Below are positions 1-42,123 of a stretch of 42,123 nucleotides of DNA, piece after piece. A program made the translations under genes and the position numbers. Where the stretch lies: IMG/VR virus record IMGVR_UViG_3300014827_000005, positions 1 through 42,123 of that record; one strand, given 5' to 3'. A model generated the notes under the pieces. The model saw only the letters and a list, made by a program, of their open reading frames with translations, did no database searches and was not told the origin of the DNA. Position 1 is the stretch's first letter. Every line of letters begins with the position of its first letter. Source of the DNA: a virus.

Positions 1-552
1 GTATGGAAGAACTTCAACTCTCAACAAATGGTTGTGTACGTTGACTCTGCTAACAAACAGCACCTTTACTTCCTTGACGATGGTGGTACGCAGGTCTACC
101 AACGTGTCGATGGCACCTATAATGACAACGGTGCTGCGATTGAAGCATGGTGTACCTCCTGCGCTGAAAACGCTCAAAACCCTGACCTCACAAAGTTCTG
201 GGTAGATATTCGTATTATGTTCCGCCGTCTGTCCGGTCAAGTTACCTTTACGGTATACCAAGACAACGGCATTAGTGTCGGTACTGCGGTGATTGGTTCT
301 GGGAGCACCCGTGGTATGGGGCTCAAGTCCCTAGGCCGAGTCAAGATGGGTCTCGATGGTCAGACAACGACTGCTACAACTTCATTTGTCGATAACCCCG
401 AGTCCATCGGACTTAACCTTAATTCCCGTTCCATCCAATTCAAGATTTACAATAACCGTGTCGATGAGAACTTCGTTGTTCTGGGTCAAGTATATGCCTA
501 CTACCCGAAGAGTCACTTCGTCTTTGATAGCTCACAAAAGATTTACTTATAG
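1..552 (+). CDS. Neck/tail protein, C-terminal part (continues from 40984-42123)
   Basis: This frame is open from base 1 (codons for V-W-K-N-F-N-S) to the stop at 550-552. It is the direct continuation of the frame that begins at 40984 and runs off the right end. The join shares seven codons, so the joined protein is about 556 aa. This part is rich in beta-strand-like segments and ends in FVFDSSQKIYL. The first in-frame ATG is at 28, but it is internal, so there is no separate gene here. Position after the adaptor gene and before the internal virion proteins suggests a podoviral neck or tail-tube component, comparable to P22 gp10-type stabilisation proteins. The family assignment is inferred from order and overall character. 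Confidence 0.85.
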   Translation, partial: VWKNFNSQQMVVYVDSANKQHLYFLDDGGTQVYQRVDGTYNDNGAAIEAWCTSCAENAQNPDLTKFWVDIRIMFRRLSGQVTFTVYQDNGISVGTAVIGSGSTRGMGLKSLGRVKMGLDGQTTTATTSFVDNPESIGLNLNSRSIQFKIYNNRVDENFVVLGQVYAYYPKSHFVFDSSQKIYL

Positions 553-570
553 TCAAATCTGTGCTATAAT
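542..570 (+). promoter_or_regulatory. Sigma70-type promoter with extended -10
   Basis: TTTACT (542-547), a 17-base spacer ending TGC, then TATAAT (565-570). The -10 is a consensus match with the TGC extension seen at other promoters here; the -35 is weak. It lies just after the neck-gene stop. A small hairpin (GCAAC-CAA-GTTGC, 599-611) falls in the leader. It would drive the internal-protein genes from 649. Confidence 0.7.
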
Positions 571-648
571 ATGAGAAACATGCGCTAGATGCACAAACGC
601 AACCAAGTTGCAACTAAACACAAATAATTAAAAGGAAATATAAATAAC

Positions 649-1686
649 ATGGCAATTCAACTACAAGGTGGTTCCAGCGCTGGTATCCCTCTTGGTGGCA
701 GTTATGTTCCATCTACTCCAGTCAGCGGTAGCTCTCTGCAAGGTGGCAGCCCAAGCCTCCAAGGTTCTAGCCCTACTCTTCAAGCCGGTACTTCGCAACT
801 GCAAGGTGGCGCAATCAACATTCAGGGCTCTAATGTCAACCCACAAAACTTAATCGACCCTACAGCTAACGGTCAGGTACAAGGTGCATCTACTGTTGTA
901 GACCCTGCTGCCGCTCAAGCTGCTGCTGCCGCTGCTGCCCAAGCCGCTCAGGTCGCACAACTTAAAGGCCAAATTGGTGATCTTGTCAACACTGTTAAAG
1001 GCATCTATGATGGCCGCTATGGTCAGGTAGACTCAAGTGCTGCTGAACAAGCTGGCAAACTTAACGACCGCTTCGGTAAAGAATCTGCATCACTTACTAG
1101 TCAGATTGGTGACCAAAACCAACAGGCCGGTGCTGCATACGCAGGTAACGGTACTTACGACAGCTCATACCGTGGTAACTCTCAAGACACCATTACTAAA
1201 GCTGGTAACCAACAAATCGACACCCTCGGTCAAGACCTCCACGATAACCTCGCTACTGTCGCTCAGTGGGTCAACAGCCAAAAAGCTGGCTTCGATGCTG
1301 GCAAGGGTTCTGCTGATACTATCGTACAGCGTCTCGCAAGTGAAACCGATCCTAATAGCCTCATCTCTCTGCGTAACCAAATTGACAACCAAATTGCTAC
1401 CCTACAAGGTCAATCTGCTGACAATAACACTTCCGCTCAGAACAGGAGTGCTCTGGAAACTATCGCTCCAAGCACCGCTCGTGCTACGCAACTTAAGACT
1501 ACTCTTAGCTCTATCCTCGGTGGCAACGCTGATGCGACGACTAAGGCAGCTATCGGCTCGCAGCTTATCGCTAGTGCCGACCTGACCCCTACTGACCAGT
1601 CTAAGCTGCTCCAAGCTTTCCACACTGACCTCGCTGCTGCTGCTCAAACTCCACAGCAACAAGACCCCAACGCTCCAACAGCCTAA
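649..1686 (+). CDS. Gln/Ala-rich virion (internal/ejection) protein
   Basis: A 345-aa protein preceded by AAAGGA about eight bases before ATG. The first 55 residues repeat LQGG/LQGS-type units, followed by an Ala-rich run (about residues 85-102) and a long helical region rich in Q, D, S and T. It ends in a Q/P-rich tail. I do not recognise a named family. Its composition and its place between the neck gene and the 1435-aa protein fit a podoviral internal virion or ejection protein. A scaffold or tail-assembly factor is the alternative. The next gene follows after an 11-base gap with AGGAGG, so the two are probably co-transcribed. Confidence 0.8.
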   Translation: MAIQLQGGSSAGIPLGGSYVPSTPVSGSSLQGGSPSLQGSSPTLQAGTSQLQGGAINIQGSNVNPQNLIDPTANGQVQGASTVVDPAAAQAAAAAAAQAAQVAQLKGQIGDLVNTVKGIYDGRYGQVDSSAAEQAGKLNDRFGKESASLTSQIGDQNQQAGAAYAGNGTYDSSYRGNSQDTITKAGNQQIDTLGQDLHDNLATVAQWVNSQKAGFDAGKGSADTIVQRLASETDPNSLISLRNQIDNQIATLQGQSADNNTSAQNRSALETIAPSTARATQLKTTLSSILGGNADATTKAAIGSQLIASADLTPTDQSKLLQAFHTDLAAAAQTPQQQDPNAPTA

Positions 1687-1697
1687 GGAGGGCTTAA

Positions 1698-4600
1698 ATG
1701 GACCCCAACAACCAACGCCTCCGGCTTCAGGTATTAAACAGTACTAACCCTTCGATTCGTGTAGCAGTCGCTCCGCAGAGTCAGAACATTAGTATTGCTC
1801 CTGCTGCCCAATCAGTCCAACCAACTATCAACGTACCTCAAGCACCTGCGAACAATCAAGCTCCGCAGTCTGCTCCTGCCCAAGCTCCGTATACACCGCC
1901 TCAACAGCACACGGGTTTCTGGGGACACGTAGGTAACGCTGTAAAAGATATTGCTTCACCATTCGTAAATGTCGGTGAGGATGTTTCTAATGCTATTGGT
2001 AACGCTGAAGTAAGCGTTGGTAATGCTCTTGGCTTTAAGGCTAAGACTGGGGTCCAGACTAACCAACAACAGTTCGGTGACATCAACAGCGCTGTTGGTA
2101 TCAAGACCCAAAACAACGACCTGAAACACTTCGGCGGTAACCTTGCCCAAGTTGGTCTTACCGTCGCTGCACCTTTCACGGGTGGTGAATCACTAGCTGC
2201 TGAAGCTGGTATTGACGCTGCCCTTGGTGCTGGCTTTGGTGCTGCTAACACCTTTACGAATAATGACAATGCTACGGTTGGCGACTATGCTAAATCTGCT
2301 GGTCTCGGTGCCCTCTTCGGTGGTGCTGGCCGTGTCATTGGTGCTGGTGTTGGTAAGCTCACTGGGCCACTGTTAAGTAAATTTACTGGTAAAGCTACTG
2401 CTGACTCCCTATCAAATGCTGTTGCCCAAGAGGGTGACGCTGCTACTATTCAGGCCGGTCTCGGCACTACGCCAGAAATCTCTAAGTTCCTTGCTCGTGA
2501 GACTGACCCTGAAGTTATTAAGAATGTCCTTAACGAAGCCGGTGTTGACACTAGTAAGAGTGCCTACCAAGCGCTTCAAGAGCAAGCCGCTGCTAAGAAA
2601 AATGCGGCAGACCAGACTCAACCAATCGACTTCCTCGACCCAATGAACCCTAAGCAAAGCCAACTTCCTTCTGGCTGGCACCCTGACGGTGCTCCCGATC
2701 CAGTACCAGTCCTTGCTTCTCAAGCTCAGAAGAGCGGTACTGTTGATGAGTTCAAAGCCTACATCGACGGCCTAAAGGGGGAAGACAAAGCTGCTGCTAC
2801 ATCTGCTCTTAATGGTATGACTCCAGAAGAGTTCTACGCCGCCGCTGGTGGTGGTAGCTCAAAGACCGTAGCTCCTGAAACAGGTGCCGCAAGCCTCCCA
2901 CAAGAGGACCGTGCTGCTATTCAAGCTGCCGGTGGTACTATCCCTGATACGACAATTCACCTTCCATCTAAGGGAGTTTATGCAAAACTGTCGCCTGAGC
3001 AAGCCGCTGCCCTAGCTGATGAAACTAAGAATGTAGCAAGTAATTCTAAGGACATCGTACACCTGAGTGCTCACACTCCTGCCCTACAGCGTGGAGCTAA
3101 GGAAGTATCACTCGAAGACATCAAAGCTGCCTCGCCTAACGCTAAGTCTACCCTAGATGCTATCGCCCCTAAGGATGTTACTGCTACTGATGGTACTGCT
3201 CTACCTGCTGAAGACCTCGCTGCTATCCAAAAGGCTGGTGGTGAAGTACCTAAGCCTGTCGCTGAAGCTGTTGCTTCTCAAGCCCCTGTAGACCCTAACG
3301 TCGAAGCTGCTCGCCAACAAGTTATGGACACACTCAAGGGTGGTCAACCTACCCGTGAATATAACAAGGCTGCTGCTGCTCGATCTGCTGAAAAGGGCTC
3401 ACGCTCTGCTGCTGGTGACGCTGCTTACGAAGCTGCCGGTGGTGGACAAGCTGGTATGCAAGCAAAACTCGCTGCACTTAAGGGTGAATACACCAAGTCA
3501 GGCTTCGGCATTGACATGTCCCCTGAACACCAAGCTGCTCTTATGGATCACATCCAAGCTAACCCTGAGCTCAAGCCTTTCGAGAAGACTAACGCACAAA
3601 TCGCCCTCCACAAACTCCAAAATAATGGTACATCCGGTCCTACTCCTTACGATATTGGCATACTCCGCAAGGCACTCGGTAATGACTTCGGTGATACCGT
3701 CCAAGCTGCTGTCGATGATGGCACAACCTTCGCCCAAAAAGCTTCTCACGTTATGGGTGAAGTTGCTGGCCTACCTAAGTCAATCATGGCTTCTTTCGAC
3801 CTCTCTGGTACCCTCCGTCAGGGAGGTATTCTAGGCTCTCGTTTCCCTAAAGAGGCGGCAAACGCCTTCAAGGAACAGCTTAAATACTTCGGTAGTGAAG
3901 ACGCCTTTAAGAAGGGCATGGCTGAGATTGTCGCTGCTCCTAACTTCCAAGAGAAGCTCGATGCTGGTCTAGCCGTTACGGGTACTGATGTACTTGACAA
4001 ATCTGAAGAACAGTATGTCTCTAACCTAGCTGAGAAAATCCCCGGCTTTGGTAAGGGTGTTGCTGCTTCTGACCGTGCTTACACAGGCTTCCTGACGAAG
4101 CTCCGTTCTGATGTTTACGATAAGGTTACCCAAGCTGCTGAAGCCTCTGGTGCTCCTATGAGTGAAGCTGACAAAGCCTCGCTTGCTAAGTTCATTAACA
4201 CTGCCTCTGGTCGTGGTGACCTTGGTAAGTACCTCGAACAACACTCGCAAACGCTGTCAACAGCGCTCTTCTCCCCACGTCTATGGAAGTCTCGTCTCGA
4301 CATGCTTAACCCTGTCTATTATGCCAAACTGTCTGGTCCAGCTCAAAAACTGGCACTCCAAACTGCGGGAACATTCGCTTCTGAAGCGGGTGCAGTCCTA
4401 GGTCTGGCGTCGATGATTCCGGGCGTTACTGTCGAGACCGACCCCCGTAGTTCTGACTTCGGTAAAATTAAGTGGCACAATACCCGCTATGACATCCTCG
4501 GTGGTCTCCAACAGAACATCGTCTTCGCTTACCGTGAAATCACGGGTGAGACCAAGAGCTCGCAAACCGGCACGATTACTAAGTTCGGCTCCAAGTTCGG

Positions 4601-6005
4601 TGGCCCTACTCGTCTGAGTGCTGCTAGTGACATGATCCAAAACAAGGAGAACCCACTCCTGTCTGCTGCTAGTCAAATCCTCCGTGGTAAAGACCGTGGT
4701 GGAAACCCAGTCAACCCATTCACAACTGTCGCACAACTAGCCGTACCACTGCCATTCTCTGGTATCTTCCAGAACGCTCAGGACATTGGCTCCGCTAAGA
4801 ACCCTGCTGACCTCGCTAAGGGTGCTCTGATGGCCGCTCCTGACTTCATCGGTGTCTCTGCCCAAACGTACGGCTCTATCCCAACCAAGAACCAAGGCAA
4901 GCCTGACGCTACTGGACAAGCTACTTACGCTGGTAAGATTGAACCAAATATGGTTACTGACTTTAATGGCAAAGTTGTTCTTGACAAAAATGGTAAACCT
5001 GTTACAGTTACATTCCCTAATGGGGCCAGTGACCTAACTAAGCAATCACTAATAGATGCCAAGCGCACAACTGCTGTCAAAGACCAGTACCTCCGCAGCC
5101 TACCGCAGCAAACTCAAGAGCTCATGAAGCTCAGTGACTCACAACTAAAAGACTACGTCACAAACGGTCAAATCACTCAAGGTGACTTCGACCACATTAA
5201 GAACGTCCAGAAGACCGCTGATAGCGTCTCTAAGGGTAACGTCTACGCTGTACCTGATGGTGCTAACAGTCCCGAGGCTAAGCAATACTTCCAGCACTAC
5301 AACAGTATGGATGCTAAGGACCAGAAGGCATGGCTCGACCAACCGGCAGATACCAATTCACAACATATTACTCAGCAAGTCAACGCCCAACGTATGAAGG
5401 GTCTGGATGAGTTCAAACCATCTAACCAACTTGCTTCCCTGTACGCTAACTATGAGAAGGACATCAACACCCACACAACTGGCGATGGTGCCTACACTGC
5501 TATCGACCTCCGTAACAAGGCTAAGGACTTCCAAACGAAGGCTGCCAAGCTTAACTTTAACTCGAACGTCAACGACCTGTACTCTGAAGGCGGTAGCAAC
5601 GATGTCTACACCCTATCTAAGGAAGGCAAGATTAGCAAGGATGACCTCAACCAAGCTATTGCTCTGGATAACCAACTGTACAACGCCGGTCTGTCGAGCT
5701 CACTCAAGTTCTCCAAGACCTTCCGCAACAACTTTGGTTACGCAACCCCAACTAATGGCCCTGCATCAAGTTCTGGCGGTGGTGGAAGTGGTTCTTCGGG
5801 CAGTCAAAATGCCGGGTCACTCTACATTCCTAGTAAGGGTCCAGCCCTACCTAAGTTCAGCGCAGCCCAGCGTACTAGCCCAGTTAAGACCGTTAAATTC
5901 ACAGCTCCAGCTAACACTATCCCATCACAAGGTAGCAACCGTGTCACCGCTGGCGGATTCCGAACTACTAAGCTAACTACATTACGCAATTCTGTAGCAA
6001 ACTAG
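1698..6005 (+). CDS. Large internal virion / DNA ejection protein
   Basis: The largest gene, 1435 aa, with the strong Shine-Dalgarno AAGGAGG at 1685. The N-terminus is Pro/Gln/Ala-rich (residues 1-75). Helical Gly/Ala-rich segments follow (GFWGHVGNAVKDI; GLGALFGGAGRVIGAGVG) that could interact with membranes. A long alpha-helical body follows, with a region starting near residue 690 (DLSGTLRQGGILG) that resembles the large polyvalent protein-associated domains of podoviral internal proteins. The C-terminal 90 residues are Gly/Ser-rich then basic. Proteins of this size and composition next to neck genes are typically ejected with the DNA to span the cell envelope. The role is inferred from context; no lysozyme motif was seen. 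Confidence 0.8.
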   Translation: MDPNNQRLRLQVLNSTNPSIRVAVAPQSQNISIAPAAQSVQPTINVPQAPANNQAPQSAPAQAPYTPPQQHTGFWGHVGNAVKDIASPFVNVGEDVSNAIGNAEVSVGNALGFKAKTGVQTNQQQFGDINSAVGIKTQNNDLKHFGGNLAQVGLTVAAPFTGGESLAAEAGIDAALGAGFGAANTFTNNDNATVGDYAKSAGLGALFGGAGRVIGAGVGKLTGPLLSKFTGKATADSLSNAVAQEGDAATIQAGLGTTPEISKFLARETDPEVIKNVLNEAGVDTSKSAYQALQEQAAAKKNAADQTQPIDFLDPMNPKQSQLPSGWHPDGAPDPVPVLASQAQKSGTVDEFKAYIDGLKGEDKAAATSALNGMTPEEFYAAAGGGSSKTVAPETGAASLPQEDRAAIQAAGGTIPDTTIHLPSKGVYAKLSPEQAAALADETKNVASNSKDIVHLSAHTPALQRGAKEVSLEDIKAASPNAKSTLDAIAPKDVTATDGTALPAEDLAAIQKAGGEVPKPVAEAVASQAPVDPNVEAARQQVMDTLKGGQPTREYNKAAAARSAEKGSRSAAGDAAYEAAGGGQAGMQAKLAALKGEYTKSGFGIDMSPEHQAALMDHIQANPELKPFEKTNAQIALHKLQNNGTSGPTPYDIGILRKALGNDFGDTVQAAVDDGTTFAQKASHVMGEVAGLPKSIMASFDLSGTLRQGGILGSRFPKEAANAFKEQLKYFGSEDAFKKGMAEIVAAPNFQEKLDAGLAVTGTDVLDKSEEQYVSNLAEKIPGFGKGVAASDRAYTGFLTKLRSDVYDKVTQAAEASGAPMSEADKASLAKFINTASGRGDLGKYLEQHSQTLSTALFSPRLWKSRLDMLNPVYYAKLSGPAQKLALQTAGTFASEAGAVLGLASMIPGVTVETDPRSSDFGKIKWHNTRYDILGGLQQNIVFAYREITGETKSSQTGTITKFGSKFGGPTRLSAASDMIQNKENPLLSAASQILRGKDRGGNPVNPFTTVAQLAVPLPFSGIFQNAQDIGSAKNPADLAKGALMAAPDFIGVSAQTYGSIPTKNQGKPDATGQATYAGKIEPNMVTDFNGKVVLDKNGKPVTVTFPNGASDLTKQSLIDAKRTTAVKDQYLRSLPQQTQELMKLSDSQLKDYVTNGQITQGDFDHIKNVQKTADSVSKGNVYAVPDGANSPEAKQYFQHYNSMDAKDQKAWLDQPADTNSQHITQQVNAQRMKGLDEFKPSNQLASLYANYEKDINTHTTGDGAYTAIDLRNKAKDFQTKAAKLNFNSNVNDLYSEGGSNDVYTLSKEGKISKDDLNQAIALDNQLYNAGLSSSLKFSKTFRNNFGYATPTNGPASSSGGGGSGSSGSQNAGSLYIPSKGPALPKFSAAQRTSPVKTVKFTAPANTIPSQGSNRVTAGGFRTTKLTTLRNSVAN

Positions 6006-6006
6006 G

Positions 6007-6035
6007 TTGACAAACAAGACTAAATAAGATACAAT
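6007..6035 (+). promoter_or_regulatory. Sigma70-type promoter upstream of fibre gene
   Basis: TTGACA (6007-6012), 17-base spacer, TACAAT (6030-6035), immediately after the stop of the 1435-aa gene. Expected start about 30 bases before the ATG at 6066, with AAAGGA as ribosome site. It probably drives the fibre and lysis genes. Confidence 0.8.
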
Positions 6036-6065
6036 ATAAGCAATCCCTAAAGGACAAAAACAAAA

Positions 6066-7193
6066 ATGGCAACACAATACGATCCCACAATCTTTGGGTA
6101 TCAGAACTTCTTCTCAGCACTACTCACGGCTGACATCACGTCTGGTTCCCTCACAATCGCAGTAGACACAGTACCGAGCGCAACCTCCGGTATTCTTGTC
6201 GTTGACCCCGATTCAGCAACTAACCGTGAAGTTATCTTTTACACTTCTAAGGGTGCCTCGAACGTCGTATGTCCTTCCGATGGTCGTGGTTGGGCTGGCA
6301 CATCTGCTACTGCTCACCTTACAGGCACGACGGTTATTATGGCCGATGTTGCCTCATACTTTACTGGGCTTGCGAACGGTACACTATCCACTGATCCTCT
6401 CAGGCTTCTTCTATTCCCAGACTTTGTCCAATCTGGCGGTATTATTGCACTATCGGCTGGCCTTGTTGGTACATTTTCCAACATCGTCTTCTATCTTAAT
6501 GGTGTGCAATACGCTGGAACCTCAATAGCCAATAAGACCTATACAGCATCTAAGGACACTTATGTTGACATCACAGGGGCCTCTAACGGTGCTGTCACTG
6601 TACTTTACACTGAGGTTGCTAACGGTGCTGCTGCACCTGCGCTTACGACTAACTACATTCGCTTAGGCTACGTTGTGACTAGCGGTTCAGCAATCACTAC
6701 GATTAACCAACGTGCAAACATGGCTACAGGCTGGTCCGGTTTTGATAGTATCGCTAACCCATGCTACCCACAGTTAAAAAATGCAAACGTCGTCGGGCGT
6801 TATACCCAAATTACAGCTTCTTCAACGGGAGTTTCAGGATCAGCCGTTCCGTGGAATGGTATGTCTAGTATGGCCTTCAGGGGAATCGCTGGCAAAACAT
6901 ACCGAGTTACTATGCACGAGCCTATCCTTGATGGTTATGCCTCAGCACCGGGTTTCATCCAGCTATTTATTTACAATGATCCGACAACTTCTGCAACTAC
7001 TCAAGTGGGTATGTTCCGTACTGTCGCCAGCCTTAACGGTGTGGGCGCTGATGCTACATGTGAGTTTACTGCTCTTCAGTCGGGTCTGCAATACATCAAC
7101 ATGAAGTTCCAGTCCAATACTATTACGGGAACGGTCAGTATTGGGCGAACTGCTCAGTACCCATGTAACTACACTGTTGAATTAGTAAGTTAG
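6066..7193 (+). CDS. Tail fibre / receptor-binding-like protein
   Basis: A 375-aa protein with its own promoter. The N-terminal 100 residues (ITSGSLTIAVDTVPSATSGILVVDPDSATNREVIFYTS, here quoted only as a landmark around residues 26-62, followed by SDGRGWAGTSATAHLTGTTV) match the head region common in phage fibre or appendage proteins that build a small beta domain. The rest is Ser/Thr/Gly-rich and beta-predicted, ending in a jelly-roll-like segment with many Y and T residues. It lies after the internal proteins and before the lysis genes, which suits a receptor-binding protein. No enzymatic motif was seen. The fibre call is by domain style and location. Confidence 0.65.
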   Translation: MATQYDPTIFGYQNFFSALLTADITSGSLTIAVDTVPSATSGILVVDPDSATNREVIFYTSKGASNVVCPSDGRGWAGTSATAHLTGTTVIMADVASYFTGLANGTLSTDPLRLLLFPDFVQSGGIIALSAGLVGTFSNIVFYLNGVQYAGTSIANKTYTASKDTYVDITGASNGAVTVLYTEVANGAAAPALTTNYIRLGYVVTSGSAITTINQRANMATGWSGFDSIANPCYPQLKNANVVGRYTQITASSTGVSGSAVPWNGMSSMAFRGIAGKTYRVTMHEPILDGYASAPGFIQLFIYNDPTTSATTQVGMFRTVASLNGVGADATCEFTALQSGLQYINMKFQSNTITGTVSIGRTAQYPCNYTVELVS

Positions 7194-7210
7194 AGAAATG
7201 AAATAAAATA

Positions 7211-7639
7211 ATGGACCCAATAACCATCGTCGGTTACATAGCACTCGTACTAGGCTCTATCCTAACAGTGTTCTCCCGCTTACCAAAACAAACAATACAG
7301 AATCAAAAAGACTTGATAGACACATACGAAAAACGCCTCAAGGCTTTAGAAGACCAAAAAGAAGAAGACCACAAAACTCAACTCCAAAATGTCCGTGATA
7401 TAGCTGACTTGCAGGGGCAGATTAAGGTCTATAAAGAACTACCTTTACAAGAAATGGCAACAGCCATGCAAAGGATTAGCGAAGTCAATCAAACGATTGC
7501 CAAAAGCAACGAACAAATCCTAAAAACTCTGAACGCTTCTGCCATCATCGCTGCGGATGATCGTACGACTCTCTTACACCCTATTCAGAACGTAGAAAAT
7601 CAAACTGTGGAGACACAGGTAGTTAAGAAACAAAGATAA
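7211..7639 (+). CDS. Membrane-anchored coiled-coil protein of the lysis region
   Basis: A 142-aa protein with one N-terminal hydrophobic segment (residues 4-22, ITIVGYIALVLGSILTVF). A long charged coiled coil follows (about 28-115), then a short polar tail. It starts 17 bases after the fibre gene and ends 11 bases before the endolysin, so it belongs to the lysis group. The shape (one membrane span, then coiled coil) is shared by some holin-like and spanin-like proteins. No lipobox is present. A precise role cannot be given. Confidence 0.75.
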   Translation: MDPITIVGYIALVLGSILTVFSRLPKQTIQNQKDLIDTYEKRLKALEDQKEEDHKTQLQNVRDIADLQGQIKVYKELPLQEMATAMQRISEVNQTIAKSNEQILKTLNASAIIAADDRTTLLHPIQNVENQTVETQVVKKQR

Positions 7640-7650
7640 AAGGAGAAACT

Positions 7651-8523
7651 ATGTCACTACAAGGTGAAGACCTCTCACATTGGCAATCGACAGGCACCGT
7701 AGACGGTAGCCCTGACTTTGTCATTCTAAAAGCAACTGGAGGCGACAGCGGTCTCTATGTAGACTCTGATTGCGATAATAAATATCAACGTGCTAAGTCC
7801 GAAGGAAAACTGCTTGGTATCTACCACTTTGCAGGTATGGGCGATCCTATTCAGGAAGCCAACTACTTCGTAGACAACTGCCTTGGTTACATCGGTGAAG
7901 CTATTCTGGTCCTTGACTTTGAAACCAACACCAACGTCGCTTGGGCTAAACAATGGCTTGACCAAGTCTACCTACGTACTGGTGTTAAACCACTTATTTA
8001 CCTGAGCGCAAGTACGATTAAAGAAGCTGACTGGACACCTGTCGTCGCTGGAGACTATGGTCTCTGGGTCGCTGGATATCCTGCTCAGTATGACGTCCGT
8101 AACCCTAACCGTACCGATGGTTCCGACCTTCCATACGATGTCAGTCCTTGGGCTTTCGCTGCTATCTGGCAGTTCACTAGCTCCGCTGGTACCCTTGACG
8201 AGGACGTCGCTATGATGTCTGCTGACGCATGGCACCTATACGCTAACCGTACCGACGTTGTTTCACAGGTTCCCGCACCTGCTCCTACGCCAGCCCCCGA
8301 ACCAACACCTGAACCCGTTACCCCTCCCGTACCAGACCCAGTCATACCTCCGGTTGTACCTGATCCTGTACCACTACCTGATCCCGGTACAGTCATTACC
8401 CCAACCCCAGACCCCACTCCAGCACCAACGCCTGAGCCTACACCGGCTCCTGTAACCGTGTCTAAGTGGCAAACACTAATCAACGCTATCCTTCGGTTCC
8501 TAAAGGCCGTCTGGAACGCTTAG
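7651..8523 (+). CDS. GH25 muramidase endolysin
   Basis: A 290-aa endolysin with Shine-Dalgarno AAAGGAG upstream. Residues 1-200 form a glycoside hydrolase family 25 domain. D7 lies in EDLSHWQ, the D89-x-E91 pair in VLDFET is the expected catalytic motif, and VAGYPAQ and WQFTSS are further family landmarks. Residues about 206-268 are a Pro-rich linker of PxPEPT-like units. The last 20 residues form an amphipathic helix (WQTLINAILRFLKAVWNA) that may contact the membrane or wall. GH25 enzymes cut the MurNAc-GlcNAc bond of peptidoglycan. There is no signal peptide, so release needs a holin, and candidates follow directly downstream. Enzymes of this kind are common in phages of Gram-positive-type hosts. 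Confidence 0.93.
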   Translation: MSLQGEDLSHWQSTGTVDGSPDFVILKATGGDSGLYVDSDCDNKYQRAKSEGKLLGIYHFAGMGDPIQEANYFVDNCLGYIGEAILVLDFETNTNVAWAKQWLDQVYLRTGVKPLIYLSASTIKEADWTPVVAGDYGLWVAGYPAQYDVRNPNRTDGSDLPYDVSPWAFAAIWQFTSSAGTLDEDVAMMSADAWHLYANRTDVVSQVPAPAPTPAPEPTPEPVTPPVPDPVIPPVVPDPVPLPDPGTVITPTPDPTPAPTPEPTPAPVTVSKWQTLINAILRFLKAVWNA

Positions 8524-8533
8524 AAAGGCTCAT

Positions 8534-8599
8534 ATGCTTACAACCGTAGTTCTCGTACTCGCAGCAATCGCATTACTCGTATTCATCGTTCGTCGTTAA
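8534..8599 (+). CDS. 21-aa membrane micropeptide
   Basis: A short gene of 21 codons, MLTTVVLVLAAIALLVFIVRR. It is almost entirely one hydrophobic span closed by two arginines, a positive-inside anchor. AAAGG precedes the ATG at 8534, and it sits ten bases after the endolysin stop and before two more small genes. It is probably a small holin or lysis-timing peptide. Too short for family recognition; the call rests on start signal, composition and context. Confidence 0.65.
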   Translation: MLTTVVLVLAAIALLVFIVRR

Positions 8600-8611
8600 G
8601 AAAGGAATAAC

Positions 8612-8656
8612 ATGAAAAAGAAAACCAAAAAGACTGTCAAAAAAGGAAAGAAATAA
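8612..8656 (+). CDS. 14-aa lysine-rich micropeptide
   Basis: ATG at 8612 after AAAGGAATAAC opens a 14-codon frame, MKKKTKKTVKKGKK, ten of whose residues are lysine. Its TAA shares a base with the ATG of the next gene (8656). Good ribosome site and overlapping stop/start suggest it is translated, either for translational coupling or as a cationic peptide in the lysis group. Function unknown. Confidence 0.5.
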   Translation: MKKKTKKTVKKGKK

Positions 8657-8829
8657 TGAAAGATTTCCTAAAAAGACTGACTAGCCGCAAGTTCCTACTT
8701 GCCCTCTCAGCTTTCATCTTCTGCGTCGCCCACAGCAATGTGGCTGGCGCTACAGCCGTAGTTCTCGGCTACCTCGGTGTTAATGGCTTCACCACTGGCT
8801 CCGGCAACAACTCTAGCTCTAACCAGTAG
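8656..8829 (+). CDS. Holin-like small membrane protein
   Basis: A 57-aa protein whose ATG overlaps the stop of the Lys-rich peptide. A basic N-terminus (MKDFLKRLTSRK) precedes two hydrophobic segments (about 13-30 and 32-47) with a short turn, and a Ser/Asn tail (GSGNNSSSNQ). Size, two-span layout and location directly downstream of the endolysin are typical of a phage holin. Function inferred. Confidence 0.75.
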   Translation: MKDFLKRLTSRKFLLALSAFIFCVAHSNVAGATAVVLGYLGVNGFTTGSGNNSSSNQ

Positions 8830-8830
8830 C

Positions 8831-8859
8831 TTGACATTTAACCATTAGTGTGATAGCTT
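8831..8859 (+). promoter_or_regulatory. Candidate promoter upstream of exonuclease gene
   Basis: TTGACA (8831-8836), a 17-base spacer ending TGA, then TAGCTT (8854-8859). Perfect -35, weak -10. It starts one base after the holin stop and precedes the gene at 8913. Confidence 0.55.
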
Positions 8860-8912
8860 GTAAGGAGAGACACAATACTAAAACACAATGATTAAAATGA
8901 AAAGGCACTCCC

Positions 8913-9701
8913 ATGTCAAAAACGGCCAGCAAGCTCGCCTTGCGTCCAAAAGTCTTGATATATGATATTGAGACAACCCCTATAAAAGGATACGTTTGGG
9001 GTATCTGGCAACAAGACGTTATTAAAGTTATCGACGACTGGCAAATCCTTAGCGTCGCTTGGAAATGGCTTGGTGAGAAACAAGTCCATGTCATCGGCCA
9101 AGACGACCTGCCCGGCTATAAGCCCGGCGTTATAGATGATAAGAAGGTAGTCCAGCACATACACAGCCTCTTTGATGAGGCTGATATTGTTATTGCCCAT
9201 AATGGTGATAGCTTCGACCAGAAGAAGGCTCAGGCCCGCATGATTATTCACGGTATGCGTCCACCTTCTCCATACAAGCAACTCGACACCAAGAAGATTG
9301 CCAAGCGTTATGCTGCATTTACCTCTAACCGCCTAAAAGACCTCGCTAGGGGCTTCAACGTGTCCCTGAAGGGCGATCCGGGTGGATTTGAGACGTGGGA
9401 AGGCTGTATGGCTGGTGACCCGAAAGCTTGGGCCAAGATGAAGCGCTACAACAAGCAGGACATTCCTCCATTAGAAGACATCTACAAGCGTCTGCTGCCG
9501 TGGATTGAGAACCACCCTAGCATGGCTATCCTATCAGGTCAACTACATACCTGTCCAAAATGTGGCGGTGGTCCATTACAACGACGTGGTACTCGCAAGG
9601 TCAACAAGACGACGACCGTTCAACGCTACCAATGCCAGAATTGTGGCGGCTGGTCAACGGACCGTACCAATCTTAAAGTTGCAGTACAATTTACAAACTA
9701 G
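8913..9701 (+). CDS. DEDD 3'-5' exonuclease-like protein with zinc ribbon
   Basis: A 262-aa protein with an RNase H-fold exonuclease domain. Motif I is D18-I-E20 in YDIETTP; motif II is around IVIAHNGDSFDQKKAQAR; motif III is RYNKQDIPPLEDIY (YxxxD type). These match the DEDD nuclease family that includes predicted YprB-type nucleases. Residues about 212-245 form a zinc ribbon (CPKCGGG and CQNCGG pairs). It may trim nucleic acid in replication, recombination or RNA turnover; substrate unknown. It has its own promoter at the end of the late arm and could be regulated separately from lysis. Confidence 0.85.
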   Translation: MSKTASKLALRPKVLIYDIETTPIKGYVWGIWQQDVIKVIDDWQILSVAWKWLGEKQVHVIGQDDLPGYKPGVIDDKKVVQHIHSLFDEADIVIAHNGDSFDQKKAQARMIIHGMRPPSPYKQLDTKKIAKRYAAFTSNRLKDLARGFNVSLKGDPGGFETWEGCMAGDPKAWAKMKRYNKQDIPPLEDIYKRLLPWIENHPSMAILSGQLHTCPKCGGGPLQRRGTRKVNKTTTVQRYQCQNCGGWSTDRTNLKVAVQFTN

Positions 9702-9712
9702 AACACATTCTG

Positions 9713-9742
9713 TTGACAGGGCCAGCATAAGCATGATACCCT
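9713..9742 (+). promoter_or_regulatory. Promoter of small RNA unit A
   Basis: TTGACA (9713-9718) with a -10 of ATACCC at 17 bases or TACCCT at 18. Perfect -35, weak -10, lying 11 bases after the exonuclease stop. The next clear punctuation is the terminator at 9908-9935. Confidence 0.5.
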
Positions 9743-9935
9743 GCAAATGACCAGTTCGCACCTTCCTCAAACACAACACCAAACTCCCAAGTCTCACTGA
9801 CCATCTCCCGTTCCATCACTCGCTCTAAAACTGGACAGATCGACGGAACAAAAACAAGCAGAGCTTGTCTCTGCGTATAGAAATAAAAACCCAGTCAAAA
9901 CAAACAGATACCCCTTGCAAGAGGGGTATTTTTAT
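9743..9935 (+). ncRNA. Candidate small RNA A (about 190 nt)
   Basis: Between the promoter at 9713 and the terminator at 9908 there is no convincing + strand gene. The predicted transcript can fold: CCAGTT near 9752 pairs with AACTGG near 9830, GTTCC with GGAAC, and GCAGAG-CTTGT-CTCTGC (9858-9874) forms a hairpin. It carries GCACCTTCCTCAA, shared exactly with the region at 10767 and in part with 26509. Role unknown. Alternatively it is an untranslated tail of the exonuclease message. A 41-codon frame also exists on the other strand (9691-9816). Confidence 0.5.
9908..9935 (+). terminator. Intrinsic terminator
   Basis: Stem TACCCCT/AGGGGTA (9909-9915 and 9922-9928) with a short loop, followed by a T-rich run TTTTT. 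It closes small RNA A and overlaps the -35 of the next promoter. Confidence 0.85.
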
Positions 9936-9943
9936 GATACACT
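9915..9943 (+). promoter_or_regulatory. Promoter overlapping the terminator, plus leader hairpin
   Basis: TTGCAA (9915-9920), 17-base spacer ending TGA, TACACT (9938-9943). The -35 lies inside the terminator hairpin, so termination and initiation are physically linked. The leader then holds GAGCAAG-A-CTTGCTC (9962-9976) just before the ATG at 9996, which could modulate translation. Confidence 0.5.
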
Positions 9944-9995
9944 GCAAGCATAACAATTAACGAGCAAGACTTGCTCTTGCATAAACAAAAAGTCA

Positions 9996-10274
9996 ATGGA
10001 AAAACTCCCCTGTTCCAACCAAGAAAACTGCCGTCTGAGAGACACACAGAAGGGTTGTTTTGAGGACGTTCACCACTTGTACTTTCCCCGAGCCGACTAT
10101 AAGAAACCTATAGAGCGAGCCTTCAGGGAACTCCCAGAGAACAAAGTAGTCATGTGCCGTGAGTGGCATAACACTGACCATGCTGTCTTCGAGCCGCTTG
10201 AAAAGCCTGACCTAGAGATTATGAAAATGGCGGTTAGCGAAGAACATAACAGAAGGTTAAACGGTTTAGCATGA
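9996..10274 (+). CDS. Small HNH-like zinc protein
   Basis: A 92-aa protein with an N-terminal Cys cluster (C6, C12, C21), then DVHHLYFPR, FRELPENKVVMCREWHN and a later H. The paired histidines followed by a Cys and WHN resemble compact HNH nuclease folds that process the phage genome or act in mobility. No typical Shine-Dalgarno is seen (AAAAAGTCA before ATG). Its stop overlaps the next ATG (10271), so it is the first of three coupled genes. HNH assignment is by motif only. Confidence 0.6.
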   Translation: MEKLPCSNQENCRLRDTQKGCFEDVHHLYFPRADYKKPIERAFRELPENKVVMCREWHNTDHAVFEPLEKPDLEIMKMAVSEEHNRRLNGLA

Positions 10275-10474
10275 ACAAAGAATCATCTCACATAGAGTGG
10301 TCTCAAAACATGTTATTTGATCGCCTTATAGAGGTTGTAGAGCTTCTTGAGATACCTCGTGACCCAGAGCACGAACGTACCCAACAACTAGTCCACGAAA
10401 AGAACCTCATAGACTTTGAAATAGCACAGCGCACCGGCGCAGTATTACTCCCACGTGTCGTAGAAGTTGCATAA
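10271..10474 (+). CDS. Hypothetical 67-aa helical protein
   Basis: A 67-aa, mostly helical and acidic protein (IEWSQNMLFDRLIEVVELLEI). It overlaps the gene before by four bases and shares the base at 10474 with the next ATG, so the three genes form one coupled unit. No family recognised. Confidence 0.75.
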   Translation: MNKESSHIEWSQNMLFDRLIEVVELLEIPRDPEHERTQQLVHEKNLIDFEIAQRTGAVLLPRVVEVA

Positions 10475-10710
10475 TGGAACGAGAACACGCTGGTACCCTT
10501 GGTTGGGTAGGTCTAGCTGCGGGCGTAGTCGCTTTTGACGTACTCGCACCAGAAACACTATCCCATGCAGTCGATAGAGCCTTAGAACGGCCCTACGGAC
10601 GTTATGCTGCCATTGGCGCTATAGCTGTCACTGCTGCCCATCTACTAAATGTCATTCCTAAGGGCTATGATCCCTTTTGTCTCCTCAACATAGAGAAGTG
10701 CCCAGAATAA
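10474..10710 (+). CDS. Small membrane protein, actinophage-like
   Basis: A 78-aa protein with two hydrophobic segments (about 8-24 and 44-60). The sequence style MEREHAGTLGWVGLAAGVVAFDVLAPETLS and GRYAAIGAIAVTAAHLLN recalls a small membrane protein family of actinobacteriophages (I think DUF7427). The remembered resemblance needs a profile search. Function unknown. The stop is directly followed by a terminator. Confidence 0.75.
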   Translation: MEREHAGTLGWVGLAAGVVAFDVLAPETLSHAVDRALERPYGRYAAIGAIAVTAAHLLNVIPKGYDPFCLLNIEKCPE

Positions 10711-10869
10711 GAAGAAGCCCTCTCGCAGGGGGCTCCTTCTATCTTCGGCTTCGATGATTAAGTGGCACCTTCCTCAAGTAGGCACTCCCATACCTACTAA
10801 AATGACAAGCAAGCTTGCTTGCGTAACTCCACTCACACCTGAGCCCCTCAGCTTCTCAACTGAGCAGCA
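10711..10869 (-). ncRNA. Candidate small RNA B (about 160 nt)
   Basis: The - strand has a good promoter (10876-10904) and a terminator (10714-10735), and no convincing gene between them. The transcript contains CTCAG/CTGAG-type pairing, the hairpin GCAAG-CTTG-CTTGC-like palindrome at 10810-10822, the pair AGTAGG/CCTACT (10774-10795), and the complement of GCACCTTCCTCAA (10767-10779), which is a Shine-Dalgarno-like GAGGAAGG. It may be a regulatory RNA of the convergence region. The 62-codon + strand frame at 10754-10942 has no start signal and is not called. Confidence 0.5.
10714..10735. terminator. Bidirectional terminator between convergent units
   Basis: Stem AGCCC/GGGCT (10716-10720 and 10730-10734 region, with extra GC pairs) at the end of the + strand genes. 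On the - strand the same stem is followed by TCTTCTTATT, and on the + strand by CCTTCT. It can serve both the + genes ending at 10710 and the - strand small RNA B. Confidence 0.65.
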
Positions 10870-10875
10870 CTATGT

Positions 10876-10904
10876 ATTGTATTCCCTTACTGCTTTAATG
10901 TCAA
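10876..10904 (-). promoter_or_regulatory. Sigma70-type promoter of small RNA B
   Basis: On the - strand TTGACA (10904-10899), 17-base spacer, TACAAT (10881-10876). One of the best promoter matches in the window, yet no gene follows before the terminator at 10714-10735. Just upstream lies a perfect palindrome CTAAGGTAACCTTAG (about 10934-10948) that could be an operator. Confidence 0.75.
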
Positions 10905-10984
10905 GCCCCTTAGAGAAAAGTCTTGTAAAACAGCTAAGGTAACCTTAGTATGCAATAGCGGAATAGATGTGTCTGTTAAATATC

Positions 10985-11218
10985 TTACGCTTTCTCTTGA
11001 TACTTCTTGATAATAGCCACAAGCGCTTCGTCTGTCAAGTAGAATAGTTTAGTATGGAAGTTTTCTTGTGATTCTCCGGGCTGGGCTATAAGGTTATATA
11101 GTAGCTGCCCGAACCGTTGGTCTTGGTTCATAGCCCTACATTCTTGTATCAGTCTAATTAAATCAGCGTTCCACATTGCAGCACCCATCACATCCGTGAG
11201 TTCCAGACCACATTTCAC
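10985..11218 (-). CDS. Hypothetical 77-aa helical protein
   Basis: The last gene of the leftward block, predicted helical, ending FYLTDEALVAIIKKYQEKA. The first ATG (11218) overlaps the upstream gene by 56 bases; a later ATG at 11176 would give 63 aa and a 14-base overlap, closer to the spacing elsewhere. No family recognised. Confidence 0.65.
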   Translation of the reverse strand: MKCGLELTDVMGAAMWNADLIRLIQECRAMNQDQRFGQLLYNLIAQPGESQENFHTKLFYLTDEALVAIIKKYQEKA

Positions 11219-11432
11219 CGTGGTTATGGAAGTAAGCTACAGAGTCAGGGTCATCGTGCCCTACACCGTGTTCACAGATTCTTTCTACTAATAGCATTTT
11301 ATCGTCTCGTATGTGGATTGGAGCGGATTTAAGCGGGTGTTCGGACGGATAATGGAAAGGACATGGTTTAACGCAGTCCTTCTTGTTGTGGATGGTCCAG
11401 ATCGCCCCGGATATGTCAGTAAATTTACCCAT
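11163..11432 (-). CDS. Cys/His-rich protein, actinophage-like
   Basis: An 89-aa protein with a dense set of metal ligands: C19, C24, H27, then ERICEHGVGHDDPDS, FHNHGE and the ending HGCDGCC. This order (a PSxHPL element, ERxCxHGVGHPDPD-like element, HGCDGCC end) is one I recall from small actinobacteriophage proteins of unknown function. It probably binds zinc. It overlaps both neighbours in the block. Confidence 0.75.
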   Translation of the reverse strand: MGKFTDISGAIWTIHNKKDCVKPCPFHYPSEHPLKSAPIHIRDDKMLLVERICEHGVGHDDPDSVAYFHNHGEMWSGTHGCDGCCNVER

Positions 11433-11619
11433 TCAAGCCTCGTTCCACGCCAAGCATACCTAACATGCGTAGAGCGTTCTCTCGCTGTCTTTGAGCATAT
11501 TCTAAAGCCGTCATAGCGTCTTCAGCTTTAATACACCAGTAGGCGGCCTGTTCCTGCCAGTGCTCACGCTGTTCAGGGGTTATGTTGTCTGGTGTTGGTA
11601 AGTAAATGATTTCACCCAT
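11425..11619 (-). CDS. Hypothetical 64-aa protein
   Basis: A 64-aa helical protein, MGEIIYLPTPDNITPEQREHW at the start, Ala/Arg/Gln-rich after. It overlaps the Dam-type gene upstream (stop 11612) by eight bases and the Cys/His-rich gene by eight. No family recognised. Confidence 0.75.
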   Translation of the reverse strand: MGEIIYLPTPDNITPEQREHWQEQAAYWCIKAEDAMTALEYAQRQRENALRMLGMLGVERGLNG

Positions 11620-12016
11620 TTTGACCTCTAAATATGATTATTGCGCTTGGGAATGGTGCCGGATTAGGCTGGTCATCAAACTTCAAGCGACCTTTAATAA
11701 AACGTATCTCATCTGCCTTCATGCAGTAATCGTGCCAGTACCGGGTATCGGTGCGGCTAGGTATCAGGAGCACAACAGTCTTACCCGTCTGCCACTCCGC
11801 AAAACCCTTAGCAACCCACTTTGGAAGCTCTCTACCGTAGGGAGGATTAACATAACTGACCCCCCCCCACGGTATTGACAGACCATCAAAAGTATGGTTT
11901 GGTGGGCATGGGTCAAAGTCAAACCCGAACTCGGCGTCAAGTGTCTGGTAGACGGCCTTGGGAGTTTTCCAGTCCATTCTCTCCGAACTGAAATGTATGC
12001 CGGTGGAGGTCTTCAC
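11612..12016 (-). CDS. Phage DNA N6-adenine methyltransferase (Dam-like)
   Basis: A 134-aa protein with the layout of the compact phage Dam family: WKTPKAVYQTLDAEFGFDFDPCP at residues 16-38, the catalytic NPPYG at 57-61, LLIPSRTDTRYWHDYC in the middle, and FIKGRLKF near the end. It would transfer a methyl group from S-adenosylmethionine to adenine N6, probably protecting phage DNA from host restriction. Its start shares one base with the upstream stop (12016), so it is translationally coupled to the RNA-repair block. Confidence 0.9.
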   Translation of the reverse strand: MKTSTGIHFSSERMDWKTPKAVYQTLDAEFGFDFDPCPPNHTFDGLSIPWGGVSYVNPPYGRELPKWVAKGFAEWQTGKTVVLLIPSRTDTRYWHDYCMKADEIRFIKGRLKFDDQPNPAPFPSAIIIFRGQNG

Positions 12017-12216
12017 TAACTTAACCCGTTTTCCTCATTCAGTGCGTCAATGCGATCTTCATACTCATCTACCTGTTCTTGCAGGTCTTCTATTATCTGA
12101 TTGAGGTCATTGACAACTTCATTATGGTCTGAGTTAATATCTTCTATCTGACCACATGCCGGGCAGTTTCTACCCGAATAAGCTATGTCGTCTCCATGTT
12201 CGCCGCAAGTGTCCAT
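12016..12216 (-). CDS. Small zinc-finger coiled-coil protein
   Basis: A 66-aa acidic protein. C4 and H7, then C18-PAC21, suggest a small zinc site, followed by a coiled coil (NDLNQIIEDLQEQVDEYEDRI). Its ATG shares the base with the kinase stop. Function unknown. Confidence 0.7.
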   Translation of the reverse strand: MDTCGEHGDDIAYSGRNCPACGQIEDINSDHNEVVNDLNQIIEDLQEQVDEYEDRIDALNEENGLS

Positions 12217-13103
12217 TAGAAATCTCCTTCTGCTACTTGTAGCACTTTAAGTCCTTCTTCACGCCACATCTTCACGACACGGTCTCGGTCATCTAAGACG
12301 AAGCGTACGTTGTATCGTGGCTCGATCCATTCTTTGTAAATATCACGCTTAATGATGGCGTCGTTGATACGATTGCCTTTTTCATCCACAATGGTTTCGT
12401 CACGCATGAAAATCTCATCGTAAGGAATTTGGTTAGCCTTGAGCCATGCTTCAGTCTCGGGCTTGCAAGTACTATCCCTGCCGCTAACAATAACGATGTA
12501 GGTATCTGGAATCTCTTCCTGTATGTTACGGCCAGCATAACGCCAGACCACATCACGTACGTTCTCGTCCACAATATCTGTAGAGACCTTCGTGTAGTCG
12601 TATGGAGACCGGTCATCTATGTGTGCCAGTGTGCCATCTATGTCAACTATGATACAATGAGGGAAACCCTCTTTGAAGGGTGGTTTTACATATTGTGCGA
12701 CATGCCCTTTTTTCTTCAGGAACGTGTTGTACATCGACTTGATTACCTTTTCACCTACGGCATTTGCCCGTTCTGAGTCCCTTTTGAGGCACGTAGAGAG
12801 CGTTACGTCCGTGAAGTCCTTAATCTCGAACTGACACTGGAAACCATCAGCCATGTCTATGAGTGCAGCTTCGTGCTTAGGGTCCAAATTAGTATCATCT
12901 ACAATCACATCATGCCCACGAGCTAGGTAGTGCCGGATGATAGCGTCACGGACGCCTAGAATATCCTTCTCGTTAGACTTTGACCAAACACTATTGTCAA
13001 TCATGGCCCGGAGGTCATCTTTGTTGACACGTTTTGCTTTTTGTTCTTTCGCCCATGTGGACTTACCGCTTGCTGGTAGACCTTTTGTCATTATTAGTCG
13101 CAT
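12216..13103 (-). CDS. Polynucleotide 5'-kinase / 3'-phosphatase
   Basis: A protein close in plan and length (295 aa from the ATG at 13103) to T4 Pnkp, which heals RNA ends by phosphorylating the 5'-OH and removing the 3'-phosphate. The kinase P-loop is GLPASGKST near the N-terminus, with DVIVDDTNLD further on. The C-terminal half is a HAD phosphatase with DIDGTLA and later VSGRDS and DDRDRV. The frame extends to 13121, but the start MRLIMTKG aligns best with T4; ATG at 13091 is also possible. Located beside a nucleotidyltransferase and an RNA ligase, so it very likely prepares broken RNA for sealing. Confidence 0.93.
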   Translation of the reverse strand: MRLIMTKGLPASGKSTWAKEQKAKRVNKDDLRAMIDNSVWSKSNEKDILGVRDAIIRHYLARGHDVIVDDTNLDPKHEAALIDMADGFQCQFEIKDFTDVTLSTCLKRDSERANAVGEKVIKSMYNTFLKKKGHVAQYVKPPFKEGFPHCIIVDIDGTLAHIDDRSPYDYTKVSTDIVDENVRDVVWRYAGRNIQEEIPDTYIVIVSGRDSTCKPETEAWLKANQIPYDEIFMRDETIVDEKGNRINDAIIKRDIYKEWIEPRYNVRFVLDDRDRVVKMWREEGLKVLQVAEGDF

Positions 13104-13831
13104 AATTCGTCGTACATCCATGCTTTCTCGGCTTCAGGTGTGCCGCTCATATAGGCTCGGTAAATGAAATCTTCGATCCATTCAATATCCGGCTTCATGT
13201 TTTTATATTTACTGGTGCTCTCTGCAACGCTGACACGCATATTCATGTCAGACATCGCCGCTACAATCTCAGGGAGGTAGGGTTGGATGGCTTCGACAGA
13301 GAGAGGCTTAATTGTCTTGAGCAGAGGAAACAAATCACTATCCGCAAGGTTGCACTCAAACTTACCTGTAAGCAGGAATTGTTCGCACTGCCACATAACC
13401 CGCAGGAAAGCGACTGCAAACTTGGCTGTTCGTTCTTGTCCATTTACGCCCTTCGACTCGAAGTTGTAGAACTTGTTCCACTGGTTGTGGGCATAGCCTC
13501 GGCTTGCATCGACAAACATTTTCGTATCAACGAATTTGCTCCAGTTAGCCCGCATCTCCTCGGCCACAGGAGAGGTCTCGGTGACTTTGTCTGAGAAGAA
13601 TACTTCAAGTATTGTTGCATTTCCTTTGGTAGCGAGTTTACAAAACTCTGCAAGTTCGTAGCTGGTGTTGTCTTCATCGCCTTCTATCCATGTTGTGTTC
13701 TTTAATGTTTTGAATGGGCTGACCACGTCTTTCAGTTCGCTTACGTGGATGCCACGATAGTCCCAGTCAGACGTCGGAGTGTCGAGCCCGTGTAAACGGG
13801 ACCCGACGACAACCTTAGTCAGAATCTTCAT
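13094..13831 (-). CDS. Nucleotidyltransferase of the RNA-repair cluster
   Basis: A 245-aa protein with a polymerase-beta-type nucleotidyltransferase signature near the N-terminus: GSRLHG at 10-15, then SDWDYRG with D22 and D24 as likely metal ligands. It resembles the RlaP-type transferases found next to RNA ligases. It might add nucleotides to RNA ends before ligation, but the substrate is not known. It overlaps the kinase start by a few bases and shares the base pattern ATGA with the membrane gene upstream. Confidence 0.8.
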   Translation of the reverse strand: MKILTKVVVGSRLHGLDTPTSDWDYRGIHVSELKDVVSPFKTLKNTTWIEGDEDNTSYELAEFCKLATKGNATILEVFFSDKVTETSPVAEEMRANWSKFVDTKMFVDASRGYAHNQWNKFYNFESKGVNGQERTAKFAVAFLRVMWQCEQFLLTGKFECNLADSDLFPLLKTIKPLSVEAIQPYLPEIVAAMSDMNMRVSVAESTSKYKNMKPDIEWIEDFIYRAYMSGTPEAEKAWMYDELCD

Positions 13832-14022
13832 GAACTAACGCTTCCGAACAAGATTCCCATAATGAACGTCACGAGCACTGAAGGCCAAAAGGCAATCGCT
13901 AGTGCTGTAGCGTGGAATATGTGGGCAAGTGCCCCGAGGCAAAGCATGGTAACCCATCCGCCTATTAGGAACGCAGGAGCCAAGATAGCGGCTACGGCAA
14001 TAAGTGTTATTAAGACTTTCAT
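13828..14022 (-). CDS. Small three-span membrane protein
   Basis: A 64-aa, almost wholly hydrophobic protein (ILAPAFLIGGWVTMLCLGALAH and LVTFIMGILFG). It lies between the RNA ligase and the nucleotidyltransferase with four-base overlaps on both sides, so it is produced with them. Function unknown; it could link repair to the membrane or simply be a passenger. Confidence 0.75.
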   Translation of the reverse strand: MKVLITLIAVAAILAPAFLIGGWVTMLCLGALAHIFHATALAIAFWPSVLVTFIMGILFGSVSS

Positions 14023-15293
14023 TCTGTTGTACTTCCTTCGACTTCAAGGTCTTCAGCTTCTTCGTCAATCATGGCTGACTCGTGAGCATAGAACTTTTCG
14101 CCTTTAGCTTTTAATATGTATGGTGCAAGCATGTCCACACGGATGCAGATACCTTCGTCTACTGGACTCTCTTTATCCAGTGGTACGGCTCCGGCATAGC
14201 CTTCTTCGTGAAAACGCTTGTCGATGTATTCGGAGACGATCTCTTCCTCTGTAGGCATAGGACCGCTGTACAGCTCTGGGACGGTATTCAGACCACGGTC
14301 ATGGCAGAACTCTTTGGTCTGCTCCCATGACAGGTCAGTGACTATCCCCTGATTGTTGACAAAAGCAACCCGATACACGTACAGATCGCATGTTCGGTTT
14401 GGTACTTGGTAAGTGTAATTCTTCTGGAGCGGAGCACCCTCTTTTGTCCAGCCGACCAGTTCCCCATATACGAGGAAGTTTTCAGGTAGCGAGCCGGATA
14501 GTTTCGCACCCTCTTCGGTCCAAATGTCTGAGTTGTAGAAGTGGTTCTGGTTGGGGTTGTTAATATCCTTAATAACCTTGCGAGAGCCAAACACGTAGTC
14601 CATCTCTGTATCAGCGACCTTAACACCTGCACGTTTCGCTACCTTGTCACGCCAACTAAGTTTGCGAGCAACAACAGTATTACCGATTCGTATGGATGTA
14701 CCATGTAGCTTTTGAGTAATAGTAACCCAACGGCCGGTGGAAATAACTTCAGTATTCCGAAAGTAATTGTCTGTGTCATAGTGCTCGGGGAGGAATTTTT
14801 TATCGACTCGGACGAACTTTTCTTTGTTTTTTTCAATTCGTTGTTCCCTTCGTGTACGTGGAAGTACGTACTTTTTACATATTTCGCTGTCACCAATCTT
14901 GTCGAAGGTGTCTCCAACCTTGAACTGGGTGATGTCTAAGTTCTTAATATAGGACAGGCTCTCTAAGGGCATAAATAAGGCATCTGAGCGGTGTCCACGG
15001 AACTTCATGGCCCGGACCCGTCGGTTATCTTCTAAGTAGCCCTTGGAACCTTCATTGTCGTTAAGGTTGCCGTGGCGGTGCAGGTTGTTCTTACGGGCAT
15101 ACTCTTCGCTTAGTTGAGTCTCAGCCGTGAAAACAATTCCCAAGTCACCCTGTTCCGTGTCTTTACCAACGATAGCCTGAAATCCAAGCAGTGGTGTACC
15201 CACCACGTTATCACAGCCCGCAAGGTCAGTAAGCGACTTGATCTCCACAACTTGCGCTGCATAATTACTGTTTTCTGGCTCGAGTAGTTTCAT
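14019..15293 (-). CDS. RNA ligase (Rnl5/DraRnl-like)
   Basis: A 424-aa nucleotidyltransferase-fold ligase. Motif I, QKLHGTS, puts the AMP-accepting lysine at 195; NFLVYGELVGW is the motif III region; DEGICIRVD and KAKGEKF near the C-terminus are motifs IV and V. About 190 residues precede motif I, which suits the Deinococcus-type ligases with an N-terminal OB domain rather than T4 Rnl1 or Rnl2. It would join 5'-phosphate and 3'-OH RNA ends made by the kinase/phosphatase. The C-terminus ends acidic (DEEAEDLEVEGSTTE). Confidence 0.9.
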   Translation of the reverse strand: MKLLEPENSNYAAQVVEIKSLTDLAGCDNVVGTPLLGFQAIVGKDTEQGDLGIVFTAETQLSEEYARKNNLHRHGNLNDNEGSKGYLEDNRRVRAMKFRGHRSDALFMPLESLSYIKNLDITQFKVGDTFDKIGDSEICKKYVLPRTRREQRIEKNKEKFVRVDKKFLPEHYDTDNYFRNTEVISTGRWVTITQKLHGTSIRIGNTVVARKLSWRDKVAKRAGVKVADTEMDYVFGSRKVIKDINNPNQNHFYNSDIWTEEGAKLSGSLPENFLVYGELVGWTKEGAPLQKNYTYQVPNRTCDLYVYRVAFVNNQGIVTDLSWEQTKEFCHDRGLNTVPELYSGPMPTEEEIVSEYIDKRFHEEGYAGAVPLDKESPVDEGICIRVDMLAPYILKAKGEKFYAHESAMIDEEAEDLEVEGSTTE

Positions 15294-15579
15294 TTGTTTT
15301 CTCCTTCTTTTTTTGTTCTTCGAGGTCCATTAAGATGATTAGGTTGACTGCTGCGGCACACAGGTGATCTTCGTCAGTCTGGCCGCTTAAATACTGGAAT
15401 AAATGTCTGGTGGCTGATTCCTTATAGGTCTGGACTTCTTTTGCTTCTCGCCAGTTACCCCGGGCATACTTCTGTTCGCCAAACATGAAGCGTTGTGCTA
15501 TCCGTGCTGAAGCTTCGTAGACCATACCTAGGTAGGTGAAGTCTGGCTTCTGGGACTTATCCTCTCTCAGTAACATCAT
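15265..15579 (-). CDS. dATP/dGTP diphosphohydrolase-like (DUF5664-type) protein
   Basis: A 104-aa protein with ARIAQRFMFGEQKYARGNWREA, then YKESATRHLFQYLSGQTDEDHLCAAAVNLIILMDLE. The KY..NW and RHL...G..DEDHL.AA pattern recalls the phage DUF5664 family, now linked to nucleotide pyrophosphohydrolase activity. This would put nucleotide handling in the repair block. Assignment is from memory of the motif. It overlaps the ligase by 29 bases. Confidence 0.65.
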   Translation of the reverse strand: MMLLREDKSQKPDFTYLGMVYEASARIAQRFMFGEQKYARGNWREAKEVQTYKESATRHLFQYLSGQTDEDHLCAAAVNLIILMDLEEQKKKEKTNETTRARKQ

Positions 15580-15787
15580 GTCTCCTGTCGTCTAATACAA
15601 AAACACCCAAGGTACGGACAATAGTGTCACGATGTTCTTGGGCGTGGGTTTCTAACGTATTGAGTTCAGCACGTACGACGTGTATCTCTTCCAGCTCGGC
15701 CTCTACTTGTCTGAGTTGTTCGTGCAACTCTACTTCTGAGAGACCTTCATAAAACGCATTTGTGGGAGTTTCCATTTTATTTCTCAT
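15557..15787 (-). CDS. Hypothetical coiled-coil protein
   Basis: A 76-aa, mostly coiled-coil protein (VELHEQLRQVEAELEEIHVVRAEL). Start ATG 15787 overlaps the stop of a small upstream gene in an ATGA; a second ATG at 15775 is possible. No family recognised. Confidence 0.7.
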   Translation of the reverse strand: MRNKMETPTNAFYEGLSEVELHEQLRQVEAELEEIHVVRAELNTLETHAQEHRDTIVRTLGVFVLDDRRHDVTERG

Positions 15788-15879
15788 TTGTTAGTGCTAA
15801 ATCGCCAACGCCTACCATTCGATAGGAGGACACCGTTGTCCGGGTATATCTCGAGAATCTCACTGTCTTCCAGTGGCAC
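15784..15879 (-). CDS. 31-aa small protein, first gene of the repair block
   Basis: A 31-codon frame from GTG at 15879 (MPLEDSEILEIYPDNGVLLSN...), ending in an ATGA overlap with the next gene. The amino-acid composition is protein-like and the frame is open up to a stop at about 15904. No ATG is available; GGAG abuts the GTG. It lies about 60 bases after the predicted promoter start. The start is uncertain. Confidence 0.55.
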   Translation of the reverse strand: MPLEDSEILEIYPDNGVLLSNGRRWRFSTNK

Positions 15880-15940
15880 TCCGTAATGATAGGAGACGAC
15901 GATCTAACTTTTTATTGTAGGAAGGAATTATCCTACCCCG

Positions 15941-15969
15941 ATGGTAGCACACTTCATGTTAAAGCGCAA
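15941..15969 (-). promoter_or_regulatory. Promoter of the RNA-repair block
   Basis: On the - strand TTGCGC (15969-15964), 17-base spacer ending TGC, TACCAT (15946-15941). The leader then has a hairpin GTAGGA/TCCTAC (15918-15937) followed by an A-rich run. It explains expression of 15879 down to 10985 as a separate unit. Confidence 0.65.
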
Positions 15970-15986
15970 GCACTTTTACACAGGTA

Positions 15987-16595
15987 CTACCACCATCGGT
16001 GGACCTGCCAAAAGGCGGCGGCGGCAGACCATGATCCATAGCGTTGTATGGCGTAGTTGTCGAAGTAAGCATCCTGACAAGCGTAGTCTGCGAGGCCACA
16101 CCCCATCTTGCTACAGGGAAGTGCTTGGCCGAGGCCACATGCTCCTGAACCTGCGTTGATAGCGCCCGGGTTGTTACCTGACTCATGATCGTATATATAT
16201 GCCTTAGCTGCGTCTGTGGGTAGGCTGTAGGTAGGTGCTGGTGCTGCGTACGCTACTGCTGTTGCCTTAGACGCTGCCTTGGCCTGTAACTGGTCCTGAG
16301 TATCCTTAAGCTGCTGATTGAGCTTGTTGATCTCATCCTGCTTCGCCTTCTCATCCTGAACGGACTGAGCTTGCGTTTTTTGTAGGTTGTTGCGTGTCTT
16401 AGTTAGTTGTTGTTGTGTGCTCTCTAGTTGAAGTCTCTGTTTTACCTCTAGTGTATGCGGTTGGAGGAAGTGAACGTAGGTCACTGTGGCTACCAACACG
16501 ATAGCGAGAGCTAGGGCAATCTTTTTCAAGACTTTTGGGTTTTTGTGTTTCACAAGACGCTTCTTCCGAAGCTTTTGTTCCTTTTTAACCCTCAT
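15987..16595 (-). CDS. Membrane-anchored lytic transglycosylase
   Basis: A 202-aa protein with a very basic N-terminus (KKEQKLRKKRLVKHKNPK), one membrane span (about 24-43), a long coiled coil to about 108, then a lysozyme-like domain. Key features are the catalytic Glu in YIYDHESGNNP, GSGACGLGQALPCSKM, and GSWSAAAAFWQVHRWW at the end. It would cleave peptidoglycan outside the membrane. Located in the early arm, it may act in entry, wall loosening or superinfection effects rather than lysis. GTG at 16553 is an alternative start. Confidence 0.85.
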   Translation of the reverse strand: MRVKKEQKLRKKRLVKHKNPKVLKKIALALAIVLVATVTYVHFLQPHTLEVKQRLQLESTQQQLTKTRNNLQKTQAQSVQDEKAKQDEINKLNQQLKDTQDQLQAKAASKATAVAYAAPAPTYSLPTDAAKAYIYDHESGNNPGAINAGSGACGLGQALPCSKMGCGLADYACQDAYFDNYAIQRYGSWSAAAAFWQVHRWW

Positions 16596-16633
16596 AGTAT
16601 ACCATATTCCTGCTTATGTTAATAGAGTTGCTT

Positions 16634-16819
16634 TTACAGCGTCTCTTTGAGCAAGAACGCAACAGATACGATTGTTACCGGGTAGGCAATCATAGGATCG
16701 ACTCCGGCCAGTAAGTGCAACTCACCTGCGACTGCAAGTACTGACAATGCGAGACGGGCAATCCATAGGCTACAAAAGCCGATGAAGCTGTCTATTTTAC
16801 TTGTTGATTTTTCTGTCAT
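16634..16819 (-). CDS. Small two-span membrane protein
   Basis: A 61-aa protein starting at ATG 16819, chosen because AAAGGAG precedes it and a promoter lies at 16854-16882; the longer frame to 16882 would include that promoter. Two hydrophobic segments (FIGFCSLWIARLALSVLAVAG and MIAYPVTIVSVAFLL) follow a short charged start. It may be a holin partner of the transglycosylase. Function inferred from shape only. Confidence 0.7.
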   Translation of the reverse strand: MTEKSTSKIDSFIGFCSLWIARLALSVLAVAGELHLLAGVDPMIAYPVTIVSVAFLLKETL

Positions 16820-16853
16820 AATGTTTTCTCCTTTGAAATTAGTTGGCTCTCGC

Positions 16854-16882
16854 AGTATAGCAAAGAGCTTACGCTTTGTCAA
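16854..16882 (-). promoter_or_regulatory. Sigma70-type promoter for the membrane/transglycosylase genes
   Basis: On the - strand TTGACA (16882-16877), 17-base spacer ending TGC, TATACT (16859-16854). Strong match, with the recurring TGC extension. Confidence 0.85.
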
Positions 16883-16937
16883 GTATAGATTCCACTATTC
16901 AGGTGGTAGCTGGACGGCATTTAGGATTGTAGGCTGT

Positions 16938-17501
16938 TCACAATGTATCCTCGGGCTCGTGAATGTCAGCAAACATATCTGACATAGATACCAGTGGGGT
17001 ATTGAATCCAGCGGGTACTTCTCCTCGGTTGATAGCATTTATTTTGTCCTTGTAATATGTCCTAAGTGCTTTTAATTCTTCTTGCGTCCACTTATGTGTT
17101 CCGGCACGGGCATCCAGATCATCCAGTCGGTCTCTTCCAAGTTTCTTTTCCAGTCCTCTAAAGTAGAACCGGAGATTTCCGTGTAAATAACGGTTGCATC
17201 TGTGGCATTGGGCATGTATGTTTGCCTCGTCAAAACGAGTCGAGGATGTGGTAGTTGGAATATAGTGGCCGCCATCAAGGAGACTGTACTCAAACCACTT
17301 TCCACAAGAAATACAGGCCGCTCCACCGTTTCCAAAAGTATCCCGTAGTCTGGCATATTTATTCGCTAATGCTTGGACCGTCGAGATCTTCAGGCGAGTA
17401 GAGCGCTTGGATGTCTTCCGCTGTGGTCCACTCTTCTTGTTCAATTTTGAACTGGCCGGTGACTTGAGGGCCTTCCGTGCGCTGTGTTGTTTTGTAATCA
17501 T
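16938..17501 (-). CDS. ninG: NinG-like recombination protein
   Basis: A 187-aa protein from ATG 17501. The conserved part is residues 40-140: ACISCGKWF, then GGHYIPTTTSSTRFDEANIHAQCHRCNRY (landmarks) and the basic GNLRFYFRGLEKKLGRDRLD. These Cys pairs and the GHYI element match lambda NinG/Rap, a Holliday-junction nuclease that directs recombination. The N-terminus is basic and poorly structured. It overlaps the upstream gene by about 140 bases in another frame. Confidence 0.88.
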   Translation of the reverse strand: MITKQHSARKALKSPASSKLNKKSGPQRKTSKRSTRLKISTVQALANKYARLRDTFGNGGAACISCGKWFEYSLLDGGHYIPTTTSSTRFDEANIHAQCHRCNRYLHGNLRFYFRGLEKKLGRDRLDDLDARAGTHKWTQEELKALRTYYKDKINAINRGEVPAGFNTPLVSMSDMFADIHEPEDTL

Positions 17502-17688
17502 TCTTTGTTTTCTTTCCACCCCTGCGTCCAAGCTCTGCTACCTTTTCACGTGGAAGTTTTGCAAAGCCGGTCTCATGGCTGCGTTCTGGGTTATTCCATG
17601 ACTTCTTACCGATGGTTGAGTAGAAGTTAGGGTCGTTGGCTTTGTTAGTTGCGGCTGCTTTTTTGGCACCCTCTTTAGTTCCCGGCAT
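17359..17688 (-). CDS. KGG-like small basic protein
   Basis: A 109-aa protein, MPGTKEGAKKAAATNKAND at the start, with GKKSWNN and ELGRRGGKK later. The GxKAGxxxxxKGG-like style resembles the stress-related KGG repeat family and nucleic-acid-binding phage proteins. The C-terminus is acidic and overlaps NinG in a different frame for about 140 bases. Confidence 0.6.
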   Translation of the reverse strand: MPGTKEGAKKAAATNKANDPNFYSTIGKKSWNNPERSHETGFAKLPREKVAELGRRGGKKTKNDYKTTQRTEGPQVTGQFKIEQEEWTTAEDIQALYSPEDLDGPSISE

Positions 17689-17950
17689 CTGGTTTCTCCA
17701 ATTCTTCGATTGCTGCTCTAATTTCTTGTAGGGCGTGTAGGTCGCCAGTCTCAGCGGCCATCTGGTTAATACCGTCCAAGAATCGGTCGTATGACTGCTT
17801 CATTGCTCGGGACACCAGTACCATATCTCGGATGTCTCCCTTACCAAACCCAAGGGTGTCGGGCTCTTCGCCCTCATGACGCTGCGTAATAATCGTAGCT
17901 GAGGCGGAGAACATAATTCGTACTATTGCTCTAATTTTGTGGGCAACCAT
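17675..17950 (-). CDS. Hypothetical helical protein
   Basis: A 91-aa protein from ATG 17950 (the frame opens to 17974, which would overlap the helicase by 52 bases). It is helical with MVLVSRAMKQSYDRFLDGINQMAAET in the middle. No family recognised. Confidence 0.7.
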   Translation of the reverse strand: MVAHKIRAIVRIMFSASATIITQRHEGEEPDTLGFGKGDIRDMVLVSRAMKQSYDRFLDGINQMAAETGDLHALQEIRAAIEELEKPDAGN

Positions 17951-18789
17951 GCTATATCCTCGTTTAGTTTCCACCCATCCTGTGTCAGATAGGTTGTCTG
18001 TTTATTTAATGGACGTGAACGGTTTTTTCTGGTATAGAAGTGTACTCGGTTCGGCTCTTCAGCGTCTCGGAATACAAATCCTACCATGTCTGAAATCTGC
18101 TCGATGCTACGGCTTCCCTTGAAGTTGTGTAAATCAGGCTGGATCAGTGAACCATCAGCCTTCATAGTTGGGGTAACGTGACTCAGTAGGATGACGGGTA
18201 ATTCGTGTTGGACTGCACATTCTTTGAAATGTTTTACAATCCTTGTCAAGGCTGAAGCTTGGTTATCCCCGAGTGCATCGTTGAAGAAGTGCAGGTGATC
18301 TATGACCACCAGACACGCCCCTTCTTCTTTGGCCTTCGTCATGATGACGTCGATGTCTTTGTAGTGGACCTCGGAGGACTCTTGGGTAATGATACCCGCA
18401 TAGTCCCTGTCCTCGCCTGAGAGCTCGTAGAAGCGCTGTCTGAGCTGTGACTCGGTGAGTTCTAGGTTCACGACCATAACAGGCTCTAATCGCTCCCTGT
18501 ACACGTTCTGGGCTATGTTTATAGCTAGTAGCGACTTACCATGTCCAGTATCCCCACCGATTGTCAGTAGTTCTCCGGGCAGGAATGAGCCGAGTAGGAT
18601 GTCAATACCTTGGTATCCAGTATGGACGCCGTCGTAAGCACCTTCCTCGGCCCGAGTCTTAAGCCATTCCTCTTCATCGGTCTTTAAGTACTTGATGTCT
18701 GTCTTGTGAGCGTGTTCAAGCACTTCCTTATCAACACCGTTGTCGATCAGGTCAAATATGCTCTCAACTTTCGTCTTCGGGTAGCCCAT
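17923..18789 (-). CDS. DnaB-like replicative helicase (RecA-fold)
   Basis: A 288-aa RecA-fold ATPase. Walker A is GGDTGHGKS (about residues 78-86), LVVIDHLHFF is Walker B, and LLSHVTP plus RSIEQISDMVGFVFR match DnaB motifs H3 and H4. The N-terminal DnaB domain is replaced by about 60 residues of different sequence, so the protein is shorter than the 450 residues of a typical DnaB. It probably unwinds phage DNA as a hexamer and may recruit host primase and polymerase, since neither is encoded here. Confidence 0.88.
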   Translation of the reverse strand: MGYPKTKVESIFDLIDNGVDKEVLEHAHKTDIKYLKTDEEEWLKTRAEEGAYDGVHTGYQGIDILLGSFLPGELLTIGGDTGHGKSLLAINIAQNVYRERLEPVMVVNLELTESQLRQRFYELSGEDRDYAGIITQESSEVHYKDIDVIMTKAKEEGACLVVIDHLHFFNDALGDNQASALTRIVKHFKECAVQHELPVILLSHVTPTMKADGSLIQPDLHNFKGSRSIEQISDMVGFVFRDAEEPNRVHFYTRKNRSRPLNKQTTYLTQDGWKLNEDIAWLPTKLEQ

Positions 18790-18982
18790 TCATCAGCCTT
18801 TCAAGTTTTTTTAGGTAGGTTTTTTGCATCTTTGCGAGCTGCCGACCATATTCGGCTACATATGCGCCTCGGAACTCCGGCTTGTTGTTGTTTCTTATTG
18901 CCACCTCGCAACCGCCGATGATGTATAGAATTTCTTCCAGTCGCTTTTTGCGGGGGTCTTCGTCTGCGGGTGTGTGGTCCAT
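18764..18982 (-). CDS. Hypothetical 72-aa helical protein
   Basis: A 72-aa, charged helical protein that overlaps the helicase start by 26 bases. The start at 18982 has only a weak ribosome site; an ATG at 19010 in another frame (MRKWNEYILYG) overlaps the upstream stop and could be a coupling start, but that frame is otherwise shadow-like. No family recognised. Confidence 0.65.
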   Translation of the reverse strand: MDHTPADEDPRKKRLEEILYIIGGCEVAIRNNNKPEFRGAYVAEYGRQLAKMQKTYLKKLERLMNGLPEDES

Positions 18983-19009
18983 ATAAGATGTACTCGTTCC
19001 ATTTACGCA

Positions 19010-19396
19010 TTAGTATTGGTTCTTGTCCGAACTGCTTTGTACCTTTAGGACGGATTGGATAGAGGTACAGAGTCCATCCACATATTTCATGTAGTTGCGT
19101 ACTCGCTCGGTAGCGATCTTCTTGTCTATCAGGTCAGGCTCCATCTCGAGTAGGTCGAAGGCTGGAGACTTTTTCACTCCATCCTTGATGAATGTATCGA
19201 AACGTGCTGCCTTAGTCTTGCGGTAATCGAGTTCTGCATCGGCAACCTTGTCTACTAGCTGGATTAGAAGTCCACGGATCAGTAGCAGGTTCTCTGCAAG
19301 CGTGACTGGGTCGGCCGGTACGACCAACCCATCATGCCTAATAAACAATCGAACTTGAAACTTGTCAAGCTGCTTAATGATGTCATCAGTTTGCAC
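19010..19396 (-). CDS. Hypothetical 128-aa helical protein
   Basis: A 128-aa helical protein, with LAENLLLIRGLLIQLVDKVADAELDYRKTKAARF in the middle. Overlaps the upstream gene by 11 bases. It stands in the replication block between an OB-like protein and the helicase, so a replication accessory role is possible but not shown. Confidence 0.75.
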   Translation of the reverse strand: MQTDDIIKQLDKFQVRLFIRHDGLVVPADPVTLAENLLLIRGLLIQLVDKVADAELDYRKTKAARFDTFIKDGVKKSPAFDLLEMEPDLIDKKIATERVRNYMKYVDGLCTSIQSVLKVQSSSDKNQY

Positions 19397-19871
19397 CGAA
19401 GACTCCTGCTACGGTCTCTGCCGTAATCTCTTCAGCTTCCTTGAGGTCGCCTAGGATGTACAGCGCAGTTGCATAGCTGTGAACTAGTGATGCCCACTCA
19501 CGATCTGTAAGTGCCTGTGGGAACTCCAGAGAGTTGACATAGTTGGCTGCGTTGTTAATACACATGCCTTGACGCATACCATCGGAGTTATCCTTCTTAG
19601 GAGTCCATACTGGTTTACCAACACTCGTCGCAGAAGTCCCCGCCGGTACATCCGCTGGTGCTGGTGCCTGTGGGACAAAAGGGTCCTTCTTAAAGTACGC
19701 TCCGTATTTACTGCTTACTATGGTTCCGTTCTCTTCTTGTCCTACTTCGACAGGTTTCTGTCGGCTCATCTTGACTTCTCGGTCGTCTTCATTGAAGTGG
19801 ACGATATACTCAGTACCGAACTTCGGGTCTACCTTGCCGGTAGCAGTTGCTTGACGTACAGTATATTTCAT
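19386..19871 (-). CDS. Hypothetical 161-aa protein, OB-like N-terminus
   Basis: A 161-aa protein. Residues 1-65 alternate beta-strand-like stretches (KYTVRQATATGKVDPKFGTEYIVHF, GTIVSSKYGAYFKKDPF), as in small OB-fold proteins of phage replication regions. A Pro/Ala/Ser linker follows, then a helical C-terminus. The OB suggestion is by eye only. Confidence 0.7.
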   Translation of the reverse strand: MKYTVRQATATGKVDPKFGTEYIVHFNEDDREVKMSRQKPVEVGQEENGTIVSSKYGAYFKKDPFVPQAPAPADVPAGTSATSVGKPVWTPKKDNSDGMRQGMCINNAANYVNSLEFPQALTDREWASLVHSYATALYILGDLKEAEEITAETVAGVFGAN

Positions 19872-19872
19872 G

Positions 19873-20226
19873 TTAAACCTCTAAGTTTCGTACAACAGTT
19901 GCTACACGGTTCTGAAGCATGTGGATTGCCACGACGCTATTGTGTAGGCGATCATATACACTTGACGAACCAACGTATTCATGTGCTGGAGTATCTGAAT
20001 CTTGGGGTGGTAATTGTACAGACACGGGTGATACACGTGCCTCAAGCTGCGAGAAGAGGTTGTGGACCTCCTCGAGGGCTCCAGCTAAGTAGCTAAGTTC
20101 GTGGTCGATAGCCGCCTTCTCTTTTGCAACTGCTGAGTTCAATGAGCCGATGCCTTTACTAACGAGGCGTGAGCCAATCCCTGCCGGTGCGTAAGCTTTT
20201 AGGGAGTCTTGTGTTGTTTCTTCCAT
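19873..20226 (-). CDS. Hypothetical 117-aa helical protein
   Basis: A 117-aa protein with a helical N-terminus, a short Pro/Asp linker near residue 75 and a helical C-terminus. Shares one base with the upstream stop (20226). No family recognised. Confidence 0.72.
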   Translation of the reverse strand: MEETTQDSLKAYAPAGIGSRLVSKGIGSLNSAVAKEKAAIDHELSYLAGALEEVHNLFSQLEARVSPVSVQLPPQDSDTPAHEYVGSSSVYDRLHNSVVAIHMLQNRVATVVRNLEV

Positions 20227-20411
20227 TATTTTTTGCCTTTCTTTTTTAGTTCGTCTACATCCTTGACTAATCGGATAAGTGTGCTGTAGCCATCATGCTC
20301 AAGCTTATGCTCGAAGTCGCCATAGCTGTCTTGTGACCAGAACAGACCGAAGTAGTCTTCTACGCTCTGGATGCGCTTTCTGAGAGTGTTTTTACGTTTG
20401 AAGATGCTCAT
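20226..20411 (-). CDS. Hypothetical 61-aa basic protein
   Basis: A 61-aa protein starting at ATG 20411, where TAATG links it to the upstream stop. Basic N-terminus (MSIFKRKNTLRKR) and C-terminus (ELKKKGKK). No family recognised. Confidence 0.7.
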   Translation of the reverse strand: MSIFKRKNTLRKRIQSVEDYFGLFWSQDSYGDFEHKLEHDGYSTLIRLVKDVDELKKKGKK

Positions 20412-20611
20412 TATTTGCACTTCTTTTCGCTGGCGTCTACAGCTTTGAGGTCTGCTACTAATTCGTCCTTGAACTGGTCGAGTAACTTAGCCCAGATGAG
20501 TTCTTGGCCGGTCTCAGTCAGATCACCTTCTGCGTCTACAACGTCGTGCTTGCGAAGAAGCTTGTCGGCTGCGCTGAGTTTGAGGTTCTTTACTTTTTCT
20601 ACTAGGTTCAT
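20411..20611 (-). CDS. Nested in-frame small protein (66 aa)
   Basis: Within the 198-aa frame, ATG 20611 is preceded by AGGAGA at a seven-base distance, a better ribosome site than that of the long form. The product MNLVEKVKNLKLSAADKLLRK... is a stand-alone type I have seen in other phages, with the pattern LLRKHDVVDAEGDLTETGQELI. So the region probably makes a long and a short product. Confidence 0.6.
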   Translation of the reverse strand: MNLVEKVKNLKLSAADKLLRKHDVVDAEGDLTETGQELIWAKLLDQFKDELVADLKAVDASEKKCK

Positions 20612-21007
20612 GTCTTTTTCTCCTGATGTTAGTCTCATTGGTTTTAGCTGCCCTAATGGGTTAATTTGCATATTTAACATTTGTGTGTATTGGTATGTTT
20701 CTCGGTGTGAGCGGTACTGTTGCCCACGTTGCCTGTCTTTGGTATACTGATACTCGTCGTAACATCGGTTGCATCCACATCGACGTAAATCGTATGTGAA
20801 GTGCTCCATACATTCGTAACAGTCACAAGCAGGTCGGCGGGGTCGTTCACAGCGTCTATCGTAATAGGTATTTGCCATAGTTTTTGTCTCCGTGTATTGG
20901 GCGTACCACATACCTGACTTCTGTTCGCTAACAAGCTTATTGAACTTGTCCAGCATGTCTGCGTCGATGTATGCGGCTTCGTCAAACACGATCATGTCTG
21001 CTTTCAT
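20411..21007 (-). CDS. Cys-rich protein with Walker-B-like start
   Basis: A 198-aa protein from ATG 21007, which lies just after the nuclease stop. The start, MKADMIVFDEAAYIDADML, looks like an isolated Walker B segment (FDEAAYID) with no Walker A. A Cys cluster (CDCYECMEHF and CGCNRC) near residue 65-85 suggests a zinc site. The last 66 residues also form a free-standing gene with its own ribosome site (see next entry). Function unknown; it could be a fusion or a remnant. Confidence 0.7.
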   Translation of the reverse strand: MKADMIVFDEAAYIDADMLDKFNKLVSEQKSGMWYAQYTETKTMANTYYDRRCERPRRPACDCYECMEHFTYDLRRCGCNRCYDEYQYTKDRQRGQQYRSHRETYQYTQMLNMQINPLGQLKPMRLTSGEKDMNLVEKVKNLKLSAADKLLRKHDVVDAEGDLTETGQELIWAKLLDQFKDELVADLKAVDASEKKCK

Positions 21008-21009
21008 TT

Positions 21010-21912
21010 TTATCTCTTTTTGTACTTGTAATCCCATGTTTCGTGCATGTGATACGTATTAAAGTGTGAAACGTATGCTTTGGCTGCGTCTTGTGGACTC
21101 ATACCAAATTCGCTTGCAAATATGACTCTCGGATCGTCCCCTTTCTTATCAAAGTTAGCAATAAATAGGTCGTCTACCCACTTGCCGGTTCTCTCGTACT
21201 CGGCTTGGGCCAGTCCACCTACTTGGTAAAAATAATCAACGTCAATGCCGTCTCTGTTAAACTCAGAGCGGTTAGTACTCTTCCAGTCACCAATACAGTA
21301 CTTGCCGTTAATCACGGCCCTAACGTCCCCTTGACCGGAATAGCCAAACATGAGGGAATATACTAGGAACTCAGTCGATTCCACGTCTGGATGCCAAAAA
21401 TTGTCGAATGTGAGGAAGCTGGACCACATACCTTCGCAGTCCGGAGAGACTACAGGCTTGGTCTTGCGGCCGGAGTTGTAGTAGATTTCAATAGATTCGT
21501 GAAGCCACGTACCTAGCTCTTTACCGATGTTAGACTTCTCCTTATATGATGCCTTAACCTTTGGATACCACGGATATGTCTTGTTGAACCTGTAATATGA
21601 CATAACCGGCTTGTTGTCCGGTGTGCGTGTCTTGTCTTCATACGCTGCGAGGTCTATGAAGAACTGGTCGAGCCTCTCAGTGAGTTCAGGATGGTTGTTA
21701 ATATAATCAAGAGTGGCGAGTGTGCCCTCTTTTGCGCCCCAAGGGACCAGATATGGTTTTGGAACTGTTACCAACGGTGCGGTAATACCGTGTGTTGGTC
21801 GGAAGTCTGAGAAACCTCCGTCTGCGAGTTTGTGTGCCACGACGTACGAGTGAGCCGACGGATCGAACTCAACCTGAACTTCTTGGCCGCCGGGGAAGGT
21901 TAGGATTGCCAT
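21010..21912 (-). CDS. PD-(D/E)XK nuclease (Cas4/RecB-like)
   Basis: A 300-aa protein with ELGTWLHESIEIYY and then GYSGQGDVRAVINGKYCIGDWKST, whose D...DWK order is the PD-(D/E)XK core, followed by YFYQVGGLAQAEYE, the Q-containing motif of the RecB/Cas4-like branch. It would cut or resect DNA during replication or recombination, and sits with SSB and helicase. No Cys cluster for an iron-sulphur centre was noticed. It has a promoter just upstream. Confidence 0.85.
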   Translation of the reverse strand: MAILTFPGGQEVQVEFDPSAHSYVVAHKLADGGFSDFRPTHGITAPLVTVPKPYLVPWGAKEGTLATLDYINNHPELTERLDQFFIDLAAYEDKTRTPDNKPVMSYYRFNKTYPWYPKVKASYKEKSNIGKELGTWLHESIEIYYNSGRKTKPVVSPDCEGMWSSFLTFDNFWHPDVESTEFLVYSLMFGYSGQGDVRAVINGKYCIGDWKSTNRSEFNRDGIDVDYFYQVGGLAQAEYERTGKWVDDLFIANFDKKGDDPRVIFASEFGMSPQDAAKAYVSHFNTYHMHETWDYKYKKR

Positions 21913-21973
21913 TTTGCCTCATTTGTTTTGTTTTATATAAAGAAATTGGGAGTAGTATTTGTCTACTACCCCC

Positions 21974-21979
21974 ATACTA
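21974..21979 (-). promoter_or_regulatory. Extended -10 promoter before the nuclease gene
   Basis: On the - strand TGTGC then TAGTAT (21979-21974). The -35 is poor. Right next to it a strong inverted repeat (GGGAGTAGTA 21948-21957, TACTACCCCC 21964-21973) covers the expected start point and may be an operator or a 5' hairpin. Confidence 0.5.
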
Positions 21980-21999
21980 GCACAAACGGTATAAAAATG

Positions 22000-22212
22000 C
22001 TAGTCCTTTTTTACTTCTGTGGAAAACATGCCCGCTTCAGCTAATTTGTTCATCTTAAACTTCGCCTTTTCGTATGTTTGGCCGATGTAATAGTGGCTAA
22101 CGCCTAAACGCTTCGCTAAATCTCGGTAGCCCATACCTGACTCGATGAGCAAGAGAATTATGATCTCCCTCTCACTGAGTTGACTTTTAAGTAACAATGT
22201 GATTTGGTCCAT
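22000..22212 (-). CDS. Small helix-turn-helix (sigma region 4-like) protein
   Basis: A 70-aa protein with LSEREIIILLLIESGMGYRDLAKRLGVSHYYIGQTYEKAKFKMNKL. This is a sigma70 region 4/LuxR-type helix-turn-helix with little else. It could redirect host RNA polymerase or regulate one of the repeated promoters. The region-4 resemblance is by eye. Confidence 0.75.
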   Translation of the reverse strand: MDQITLLLKSQLSEREIIILLLIESGMGYRDLAKRLGVSHYYIGQTYEKAKFKMNKLAEAGMFSTEVKKD

Positions 22213-22221
22213 CAGTCTCTC

Positions 22222-22500
22222 CTATCTTGGTGCCAAATAGCCGGTGCCCTTACACTGTCGGCAGGATACGTCTCTCAAAATATATCCATAACCTTGACAG
22301 CTTTTACACTCTTCTGCGTACTTGACTTTAATGTACTTTGTTGGTGATATAACTGTCTCACCTTTTTGTGTCCTAGCTGCTTTCTTTGTAGAGCGATAAT
22401 CTGCTCGAATGAAAGAGACAAAAGCTCCGATTCTCTCATAACACCCCCTTAAACTCAACCCCACTCTACTCTGTTGTATCTCGGTCCAAGAATGTAACAT
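22222..22500 (-). CDS. DnaJ-type zinc-finger protein
   Basis: The C-terminal part holds a CxxCxGxG pair: CKSCQGYGY and CRQCKGTGY, as in the zinc centre of DnaJ. The N-terminus is uncertain. ATG 22500 overlaps SSB by 35 bases; a GTG at 22464 directly after the SSB stop is an alternative. In another frame ATG 22439, after AAGGGGG, gives a 54-codon frame that may be the true start for a distinct protein. Confidence 0.6.
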   Translation of the reverse strand: MLHSWTEIQQSRVGLSLRGCYERIGAFVSFIRADYRSTKKAARTQKGETVISPTKYIKVKYAEECKSCQGYGYILRDVSCRQCKGTGYLAPR

Positions 22501-22801
22501 CGGTTGCTAATACCTCCACCTTATTACGCTTGACACCGTCCTGTTCCCATGACCTGCTTTGTAGTCGGCCGGATACCAGTACACGGTCTCCCTTATTGAC
22601 ATTTTCGCTTACTTGTGTTGCAAGATTACCCCATGCTGTGATGTCGATGTAGTCTGTCGCTTCTTTCCACTCATCATCTTGCTTGTAAGAGCGGTTAAGT
22701 GCCAGGCTGAAGCCTACGACGTTCTGTCCGTTTGCGTCCCTAAGCTCAGGGTCTCGGGTTAAATTGCCCATTAGTGTTACTTGATTTAGTGATCGTGCCA
22801 T
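22466..22801 (-). CDS. ssb: Single-stranded DNA-binding protein
   Basis: A 111-aa OB-fold SSB. MARSLNQVTLMGNLTRDPELR at the start, then FSLALNRSYKQDDEWKEATDYIDITAWGNLA and VNKGDRVLVSGRLQSRSWEQDG are diagnostic. It ends in LDRDTTE, with no acidic DDDIPF tip used by bacterial SSB to dock host proteins. It would coat phage single-stranded DNA. Start shares the base of the upstream stop. Confidence 0.95.
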   Translation of the reverse strand: MARSLNQVTLMGNLTRDPELRDANGQNVVGFSLALNRSYKQDDEWKEATDYIDITAWGNLATQVSENVNKGDRVLVSGRLQSRSWEQDGVKRNKVEVLATDVTFLDRDTTE

Positions 22802-22944
22802 TATTTGTTCTCCTTAACGTATAGGATATTGTTTGCAATCCTGATACGCTCCTCGATTAGTTTTTTCTTGTTGACTCTCTTGCGTTCGTTACTCGGTCCT
22901 AGTGCTATGAATAGCAGTAGTCCGACTACTAGTAGTGTGCTCAT
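22801..22944 (-). CDS. 47-aa single-span membrane protein
   Basis: ATG 22944 to the TAA whose last base is the SSB ATG. The product is MSTLLVVGLLLFIALGPSNE followed by a strongly basic half (ERKRVNKKKLIEERIRIANN). AAGGAG precedes the SSB start within this gene. It overlaps the end of the gene before by about 55 bases. Function unknown. Confidence 0.65.
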   Translation of the reverse strand: MSTLLVVGLLLFIALGPSNERKRVNKKKLIEERIRIANNILYVKENK

Positions 22945-23440
22945 CTAATTTTGCCTTTCTGATCTCTTCGACCTCCTTATGTTTTAATGCTAACCATCGG
23001 CGGAACATGACCACCCCCGCCACATGATCGCCATTTATAGGCTGTGGCATAGTGTCTACCCATTCCGTGAAAAGTACTGTTAAATCGTCTAATTTGCCTC
23101 TTAGTGCAAACTCAGGTAGGTTTAAGCTTGAAACGATAAGCAAGCCGTTTTTCTTGGCTGCTGTCTCGTAGTCTAGCGGCGTTTCGTACCACTTATAACT
23201 GTAGCGCTTACCCCTGCCTTTGTGAACTCTGGCCCGTACTATGTGGCCCTGTTTCATTAGTTTGTTAATGTGCGACATTGCACTGGTGGTGCCTAATAGG
23301 TCCTGAAAGTCTGCATTTGTCAAGGCTTGACTTGGTCTAGCTTCGATGTAGTGCCGTATCTTAGCCTTATAGTCCTCGGTTGTCTGCTTAGGAGTTCGGA
23401 CTAAATGCTCGTAAGCTTTGGGGACTGTAACCCCTTTCAT
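22889..23440 (-). CDS. Winged-helix-like DNA-binding protein
   Basis: A 183-aa protein with PSQALTNADFQDLLGTTSAMSHINKLMKQGHIVRARVHKGRGKRYSYKW, the shape of a winged helix (helix-turn-helix plus basic wing). It may be a transcription regulator of the early arm. Shares one base with the upstream stop. Confidence 0.7.
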   Translation of the reverse strand: MKGVTVPKAYEHLVRTPKQTTEDYKAKIRHYIEARPSQALTNADFQDLLGTTSAMSHINKLMKQGHIVRARVHKGRGKRYSYKWYETPLDYETAAKKNGLLIVSSLNLPEFALRGKLDDLTVLFTEWVDTMPQPINGDHVAGVVMFRRWLALKHKEVEEIRKAKLDEHTTSSRTTAIHSTRTE

Positions 23441-23778
23441 TATTGAATGACTGTATTGTTAAGAGCACCGTATCCCATAGCTGGCTGTAGTTCGTAATTC
23501 TGCCCATTGCCGCCGGTCTGATTGGCTTGCGGGTTAATGGTGTACTGTACTGGTACTGCTGGCTGTAGCATTATATCGCTGTGGATGTATGCCGGTTGGA
23601 TGTTCGGACCGACTACGCTGCGCTGCTGGCCGGATGGCTTGCTAGTGCTAATGGTTGACCGTGTTGCTGGCTGTACTGCTAGGGCGTTGATCCCATTGCT
23701 GATATAAGTGAACGCAAATACCCCGCTTATAACTGCCGCTGTATAGATTCCTGTTAGTTGTAATAGTTGCTTTTTCAT
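23440..23778 (-). CDS. Membrane-anchored, Gln/Pro-rich protein
   Basis: A 112-aa protein from ATG 23778, chosen for its ATGA overlap with the gene before. MKKQLLQLTGIYTAAVISGVFAFTYISNG is a signal-anchor; the remainder is polar, rich in Q, P and N, with repeats of QPA and probably outside the membrane. Function unknown. Confidence 0.7.
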   Translation of the reverse strand: MKKQLLQLTGIYTAAVISGVFAFTYISNGINALAVQPATRSTISTSKPSGQQRSVVGPNIQPAYIHSDIMLQPAVPVQYTINPQANQTGGNGQNYELQPAMGYGALNNTVIQ

Positions 23779-23942
23779 TCTGGTATATTCTCCCTTGTCC
23801 AAATTAGTTGTTTAATCGTTTCTTTCGCATCTTTGAGACTGTTTACACTGGTAATCCAGCGCTTGCCGTCATCGTAAAGATCATACTTGTACTTACCATT
23901 GACATAATGTATTTCCATGCCCTTATAAGTTTTTACTATCAT
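23775..23942 (-). CDS. Small 55-aa hypothetical protein
   Basis: ATG 23942 with AAGGAGAT upstream, ending in the ATGA overlap with the next gene. The product, starting MIVKTYKGMEIHYVNGKYKY, is a beta-then-helix small protein with Asp/Lys-rich turns. No family recognised. Confidence 0.75.
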   Translation of the reverse strand: MIVKTYKGMEIHYVNGKYKYDLYDDGKRWITSVNSLKDAKETIKQLIWTRENIPE

Positions 23943-24088
23943 TGGCTTATCTCCTTCTCTAGTGCTGCAAGTAGTTTCTTGTAATCGTCCACCACAAACC
24001 CTGAGTGTTTGACTAATATGGATTCTATGGTGTGATAGCTGTAGTATGAAACCTGTTGCTTAATGAGTTCTTTTAGTTCATCGCTCAT
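23939..24088 (-). CDS. Small 49-aa helical protein
   Basis: ATG 24088 to the TGA that overlaps the next ATG in ATGA. The product starts MSDELKELIKQQVSYYSYHT and ends LLAALEKEISQ. Helical, no family recognised. The packing with both neighbours supports it. Confidence 0.72.
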   Translation of the reverse strand: MSDELKELIKQQVSYYSYHTIESILVKHSGFVVDDYKKLLAALEKEISQ

Positions 24089-24089
24089 C

Positions 24090-24332
24090 TTAAAGCCCTA
24101 CCTTGCCGGTGTTATCGAATAGGATCACTTCACGGCCGCCTTCTACTGATCCAAAGCGTACTAGGACCATGTATAGTTTGCCGTTAAAGCTTACTAGTTT
24201 TTCTTCCCATGACCAGTTTGCTTGCGAGGGGTGGAAATAGCCCACTGTCTCACCTTGTGGCTGGATAGAGCCGAACAGCTCTGCCACTTCTTTACCGTAT
24301 TTCAAGTACCATTTAACGTCTGAATATTTCAT
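24090..24332 (-). CDS. Hypothetical 80-aa protein
   Basis: An 80-aa protein with AAGGAG before its ATG. Beta-rich (SWEEKLVSFNGKLYMVLVRFG). No family recognised. Second gene of the leftward block. Confidence 0.75.
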   Translation of the reverse strand: MKYSDVKWYLKYGKEVAELFGSIQPQGETVGYFHPSQANWSWEEKLVSFNGKLYMVLVRFGSVEGGREVILFDNTGKVGL

Positions 24333-24355
24333 AATATTGCTCCTTGTCTTATTGC

Positions 24356-24454
24356 TTAGTTAATCTTTTGTGCTATTGTTCGGGCCGTGTGTTTGCCATT
24401 ACTGGTAAATATAACCTTTGTAAACTTTAGCTTTGTACCTATTGCGTATTGCAT
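24356..24454 (-). CDS. 32-aa first gene of the leftward block
   Basis: ATG 24454 is preceded by AAGGAG at a good distance and opens a 32-codon frame (MQYAIGTKLKFTKVIFTSNG...). It is basic and short. It is the first gene after the promoter at 24557-24585 with a leader of about 100 bases that otherwise holds nothing recognised. Confidence 0.65.
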   Translation of the reverse strand: MQYAIGTKLKFTKVIFTSNGKHTARTIAQKIN

Positions 24455-24556
24455 ATAGCTCCTTATTGTGTGTTTTGTGCTGCTCAGTGTTTCGGCTGTT
24501 GATCCGGTTGCTAGTAATGGTGTAGCGGTTGGATGCTGTTGCGATTCACTAGCTCT

Positions 24557-24585
24557 ATGGTAGCAAACGAATCCACTTGTGTCAA
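24557..24585 (-). promoter_or_regulatory. Main leftward (early) promoter
   Basis: On the - strand TTGACA (24585-24580), 17-base spacer ending TGC, TACCAT (24562-24557). Back to back with the terS promoter at 24626, so 24557-24655 is the divergent control region of the genome. Confidence 0.8.
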
Positions 24586-24625
24586 GTACTTTGTTAAATA
24601 AAGTCTGTTAAGTAGTAGGTTATGC

Positions 24626-24655
24626 TTGACTTTACAGGGGTAAGTGTGCTATAAT
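24626..24655 (+). promoter_or_regulatory. Rightward promoter for terS
   Basis: TTGACT (24626-24631), 18-base spacer ending TGTGC, TATAAT (24650-24655). Same TGTGCTATAAT element as at 560-570. Confidence 0.8.
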
Positions 24656-24681
24656 ATAAGTAAAGTTAATTAAAAGCAAAT

Positions 24682-25179
24682 ATGCCAAAGCCAAACAATA
24701 ACAAGGCCGCACGGGGTAAAAACCGTAAAGCGGGGAACTCGCCCCGACTTAGCGCCGAAGAACAAAGATCAGCCTTAGCTAAACAGTTAGGCATAAAGCC
24801 AAAGACAAAAGAGTTCATAGACTTACTTAATGAGGATAGTAAGCTAAATGCTACAGAAGCGTATATAAGGACACATATGACAGAGAGCCGCATTACGGCT
24901 AAAAATGCGGCGAGTAAGCTGCTACAAAAACCATCTGTTATAGGATATAAAGACTCTGCTGTCAAGAAGGCAAAGAATCGTATAGTGTCATTAGTAGAGT
25001 CACCTAACGAAAGTATTTCGCTTAAGGCTTCGCAGGACATCATAGATCGCAATGAGGGCAAGGCCGTACAGAAGAACGAATCTATCTCCAAAACAGTGAC
25101 AGTCTCGCTAGACCTAACAGGAGTCCGTATAGGCGCTCATTACATTAAAAGCGAAGATTTACCCATCCTCGAGCAATAG
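24682..25179 (+). CDS. terS: Terminase small subunit
   Basis: A 165-aa protein. Basic start (PKPNNNKAARGKNRK), then a helix-turn-helix-like stretch NATEAYIRTHMTESRITAKNAASKLLQKPSV, which matches terminase small subunits (Terminase_2-like) that recognise the packaging site. A coiled-coil-like middle and a short beta tail follow. It is 3.3 kb from terL, with the RNA region in between, instead of adjacent as is usual. Confidence 0.8.
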   Translation: MPKPNNNKAARGKNRKAGNSPRLSAEEQRSALAKQLGIKPKTKEFIDLLNEDSKLNATEAYIRTHMTESRITAKNAASKLLQKPSVIGYKDSAVKKAKNRIVSLVESPNESISLKASQDIIDRNEGKAVQKNESISKTVTVSLDLTGVRIGAHYIKSEDLPILEQ

Positions 25180-25273
25180 TACTACGTCGCACAAGATACA
25201 TTTTCGGACGGAACTTATAACACATATAACAGGGGTAGCGTGTCAAGGGTTGGCAACATATACGCCTGTTCAA

Positions 25274-25291
25274 TACCATATATAGTATAAG
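25274..25291 (+). repeat. 18-base direct repeat, copy 1
   Basis: TACCATATATAGTATAAG, matching the copy at 25441-25458 (TACCATATACGGTATAAG) at 16 of 18 positions. Each contains a TATAC/GTATA-type dyad, so a protein-binding site is plausible. Confidence 0.6.
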
Positions 25292-25440
25292 AAGAGCAGG
25301 GCAAGGCCAGCGAAGCCCATCTTGTTATATTTATATTTCTGCCAGCAAAAGGGCGTACACCCCGCCACAGCCTTTGGTACCATCCCACCAGAGTCAGATT
25401 TCCTGTACCTCTATCTACACCCTCTACGGAATAAAAAAGG

Positions 25441-25458
25441 TACCATATACGGTATAAG
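25441..25458 (+). repeat. 18-base direct repeat, copy 2
   Basis: Second copy of the element at 25274. It contains the perfect dyad TATACCGTATA on the - strand. Confidence 0.6.
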
Positions 25459-25564
25459 GCGTAGCCATAAAAATAGGTTCCCTATTTCTTACCCACCCCC
25501 TAAAAAAATTCAAACTGAAATATGTTCTTGACTTTAGGTTTATAATAAGGGTATGAGGTAATCT

Positions 25565-25717
25565 ATGATGATATGGCATACAGGGGAGTCTCACGGCCAG
25601 AAGATAACCTGTGTTCATGCTGTATGGGGGTCCTGTATTATATTCTATCCCGATCATTGGGTAATAAAAAAAGACTGCGATTTAGGCAGTCCTCTTCATC
25701 GTGGGAGACCACGGTGA
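25565..25717 (+). CDS. Small 50-aa hypothetical protein
   Basis: ATG 25565 (or 25568) preceded by GAGG at eight bases. The product (MMIWHTGESHGQKITCVHAV...FYPDHWVIKKDC) has a protein-like composition with Cys, His and Trp spread as in small metal-binding proteins. A promoter candidate lies just upstream. The - strand terminator at 25666-25691 is embedded within it. A longer frame from 25573 (130 codons) collides with the gene at 25855 and is not called. Confidence 0.5.
   Translation: MMIWHTGESHGQKITCVHAVWGSCIIFYPDHWVIKKDCDLGSPLHRGRPR
25666..25691 (-). terminator. Intrinsic terminator of the lone leftward gene
   Basis: On the - strand GACTGC, a seven-base loop, GCAGTC, then seven T. It closes the unit that begins at the promoter 26243-26271. 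The 160 bases between the gene stop (25855) and this site include the hairpin CCGCTA/TAGCGG at the stop codon and no convincing gene. Confidence 0.85.
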
Positions 25718-25854
25718 TAAGTGCTAGGGCCCGAGATGACTTAATCGGTTTCCGTCGTAATCGTCCTGTTGGCGACATGCCGCCTGTTGGATTCATAAAA
25801 CTTCCGCTTTTCAGGCCATCAGGCCGCAGAACTTATCTGTACTTTTCCGCTATA

Positions 25855-26127
25855 CTAGCGGTATTTGTTGCGTCCCTTTTCGGCTGGAGTTGTACCGGGC
25901 TGTGCAGCGAGGTAGGCGTTCCAGCGGTCGGTAAGTGTACCGGGACCAACTGCTTGTGCTGTTAAGAAGGATTGTTCCAGATCGTGCTGGGTTAATCCTG
26001 TACCACCGTTTGCTCGGAGGTATGCGAACCATGATTCCATTACTGTTGGCCTAATAGAAGCCGGAGCGTTTGTGGCGATCCAATTCATGAGGTTAGAAGG
26101 TCGTACGGATGTGAGTGGAGTTGCCAT
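25855..26127 (-). CDS. Lone leftward gene, virion-protein-like 90 aa
   Basis: A 90-aa protein (MATPLTSVRPSNLMNWIATNAPASIRP...) that ends LTDRWNAYLAAQPGTTPAEKGRNKYR. The two-helix style with GTGLTQHDLEQSFL and GTLTDRWNAYL recalls the C-terminal units of some phage structural proteins. It stands alone on the - strand amid rightward genes, with its own strong promoter and terminator, and a 110-base leader with no clear Shine-Dalgarno. Function unknown; could be a separately acquired (moron-like) gene. Confidence 0.75.
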   Translation of the reverse strand: MATPLTSVRPSNLMNWIATNAPASIRPTVMESWFAYLRANGGTGLTQHDLEQSFLTAQAVGPGTLTDRWNAYLAAQPGTTPAEKGRNKYR

Positions 26128-26242
26128 AATAAATCAAGGACCCGGCTTTTTAAGAGGTGCCGGTGAACTCTGCTCGGCCAATTATCGGTGCCAGAGACTA
26201 CGAAGTGTTTGTGTTTAGGAGAACGGGAGTTTTCCTGCTATC

Positions 26243-26271
26243 ATAATACCAAAACATAAGAGGAATGTCAA
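26243..26271 (-). promoter_or_regulatory. Sigma70-type promoter for the lone leftward gene
   Basis: On the - strand TTGACA (26271-26266), 17-base spacer, TATTAT (26248-26243). Near consensus. Confidence 0.85.
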
Positions 26272-26276
26272 GGGCA

Positions 26277-26409
26277 AAATAAAAACCACCCCGGAGAAGC
26301 TAACTTGCACTATCAGATGGGGTGGCTTAGTTGACGGTCTACGGTGTTTCCACCTGTACCAAACTTTCTAGGCGACCAAGCTAAGAAGTTGTAGCGGTAC
26401 TAAACTTGC
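26277..26409 (-). ncRNA. Candidate small RNA C (about 130 nt)
   Basis: A - strand transcript from the promoter at 26416-26444 to a terminator at 26277-26325 (CCACCCC 26292-26286 on + pairs with GGGGTGG 26319-26325, then T-rich). No open frame longer than a few codons. It holds two copies of a TAAxCTTGCA element on the + strand (26298-26308 and 26402-26411); a third lies at 26488-26498 in the divergent transcript. Regulatory RNA of unknown target. Confidence 0.6.
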
Positions 26410-26415
26410 AACTAC

Positions 26416-26444
26416 ATATTATCACATATAAATTGTAATGTCAA
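26416..26444 (-). promoter_or_regulatory. Promoter of small RNA C
   Basis: On the - strand TTGACA (26444-26439), 17-base spacer ending TGA, TAATAT (26421-26416). Its -35 is only three bases from the -35 of the + strand promoter 26448-26476, so the two are face-away partners. Confidence 0.8.
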
Positions 26445-26447
26445 GAC

Positions 26448-26476
26448 TTGAATAAAACAGCAAATTAGAGTATGAT
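26448..26476 (+). promoter_or_regulatory. Promoter of the long leader before the glutaredoxin gene
   Basis: TTGAAT (26448-26453), 17-base spacer, TATGAT (26471-26476). Confidence 0.65.
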
Positions 26477-26483
26477 GGGAGTA

Positions 26484-26895
26484 GTATTTTTGCTAACTTG
26501 CATAATACCTTCCTCAAATTTTAGCAAGACTGGTGTAGGCGTGACCAGAACAATCTCACGTCAAAGAAACTCCCCATCTGTCCATTCACAGGTAATGGCT
26601 CCGGCAACAGTTGATGACACACTGACCGGGACTTAGTGAAGGTGAGCTTGTAAACTCACAAAGTCGATTACCCAGATGTATTAGTAGGAACTCCCGGCAC
26701 GGACGCTGGATGTCATAAAGACCCCCTCCAGCCAAAGCGTATTCTAAGAAAGTCCCAGACCCGACCTGAATACCCCGGCAGCAACCCGTACTATCTCGCT
26801 AAATATATAAACTAAGTCCCGTAGAAATGTGGCGCAGGGTCCTCCTCCCCACTCCTTCACGGATAAGGGGGGGTCATACCCTCAGAAAGATCACA
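26484..26895 (+). ncRNA. Structured RNA / long leader (about 410 nt)
   Basis: No gene is apparent between the promoter at 26448 and the ATG at 26896. Several helices can be seen: TTGCTAA (26487-26493) with TTAGCAA (about 26520-26526) around ACCTTCCTCAA; TCCGG with CCGGGA near 26600-26631; GTGAG with CTCAC near 26641-26658; GCTGGA with TCCAGC near 26706-26734; and a CCTCCCC/GGGGGGG hairpin at 26840-26873 just before the gene. It is either a large structured RNA, processed from the message, or an unusually long regulatory leader. Size and place next to a phage tRNA cluster recall GOLLD/ROOL-type RNAs, but no shared motif was identified. Confidence 0.5.
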
Positions 26896-27123
26896 ATGCC
26901 AGTAACAATCTACACTCGCAGCACTTGTGCCCCATGCAAAACCGTTAAGTACTTCCTCCAGAAAAAGGGGGTCGCATATGCTGAAAAGAACATTGACGAT
27001 CCTGAATATGCCGCAGAGTTCGCCCGAGTGTCAGACTACCCGATGGTCCCCCTTGTTCTCGTCGGAGAAACTAAAATCCAAGGACTAAATCTTGGTTTAC
27101 TTTCTCAAGCTTTAATGTTATAA
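26896..27123 (+). CDS. Glutaredoxin / NrdH-like redoxin
   Basis: A 75-aa thioredoxin-fold protein starting MPVTIYTRSTCAPCKTVKYF; the active site is C11-A-P-C14. YPMVPLVLVG holds the cis-Pro loop. It would reduce disulphides, for example as electron donor to host ribonucleotide reductase, since no reductase gene is in the window. ATG 26896 is preferred over the frame's earlier ATG at 26827, whose extra residues are encoded by the hairpin region. Confidence 0.88.
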   Translation: MPVTIYTRSTCAPCKTVKYFLQKKGVAYAEKNIDDPEYAAEFARVSDYPMVPLVLVGETKIQGLNLGLLSQALML

Positions 27124-27130
27124 TGTATAG

Positions 27131-27155
27131 GCCGCTACGTCCCATAGTGGCTTTT
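27131..27155 (+). terminator. Intrinsic terminator 1 after the glutaredoxin gene
   Basis: GCCGCTA (27131-27137) pairs with TAGTGGC (27145-27151), followed by TTTT. Confidence 0.75.
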
Positions 27156-27161
27156 CTCCTG

Positions 27162-27192
27162 CCCCTGACTCCGGTCGGGGGTTCCTCCTTTT
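27162..27192 (+). terminator. Intrinsic terminator 2 (tandem)
   Basis: CCCC(T)GAC (27162-27169) pairs with GTCGGGG (27174-27180), followed by a pyrimidine tract ending TTTT. Tandem with the terminator at 27131. Confidence 0.65.
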
Positions 27193-27199
27193 AAGGCAC

Positions 27200-27228
27200 T
27201 TGACTTTCAAGCACAAGCGTGATAACTT
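27200..27228 (+). promoter_or_regulatory. Promoter upstream of the tRNA cluster
   Basis: TTGACT (27200-27205), 17-base spacer, TAACTT (27223-27228). Starts the stretch that includes the hairpin GCAAG-CTAGA-CTTGC (27246-27260) and the first tRNA. Confidence 0.5.
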
Positions 27229-27305
27229 ATATGCAGTGAAGTAAAGCAAGCTAGACTTGCAAGGCAAATCCAACAAACACACAAGAGGGCACGTCTCTCG
27301 CCAAT

Positions 27306-27356
27306 GGGGGCTTCGGTTGGTAAACCATTCACTCCCAGAACATTTAAGCCCCCACC
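27306..27356 (+). other. tRNA-like hairpin element
   Basis: GGGGGCTT (27306-27313) pairs with AAGCCCCC (27346-27353), followed by ACC. Eight perfect pairs enclose 32 bases with no anticodon arm. It could be a decayed tRNA or a processing hairpin before the tRNA at 27361. Nothing else was seen in 27229-27360 apart from the small hairpin at 27246. Confidence 0.35.
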
Positions 27357-27360
27357 GTGA

Positions 27361-27435
27361 TGCGGGATAGAGCAGTGGCAGCTCGTCGGCCTCATAAGCC
27401 GAAGGTCGTGGGTTCGAGTCCCACTCCCGCTACCA
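27361..27435 (+). tRNA. tRNA-Met (CAT), initiator-like
   Basis: Cloverleaf: acceptor TGCGGGA/TCCCGCT with an unpaired T1-T72, D arm GAGC/GCTC, anticodon stem TCGGC/GCCGA with loop CTCATAA, T arm GTGGG/CCCAC, then ACCA. The D-stem to anticodon region (GCTCGTCGGnCTCATAA) closely follows bacterial initiator tRNA, and the lack of a 1-72 pair is the hallmark of initiators. CCA is encoded. Confidence 0.85.
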
Positions 27436-27439
27436 AGCA

Positions 27440-27468
27440 TTGACAAAACATAAGAAGTATGCTAGTAT
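27440..27468 (+). promoter_or_regulatory. Sigma70-type promoter of small RNA D
   Basis: TTGACA (27440-27445), 17-base spacer ending TGC, TAGTAT (27463-27468), four bases after the initiator-like tRNA. Confidence 0.75.
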
Positions 27469-27474
27469 TAGAGC

Positions 27475-27632
27475 AAAGGTTCTTTAATGACCACGTGTTC
27501 TTCCCTAGAAAAGTAAACAGGTCCTTGTAAACTATCATGACAAACTATCAACTCAATCAGCCGGATACTAACTCCACCCAGTAGGGCCTGATTATAATTT
27601 GTCAACTGTAAGCCCCTACACGGGGCTTTTTT
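27475..27632 (+). ncRNA. Candidate small RNA D (about 155 nt)
   Basis: Bounded by the promoter at 27440 and the terminator at 27611-27632. Only tiny frames occur: nine codons at 27488 and fifteen codons at 27538 (MTNYQLNQPDTNSTQ), neither with a good ribosome site. It splits the initiator-like tRNA from the other seven tRNAs. Function unknown. Confidence 0.55.
27611..27632 (+). terminator. Intrinsic terminator of small RNA D
   Basis: AGCCCC (27611-27616), loop TACAC, GGGGCT (27622-27627), then six T. The tRNA-Pro begins six bases later, so the downstream tRNAs need readthrough or a promoter not recognised here. Confidence 0.88.
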
Positions 27633-27637
27633 ATTAT

Positions 27638-27711
27638 CTTAGTGTAGTGTAACGGTAACACGGGGGTCTTGGATACCTCAATCGGAAGTTCAACTCTTCT
27701 CACTTTGACCA
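27638..27711 (+). tRNA. tRNA-Pro (TGG)
   Basis: D arm GTGT/ACAC, anticodon stem GGGGT/ACCTC with loop CTTGGAT (anticodon TGG), T arm GGAAG/CTTCT, CCA encoded. The acceptor CTTAGTG/CACTTTG has two T-T mismatches, so folding is imperfect. Confidence 0.7.
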
Positions 27712-27785
27712 TAAGTTGTAGAATCAGGCGATAGGACCAAACTGTAAATTTGGGACCGACGGTTCGAGTCCGTCCTACTTCACCA
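27712..27785 (+). tRNA. tRNA-Tyr (GTA), short variable arm
   Basis: Anticodon stem CCAAA/TTTGG with loop CTGTAAA, T arm GACGG/CCGTC, CCA encoded. It follows the previous tRNA with no spacer. The variable region is about four bases, whereas bacterial tRNA-Tyr normally has a long arm. The D arm (GAATCAGGCGATAGGA) pairs poorly and the acceptor TAAGTTG/CTACTTC has mismatches. Confidence 0.7.
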
Positions 27786-27862
27786 GCCGATGTGACGTAA
27801 TTGGTAAACGTACGGAGCTTAGACCTCCGGTTCTGTCAGTTCGAGTCTGACCATCGGTACCA
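27786..27862 (+). tRNA. tRNA-Leu (TAG anticodon), short variable arm
   Basis: Acceptor GCCGATG/CATCGGT, D arm ACGT/ACGT, anticodon stem CGGAG/CTCCG with loop CTTAGAC, T arm GTCAG/CTGAC, CCA encoded; abuts the tRNA-Tyr. The anticodon TAG reads the CTA leucine codon. The variable region is only about five bases, against ten or more for usual bacterial tRNA-Leu. Charging identity is therefore uncertain. Confidence 0.75.
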
Positions 27863-27936
27863 CCCGGCAAAGTGTTAGGGCAGCACGTCTCCTTGTCAGG
27901 GAGAGGGCACGAGTTCAACTCTCGTTGTCGGGGCCA
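27863..27936 (+). tRNA. tRNA-Asp (GTC)
   Basis: Acceptor CCCGGCA/TGTCGGG, D arm GTGT/GCAC, anticodon stem TCTCC/GGAGA with loop TTGTCAG, T arm ACGAG/CTCGT, CCA encoded. Directly abuts the tRNA-Leu. Confidence 0.85.
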
Positions 27937-27939
27937 TTA

Positions 27940-28014
27940 CCCTAGGCAGCTCATCGGTAGAGCAAGACCCTGTTAAGGTCGAGGCGGTAGGTTCGATTCC
28001 TACCCTAGGGGCCA
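27940..28014 (+). tRNA. tRNA-Asn (GTT)
   Basis: Acceptor CCCTAGG/CCTAGGG, D arm GCTC/GAGC, anticodon loop CTGTTAA (GTT), T arm GTAGG/CCTAC, CCA encoded. The anticodon stem has one terminal A-G mismatch. Confidence 0.88.
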
Positions 28015-28019
28015 GATAT

Positions 28020-28095
28020 GTTGGAGGTCGTCCAATGGTTAGGACGTCAGCCTGTGACGCTGAAGATGCGAGTTCGATCCTCGTCTTCCACCCCA
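28020..28095 (+). tRNA. tRNA-His (GTG)
   Basis: D arm GTCC/GGAC, anticodon stem TCAGC/GCTGA with loop CTGTGAC (GTG), T arm CGAG/CTCG, CCA encoded. A G precedes position 1 and faces C73, as needed for histidine identity. One acceptor mismatch (T1-C72). Confidence 0.85.
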
Positions 28096-28098
28096 AGT

Positions 28099-28174
28099 AT
28101 GGGAGTAGACAAATGGTAAAGTCGCCGGGCTTTGAACCCGGAGCGTGTAGGTTCAAGCCCTACCTCCCATGCCA
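28099..28174 (+). tRNA. tRNA-Gln (TTG)
   Basis: Acceptor ATGGGAG/CTCCCAT, D arm GAC/GTC, anticodon stem CCGGG/CCCGG with loop CTTTGAA (TTG), T arm GTAGG/CCTAC, CCA encoded. Confidence 0.88.
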
Positions 28175-28182
28175 TTTTATAC

Positions 28183-28211
28183 TTGACATTTTATGAAGCT
28201 TATGCTACACT
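28183..28211 (+). promoter_or_regulatory. Sigma70-type promoter of small RNA E
   Basis: TTGACA (28183-28188), 17-base spacer ending TGC, TACACT (28206-28211), eight bases after the tRNA-Gln. Confidence 0.82.
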
Positions 28212-28217
28212 CAAAGA

Positions 28218-28396
28218 GGTTTCAATAGTCCCCATTCAGGTTCTCCCACGAAAAACCTGTGGACCTATTCACCCGTGTTGGTACAAAGCTAGTATCTCAC
28301 TGGGTCATTACCAGCCGTTTATCCGTTTGGCGTCGGCCTATAGAAAAAAACGGAAGTAAGCCCCCTCCCCGGCAGCGCCCTCGGAGGGGATTTTTA
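28218..28396 (+). ncRNA. Candidate small RNA E (about 180 nt)
   Basis: Bounded by the promoter at 28183 and the terminator at 28362-28396. No credible gene: the frame from 28132 starts inside the tRNA and lacks a ribosome site. A local pairing, AGGTT with AACCT near 28240-28258, can be seen. Unknown function. Confidence 0.6.
28362..28396 (+). terminator. Intrinsic terminator of small RNA E
   Basis: CCCCTCC (28362-28368) pairs with GGAGGGG (28383-28389), then ATTTTTATA. Confidence 0.85.
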
Positions 28397-28410
28397 TACC
28401 CTCTTATCAC

Positions 28411-28439
28411 TTGACATTTTGTCAATTCTGTGCTACTAT
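28411..28439 (+). promoter_or_regulatory. Sigma70-type promoter for terL
   Basis: TTGACA (28411-28416), 17-base spacer ending TGTGC, TACTAT (28434-28439). The leader contains the hairpin CGACC (28454-28458)/GGTCG (28471-28475). Confidence 0.85.
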
Positions 28440-28492
28440 GTTAGTACAACATTCGACCTTGCTATGTGCCGGTCGTCTCTCCAAAAAACAAA

Positions 28493-28540
28493 ATGAAAAA
28501 GATGTTAGATGCCACTACTGCTCCCGAATCCACACGCTAA
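28493..28540 (+). CDS. 15-aa leader peptide overlapping terL
   Basis: ATG 28493 in the sequence ACAAAATG, the spacing used by other starts here, opens MKKMLDATTAPESTR and stops at 28540, inside terL in another frame. It may couple or regulate terL translation, or it may be the true N-terminus of terL if a frameshift occurs. Confidence 0.4.
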   Translation: MKKMLDATTAPESTR

Positions 28541-29855
28541 ACAAGCCGCCTTCCTCGGCGACCCACACCGTTACAAGGTCCTTAACTGGGGCCGACGTAC
28601 TGGTAAATCTGTAGCCGTCTGGGAGAAGGTCGTCCTCGAGGGGATGCTCCGGCAGGGCACATACTACATCATCGCTCCAACTTACAAGCAAGCCAAGTCT
28701 ATTTACTGGCGTGACATCTGTAAGCGTTACAAAGGCGAGTTCATGACTTTTAATGAACAGGAACTCTCCATCACCTTCGATATTCTAACTGATGGTGAGA
28801 TTATGACTCAGGCCGGTCCAATCAAGATTAACCACGATCCCGACCTGCCACCAACCCGCATCGAACTTAAGGGTGCTGATAACCCTGATACCCTCCGTGG
28901 TACTGGTATCTCCGGTGCCGTCATGGATGAGTACGCCTTCATGAACGACGGTAAGTATCTGTATGACACTATTATCCGCCCTGCCCTATCTGACAAGAAT
29001 GGTTGGGCTATTTTTATCTCTACCCCAAATGGTGTTTATAATCACTTTTACGACCTTTGTCAAACTGCTCAGTCTGATCCTGAGATGTACTACTTCTCTC
29101 ACGCTACCGCCCTTGACAACTCCTACTTCCCGCAGCAAGAGTTCCAAGATACCCGCCGAGAGTACGAAAAAGAAGGCAAGCTCGACCAATTTAATCAGGA
29201 GTGGATGGCTGAGTTTTCTAACCCTACACAGCTTATTTATGGTGAATTTGACAGAAATGTCCATGTATTGCCAAGTAAAGATTTTGATGACCAACTCCCA
29301 GTACAGGGAACATATAATGCTTCTATCGACTTTGGTATGACTGACCCGACAGCCGCAGGTTTCGTGAAGATTGACTACGAGGGTAATTGGTGGGTCTACG
29401 ATGAGATTTACCAGCCTGATTTACACCTTGACCAGCTCGTCTATGTCCTTCGTGACAAGATGGGTGATGACCACTTTAGCCGCATATTAGGAGATGGGGC
29501 CGCTCGTTTTGAGCTTGAATCGCTTCGTGCCCGTAGATTCCGTATTACCGCTGCCAAGAAGGGTGCCGACTCCATTTTCAATGGTATTAAAGAAGTCAAA
29601 GCTCTACTTGCAATCCGCCAAGACACTGGCAAACCAAAGATATTCATTCGTGCTTCCTGTAAGAACCTAATTAAAGAGTTTGAATCATACTCGTGGATTA
29701 GAGACCAATTCGGGGAGATCACAAATGTTGCAGAAGATAAAAATAACCACGCAATGGACTGGGTCCGGTATCTAGCAATGGACCGTGCAACCCCAGTTAA
29801 ACGTGAAAAAAGGAAAAGAGAGTATGACCCAGTCACCGGACGGCCCCTCAACTGA
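28509..29855 (+). CDS. terL: Terminase large subunit
   Basis: A 448-aa packaging motor. Walker A is NWGRRTGKS (about residues 25-33); GAVMDEYAFM near 135 is Walker B with its Glu. The C-terminal RNase H-like nuclease has SIDFGMTDPT near 270, ILGDGAAR near 325 and NHAMDWVRY near 415. It pumps DNA into the capsid and cuts concatemers. The chosen ATG (28509) has only a weak ribosome site. The last codons overlap the next gene by 32 bases. Confidence 0.93.
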   Translation: MPLLLPNPHAKQAAFLGDPHRYKVLNWGRRTGKSVAVWEKVVLEGMLRQGTYYIIAPTYKQAKSIYWRDICKRYKGEFMTFNEQELSITFDILTDGEIMTQAGPIKINHDPDLPPTRIELKGADNPDTLRGTGISGAVMDEYAFMNDGKYLYDTIIRPALSDKNGWAIFISTPNGVYNHFYDLCQTAQSDPEMYYFSHATALDNSYFPQQEFQDTRREYEKEGKLDQFNQEWMAEFSNPTQLIYGEFDRNVHVLPSKDFDDQLPVQGTYNASIDFGMTDPTAAGFVKIDYEGNWWVYDEIYQPDLHLDQLVYVLRDKMGDDHFSRILGDGAARFELESLRARRFRITAAKKGADSIFNGIKEVKALLAIRQDTGKPKIFIRASCKNLIKEFESYSWIRDQFGEITNVAEDKNNHAMDWVRYLAMDRATPVKREKRKREYDPVTGRPLN

Positions 29856-30111
29856 GCTCGAGCCGTACAAAACTAGTGATACACCATATGCAGCGTTCCT
29901 GCACTATAGTGGACACAAAATTGTGGGTTCCAAACAGGACCCCAACGACTACAAACGGGAAGTTCTTATCTTCATTTTTACCGACGAAATCCTAGACCTT
30001 GAACAGGAATGGCGTGTCGGTAAGGCAATCGGAGACCTGAAAAGGTACCACCGCTCGCTGAAGATAGTCAACCGTGTCGTAAATGAAAATCGTAAAAAAA
30101 GGGACAACTAA
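29824..30111 (+). CDS. DUF5659-like small protein
   Basis: A 95-aa protein from ATG 29824, preferred over 29785 because of GGAAAAGAGAGT spacing and a smaller overlap. The pattern YKTSDTPYAAFLHYSGHKIVG followed by beta strand and helix matches my memory of DUF5659 (TSDxxxAAFLxxxGHKL). Its function is unknown. Stop TAA overlaps the next ATG. Confidence 0.7.
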   Translation: MTQSPDGPSTELEPYKTSDTPYAAFLHYSGHKIVGSKQDPNDYKREVLIFIFTDEILDLEQEWRVGKAIGDLKRYHRSLKIVNRVVNENRKKRDN

Positions 30112-30200
30112 TGAGCATATTCGGAGACATCTTAGGACTACCGTTTGAAATTATAGAAGACGTCGCTGGCGACATCAAAGATGTATTGGAGGAGCTATAA
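30111..30200 (+). CDS. 29-aa small acidic peptide
   Basis: Overlapping starts and stops (TAATG at both ends) place a 29-codon gene here: MSIFGDILGLPFEIIEDVAG at the start and KDVLEEL at the end. Amphipathic. It couples translation of the DUF5659-like gene and the glycosyltransferase. GGAGG near its end serves the next gene. Confidence 0.6.
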   Translation: MSIFGDILGLPFEIIEDVAGDIKDVLEEL

Positions 30201-31879
30201 TGCCAACAATTTCACTCCAGATGATAGTGAAGGACGAGTTCGATCAAGTCGCACTGCTCGTTCAAAATGCCGTAGATTACTTCGATGAAGTGAATTTAAC
30301 CGTTTCAGATAAATCAACCGCTGACAAACTGGCTAAGATTGCCAAAGCAGTCCCTCGTGTTCATGTGAAACACCGTGCATGGAACAATCGCTTTGATGAT
30401 GCCCGTAACGACAACTTCATGATGTGTACCTCGGACTACGCCTTCTGGCTTGACTCCGATGATACCTTTGATTTCACTACCATACCGGAAATCCTTGACC
30501 TTGCAGTACGTAACCACATCGACGCCCTGTTCCTACCATACAACTACGCTCAAGACGAAGACGGCAACTGCATCACTAAACAGTATCGAGAGCGCTTACT
30601 CCGCATGGCCTCAGGTTTCACGTGGAAAGGATGGGTTCACGAGACCCCAATCTGGCCTTCTACCAACTATGTCAGCCATATCCTCGATAGCCCTGAAGTT
30701 ACGCACAATATGACCGAAGGACACACCGAAAGCTCCGTTGCCCGCAACCACGCTATCCTCGAAGAAGCTTACAAAGTCGATGATGACCCCCGAATTATCC
30801 ACTATTACGGTATGTCACTGTTCACTAAAGGTGAATATGCTAAGTCAATCAGCGTCTTACACGACTATTTACAGGTTGGTGGCTCTCAAGAGGACATTTA
30901 CCGTGCTCTGTCGCTAATTAGTGAATCTGCCTACCATCTCGACAAGTTTGACCTTGCACTCGAGTTCGCAACTAAGGCTGCAACCCTCAAACCTGCCTAT
31001 CCTATGGCTTTCTGGCTCCTTGCTCAGTATGAAGCCGATCAGGGAAACTGGCCCGAAGCACTTGAGTGGGTAAAAGTCTCTATGACCAAGGAAGACCCCA
31101 AAACTCTGTCCGTATGGGACCCCAGCGCCCGTGAACGTGCTATCTTAATCGGTGCTCAAGCTGAATTTATGCAACAGCACTACAACACTGCTCTTCAGTG
31201 GCTCCGTAAAATACCTCGAAATGCTGATGCTATCGAACTTATGGATGGTTTCATCGAAGAAGCCGACGCTGAGACATTCGTCAAGCTATTACCTAAGATT
31301 CGCAAGTTTTTCTACAATGATAACTACTTATGGGAAGCTCTCTGCCGTGATATGCAGTACGATACCCGGCTCCAGTCACTCCGTTTCGCTACTCACAAGC
31401 CTAAAAAGTGGGCTGATGACTCTATTGTCATCTTCTGCGGTGAAGGTTATGAAGAGTGGGGACCTCAGACGATGGATAAGGGCATGGGTGGTTCCGAAGA
31501 GGCAGTTATCTACCTCTCACGTGAGCTTTCCAAGCTTGGCTACGACGTCACCGTCTTCGGTGAAGTGCCACACCCAACTGCTGATGTGACCCTTGAACCA
31601 AAGGAATACAACGTCAAGTACCGTCCTTGGAAGGAAATCGACAACCGTGACGAGTTTAACATCTTCGTCGCATGGCGAGCACCACAATACCTCGAACTTG
31701 TCAAGGCAAAGGTCAAACTAGCCGACATTCACGACATCATCCCCGAACAGGTCGTCAAAGACATCGAAGGTGCTACTTACATGTTTAAGAGCGACTACCA
31801 CCGTGACCTATACAAGCCTGTTGACTCACGAGTCGTCGGCAACGGTATCGCAAAGGTACAGTTCGATGACAAAGCTTGA
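30200..31879 (+). CDS. GT2-TPR-GT4(N-half) glycosyltransferase
   Basis: A 559-aa multidomain protein. Residues 1-190 are a GT2 transferase (MIVKDE at start, FWLDSDDTFD as the DxD metal site, WKGWVHE). About 195-370 are TPR-like helical repeats (YGMSLFTKGEYAKSISVL, ALEFATKAATLKPAYPMAFWLLAQYE). About 395-559 form the N-terminal Rossmann half of a GT4 enzyme (GMGGSEEAVIYLSRELSKLGYDVTVFGE). It ends VVGNGIAKVQFDDKA, right at the usual linker between the GT4 halves. The matching C-half is encoded at 33674-34243, beyond groEL. It probably modifies virion proteins or other phage products with sugars. Confidence 0.85.
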   Translation: MPTISLQMIVKDEFDQVALLVQNAVDYFDEVNLTVSDKSTADKLAKIAKAVPRVHVKHRAWNNRFDDARNDNFMMCTSDYAFWLDSDDTFDFTTIPEILDLAVRNHIDALFLPYNYAQDEDGNCITKQYRERLLRMASGFTWKGWVHETPIWPSTNYVSHILDSPEVTHNMTEGHTESSVARNHAILEEAYKVDDDPRIIHYYGMSLFTKGEYAKSISVLHDYLQVGGSQEDIYRALSLISESAYHLDKFDLALEFATKAATLKPAYPMAFWLLAQYEADQGNWPEALEWVKVSMTKEDPKTLSVWDPSARERAILIGAQAEFMQQHYNTALQWLRKIPRNADAIELMDGFIEEADAETFVKLLPKIRKFFYNDNYLWEALCRDMQYDTRLQSLRFATHKPKKWADDSIVIFCGEGYEEWGPQTMDKGMGGSEEAVIYLSRELSKLGYDVTVFGEVPHPTADVTLEPKEYNVKYRPWKEIDNRDEFNIFVAWRAPQYLELVKAKVKLADIHDIIPEQVVKDIEGATYMFKSDYHRDLYKPVDSRVVGNGIAKVQFDDKA

Positions 31880-32009
31880 AATGTATGTCAAGCGCCTCCA
31901 GACCGTCCAGAACATGACGGAGGACCTCGCTGCTAAGGAATTAGCCGAGATACTCATGGACATCTTAGAAGATATGAATAAAAACGAAATGGGATTCAAA
32001 GCAAAATGA
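31866..32009 (+). CDS. 47-aa helical protein
   Basis: ATG 31866 lies 14 bases before the glycosyltransferase stop. The product (MTKLEMYVKRLQTVQNMTED...LMDILEDMNKN) is a short helical, acidic protein. Its TGA overlaps the next ATG (ATGA). No family recognised. Confidence 0.65.
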   Translation: MTKLEMYVKRLQTVQNMTEDLAAKELAEILMDILEDMNKNEMGFKAK

Positions 32010-32128
32010 CACCGACAAAAATCATCCAGATAGCCCCATCTACCAGTTTAGTCTACGGACTAGGCGATGATGGCCTACTGTACTACTGGAACACAAACAT
32101 TAACGACTGGACACTTGTAAAAGCATGA
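32006..32128 (+). CDS. 40-aa beta-type small protein
   Basis: ATG 32006, within ATGA, to TGA 32128, whose ATGA contains the groEL start. The product MTPTKIIQIAPSTSLVYGLG... continues with LLYYWNTNINDWTLVKA. It resembles small phage proteins with a YGLGDDGxLYxW core, possibly a WD-like strand. Its place next to groEL may be chance or coupling. Confidence 0.7.
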   Translation: MTPTKIIQIAPSTSLVYGLGDDGLLYYWNTNINDWTLVKA

Positions 32129-33693
32129 AAAAGCAGATCATAACTGGCGATGAAGCCAAGAAACAACTCCTAGAAGGTGCCAAGCTGCTCTATGACGCAG
32201 TTTCTAGCACTCTCGGTCCTAAGGGCCAAAACGCTGTTATTGAAGCCTATGGCGAACCAATCGTGACGCACGATGGCGTAACAGTCGCTAAATCTATTGA
32301 AAACGTCAAGGATTGCTCTCCCGGTGCCCGTGTTGGTATCGAGATGATTAAATCGTCCTCGAGCAAGACTAACGACAACGTAGGTGATGGTACGACTAGT
32401 TCTACCATCCTCGCCTATCACCTGATGGATGGCGGTATGACCCGTATCCAAGCCGGTAAGAACGCTATGATGCTCCGCAGGGAGCTAGACACTGCCGCTG
32501 AAGCAGTCCTCAAGGCTGTAGACAAGCTCAGTACCAAGATCAAGACCGAAAAAGAGACCGTTGAAATCGCAACTATCTCTAGTGAGAACCATGACATCGG
32601 CAAAGAAGTCGGCCACATGTACCACGTACTTGGCAAAGACGGCATGGTTGTTGTTGAAATCGGCCAGAAACCCGTTATTGAGTACGAAATTGTAGAGGGT
32701 TATACCTTCGACCAAGGTCTCCTTAACCCATTACTAGTGACTGATCCACGGACCCAAACCAGTGCTGTGAAGCATCCTGTAGTCCTCGTATGCCACCAGA
32801 CTGTCGGCCTAATCGACGTGTTCCAACTCTGCCAAGACCTCTATAACGCAGGTCGTGACGGCATTGTAATCATCTGTGATGACTTCAAGAATGACCTTCT
32901 CGACTGGGCAGTCCAGCGTCAGGGTGAGTTCGACGTCATCGGTGTCAAGTCACCGGGCTTTGGTGAACAGCGCATGGAACGCCTCAAAGACCTCGCTGCC
33001 TTCGTCGGCACCGAAGCCGTAGGTAACAAGTTCCCTAAGAAAATCTCTGACCTAAAGGCTACTGACCTCGGCACTTGTGAAGAAATCGTCGTCAGCCTGT
33101 CTGAGACCGTCATCACTGGCGGGGGAGACGTCGCTGATTACGTTAGCGAATTACAGGCAAAACTGAAGGTAACTAAGGGTGAGTTCGACCGTAACAAGAT
33201 TGAGAAGCGTATCGCTCAGATGAAAGCCCAAGTCGGTCAAATCCGTGTCGGTGGTAACACTGAAATGGAAGCCGAAGAACGCAAGTATCTTGTGGATGAT
33301 GCTGTAGCCGCCACAGAAGCCGCTCTAAAGGACGGAATCGTCCCGGGTGGTGGAATGACCTACCTTCGCCTTGCAAACGAGCTACAGAGCTCTACAGACG
33401 GTGCAGCGCTGCTTAAAGAAGCACTCGAAGCACCATTCAAAGTCCTGATGACTAATGCTGGCCTTCGTTATGGCAAACAACTACAAGCACTCGAAGGGCT
33501 TGAGTACGGCACTGGTTACGATATTATGGGCGATCCTGAAACCCCTGTGAACCTAAAAGAACATGGGATCATTGACCCCGTCATGGTGATTAAGCAGACC
33601 ATCACCAATGCTGTATCTGTGGCTGGGTCTGCCTTAACTACGGGCGTACTAATTACTAGAGAAGAGGAAAAAGATGACAAAGAAGAGGATTAA
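32125..33693 (+). CDS. groEL: GroEL-type (group I) chaperonin
   Basis: A 522-aa chaperonin covering the full group I length. LGPKGQN (30-36), D50 in THDGVTVAK, and GDGTT (87-91, D88) are the ATP-site residues. VDDAVAATEAALKDGIVPGGG near 395 includes the catalytic Asp of the intermediate domain. The apical domain includes EGYTFDQGLL and FGEQRMERLKDLA. The C-terminus is EEEKDDKEED instead of the flexible GGM repeats. It would fold phage proteins (capsid or the cassette enzymes) in ATP-driven cycles. No groES is found, so it may use the host cochaperonin or work without one, as shown for some large-phage chaperonins. Confidence 0.96.
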   Translation: MKKQIITGDEAKKQLLEGAKLLYDAVSSTLGPKGQNAVIEAYGEPIVTHDGVTVAKSIENVKDCSPGARVGIEMIKSSSSKTNDNVGDGTTSSTILAYHLMDGGMTRIQAGKNAMMLRRELDTAAEAVLKAVDKLSTKIKTEKETVEIATISSENHDIGKEVGHMYHVLGKDGMVVVEIGQKPVIEYEIVEGYTFDQGLLNPLLVTDPRTQTSAVKHPVVLVCHQTVGLIDVFQLCQDLYNAGRDGIVIICDDFKNDLLDWAVQRQGEFDVIGVKSPGFGEQRMERLKDLAAFVGTEAVGNKFPKKISDLKATDLGTCEEIVVSLSETVITGGGDVADYVSELQAKLKVTKGEFDRNKIEKRIAQMKAQVGQIRVGGNTEMEAEERKYLVDDAVAATEAALKDGIVPGGGMTYLRLANELQSSTDGAALLKEALEAPFKVLMTNAGLRYGKQLQALEGLEYGTGYDIMGDPETPVNLKEHGIIDPVMVIKQTITNAVSVAGSALTTGVLITREEEKDDKEED

Positions 33694-34243
33694 CAGTGTT
33701 GGATACTTTTCAGCATACTACCGTGGACTTGAATGTCTGCTTAACATGTGGCCGGAGATTAGGCGGGGTGTTCCAAACGCCACGCTCGACGTCTATTACG
33801 GGTGGGAGTCTTGGGTTGGCCTCGAAGGTGAGGATGACTTTTACCACCGGATGTGTGCCAAATTCGAGGAGCTCAAATCTGAGGGTGTCACCGTTCACGG
33901 ACGTGTCTCGCACGAAGAACTTGCTAAGGCCATGAAAGAAATTCAGGTCTGGGCCTACCCGACTGAGTTCCAAGAAATCCACTGTATTACAGCCCTGAAA
34001 GCCCAAGAAGCTGGCTGCTACCCTGTTGTAACCGCTGTAGGTGCCCTGAAAGAGACCGTCCAATGTGGCGATAAGATCAGGACCCAGAAGATTTACACTG
34101 ACCAGTACAAGCAGGAGAAGTTCGCAGCCGCAGTCATCTCCGCATTAAAGGAAAAGAAAACCGGCACACCAGTACCAAACGTAGACTGGGCAGATGTCGC
34201 AAAACAATGGGACGCAGTAATCAAGGAGAAACAAAGTGTCTGA
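33674..34243 (+). CDS. GT4 glycosyltransferase, C-terminal half
   Basis: A 189-aa protein made only of the C-terminal Rossmann domain of a GT4 enzyme. INSVGYFSAYYRGLECLLNMWPEIRR begins it, VTVHGRVSHEELAKAMKEIQVWAYPTEFQEIHCITALKAQEAG holds the conserved donor-binding region with its Glu pair. It lacks the N-terminal acceptor domain, which is present at the end of the 30200-31879 protein. Overlaps groEL by 20 bases. A paired enzyme is likely. Confidence 0.88.
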   Translation: MTKKRINSVGYFSAYYRGLECLLNMWPEIRRGVPNATLDVYYGWESWVGLEGEDDFYHRMCAKFEELKSEGVTVHGRVSHEELAKAMKEIQVWAYPTEFQEIHCITALKAQEAGCYPVVTAVGALKETVQCGDKIRTQKIYTDQYKQEKFAAAVISALKEKKTGTPVPNVDWADVAKQWDAVIKEKQSV

Positions 34244-34475
34244 ACGCACCGCTAAACGGCTCCGTCGTGAAAACGCCGGACAACCCGAGAAACCAAAACA
34301 ATACTTTAAGCCCTTCACTATTCCACTTCCTACTGGGGAAATCAAAGATGGTGAAAAAGTCATGGTAGACACCTATATCCCACGCACTCAGAAGCGTAAG
34401 GCTATGCGGGCTATGATGGCTGACATTCGGAAAGGACGTCTCTATGGTAGGCAACAACAAAGAAAAGGACTTTAG
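34236..34475 (+). CDS. Small basic protein (79 aa)
   Basis: Starts with GTG at 34236 (AAGGAG upstream), overlapping the previous stop by eight bases. Strongly basic (MSERTAKRLRRENAGQPEKPKQ, RTQKRKAMRAMMADIRKGR). Probably binds nucleic acid or sits with the cassette. No family recognised. Confidence 0.65.
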   Translation: MSERTAKRLRRENAGQPEKPKQYFKPFTIPLPTGEIKDGEKVMVDTYIPRTQKRKAMRAMMADIRKGRLYGRQQQRKGL

Positions 34476-35130
34476 TCTTGAAAACTATGAAGGATTTTAT
34501 GAACATCACTTTTTTGAACCGATTAACGAGAAACACGCCTTCGACATCCACGAGTTTATCCCTCGCTTCGGATGGGCCTTTGACCAAGTTGAAGAGCTTG
34601 CGCCTAAGACTCTACTGGACCTTGGTTGCTTGGATGGTTCATTTGGACTTACTGTGGCAAAGCATCTTAACGTCAATGTTACTGGCGTCGATCTCACCGT
34701 TGACGGAGTGGAAATTGCAACAGAGAGGGCAGATCGTAACAACCTCCCTGCCAAATTCTACCAAGGCACCATTGAAGACTTCCTCGTCCAGCTCGCCAAA
34801 GAAGGCAAGAAGTTCGACATCGTCACCCTCTTTGAAGTCATCGAGCACGTCAAAGACGTCAAGCAAGTCCTCAAGCTAATTGACGGTGTACTAGCCCCCG
34901 GAGGCTCTGTCCTTGTCTCAACGCCCGACTTTGAAGGTCCAACCTATGGTCTGGATGACGAGCAGAACAAGTGCCACATCCGCCTTTACACCATAGCTGA
35001 CGAAGACTATTCACGTGAAAACAAGTACGGGCATGTAAGAAAAGCAACATCTATGTCTAAAGAGGTGGGCAAAGACCGTATTCAAGAGATGGTCATCCAC
35101 AATCAGCTCATCAACGTCCGGTACGAATAG
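34444..35130 (+). CDS. SAM-dependent methyltransferase
   Basis: A 228-aa class I methyltransferase. LLDLGCLDGSFGLTVAK near 55 is motif I; GVDLTVDGVEIA, FDIVTLFEVIEHV and LAPGGSVLVSTP follow in UbiE/Methyltransf_11 order. As it ends the glycosyltransferase cassette, it may methylate the added sugar. Overlaps the previous gene by 32 bases in a different frame. Confidence 0.88.
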   Translation: MVGNNKEKDFSLENYEGFYEHHFFEPINEKHAFDIHEFIPRFGWAFDQVEELAPKTLLDLGCLDGSFGLTVAKHLNVNVTGVDLTVDGVEIATERADRNNLPAKFYQGTIEDFLVQLAKEGKKFDIVTLFEVIEHVKDVKQVLKLIDGVLAPGGSVLVSTPDFEGPTYGLDDEQNKCHIRLYTIADEDYSRENKYGHVRKATSMSKEVGKDRIQEMVIHNQLINVRYE

Positions 35131-35132
35131 GC

Positions 35133-35161
35133 TTGCCAACATAAGGATTTTAGGGTATAAT
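35133..35161 (+). promoter_or_regulatory. Sigma70-type promoter for portal
   Basis: TTGCCA (35133-35138), 17-base spacer, TATAAT (35156-35161), two bases after the methyltransferase stop. The leader holds TGACT-CACG-AGTCA hairpin (about 35176-35189). Confidence 0.8.
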
Positions 35162-35223
35162 GTAGGTAAATGAAGTGACTCACGAGTCATACTTACAACA
35201 CCCCAAAACAAAAAGGAAATTTA

Positions 35224-37239
35224 ATGGCTAAGAAAAAAGAAGACAAGTCCACTACTGGTACAGTGTGGCAGGAACGCTTCGAGAATCGCAAGATCAAGCA
35301 ACGTCAAATGTTTGAAGATGCCAAGAAGTACTACGACATCATGTATGCCACGCAGGATACACAGAAAATATCACCGTGGAAATCTAAAGTATACGTTCCT
35401 ATTCTCGCCAGCAAAGCTTGGGACCTCATTGCCCGCATGTCTGACGTTGTACCACTCTTTGATGTCGTCATCAAGAACGAACTAGAACTCGGTGAAGACG
35501 GCAACTTCCAGAAGAGCCAAGGCGTCGAAGAGCGTGAACAACGCATCGAAGCTAAACTCCAATATGACTACCAGTGCGGCCACGAAGAGCCTATGAAACT
35601 GAAGGTATTTGACCCATTAGTGGATGCAGTCGTAGCCGGTACAGGCTATGCTTATGCTCCGTGGATGTTCGAGGAAAAGAAAGCCTATGGCCGTCAATTT
35701 GACGAAATGGGTACGATGGACAACGAAAACACTGTCACCAAGACACAGTCTACCGGACACAATGGTTTCGAGCCTGTCAACTTCTTCAACGTCTTCCCAG
35801 CCGATGGCCCTAGCTTCTTCAAGATTCCTTACCTAATCGTCCGTGGCTACAAGCCTAAAGTCGAGATGGAACTAGCTGGCCTGTACGAAAACCTCGACAA
35901 ATGTGACACCGGCCCTCGTGAACCCGTAGATGAGTTTACTCTCTACAACCAGTCCCGTGACCGTGTTCTGAACGAACTCGACATGGTCTCTATGGATGAC
36001 ACCGTTGAGATGATTACCTACTACGAGTGTTACGAAAAGACTGCTGATGGCATCAGCCTCACTACCTATGCTGAAGGTCTCGCTGACGAAGCTATTGACA
36101 GCCCTGACGATGCCCCTTGGGTAGCAATCCGACCTAAGAGTGTCCCTTACTGGCACAATATGTACCCAGTCGTACCATTCTACTGCCGTCGTAAGAGCTT
36201 CTCGCCATTCGGTGAGTCTCTGTTTGAGAACAACCGTACCCTCCAATCTGCTACTAACGACCTCTTCAACCACTACCTAGACAACTGGAACCTATCCATT
36301 GAGTCTATGCTGATGTACGAAGACGGCACCCTGACTAATGACTTCATCATTGAGCCGGGAGGTGAAATTACATTTACTGGTGAGCCACCTAAGCAGTTTA
36401 AGTTCCCAGAACCAAACCCAACCCAGCTATCGCTCGTCATGAACGTACTCGAAAAGGGTATCGACAACGCTACCTTTAGCCCTTACGCAGCTGGTAACCC
36501 ATCTGACGGCAACGACAAGACCCAAGGCACCGCATATGGTGTTAAGTCTATCACCGAAGCCGCTACGACTAAGATCGGTTTCTTCCGTGACAACTTCAAG
36601 CAGTCCATGAAAATCATCGGCCGCATCTGGCTATCGAACCTACAGCAATTCTCTGATGACCCTGCTGAAATCCAGCGTACTCAGAATGGCAAATCTATCC
36701 CTGACGTAGTCCTACCTAGCGATTACCAAGGTGAGCTCGAACTAGACATTGACGACGACTCGATGACCCCGCTTTCTAAGCAGGATAAGCTCGACGCCAA
36801 CGACCGCTTTGTCAACACTATGCTGATGCTCCAAAAGGCATCTATGGCCCAAGCCCAAGCCTTCGCATCACCATCTGACATTACTCGGTTCAACTTCCAT
36901 GAGATGGCAGAAGACACCGCAGAGCTAATGGGTAAGAAGGACTTCAATCATTACCTGATGGACAGTTCTACCCCGCCACCACAGCCACAAGGCCAACAAC
37001 GTGATCCTAAAGAGCTACTTAACTTTAGCTACAAGGATGCCCCAGCCGACATCCAAGCACAAATAGAAGCACTGTACGGCTTCCAGCCGTCTTCATTACA
37101 CGGCCAAGCAACTACTACGGCCGCAATGCAGCACGGAGTAACTCAGTCCCAGATACATAACGGAGACCCCACAGGGGCAAAATTAAATGGCACTAACCAA
37201 CAAACAAATCCAGCAACGGGTGGACTGGCGCAAAGCTAA
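35224..37239 (+). CDS. Portal protein
   Basis: A 671-aa protein, the size and helical/acidic style of podoviral portals. MAKKKEDKSTTG start, YVPILASKAWDLIARMSDV early, PFYCRRKSFSPFGESLFENNRTLQSATNDLFNHYLDNW in the middle, SITEAATTKIGFFRDNFKQSM later, then a Gln-rich tail. It forms the dodecameric ring at the packaging vertex. Good AAAGGA ribosome site. The last 53 bases overlap endonuclease VII. Confidence 0.9.
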   Translation: MAKKKEDKSTTGTVWQERFENRKIKQRQMFEDAKKYYDIMYATQDTQKISPWKSKVYVPILASKAWDLIARMSDVVPLFDVVIKNELELGEDGNFQKSQGVEEREQRIEAKLQYDYQCGHEEPMKLKVFDPLVDAVVAGTGYAYAPWMFEEKKAYGRQFDEMGTMDNENTVTKTQSTGHNGFEPVNFFNVFPADGPSFFKIPYLIVRGYKPKVEMELAGLYENLDKCDTGPREPVDEFTLYNQSRDRVLNELDMVSMDDTVEMITYYECYEKTADGISLTTYAEGLADEAIDSPDDAPWVAIRPKSVPYWHNMYPVVPFYCRRKSFSPFGESLFENNRTLQSATNDLFNHYLDNWNLSIESMLMYEDGTLTNDFIIEPGGEITFTGEPPKQFKFPEPNPTQLSLVMNVLEKGIDNATFSPYAAGNPSDGNDKTQGTAYGVKSITEAATTKIGFFRDNFKQSMKIIGRIWLSNLQQFSDDPAEIQRTQNGKSIPDVVLPSDYQGELELDIDDDSMTPLSKQDKLDANDRFVNTMLMLQKASMAQAQAFASPSDITRFNFHEMAEDTAELMGKKDFNHYLMDSSTPPPQPQGQQRDPKELLNFSYKDAPADIQAQIEALYGFQPSSLHGQATTTAAMQHGVTQSQIHNGDPTGAKLNGTNQQTNPATGGLAQS

Positions 37240-37516
37240 TCCCGAGAAAGCTAGGCTTATAGGCTGGAGATATGAACTCAAAAGTCTCTACGGTATCACT
37301 GTGGAGCAATATGAAGCAATGCTTGAACTCCAAAATGGCGTTTGCGCTATATGTGGAGGTATCAATACACGTAAATTAAAGCTCGCTGTAGATCACGACC
37401 ACGATACCGGTAAAGTCCGTGGCCTACTATGTGACAGATGTAACCGTGGCATAGGTCTACTAAGAGACTCGAATAACATTACTAATGCACTCAAATACTT
37501 GGAGGAAAACAAATGA
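37187..37516 (+). CDS. Endonuclease VII-like HNH nuclease
   Basis: A 109-aa protein with CAICGG and CDRCNRG flanking LAVDHDHDTGKVRGLL, the His-Me core of the T4 endonuclease VII family (gp49), which resolves branched DNA before packaging. Placement within the portal/scaffold region is odd and suggests a mobile or packaging-linked role. Starts in a different frame inside the end of portal. Confidence 0.92.
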   Translation: MALTNKQIQQRVDWRKANPEKARLIGWRYELKSLYGITVEQYEAMLELQNGVCAICGGINTRKLKLAVDHDHDTGKVRGLLCDRCNRGIGLLRDSNNITNALKYLEENK

Positions 37517-37842
37517 ACGAAGACAATAACCAACTGTCGCCGGACCTAACGCAGGAGGAGCGCCAACGCCTCCGTCTGGAGCTACAGCTTAACGAAGCTG
37601 CCACGGCGGAGAGGTTCTTTGAATCCGCTACTGGTAAACTATGGACCGAGATAGCAACCTTTGAGATTACTCAAATTACTCGGGACATTACCTCAGAGAA
37701 ATACCGCAAGGACCCGACGGGCTATAACAACGCCCTGTCGGACCTCCTCGCCTACAAACGTATCCTCCGCAAAATGCAAGTAGCCGCTTCCCCCGAGCGG
37801 GCAGCTAAGATTCGAGAGAAATTAGATGAACCCTCAGAATAA
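37513..37842 (+). CDS. Hypothetical 109-aa protein
   Basis: A 109-aa helical, acidic protein (SPDLTQEERQRLRLELQLNEAATAERFFES). ATG overlaps the stop of endonuclease VII by four bases. No family recognised; may be a small structural accessory. Confidence 0.75.
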   Translation: MNEDNNQLSPDLTQEERQRLRLELQLNEAATAERFFESATGKLWTEIATFEITQITRDITSEKYRKDPTGYNNALSDLLAYKRILRKMQVAASPERAAKIREKLDEPSE

Positions 37843-38068
37843 TGTTGACAACTCAAGTCAAGTAGGTTATAATGAGGGTACAAATGTCGAAAATGAATTC
37901 GTCGATCTCGTGGCTATGCCACCACTCAACGACTTAGAATGTCAGCACGAAACACTCGTTCCTGAACCTGAAGATACTATCGGAGACGCAGTATATCATG
38001 GTTGTACGAACCCCAAGTGTGGACGAGGCTGGTACATTCGCCCCGATGCAAATAAAAACCTTAGCTAA
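37826..38068 (+). CDS. Small zinc-ribbon-like protein
   Basis: An 80-aa protein with CQHE, HGCTNPKCGRGWY, so a plausible zinc site. The first third coincides with a consensus promoter (37845-37873), hence the start is not certain; ATG 37916 (MPPLNDLEC) would remove it. Confidence 0.55.
   Translation: MNPQNNVDNSSQVGYNEGTNVENEFVDLVAMPPLNDLECQHETLVPEPEDTIGDAVYHGCTNPKCGRGWYIRPDANKNLS
37845..37873 (+). promoter_or_regulatory. Perfect consensus promoter for scaffold and capsid
   Basis: TTGACA (37845-37850), 17-base spacer, TATAAT (37868-37873). The best promoter in the window, lying within the 5' end of the 37826 frame. Confidence 0.88.
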
Positions 38069-38095
38069 AGCTTTTATAGCTTAAATGGAGACAAA

Positions 38096-38935
38096 ATGAG
38101 CGACCCAATGCTCGACGGCGTCCTAGACGTTGTCTCAACAGAGGAACCCGCCTTACACGATAAGGTAGCCCCTGTAAAAACCGAAACGAAAACTGAAGCT
38201 CCTAAAACAGAGACAAAGACAGAAACAAAAACAAACACAAAAGAAGTAGAACCTTCTGAAGACGACGATGAAGTACTCCCAGATGAACAGGATTTCTCCC
38301 GACCATCTAAGGAAACAGAGTCAGAAAAAGAAGTACAAACTACTGAACCTTCAAAAACAGAAACAACTCCCGAAGCGGAAACTGTAGAAGCAGACTGGAA
38401 GCCTAGCCTCCCGACTCCACCTCAGTTTAACCTACCTGAACCCATCGTAAATGATGAGGGGTATATCACAAATATGACCCCGCAGGAATACCAGACGTAT
38501 ATCGTCGAAAAGGCTAAACATGAGATGCGAATGGAAGGGTACACCCAGACCTTTGAAAGTCAGGCCCTTGACGCAGCCGAGAAGATTTTACCAGAGATTA
38601 AGACTAGCCCAGCTATTCGCTCAATGGTAGAGAACGCTCGTGTAGCAAGCATCCTGACTGGGCAGCAAATAAACTCATACGAGGCTGCCAAACTCGTGAA
38701 AGAAGCTCTAGGACTTACTTCGACCAAATTAGCCGAAGCCAAGGCCGCCGGTGCTCAAAACGCAAAAGCCTCAATCACGATACAGAAAAATGCCGCAGTA
38801 GAAACAACTGGCTCGACCAAGTCTAAGCCTTCTAACCCGAAGAATGATAACCTCACGAAACGGCTTAAGCAGGGCGAAGATTCAGCTTTCGCTGAACTCT
38901 TTGATGACTGGGACAAATCAGGAAAATTAAGTTAG
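38096..38935 (+). CDS. Scaffolding protein
   Basis: A 279-aa protein, directly before the capsid gene. The first 100 residues are very acidic/lysine-threonine-rich (repeats of KTETKTE), followed by a helical middle (EYQTYIVEKAKHEMRMEGYTQTFESQALDAAEKI) and a basic C-terminal segment (LTKRLKQGEDSAFAELFDDW). Charged, low-complexity N-terminus plus helix and basic tail suit an assembly scaffold. Identification by position and composition. Confidence 0.82.
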   Translation: MSDPMLDGVLDVVSTEEPALHDKVAPVKTETKTEAPKTETKTETKTNTKEVEPSEDDDEVLPDEQDFSRPSKETESEKEVQTTEPSKTETTPEAETVEADWKPSLPTPPQFNLPEPIVNDEGYITNMTPQEYQTYIVEKAKHEMRMEGYTQTFESQALDAAEKILPEIKTSPAIRSMVENARVASILTGQQINSYEAAKLVKEALGLTSTKLAEAKAAGAQNAKASITIQKNAAVETTGSTKSKPSNPKNDNLTKRLKQGEDSAFAELFDDWDKSGKLS

Positions 38936-38943
38936 ATTAAAAA

Positions 38944-38955
38944 CCGGGTAACCGG
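38944..38955 (+). promoter_or_regulatory. GNRA-loop hairpin before the capsid gene
   Basis: CCGG-GTAA-CCGG (38944-38955), followed by an A-rich stretch and AAAGGAAATAAATATT before ATG 38985. Likely stabilises or tunes the capsid message. Confidence 0.5.
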
Positions 38956-38984
38956 ATAAAAAACAAAAAAAGGAAATAAATATT

Positions 38985-39920
38985 ATGGCAGTAGGTGGTT
39001 ATACATACACATACCCAGACGTCGCCCGTAGGGAATCCCTGCTCGATGTCATGAACATGCTTGAGCCAACTGACACTCAGCTCCTAAGTGGACTGATGCA
39101 GGGCCCAGCAAACAACACTCTTCACGAGTGGACGATCGACACACTAGAAACTGTTGGTGACAACGCCAACGCTGAAGGTGCTGACGCTCCTGCTGACGCT
39201 TCTCTGGACCCAATCCGTCCTCAAAACGTCACGCAAATTTTCGCTAAAACTGCAAAGGTTACTGGTTCTGAGAACGCAGACAACCTGAAGCGTGTAGCTG
39301 GCAAGCGCATGAGCCGCGAACTTGTTAAGAAAATGAAAGCTCTTAAGAACGACATCGAGTTTGCTCTTGTCCGTGGTACCATCGCATCTGGTGTCGCCTC
39401 GAACAGTGCTGCTTCAGCTCGTCGTCTCCGTGGTGTTAAAAGCTGGATCACCTCCATCGCTTCTAACTACTCTGGTACTACTCTTACCGAAACCATCCTA
39501 AACGATGTCTTCCAAAAGCAGTGGGCTAACGGTGACGAAACTGACGCAGTCTACACGAGCATGACTGGTAAGCGACGTATCTCAGGCTTCACAGGCCCAA
39601 GTGGTACTCAGCGCCAAATCCCGCTCAACGACCGTCGTCTGACTAACGCCGTAGACGTTTACTCGTCTGACGCAGCAAAGCTTGTTAAGCTCTTCCCTCA
39701 CCGCCACGTTACGGTTACTGGTGACTACGTCACTACCGCAACTCCCGGCTTTGACGTACTGAGCCTGAATGAAGGGTTCTGGGGCACCGCATGGTACCGC
39801 CGACCATTCACTCAAGACCTTGCTATCACTGGTGACTACACAGCTAAGGAAATCCTGACCGAGATGACTCTCGAGTCTCGCAACCAAGCTGCTAGTGGTA
39901 TCCTCCAAGTGGTATTCTAG
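38985..39920 (+). CDS. Major capsid protein (DUF5309/SU10-like)
   Basis: A 311-aa protein. The start (TYTYPDVARRESLLDVMNMLEPTDTQLLSGLMQGPANNTLHEWTIDTL, landmark) and later VTQIFAKTAKVTGSENAD and RRLRGVKSWI match the DUF5309/SU10 capsid type, an HK97-fold group of podoviruses. It would build the head. It has the expected strong ribosome site and lies next to the scaffold. Confidence 0.92.
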   Translation: MAVGGYTYTYPDVARRESLLDVMNMLEPTDTQLLSGLMQGPANNTLHEWTIDTLETVGDNANAEGADAPADASLDPIRPQNVTQIFAKTAKVTGSENADNLKRVAGKRMSRELVKKMKALKNDIEFALVRGTIASGVASNSAASARRLRGVKSWITSIASNYSGTTLTETILNDVFQKQWANGDETDAVYTSMTGKRRISGFTGPSGTQRQIPLNDRRLTNAVDVYSSDAAKLVKLFPHRHVTVTGDYVTTATPGFDVLSLNEGFWGTAWYRRPFTQDLAITGDYTAKEILTEMTLESRNQAASGILQVVF

Positions 39921-39934
39921 TCATCCCCGTATAG

Positions 39935-39950
39935 GGCTCCTCAGGGAGCC
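39935..39950 (+). terminator. Terminator-like hairpin after capsid gene
   Basis: GGCTCC (39935-39940), loop, GGAGCC (39945-39950), no T run. Probably an attenuator or stabilising hairpin, reducing downstream levels relative to capsid. The next gene has its own GGGGGAG. Confidence 0.5.
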
Positions 39951-39967
39951 TTGGGGGGAGAACTAAA

Positions 39968-40333
39968 ATGACACCAGAACAAAGAGAAAAGCACCTTAAG
40001 GCAATCGACAGGATAGAAACCGCCTCTCGCCCCGAGAAATGGTATCTTACCCGAAAACTATTATTTGAACTCAAGCCGTGGCTCGTCGAAAACGAAGCCC
40101 AGCACATCCAAGCCTGTAAGGAACTACGGGCAGCAAGCGAAAAGTTTGCCGCCAGCAAGTCCGGCACTATGCGGAACTCTATGAAACTGTACGGTCCGGT
40201 CTATACCACACTTACCAAACTTGACCCCGAACTTAAGCAGGAAATGGGCAGTTATAAAAACGCCAATGCTGCCACGGCGGGCAAACAACTCTGGGATGCC
40301 TTCCCCGAGTATCGCATAGCAAGGAATTACTAG
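39968..40333 (+). CDS. Hypothetical 121-aa structural-region protein
   Basis: A 121-aa helical protein (EKHLKAIDRIETASRPEKWYLTRKLLFELKPW). Good GGGGGAG ribosome site. Located between capsid and adaptor, as head-completion proteins often are, but no family recognised. Abuts the next ATG at 40334. Confidence 0.72.
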   Translation: MTPEQREKHLKAIDRIETASRPEKWYLTRKLLFELKPWLVENEAQHIQACKELRAASEKFAASKSGTMRNSMKLYGPVYTTLTKLDPELKQEMGSYKNANAATAGKQLWDAFPEYRIARNY

Positions 40334-40984
40334 ATGGCTTACCAATACCAACCCGGATTACTCCAGACAATCGCCTACCTTATGGGCGAGCGCACGGTCA
40401 ACTCGACTACCTCGACGTCCCGTGCTGATTTTTTACAGAAGACCCTCTCTGAGGCTTATCAAGCATACCCGTGGAAATTCGCCCACACTAATGCAACCCT
40501 GAGTATTTCTAGTGGTATTGCCACCCTTCCTACCGCAGTAGATTACCAACATGCTATCCGTGCTTACTTCTACCCAAGTGGTCAAACGCAAGAAACATAT
40601 CTCGAAGAGATCGACGCTGGCGACAAAGACCGTGTCGCTGCTGGCAGCCGTGCCTTTTGGCTTAACTCTAATGTTGATGGTACTTATAACCTGCAAACTA
40701 AAGACACTGATGTGCCTTCTATTATTTTCGGTTACCAGTCTCTAGCCCCTACCCTCGACACTGCTGGAACTGTCGGTACTCCGTACCCTAACGCTATGAC
40801 CCTCGCTCTCGGTGCCCGTCGGTTCGTTAAGCTAGGTCAAAACCCTGATGCCGACATCTCGCAGGACCAAGCCCTCTTCAAGCAATACCTAAACCAAGAC
40901 ATTGCCGCCGAGCAGATTCCTCACGCCCGTAAGCGACGTAACACTAGGCAACGTCTGACTGGACGTAGCACCGGAGACTTCTAA
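40334..40984 (+). CDS. Head-tail adaptor / tubular A-like protein
   Basis: A 216-aa protein, start MAYQYQPGLLQTIAYLMGERTV, with SRADFLQKTLSEAYQAYPWKFA and later YPNAMTLALGARRFVKLGQNPDADISQDQALFKQYLNQDI. Helical N-terminus plus beta middle suits adaptors of T7/P22 type that bind the portal. The C-terminus is basic. Overlaps the next gene by one base. Confidence 0.72.
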   Translation: MAYQYQPGLLQTIAYLMGERTVNSTTSTSRADFLQKTLSEAYQAYPWKFAHTNATLSISSGIATLPTAVDYQHAIRAYFYPSGQTQETYLEEIDAGDKDRVAAGSRAFWLNSNVDGTYNLQTKDTDVPSIIFGYQSLAPTLDTAGTVGTPYPNAMTLALGARRFVKLGQNPDADISQDQALFKQYLNQDIAAEQIPHARKRRNTRQRLTGRSTGDF

Positions 40985-42123
40985 TGAGTGTCCGTAAAGC
41001 TAACAAAATACCGTCCAAGCGAGTCCATCCTCCACAACGTCTCGTAGTCATGAACCCTAATAAGGGTCTGAATAACCTCGTCTCCCCTTCCCTACTGGAT
41101 AACAAAGAGTGGGCCGATATTATGAACATGGAGTATGACGAAGGTGGTGTCCTTCGCAAGCGCTTCGGCTACACTAAGGTAGGTGATACTCTTTCTGCCG
41201 CCCGTGGACTAGGCTTTTATACAACTGATACAGTTCGCCAGCTAGTGACGGTTGATTCCGGTACCCTTAAAAAGTACACAGGAACAACGTGGTCTGCTGC
41301 TGCTGGTGCTACCTTTACTGCTGGTCAGGACACCGTCTTCTCGAGTGCTCGTCTGAAACTATTTATCTGGAACTCTACTGACGGCGGAGCTTATTACGAT
41401 GGTACAACTGTTACTCGCCCCGGCACGATGCCAAAGGCTGGTTTCTCTGTTTATTACCAAAACAAGCATATTGCTTCTGGTGTTCCCGGCCAGCCAAGCC
41501 GTCTCTATATCTCGAACATCTCTGATGCTACTGACTTTACTGTTACAACTGGTGGTACACAACCACAGCCTGATAGCACCAATGACTCCGAGAACGGCAA
41601 CCCGAACGTGCCGGGTGCTACCGTATTTACAGGTACTCCTGCCCTAACCGAAGCCAACGTCATTGACATCCGCAAGAACGATGGTGACAAAATCACGGGC
41701 ATCGGCCTGTTCCAAGACCTCGTCATTATCTTCAAAGAGCGCTCGATTTATCAACTTGTCTTTGACGGCAACGGTAACCCGACTGTCACCCCTATTACCT
41801 ACGCAACCGGAGCTGTTAGCCATAAGAGTATCGTAGCTGTCGAAAACGACCTCTACTTCATGTCCCGTGAAGGTATTCGTATTCTTGGTAACCAACAAGG
41901 TTACATCTCTAGCTCCGGTTCTACGATCCGTACTCGTGTCATCTCGATCCGAATACAACCCACAATGGATTCGATTAACACAACTTCGTACACCCGCCTG
42001 AATGGTATCTACTACAACTACAAGTTTATTCTGGCCGCACCAACAGGTAGCTCGAGTATCGACCGGCAGATTGTCTATGATACCCGCTTCGATGCCTTTA
42101 CGGTATGGAAGAACTTCAACTCC
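40984..42123 (+). CDS. Neck/tail protein, N-terminal part (continues at base 1)
   Basis: 380 codons from ATG 40984 that run off the window end in frame with 1-552. Beta-rich, with QRLVVMNPNKGLNNLVSPSLL, GVLRKRFGYTKV, KLFIWNSTDGGAYYDG and LVIIFKERSIYQL; these resemble propeller-like repeats of neck/tail proteins. Together about 556 aa. It probably stabilises packaged DNA or forms the tail nozzle, as P22 gp10-type proteins do. Exact family not named. Confidence 0.8.
   Translation, partial: MSVRKANKIPSKRVHPPQRLVVMNPNKGLNNLVSPSLLDNKEWADIMNMEYDEGGVLRKRFGYTKVGDTLSAARGLGFYTTDTVRQLVTVDSGTLKKYTGTTWSAAAGATFTAGQDTVFSSARLKLFIWNSTDGGAYYDGTTVTRPGTMPKAGFSVYYQNKHIASGVPGQPSRLYISNISDATDFTVTTGGTQPQPDSTNDSENGNPNVPGATVFTGTPALTEANVIDIRKNDGDKITGIGLFQDLVIIFKERSIYQLVFDGNGNPTVTPITYATGAVSHKSIVAVENDLYFMSREGIRILGNQQGYISSSGSTIRTRVISIRIQPTMDSINTTSYTRLNGIYYNYKFILAAPTGSSSIDRQIVYDTRFDAFTVWKNFNS
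42103..42123 (+). repeat. Terminal overlap with the window start
   Basis: Bases 42103-42122 are identical to bases 1-20. The following base differs (C at 42123, T at 21), a silent change in the shared Ser codon. It shows that the window is a circularised or permuted genome with a short redundant end. Confidence 0.9.

Follow-up and report, generated by a model that had tools for sequence, protein, structure and literature searches.

A GT4 glycosyltransferase gene split around groEL in a candidate virion-glycosylation cassette of probable Saccharibacteria phages

Between the terminase and portal genes of the viral genome IMGVR_UViG_3300014827_000005 lies an enzyme cassette in which a GT4 glycosyltransferase is encoded by two cistrons, separated by a complete groEL and two small open reading frames (ORFs). 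Our preferred reading, to which we assign a probability of roughly 55%, is that of a late-expressed glycosylation cassette that decorates a virion protein, with a two-subunit GT4 derived by gene fission and a GroEL acting as a general helper. Within the whole stretch of 42,123 nucleotides (the window), an earlier note had described co-directional, coupled enzyme genes between terL and portal (positions 30200–35130). The ORFs, Pfam matches and few-base overlaps bear out this layout, and Pfam supports the GT2-TPR and SAM methyltransferase identities; the enzymes are those claimed, but the complete groEL, about one-third of the interval, had been missed. All cassette genes lie on the + strand, with neighbours overlapping by a few bases in the ORF list:

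28509..29855, +, terL, large terminase subunit, the upstream flank (Pfam Terminase_6N / Terminase_3C; PHROG terminase)
29785..30111, +, 108-aa ORF, weakly DUF5659-like (Pfam E 0.0033, below cut-off), the syntenic upstream neighbour of the cassette in relatives
30200..31879, +, GT2 (GT-A), TPR and GT4 (GT-B) N-terminal Rossmann domain, 559 aa (Pfam GT2 1.5e-12, TPR, and a weak Glyco_transf_4 match, 9.9e-4)
31866..32009, +, smA, small ORF (~47 aa) that overlaps the GT4 N-half at its stop codon (ORF comparison among relatives)
32006..32128, +, smB, small ORF of 40 aa with the motif 'YGL..DGLLYYWN...W' (ORF comparison among relatives)
32125..33693, +, GroEL-type chaperonin, 522 aa (Pfam Cpn60_TCP1 4.5e-44; PHROG GroEL 2.2e-107)
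33674..34243, +, GT4 C-terminal (donor-binding) domain, 189 aa, a separate cistron overlapping the groEL 3′ end (PF13692 2.7e-11; Glyco_trans_1_4 / Glycos_transf_1)
34236..34475, +, smC, small ORF of 79 aa (homologues in L002, L005 and L011)
34444..35130, +, class I SAM methyltransferase, 228 aa (Pfam Methyltransf_31 4.6e-19)
35224..37239, +, portal protein, SU10-like, the downstream flank (Pfam SU10_portal 3.3e-13)

The 559-, 522-, 189- and 228-aa frames are not chance ORFs, because their homologues keep the identical order in MW202497 and eight other viral contigs. Megablast against a phage collection found no near DNA relatives of the window, and a scan of genome contigs found no integrated relatives; Saccharibacteria-class genomes gave marginal matches to the GT4 C-terminal domain (4 of 195) and to the major capsid protein, MCP (1 of 195).

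The 'split GT4' of the earlier note is a genuine division of one enzyme, which relatives encode as a single ORF. Of 41 distinct contigs, 18 carry an intact GT2-TPR-GT4 ORF; the split is occupied by groEL in 10 and by other cargo in 9, and the remaining 4 are odd. With the intact L013 enzyme as reference, N-halves end at 564–569 and C-halves begin at 567–571 in 21 of 23 mapped halves (the remaining two rows are misplaced by end gaps), and the break site is the interdomain loop between helix 561–564 and strand 574–577. The cargo differs between split clades, comprising groEL, a DNA methylase (L030 and L037), a peptidase-like gene or tiny ORFs. Phylogenetically, the GroEL-split clade is nested among intact enzymes (support 100/98) and a topology uniting the two split groups is rejected (p-AU 1.6e-9); since they do not form one clade, either fission was recurrent or splitting was followed by re-fusion, and a single origin of the split with later re-fusion may apply.

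The two halves carry separate translation signals and evolve under constraint. The GT4 C-terminal cistron is preceded by a Shine–Dalgarno (SD) sequence of its own in all ten GroEL-split loci (−5.6 to −8.2 kcal/mol; −6.0 kcal/mol in the window, where 15.9% of 700 ATGs reach −5 kcal/mol), and in nine of the ten it starts within the groEL 3′ end. Both GT4 halves are under purifying selection, with pN below pS in 22/22 comparisons; in the 14 for which dS is finite, dN/dS is 0.03–0.14. Decay of the GT4 into a pseudogene, with groEL as the moron that interrupts it, would fit the presence of a gene where relatives have a single ORF, but we give this explanation almost no credence: both halves are kept across the 10-member clade, pN < pS throughout disfavours decay, and the helix and donor-site residues are retained. 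Rejoining of the halves into one polypeptide by an intron, trans-splicing, an intein or a programmed frameshift is equally far-fetched; the precision of the break and the conservation of the two halves would suit it, but in 10/10 loci the C-half is provided with a start and an SD of its own, and the cargo is not the same across clades. An intron or intein is rejected, as no intron family in the window reaches Rfam gathering thresholds and, in L020, the stop of the N-half runs into the groEL start, so that an intron would have no space there. We infer from these sequence comparisons that the GT4 is a maintained two-subunit enzyme, its subunits predicted to re-join, rather than a pseudogene or a known intron.

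The C-half scores 44.3 bits against PF13692 (cut-off 27), and the AlphaFold model of the 189-aa domain has a pLDDT of 86.8. The intact relative has a complete GT-B fold, with Z scores of 23–28 against the GT4 enzymes MshA, PimA, BshA and TarM; the modelled GT4 module of L013 aligns with MshA at Z 28.3 and an rmsd of 2.8 over 311 residues. GT4 enzymes usually carry an E-x7-E motif, which is common but not universal. Across 18 rows, including intact enzymes, E101 is invariant and the second position is an invariant K109, so that both the window enzyme and its intact kin have an atypical donor site, a point against the preferred reading.

The GT2 domain scores 48.2 bits for Glycos_transf_2 (Pfam cut-off 23.3) and has an acidic DxD-type motif in which W83, D85, D87 and D88 are invariant among 11 aligned rows. 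The nearest solved structures to the GT2-TPR half are the protein or peptide glycosyltransferases SunS, ThuS and GmaR, the last a flagellin glycosyltransferase; the best glycosyltransferase profile matches are 7msp (7e-20) and 22ao (5.7e-16), and SunS/ThuS take Foldseek ranks 1–4 when the fold of relatives is used for the GT2 half. By analogy with these relatives, the acceptor would be a protein or peptide. That the cassette instead modifies nucleic acid, for example in hypermodified phage DNA, appears very unlikely: phage glycosyltransferases of such a kind exist, as in RB69 arabinosylation (PMC6024577), and L030 and L037 hold their DNA methylase within the gap, but the GT2 half carries a TPR and is related to protein glycosyltransferases, and the subset of window ORFs scanned included no base-hydroxylating or pyrimidine-modifying gene.

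We envisage a short pathway, in which the SunS/GmaR-like GT2-TPR domain would place the first sugar on a protein gripped by the TPR, GT4 would attach a second sugar and the methyltransferase would cap it. The GT4 N-domain, with which the GT2-TPR protein ends, and the separate 189-aa C-domain would re-join across the normal GT-B interface; the gene would have undergone fission at the interdomain loop, the gap then being filled in this clade by groEL and small ORFs.

Virion glycosylation is our best guess among the readings of what this pathway serves. The gene-neighbourhood comparison that the earlier note proposed as a check places head or packaging genes (terL, portal or MCP) beside the cassette in 33/41 loci, none on the opposite strand and in two gene orders, although this closeness may reflect late expression only. 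Counting against this reading, portal directly follows the cassette in the window, without the fibre-like genes found there in L008 and L027. GT2-TPR, methyltransferase and GT4 are fused in a single ORF in L047 and L049. Virion decoration, as the earlier note had it, is thus favoured by inference from the SunS/ThuS/GmaR kinship, the head-gene context and these fusions, but the suggestion that decoration masks the virion from immune factors finds no support in the analysis.

The enzymes might instead modify a host surface polymer or protein, masking receptors against superinfection or altering epibiont adhesion, an alternative that we consider possible but on balance unlikely. The PDB sequence relatives of the methyltransferase include UbiG-type enzymes and WbdD, whose role is in O-antigen, and the GT4 fold matches include the cell-wall or surface-glycan enzymes PimA, TarM, WaaG and HepE. 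O-antigen sugar genes have been reported in Patescibacteriota phages in a groundwater study (PMC12911398). Against this stand the location of the cassette in the head module in two gene orders, the proximity of the GT2-TPR half to protein or peptide glycosyltransferases, and the finding of no integrase or repressor in the subset of window ORFs scanned.

The 522-aa GroEL matches Cpn60 over its full length, as expected of a group I chaperonin. A Gly-Met-rich (GGM) C-terminal tail is usual for GroEL, though not defining; the phage tails are acidic in 10/10 and have no GGM, whereas Saccharibacteria tails are mostly Met-rich among the 14 of 27 listed. GroES (PF00166) was found in neither the window nor MW202497 and, across 27 records, the contigs L013 and L014 were the sole ones to exceed the cut-off; the partner could be the host's. 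We regard GroEL as most probably a general aid to the folding of late phage proteins and not as part of the enzyme. A version in which an obligate two-subunit GT4 arose by repeated fission at a cargo-landing interdomain loop, with GroEL dedicated to folding or re-assembling the products of the cassette, seems to us distinctly improbable; nine split relatives whose gap lacks GroEL speak against such a dedicated role. Of the small ORFs, the smA family is restricted to GroEL-split genomes (the window, L012, L019 and L022); smB occurs in the window, L009, L010, L011 and L019, with a weak relative in L034 and no homology found to the 50-aa ORF present in the second split clade; and smC had no PHROG match.

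The host is suggested to be a member of the Saccharibacteria and not an actinobacterium, because the phage GroELs (10 rows) are sister to Saccharibacteria GroELs (14 rows) with 100/95 support in the tree. The earlier note had drawn its analogy from actinobacteriophages, a group to which this tree does not point. A lysin-domain probe returned three actinobacteria among 11 matches, at similar identity. A tRNA probe, which is weak, matched 26/99 Saccharibacteria-class and 16/100 actinobacterial genomes at E <= 0.01, sets that differ in genome size, with best scores of 57 and 46 bits, respectively.

Searches of the open-licence literature found no split GT4 nested around a chaperonin, and those on Saccharibacteria phage GroEL and on virion glycosylation likewise brought up no such arrangement; the term GroEL is absent from the main text of the Patescibacteria phage papers compared. 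The natural series of intact, split and cargo-bearing split genes lets one ask how an enzyme tolerates division into two pieces, the GroEL tree offers a probable Saccharibacteria phage group, and the cassette is a concrete virion-glycosylation candidate in phages of Saccharibacteria epibionts.

Two-piece GT-B enzymes are already known in the MurG-like family: in Alg13/Alg14 and EpsE/EpsF, the N- and C-domains occupy separate polypeptides, fused in other lineages (PMC8993221). Our system shares the two-polypeptide arrangement, but those enzymes are MurG-like (GT28-type), with lipid-linked acceptors and an N-half that carries no GT2-TPR, and the account cited describes no gene lodged between the halves. 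Pfam matches of our C-half are to GT group 1 (GT4-type) models only, and none assigns it to GT28; it would thus work like an Alg13/Alg14 enzyme but is not one. MshA, PimA, BshA and TarM resemble it in the full GT-B fold of the intact relative and a C-half above the Pfam cut-off, and differ from its two cistrons, cut at the interdomain loop, and its Lys for the second E-x7-E Glu. With SunS, ThuS and GmaR, our GT2-TPR protein has in common a GT2 GT-A domain, and with SunS/ThuS also a helical part behind GT-A, but its TPR is followed by a fused GT4 N-domain and its cassette lies in a phage head module. The phage chaperonins EL gp146, OBP gp246 and AR9 gp228 are likewise GroEL-type and work without a co-chaperonin (PMC7185714, PMC9598537), matching the window's lack of GroES; they belong to giant phages, whereas ours comes from genomes of ~42 kb, has a Saccharibacteria-related origin and sits inside a glycosyltransferase. 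Mycobacteriophage-encoded glycosyltransferases have been proposed to glycosylate the capsid protein (PMC11256854), a role like that suggested for our cassette; the probable host here is not an actinobacterium.

In the window, terL and an SU10-like portal gene, identified by ORF calling, Pfam and PHROG, flank an interval whose cassette ORFs all lie on the + strand:

+, 559-aa protein joining GT2, TPR and, last, a GT4 N-terminal Rossmann domain
+, two tiny ORFs, 3' of the 559-aa ORF
+, GroEL, 522 aa
+, GT4 C-terminal domain, 189 aa
+, small ORF, 79 aa
+, SAM methyltransferase, 228 aa

An earlier note had described a glycosylation and methylation cassette here; it was correct for the genes it named but omitted GroEL, which separates both GT4 halves. 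An EndoVII-type HNH gene (37187-37516) overlaps the portal end, and may be mobile because a relative sits at another place in a related contig, L019.

Searching viral contigs with a GT4 C-domain profile yielded 39 loci which, combined with the window and two phage records and cleared of one-contig duplicates, gave 41 distinct contigs. GT2-TPR-GT4 is a single intact ORF in 18 of these, is split within GT4 around GroEL in 10 and is split without GroEL in 9. The other four contigs fit neither state:

L039, GT frame broken
L044, insert in GT
L047 (198 kb), 5376-8606, and L049 (153 kb), 5394-8606, single GT ORFs of ~1,070 aa whose methyltransferase domain is fused in between GT2-TPR and GT4

GroELs with >60% identity to that of the window always occur inside the GT4 gap (9 of 25 GroEL loci, including L004, a fragment that matches the window sequence at 100% identity, and in addition the related phage MW202497), and the remaining 16 share <33% identity with it.

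An enzyme tree of 35 of the 41 contigs (omitting L039, L044, L047, L049 and the near-duplicates L007 and L027) unites the ten GroEL-split enzymes in a single clade (support 100/98), whose sister group, joined at a 98/94 node, and next relatives are intact. Another split clade of seven members is set apart (100/100); its gap holds ORFs of 50-58 aa and, in two members, also a DNA methylase:

L030, 2031-3287, DNA methylase-like gene between the GT4 halves (Pfam N6_N4_Mtase)
L037, 2980-4236, DNA methylase-like gene between the GT4 halves

The tree requires a minimum of three changes between intact and split, and constraining both split clades together was rejected (p-AU 1.6e-9, for groups named after the tree was seen). 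Fission was therefore recurrent, or occurred once and was followed by re-fusions. Besides these clades, L034 and L045 are also split, with different cargo. A DNA methylase-like gene also lies in or near the cassette of L032 (9250-10533). Separately, small ORFs with HExxH-like motifs (LLHEILHAIN; LIHEVIHALN) precede groEL in the GT4 gap of L002 (37299-37589, -) and, directly, of L005 (ORF end at 8637); the former matches phrog_1233, a PHROG with no known function.

AlphaFold modelled the intact 753-aa L013 enzyme (pLDDT 92.7, pTM 0.72) with GT-A, helical-repeat and GT-B parts. When the halves of both split clades are mapped onto it, N-halves stop at residues 564-569 and C-halves begin at 567-571 (2 of 23 mapped rows, the L009 N-half and L012 C-half, were misplaced through end gaps and left uncounted); on this model, the break site is the loop joining both Rossmann domains of GT4. 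The window C-half alone is predicted to form a complete Rossmann domain plus a C-terminal helix (pLDDT 86.8), in which W172, V175, A176 and W179 are invariant across 18 rows, intact and split alike.

All ten GroEL-split genomes provide the C-half with its own start codon (8 ATG, 2 GTG; picked by a scripted rule in 4), located within the groEL 3' end in nine and preceded by a Shine-Dalgarno duplex of -5.6 to -8.2 kcal/mol, against a background of 15.9% of 700 window ATGs reaching -5. In L020 the N-half stop overlaps the groEL start, and thus only groEL lies between the halves; an Rfam search returned no intron. Across nine genome pairs, pN was below pS in 22/22 gene comparisons, with dN/dS of 0.03-0.14 in 14 and saturated dS in the other 8.

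Against the PDB, the GT2-TPR-GT4 family profile matched SunS (7e-20) and GmaR (5.7e-16), the fold matched SunS and ThuS, and the GT4 part matched MshA, PimA, TarM and similar enzymes. Head or packaging genes accompany it in 33 of 41 loci, never on the opposite strand and in two orders (terL-GT-portal or MCP-GT); the queries used found none in the other eight. A methyltransferase match occurs in 20/41 loci, and L032 and L034 carry extra GTs and methyltransferases at the cassette position. Together, these relatives, the head-gene setting and the methyltransferase suggest an initiate-extend-cap modification scheme that would target a virion protein, as we infer for the acceptor, which could possibly lie at the host surface instead.

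In a GroEL tree of 49 rows, chosen out of 89 extracted, the ten phage GroELs, all with an acidic C-tail, group as a single clade with a long stem of 1.96. Its sister comprises 14 GroELs of the class to which a named Candidatus Saccharibacteria MAG belongs (100/95), and the opposite side of the tree holds Actinobacteria and, with one exception, the remaining Patescibacteria. Best scores were 386 bits in Saccharibacteria-class genomes (n=195; 169 with a match), 331 bits for the best genome absent from that sample among Patescibacteria (n=116; 104) and 318 bits in Actinomycetota (n=100; 96). Of the 11 genome contigs matched by the lysin-like domain of the window, 5 are Candidatus Saccharibacteria, 1 is Patescibacteria, 2 are unnamed bacteria and 3, at similar identity, are actinobacteria. 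Given these matches and the GroEL tree, Saccharibacteria are the likelier host. The C-domain of a protein at 15987-16595 (-), which Saccharibacteria and some actinobacteria share, resembles, by eye, a lytic transglycosylase, with no relevant Pfam match. An RNA-repair set at 12216-15293 (-), consisting of a PNKP-like kinase/phosphatase, an RlaP-type nucleotidyltransferase and an RNA ligase, possibly counters a host tRNA-cutting defence; the genome encodes 8 tRNA genes, with tRNA genes at 27361-28174 (+).

GroES-like genes lie directly 3' of GT4 in two intact relatives, L014 and L013 (6516-6779, on a contig without a matched GroEL); none was found in the window or in MW202497. Known phage chaperonins likewise function without a co-chaperonin (PMC7185714, PMC9598537). 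Phage GTs, phage GroEL and bipartite GT-B enzymes are each known separately; searches of an open-licence library turned up no description of their combination, in which a chaperonin gene sits between the two parts of a GT4 cut at its interdomain loop.

Follow-up and report, generated by a model that had tools for sequence, protein, structure and literature searches.

A phage glycosyltransferase divided at an inter-domain linker, with a chaperonin gene in the gap

Functional phage genes in pieces and split enzymes of the GT-B fold are both already known, and the locus presented here joins the two themes. In Aeh1, the mobE homing endonuclease gene lies inside nrdA and the two resulting polypeptides form an active enzyme. 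The T4-like polymerase of phage 25 is divided into 43A and 43B, and these pieces also assemble into an active enzyme (PMC2988022, PMC3653736). Among glycosyltransferases, the MurG-like GT-B enzymes Alg13/Alg14 of eukaryotes and EpsE/EpsF of bacteria exist in fused and split forms (PMC4973528). Mitochondrial cox2 is reported to have been divided by insertional fission into two complementary products (PMC5374615).

It is important to compare these systems with the present locus. It was found in a virus record of 42,123 bases, analysed at its full length and called here the window, which carries tailed-phage head genes and belongs to a virus of bacteria. As with Aeh1 NrdA and the split polymerase, a phage enzyme that is contiguous in relatives is encoded here by two reading frames. 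However, the insert in Aeh1 NrdA is a homing endonuclease, while the window has groEL and small genes, and its relatives have other cargo or none. The break in this family also differs from both in being placed at a domain joint and in recurring in many lineages. The likeness to Alg13/Alg14 and EpsE/EpsF is that a GT-B enzyme is split between its N- and C-domains into two proteins. The Alg13/Alg14 type is of the MurG family with a membrane-anchor N-part, whereas the enzyme described here is GT4-like, falls in another Pfam family and has its N-half fused to a GT2-TPR protein; in addition, it occurs in phages and has genes lodged in the gap. The cox2 case concerns an organelle gene and a different enzyme, with no chaperonin. 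Like other phage GroELs (PHROG 5725), the GroEL of the window is a full-length group I chaperonin for which no phage GroES was found, but those stand alone, while this one sits between the halves of one enzyme. In the literature searched there was no report of recurrent GT-B fission in phages, of a chaperonin as an insert, or of a phage glycosyltransferase split by groEL. The new features are the chaperonin, which takes the place of the homing endonuclease in the gap, and the recurrence of the split.

The genes of the region are listed below.

28509..29855, plus strand: TerL, terminase large subunit, the upstream synteny marker (Pfam, PHROG)
29785-30111: DUF5659-like gene, between TerL and GT2-TPR-GT4N
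30200..31879, plus strand: GT2-TPR-GT4N, 559 residues (Pfam; PHROG 13126; fused orthologues; AF2 model of fused L010)
31866..32009, plus strand: s1, small gene, 47 residues, with homologues in the same slot of L009 and L024
32006..32128, plus strand: s2, small gene, 40 residues, with an ATGA overlap at each end
32125..33693, plus strand: groEL, group I chaperonin, 522 residues (Pfam, PHROG)
33674..34243, plus strand: GT4C, the C-terminal Rossmann half, 189 residues (Pfam; AF2; fold matches)
34236..34475, plus strand: s3, small gene after the C-half, 79 residues, kept beside the C-half in L001, L008 and L014
34444..35130, plus strand: SAM-dependent methyltransferase (Pfam), the synteny marker behind the GT gene in fused and split relatives
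35224-37239: portal, after the methyltransferase

The reading frames, their ends and the overlapping junctions given in the original prediction were confirmed. The overlaps from N-half to s1, s2, groEL and C-half were re-measured as 14, 4, 4 and 20 bases. For the gene that opens the slot, the automatic gene chain sometimes used an alternative start; in the window it picks the ATG at 31881, while homology to L009 favours the ATG at 31866. Homologues of s2 are found in the slot of L006, L007, L008 and L021, and also in the groEL-less splits L116/L120. Promoter and terminator predictions for the operon did not differ from those for shuffled sequences.

The first protein consists of a GT2 domain (residues ~1-180), a TPR region (~180-400) and a GT4-like N-terminal Rossmann half (~404-559). 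Its C-terminus is VVGNGIAKVQFDDKA, with the inter-domain linker NGIAKVQF at the end, and the 189-residue protein begins with MTKKRINSVGYFSAYYRGLECLL. Pfam finds Glycos_transf_2 (1.5e-12) and TPR in the first protein. The N-half matches Glyco_transf_4 (PF13439) with 19.6 bits and E 1e-3, below the cut-off of 28.5 bits, and the C-half matches Glyco_trans_1_4 (PF13692) with 44.3 bits and 2.7e-11, above the cut-off of 27. The identity of the N-half is firm despite its weak Pfam match, because fused relatives span both halves. Modelled alone as a single chain, as were all AF2 models here, the C-half has a pLDDT of 92.4. By fold it corresponds to the C-domain of GT-B enzymes (Z 17-19), aligning with residues 179-363 of PimA and 313-491 of TarM, and it also matches the free C-domain of Pyrococcus glycogen synthase (2bfw). 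These kin were found by the fold search; a sequence search of the PDB with the C-half profile gave no match.

The relatives were collected by tblastn of phage records, and scans of IMG/VR added many more. The tblastn search returned GenBank MW202497, which has the same split with groEL, and MW202524, MW202718 and MW202743, in which one reading frame covers both halves. Identity to the N-half and C-half of the window is 46% and 65% in fused L010, 45% and 56% in fused L015-L017, and 28% and 40% in the more distant fused MW202524; in each a single frame runs through both. Only 4-8 residues separate the two matched parts in L010/L011 and L015-L017, the junction in L010 being NGIVREQFEHPKPDPNHKVGYFSAYYRG. 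The order DUF5659-GT-methyltransferase, followed by portal where covered, is kept in these same loci. Given this one-frame readthrough and the common gene order, the split pair and the fused protein are orthologous in both position and sequence. A search of related phages for a fused gene had been suggested in the original prediction, and L010/L011, L015-L017 and MW202524 supply it; relatives in which the halves are never fused would have spoken against that prediction.

The AF2 model of fused L010 (749 residues) has a mean pLDDT of 94.3 and a pTM of 0.78. Its residues 408-749 match whole GT-B enzymes, namely 6kih (Z 29.4), 7fg9 (27.8) and PimA 2gej (27.7), as well as WaaG. When the entire model is searched with Foldseek, the SunS/ThuS S-glycosyltransferases rank highest, which fits its GT2-TPR part. 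The break in the window maps to the coil at ~556-569 of L010, ahead of the first strand of the C-domain, and the models place it in the inter-domain linker of the GT4-like module. Because the L010 model and the fold matches of the C-half agree, each half is assigned, on the predicted structures, as one domain of one GT-B enzyme. This is the opposite of two complete unrelated folds, the outcome that would have spoken against the original prediction. Its claims that a GT4-like N-half lies at 30200-31879 and the C-half at 33674-34243 (Pfam, fused relatives, AF2 folds), and that a single GT4-like enzyme has been cut between its domains (fused syntenic orthologues, L010 model), both stand. The split is neither chance nor an assembly artefact, since ten separate contigs, GenBank MW202497 among them, show the same order. 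In bacterial genome contigs there were 40 pattern matches to the family, none of which was confirmed by tblastn.

In total, 83 unique loci with both halves were found, 51 fused and 32 split. The recurrence of the break across this wider family had been overlooked in the original prediction. What occupies the gap varies. The groEL clade has ten members (the window, L001, L006-L009, L014, L021, L022 and L024); the gap of L022 has groEL only, while elsewhere in the clade groEL is accompanied by s1- or s2-like genes or, in L001 and L014, by a metallopeptidase-like gene. Two small genes are present in the splits L012/L013 and L033-L035, two small genes with an N6_N4 DNA methylase in L032/L039, a SAM methyltransferase in L055, and one small gene in L087, L116 and L120. 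There is no insert in L057, L059, L063, L070, L089 and L131, where the N-half stop overlaps the C-half ATG (ATGA).

With one split row omitted as too short, the tree covers 82 unique loci, of which 31 are split and 51 fused. It needs seven changes of state, five of them forced by well supported branches, and a careful tree of 37 rows needs five. On the latter tree the AU test rejects a single clade of all splits (p ~7e-77). The groEL clade (support 88/93) is nested in a clade of 16 rows (100/100), the remaining six members of which are fused. Since at least five to seven changes are needed and one origin is rejected, this joint has undergone fission repeatedly, perhaps with re-fusions.

We consider it highly probable that the GT2-TPR-GT4 gene underwent fission in the linker, that the gap became a slot holding groEL as cargo, and that the halves assemble in trans. 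Relative to its fused orthologues, a bifunctional phage glycosyltransferase has been cut within the flexible stretch that connects the two Rossmann domains of its GT4-like module. This opening would then have become a slot in the transcript, occupied by s1, s2 and groEL, genes whose stop and start codons overlap. One mRNA would yield, presumably by coupled re-initiation, both the N-half, which stays attached to GT2-TPR, and the C-half as a separate protein. The two would join non-covalently into a working GT-B enzyme, in which the N-half would supply the GGSE loop and the C-half the donor-sugar site. GroEL would be cargo of the slot and not a required assembly factor.

It is possible, though with a modest probability, that the family was ancestrally split, that some members were re-fused and that the window keeps the old state. 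The presence of s2-like genes in the slot both of the groEL clade and of L116/L120, which are separate split clades, agrees with such an origin, and parsimony does not separate gain from loss. However, the outgroup lineages, the six nearest sister rows and most deep branches are all fused, and re-fusion over an insert requires an exact deletion.

The next alternatives concern the chaperonin. The GroEL of the window matches PF00118 (Cpn60_TCP1) with 151 bits and 4.5e-44, matches GroEL structures over its full length, belongs to PHROG 5725 and keeps the ATPase motifs GDGTT and VPGGG. Its identity to the phage GroELs listed is 30-35%, except for MW202497 with 65%. GroES (PF00166) was found in none of ten records, the window and nine of its clade, with a control positive in 11 of 14; the host GroES could serve the phage GroEL. 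Outside the groEL clade, groEL was present in none of the 19 records searched, fused and split, some of which are fragments; they include a fused sister of 37.9 kb and a split record of 42.8 kb. No groEL lies in the gap at 21 of the 31 split loci, and seven of these records, searched whole, have none anywhere.

The suggestion in the original prediction that the halves reassemble with chaperonin help is not supported by these counts, and other genes use the same slot. Because groEL is missing from the gap in most splits, split enzymes as a whole probably do without chaperonin help, while a role specific to the clade of the window is possible. A combined reading, in which this recurrent fission site leaves a gap where unrelated genes come to lodge and the chaperonin of this one clade was recruited to help the halves meet, is unlikely. 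It is quite unlikely that GroEL is a dedicated assembly factor, translated between the halves to capture and join them. The slot carries this groEL in ten contigs and every one of them is split; in nine, the C-half starts inside the end of groEL. None of the six fused members of the 16-member clade has groEL in its record. Nevertheless, the groEL split is one evolutionary event and gives no independent replication, the other splits do without groEL as counted above, the C-half on its own has a confidently predicted fold, and in L014 an additional gene separates groEL from the C-half.

Assembly of the halves in trans into an enzyme of two polypeptides, as proposed above, is very likely, and we infer it because adjacency is kept, both halves are under purifying selection, they carry complementary active-site residues, and their evolutionary distances are correlated. 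At all 31 split loci the C-half is behind the N-half, on the same strand and within ~2 kb, and no orphan half was met away from contig ends. The N-C distance correlation is 0.90 for split rows and 0.75 for fused rows. All 31 split loci keep GGSE in the N-half and R17, G18 and E101 in the C-half. The search patterns partly included E101 and GGSE, which makes the conservation of these two partly ascertainment, but they did not include R17, G18, W172 or W179. The final helix of GT-B enzymes commonly folds back against the N-domain. The last helix of the C-half (residues 172-187), in which W172 and W179 are kept, would be a natural clamp on that domain. The adjacency and the distance correlation also make it very unlikely that the halves have parted company and that each serves another partner or function, as fusion of the C-half to a methyltransferase domain in L059, L063, L070 and L074 might suggest.

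The EX7E motif in the C-domain is usual in retaining GT4 enzymes, but not universal. In the window it reads E101-x7-K109, with the second Glu replaced by Lys. This substitution and the Pfam score of the N-half, which is under the cut-off, could be taken as signs of a GT4 module in decay, with both halves as remnants and only GT2-TPR active. Lys occupies this position in 28 of the 31 split rows but also in 43 of the 51 fused rows, and the split did not cause E-x7-K, which is the same in most fused members. Because of this Lys the enzyme is labelled GT4-like and not a proven GT4 member, and its catalysis is only predicted across the family. In the groEL clade dN/dS is ~0.10 for both groEL and the C-half and ~0.14 for the N-half, rough values with dS near saturation; mean identity is 74% for the C-half as against 56% for GT2-TPR, and there is no stop or frameshift inside either half in the ten contigs. 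These values make decay highly improbable.

Since introns or inteins account for many of the split genes known from phages, splicing or frameshifting across the insert into a full-length protein was also considered, but it is scarcely credible: the gap gave no intron or other Rfam family at E<=1, Pfam found no intein-like, HNH or endonuclease domain in the slot proteins, the gap holds three complete genes, and in some splits without groEL the two halves simply abut at ATGA.

The related phages present a natural series in which the enzyme is one chain, two abutting genes, or two genes around a chaperonin, a DNA methylase or a SAM methyltransferase. With fused, abutting and interrupted forms available, experiments can directly address how an enzyme of two domains survives the loss of its linker, how gene fission is tolerated, and how such gaps are converted into insertion sites.

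Methyltransferase genes are joined to the GT4 C-half, or lie between the two halves, in related phage loci where the enzyme is split and the gap holds no groEL:

L059, 5977-7317: GT4 C-half fused to SAM methyltransferase domains
L063, 5977-7290: the same fusion
L070, 5127-6449: the same fusion
L074, 5374-7980: the same fusion
L032, 2031-3284: N6_N4 DNA methylase gene, between the GT4 halves
L039, 2980-4236: N6_N4 DNA methylase gene, between the GT4 halves

In L074 an FkbM methyltransferase is additionally found ahead of the C-half.

Several other features are located in the window itself:

12216-15293, minus strand: adjoining polynucleotide kinase, nucleotidyltransferase and RNA ligase genes, which resemble a cassette for the repair of tRNA or RNA
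27361-28174: a cluster of eight genes for tRNAs (Met, Pro, Tyr, Leu, Asp, Asn, His and Gln)
37187-37516: HNH gene similar to Endonuclease VII, with an overlap on the last part of the portal gene

The tRNA cluster spans 0.8 kb immediately 5' of TerL, and tRNA arrays occupy the equivalent position in the groEL-clade loci L006, L007 and L014. An Endonuclease VII-like HNH gene is likewise located 3' of the portal gene in L001. In the window, the family of the small protein s2 has a second similar stretch at 8218-8319 (E 1e-4), close to where the endolysin ORF (7651-8523) ends.

The top fold matches of the whole model of L010, the fused sister protein, are the SunS/ThuS peptide S-glycosyltransferases, and for this reason the GT2-TPR part (residues 1-400) may function in protein glycosylation. 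Its target would perhaps be a virion protein.
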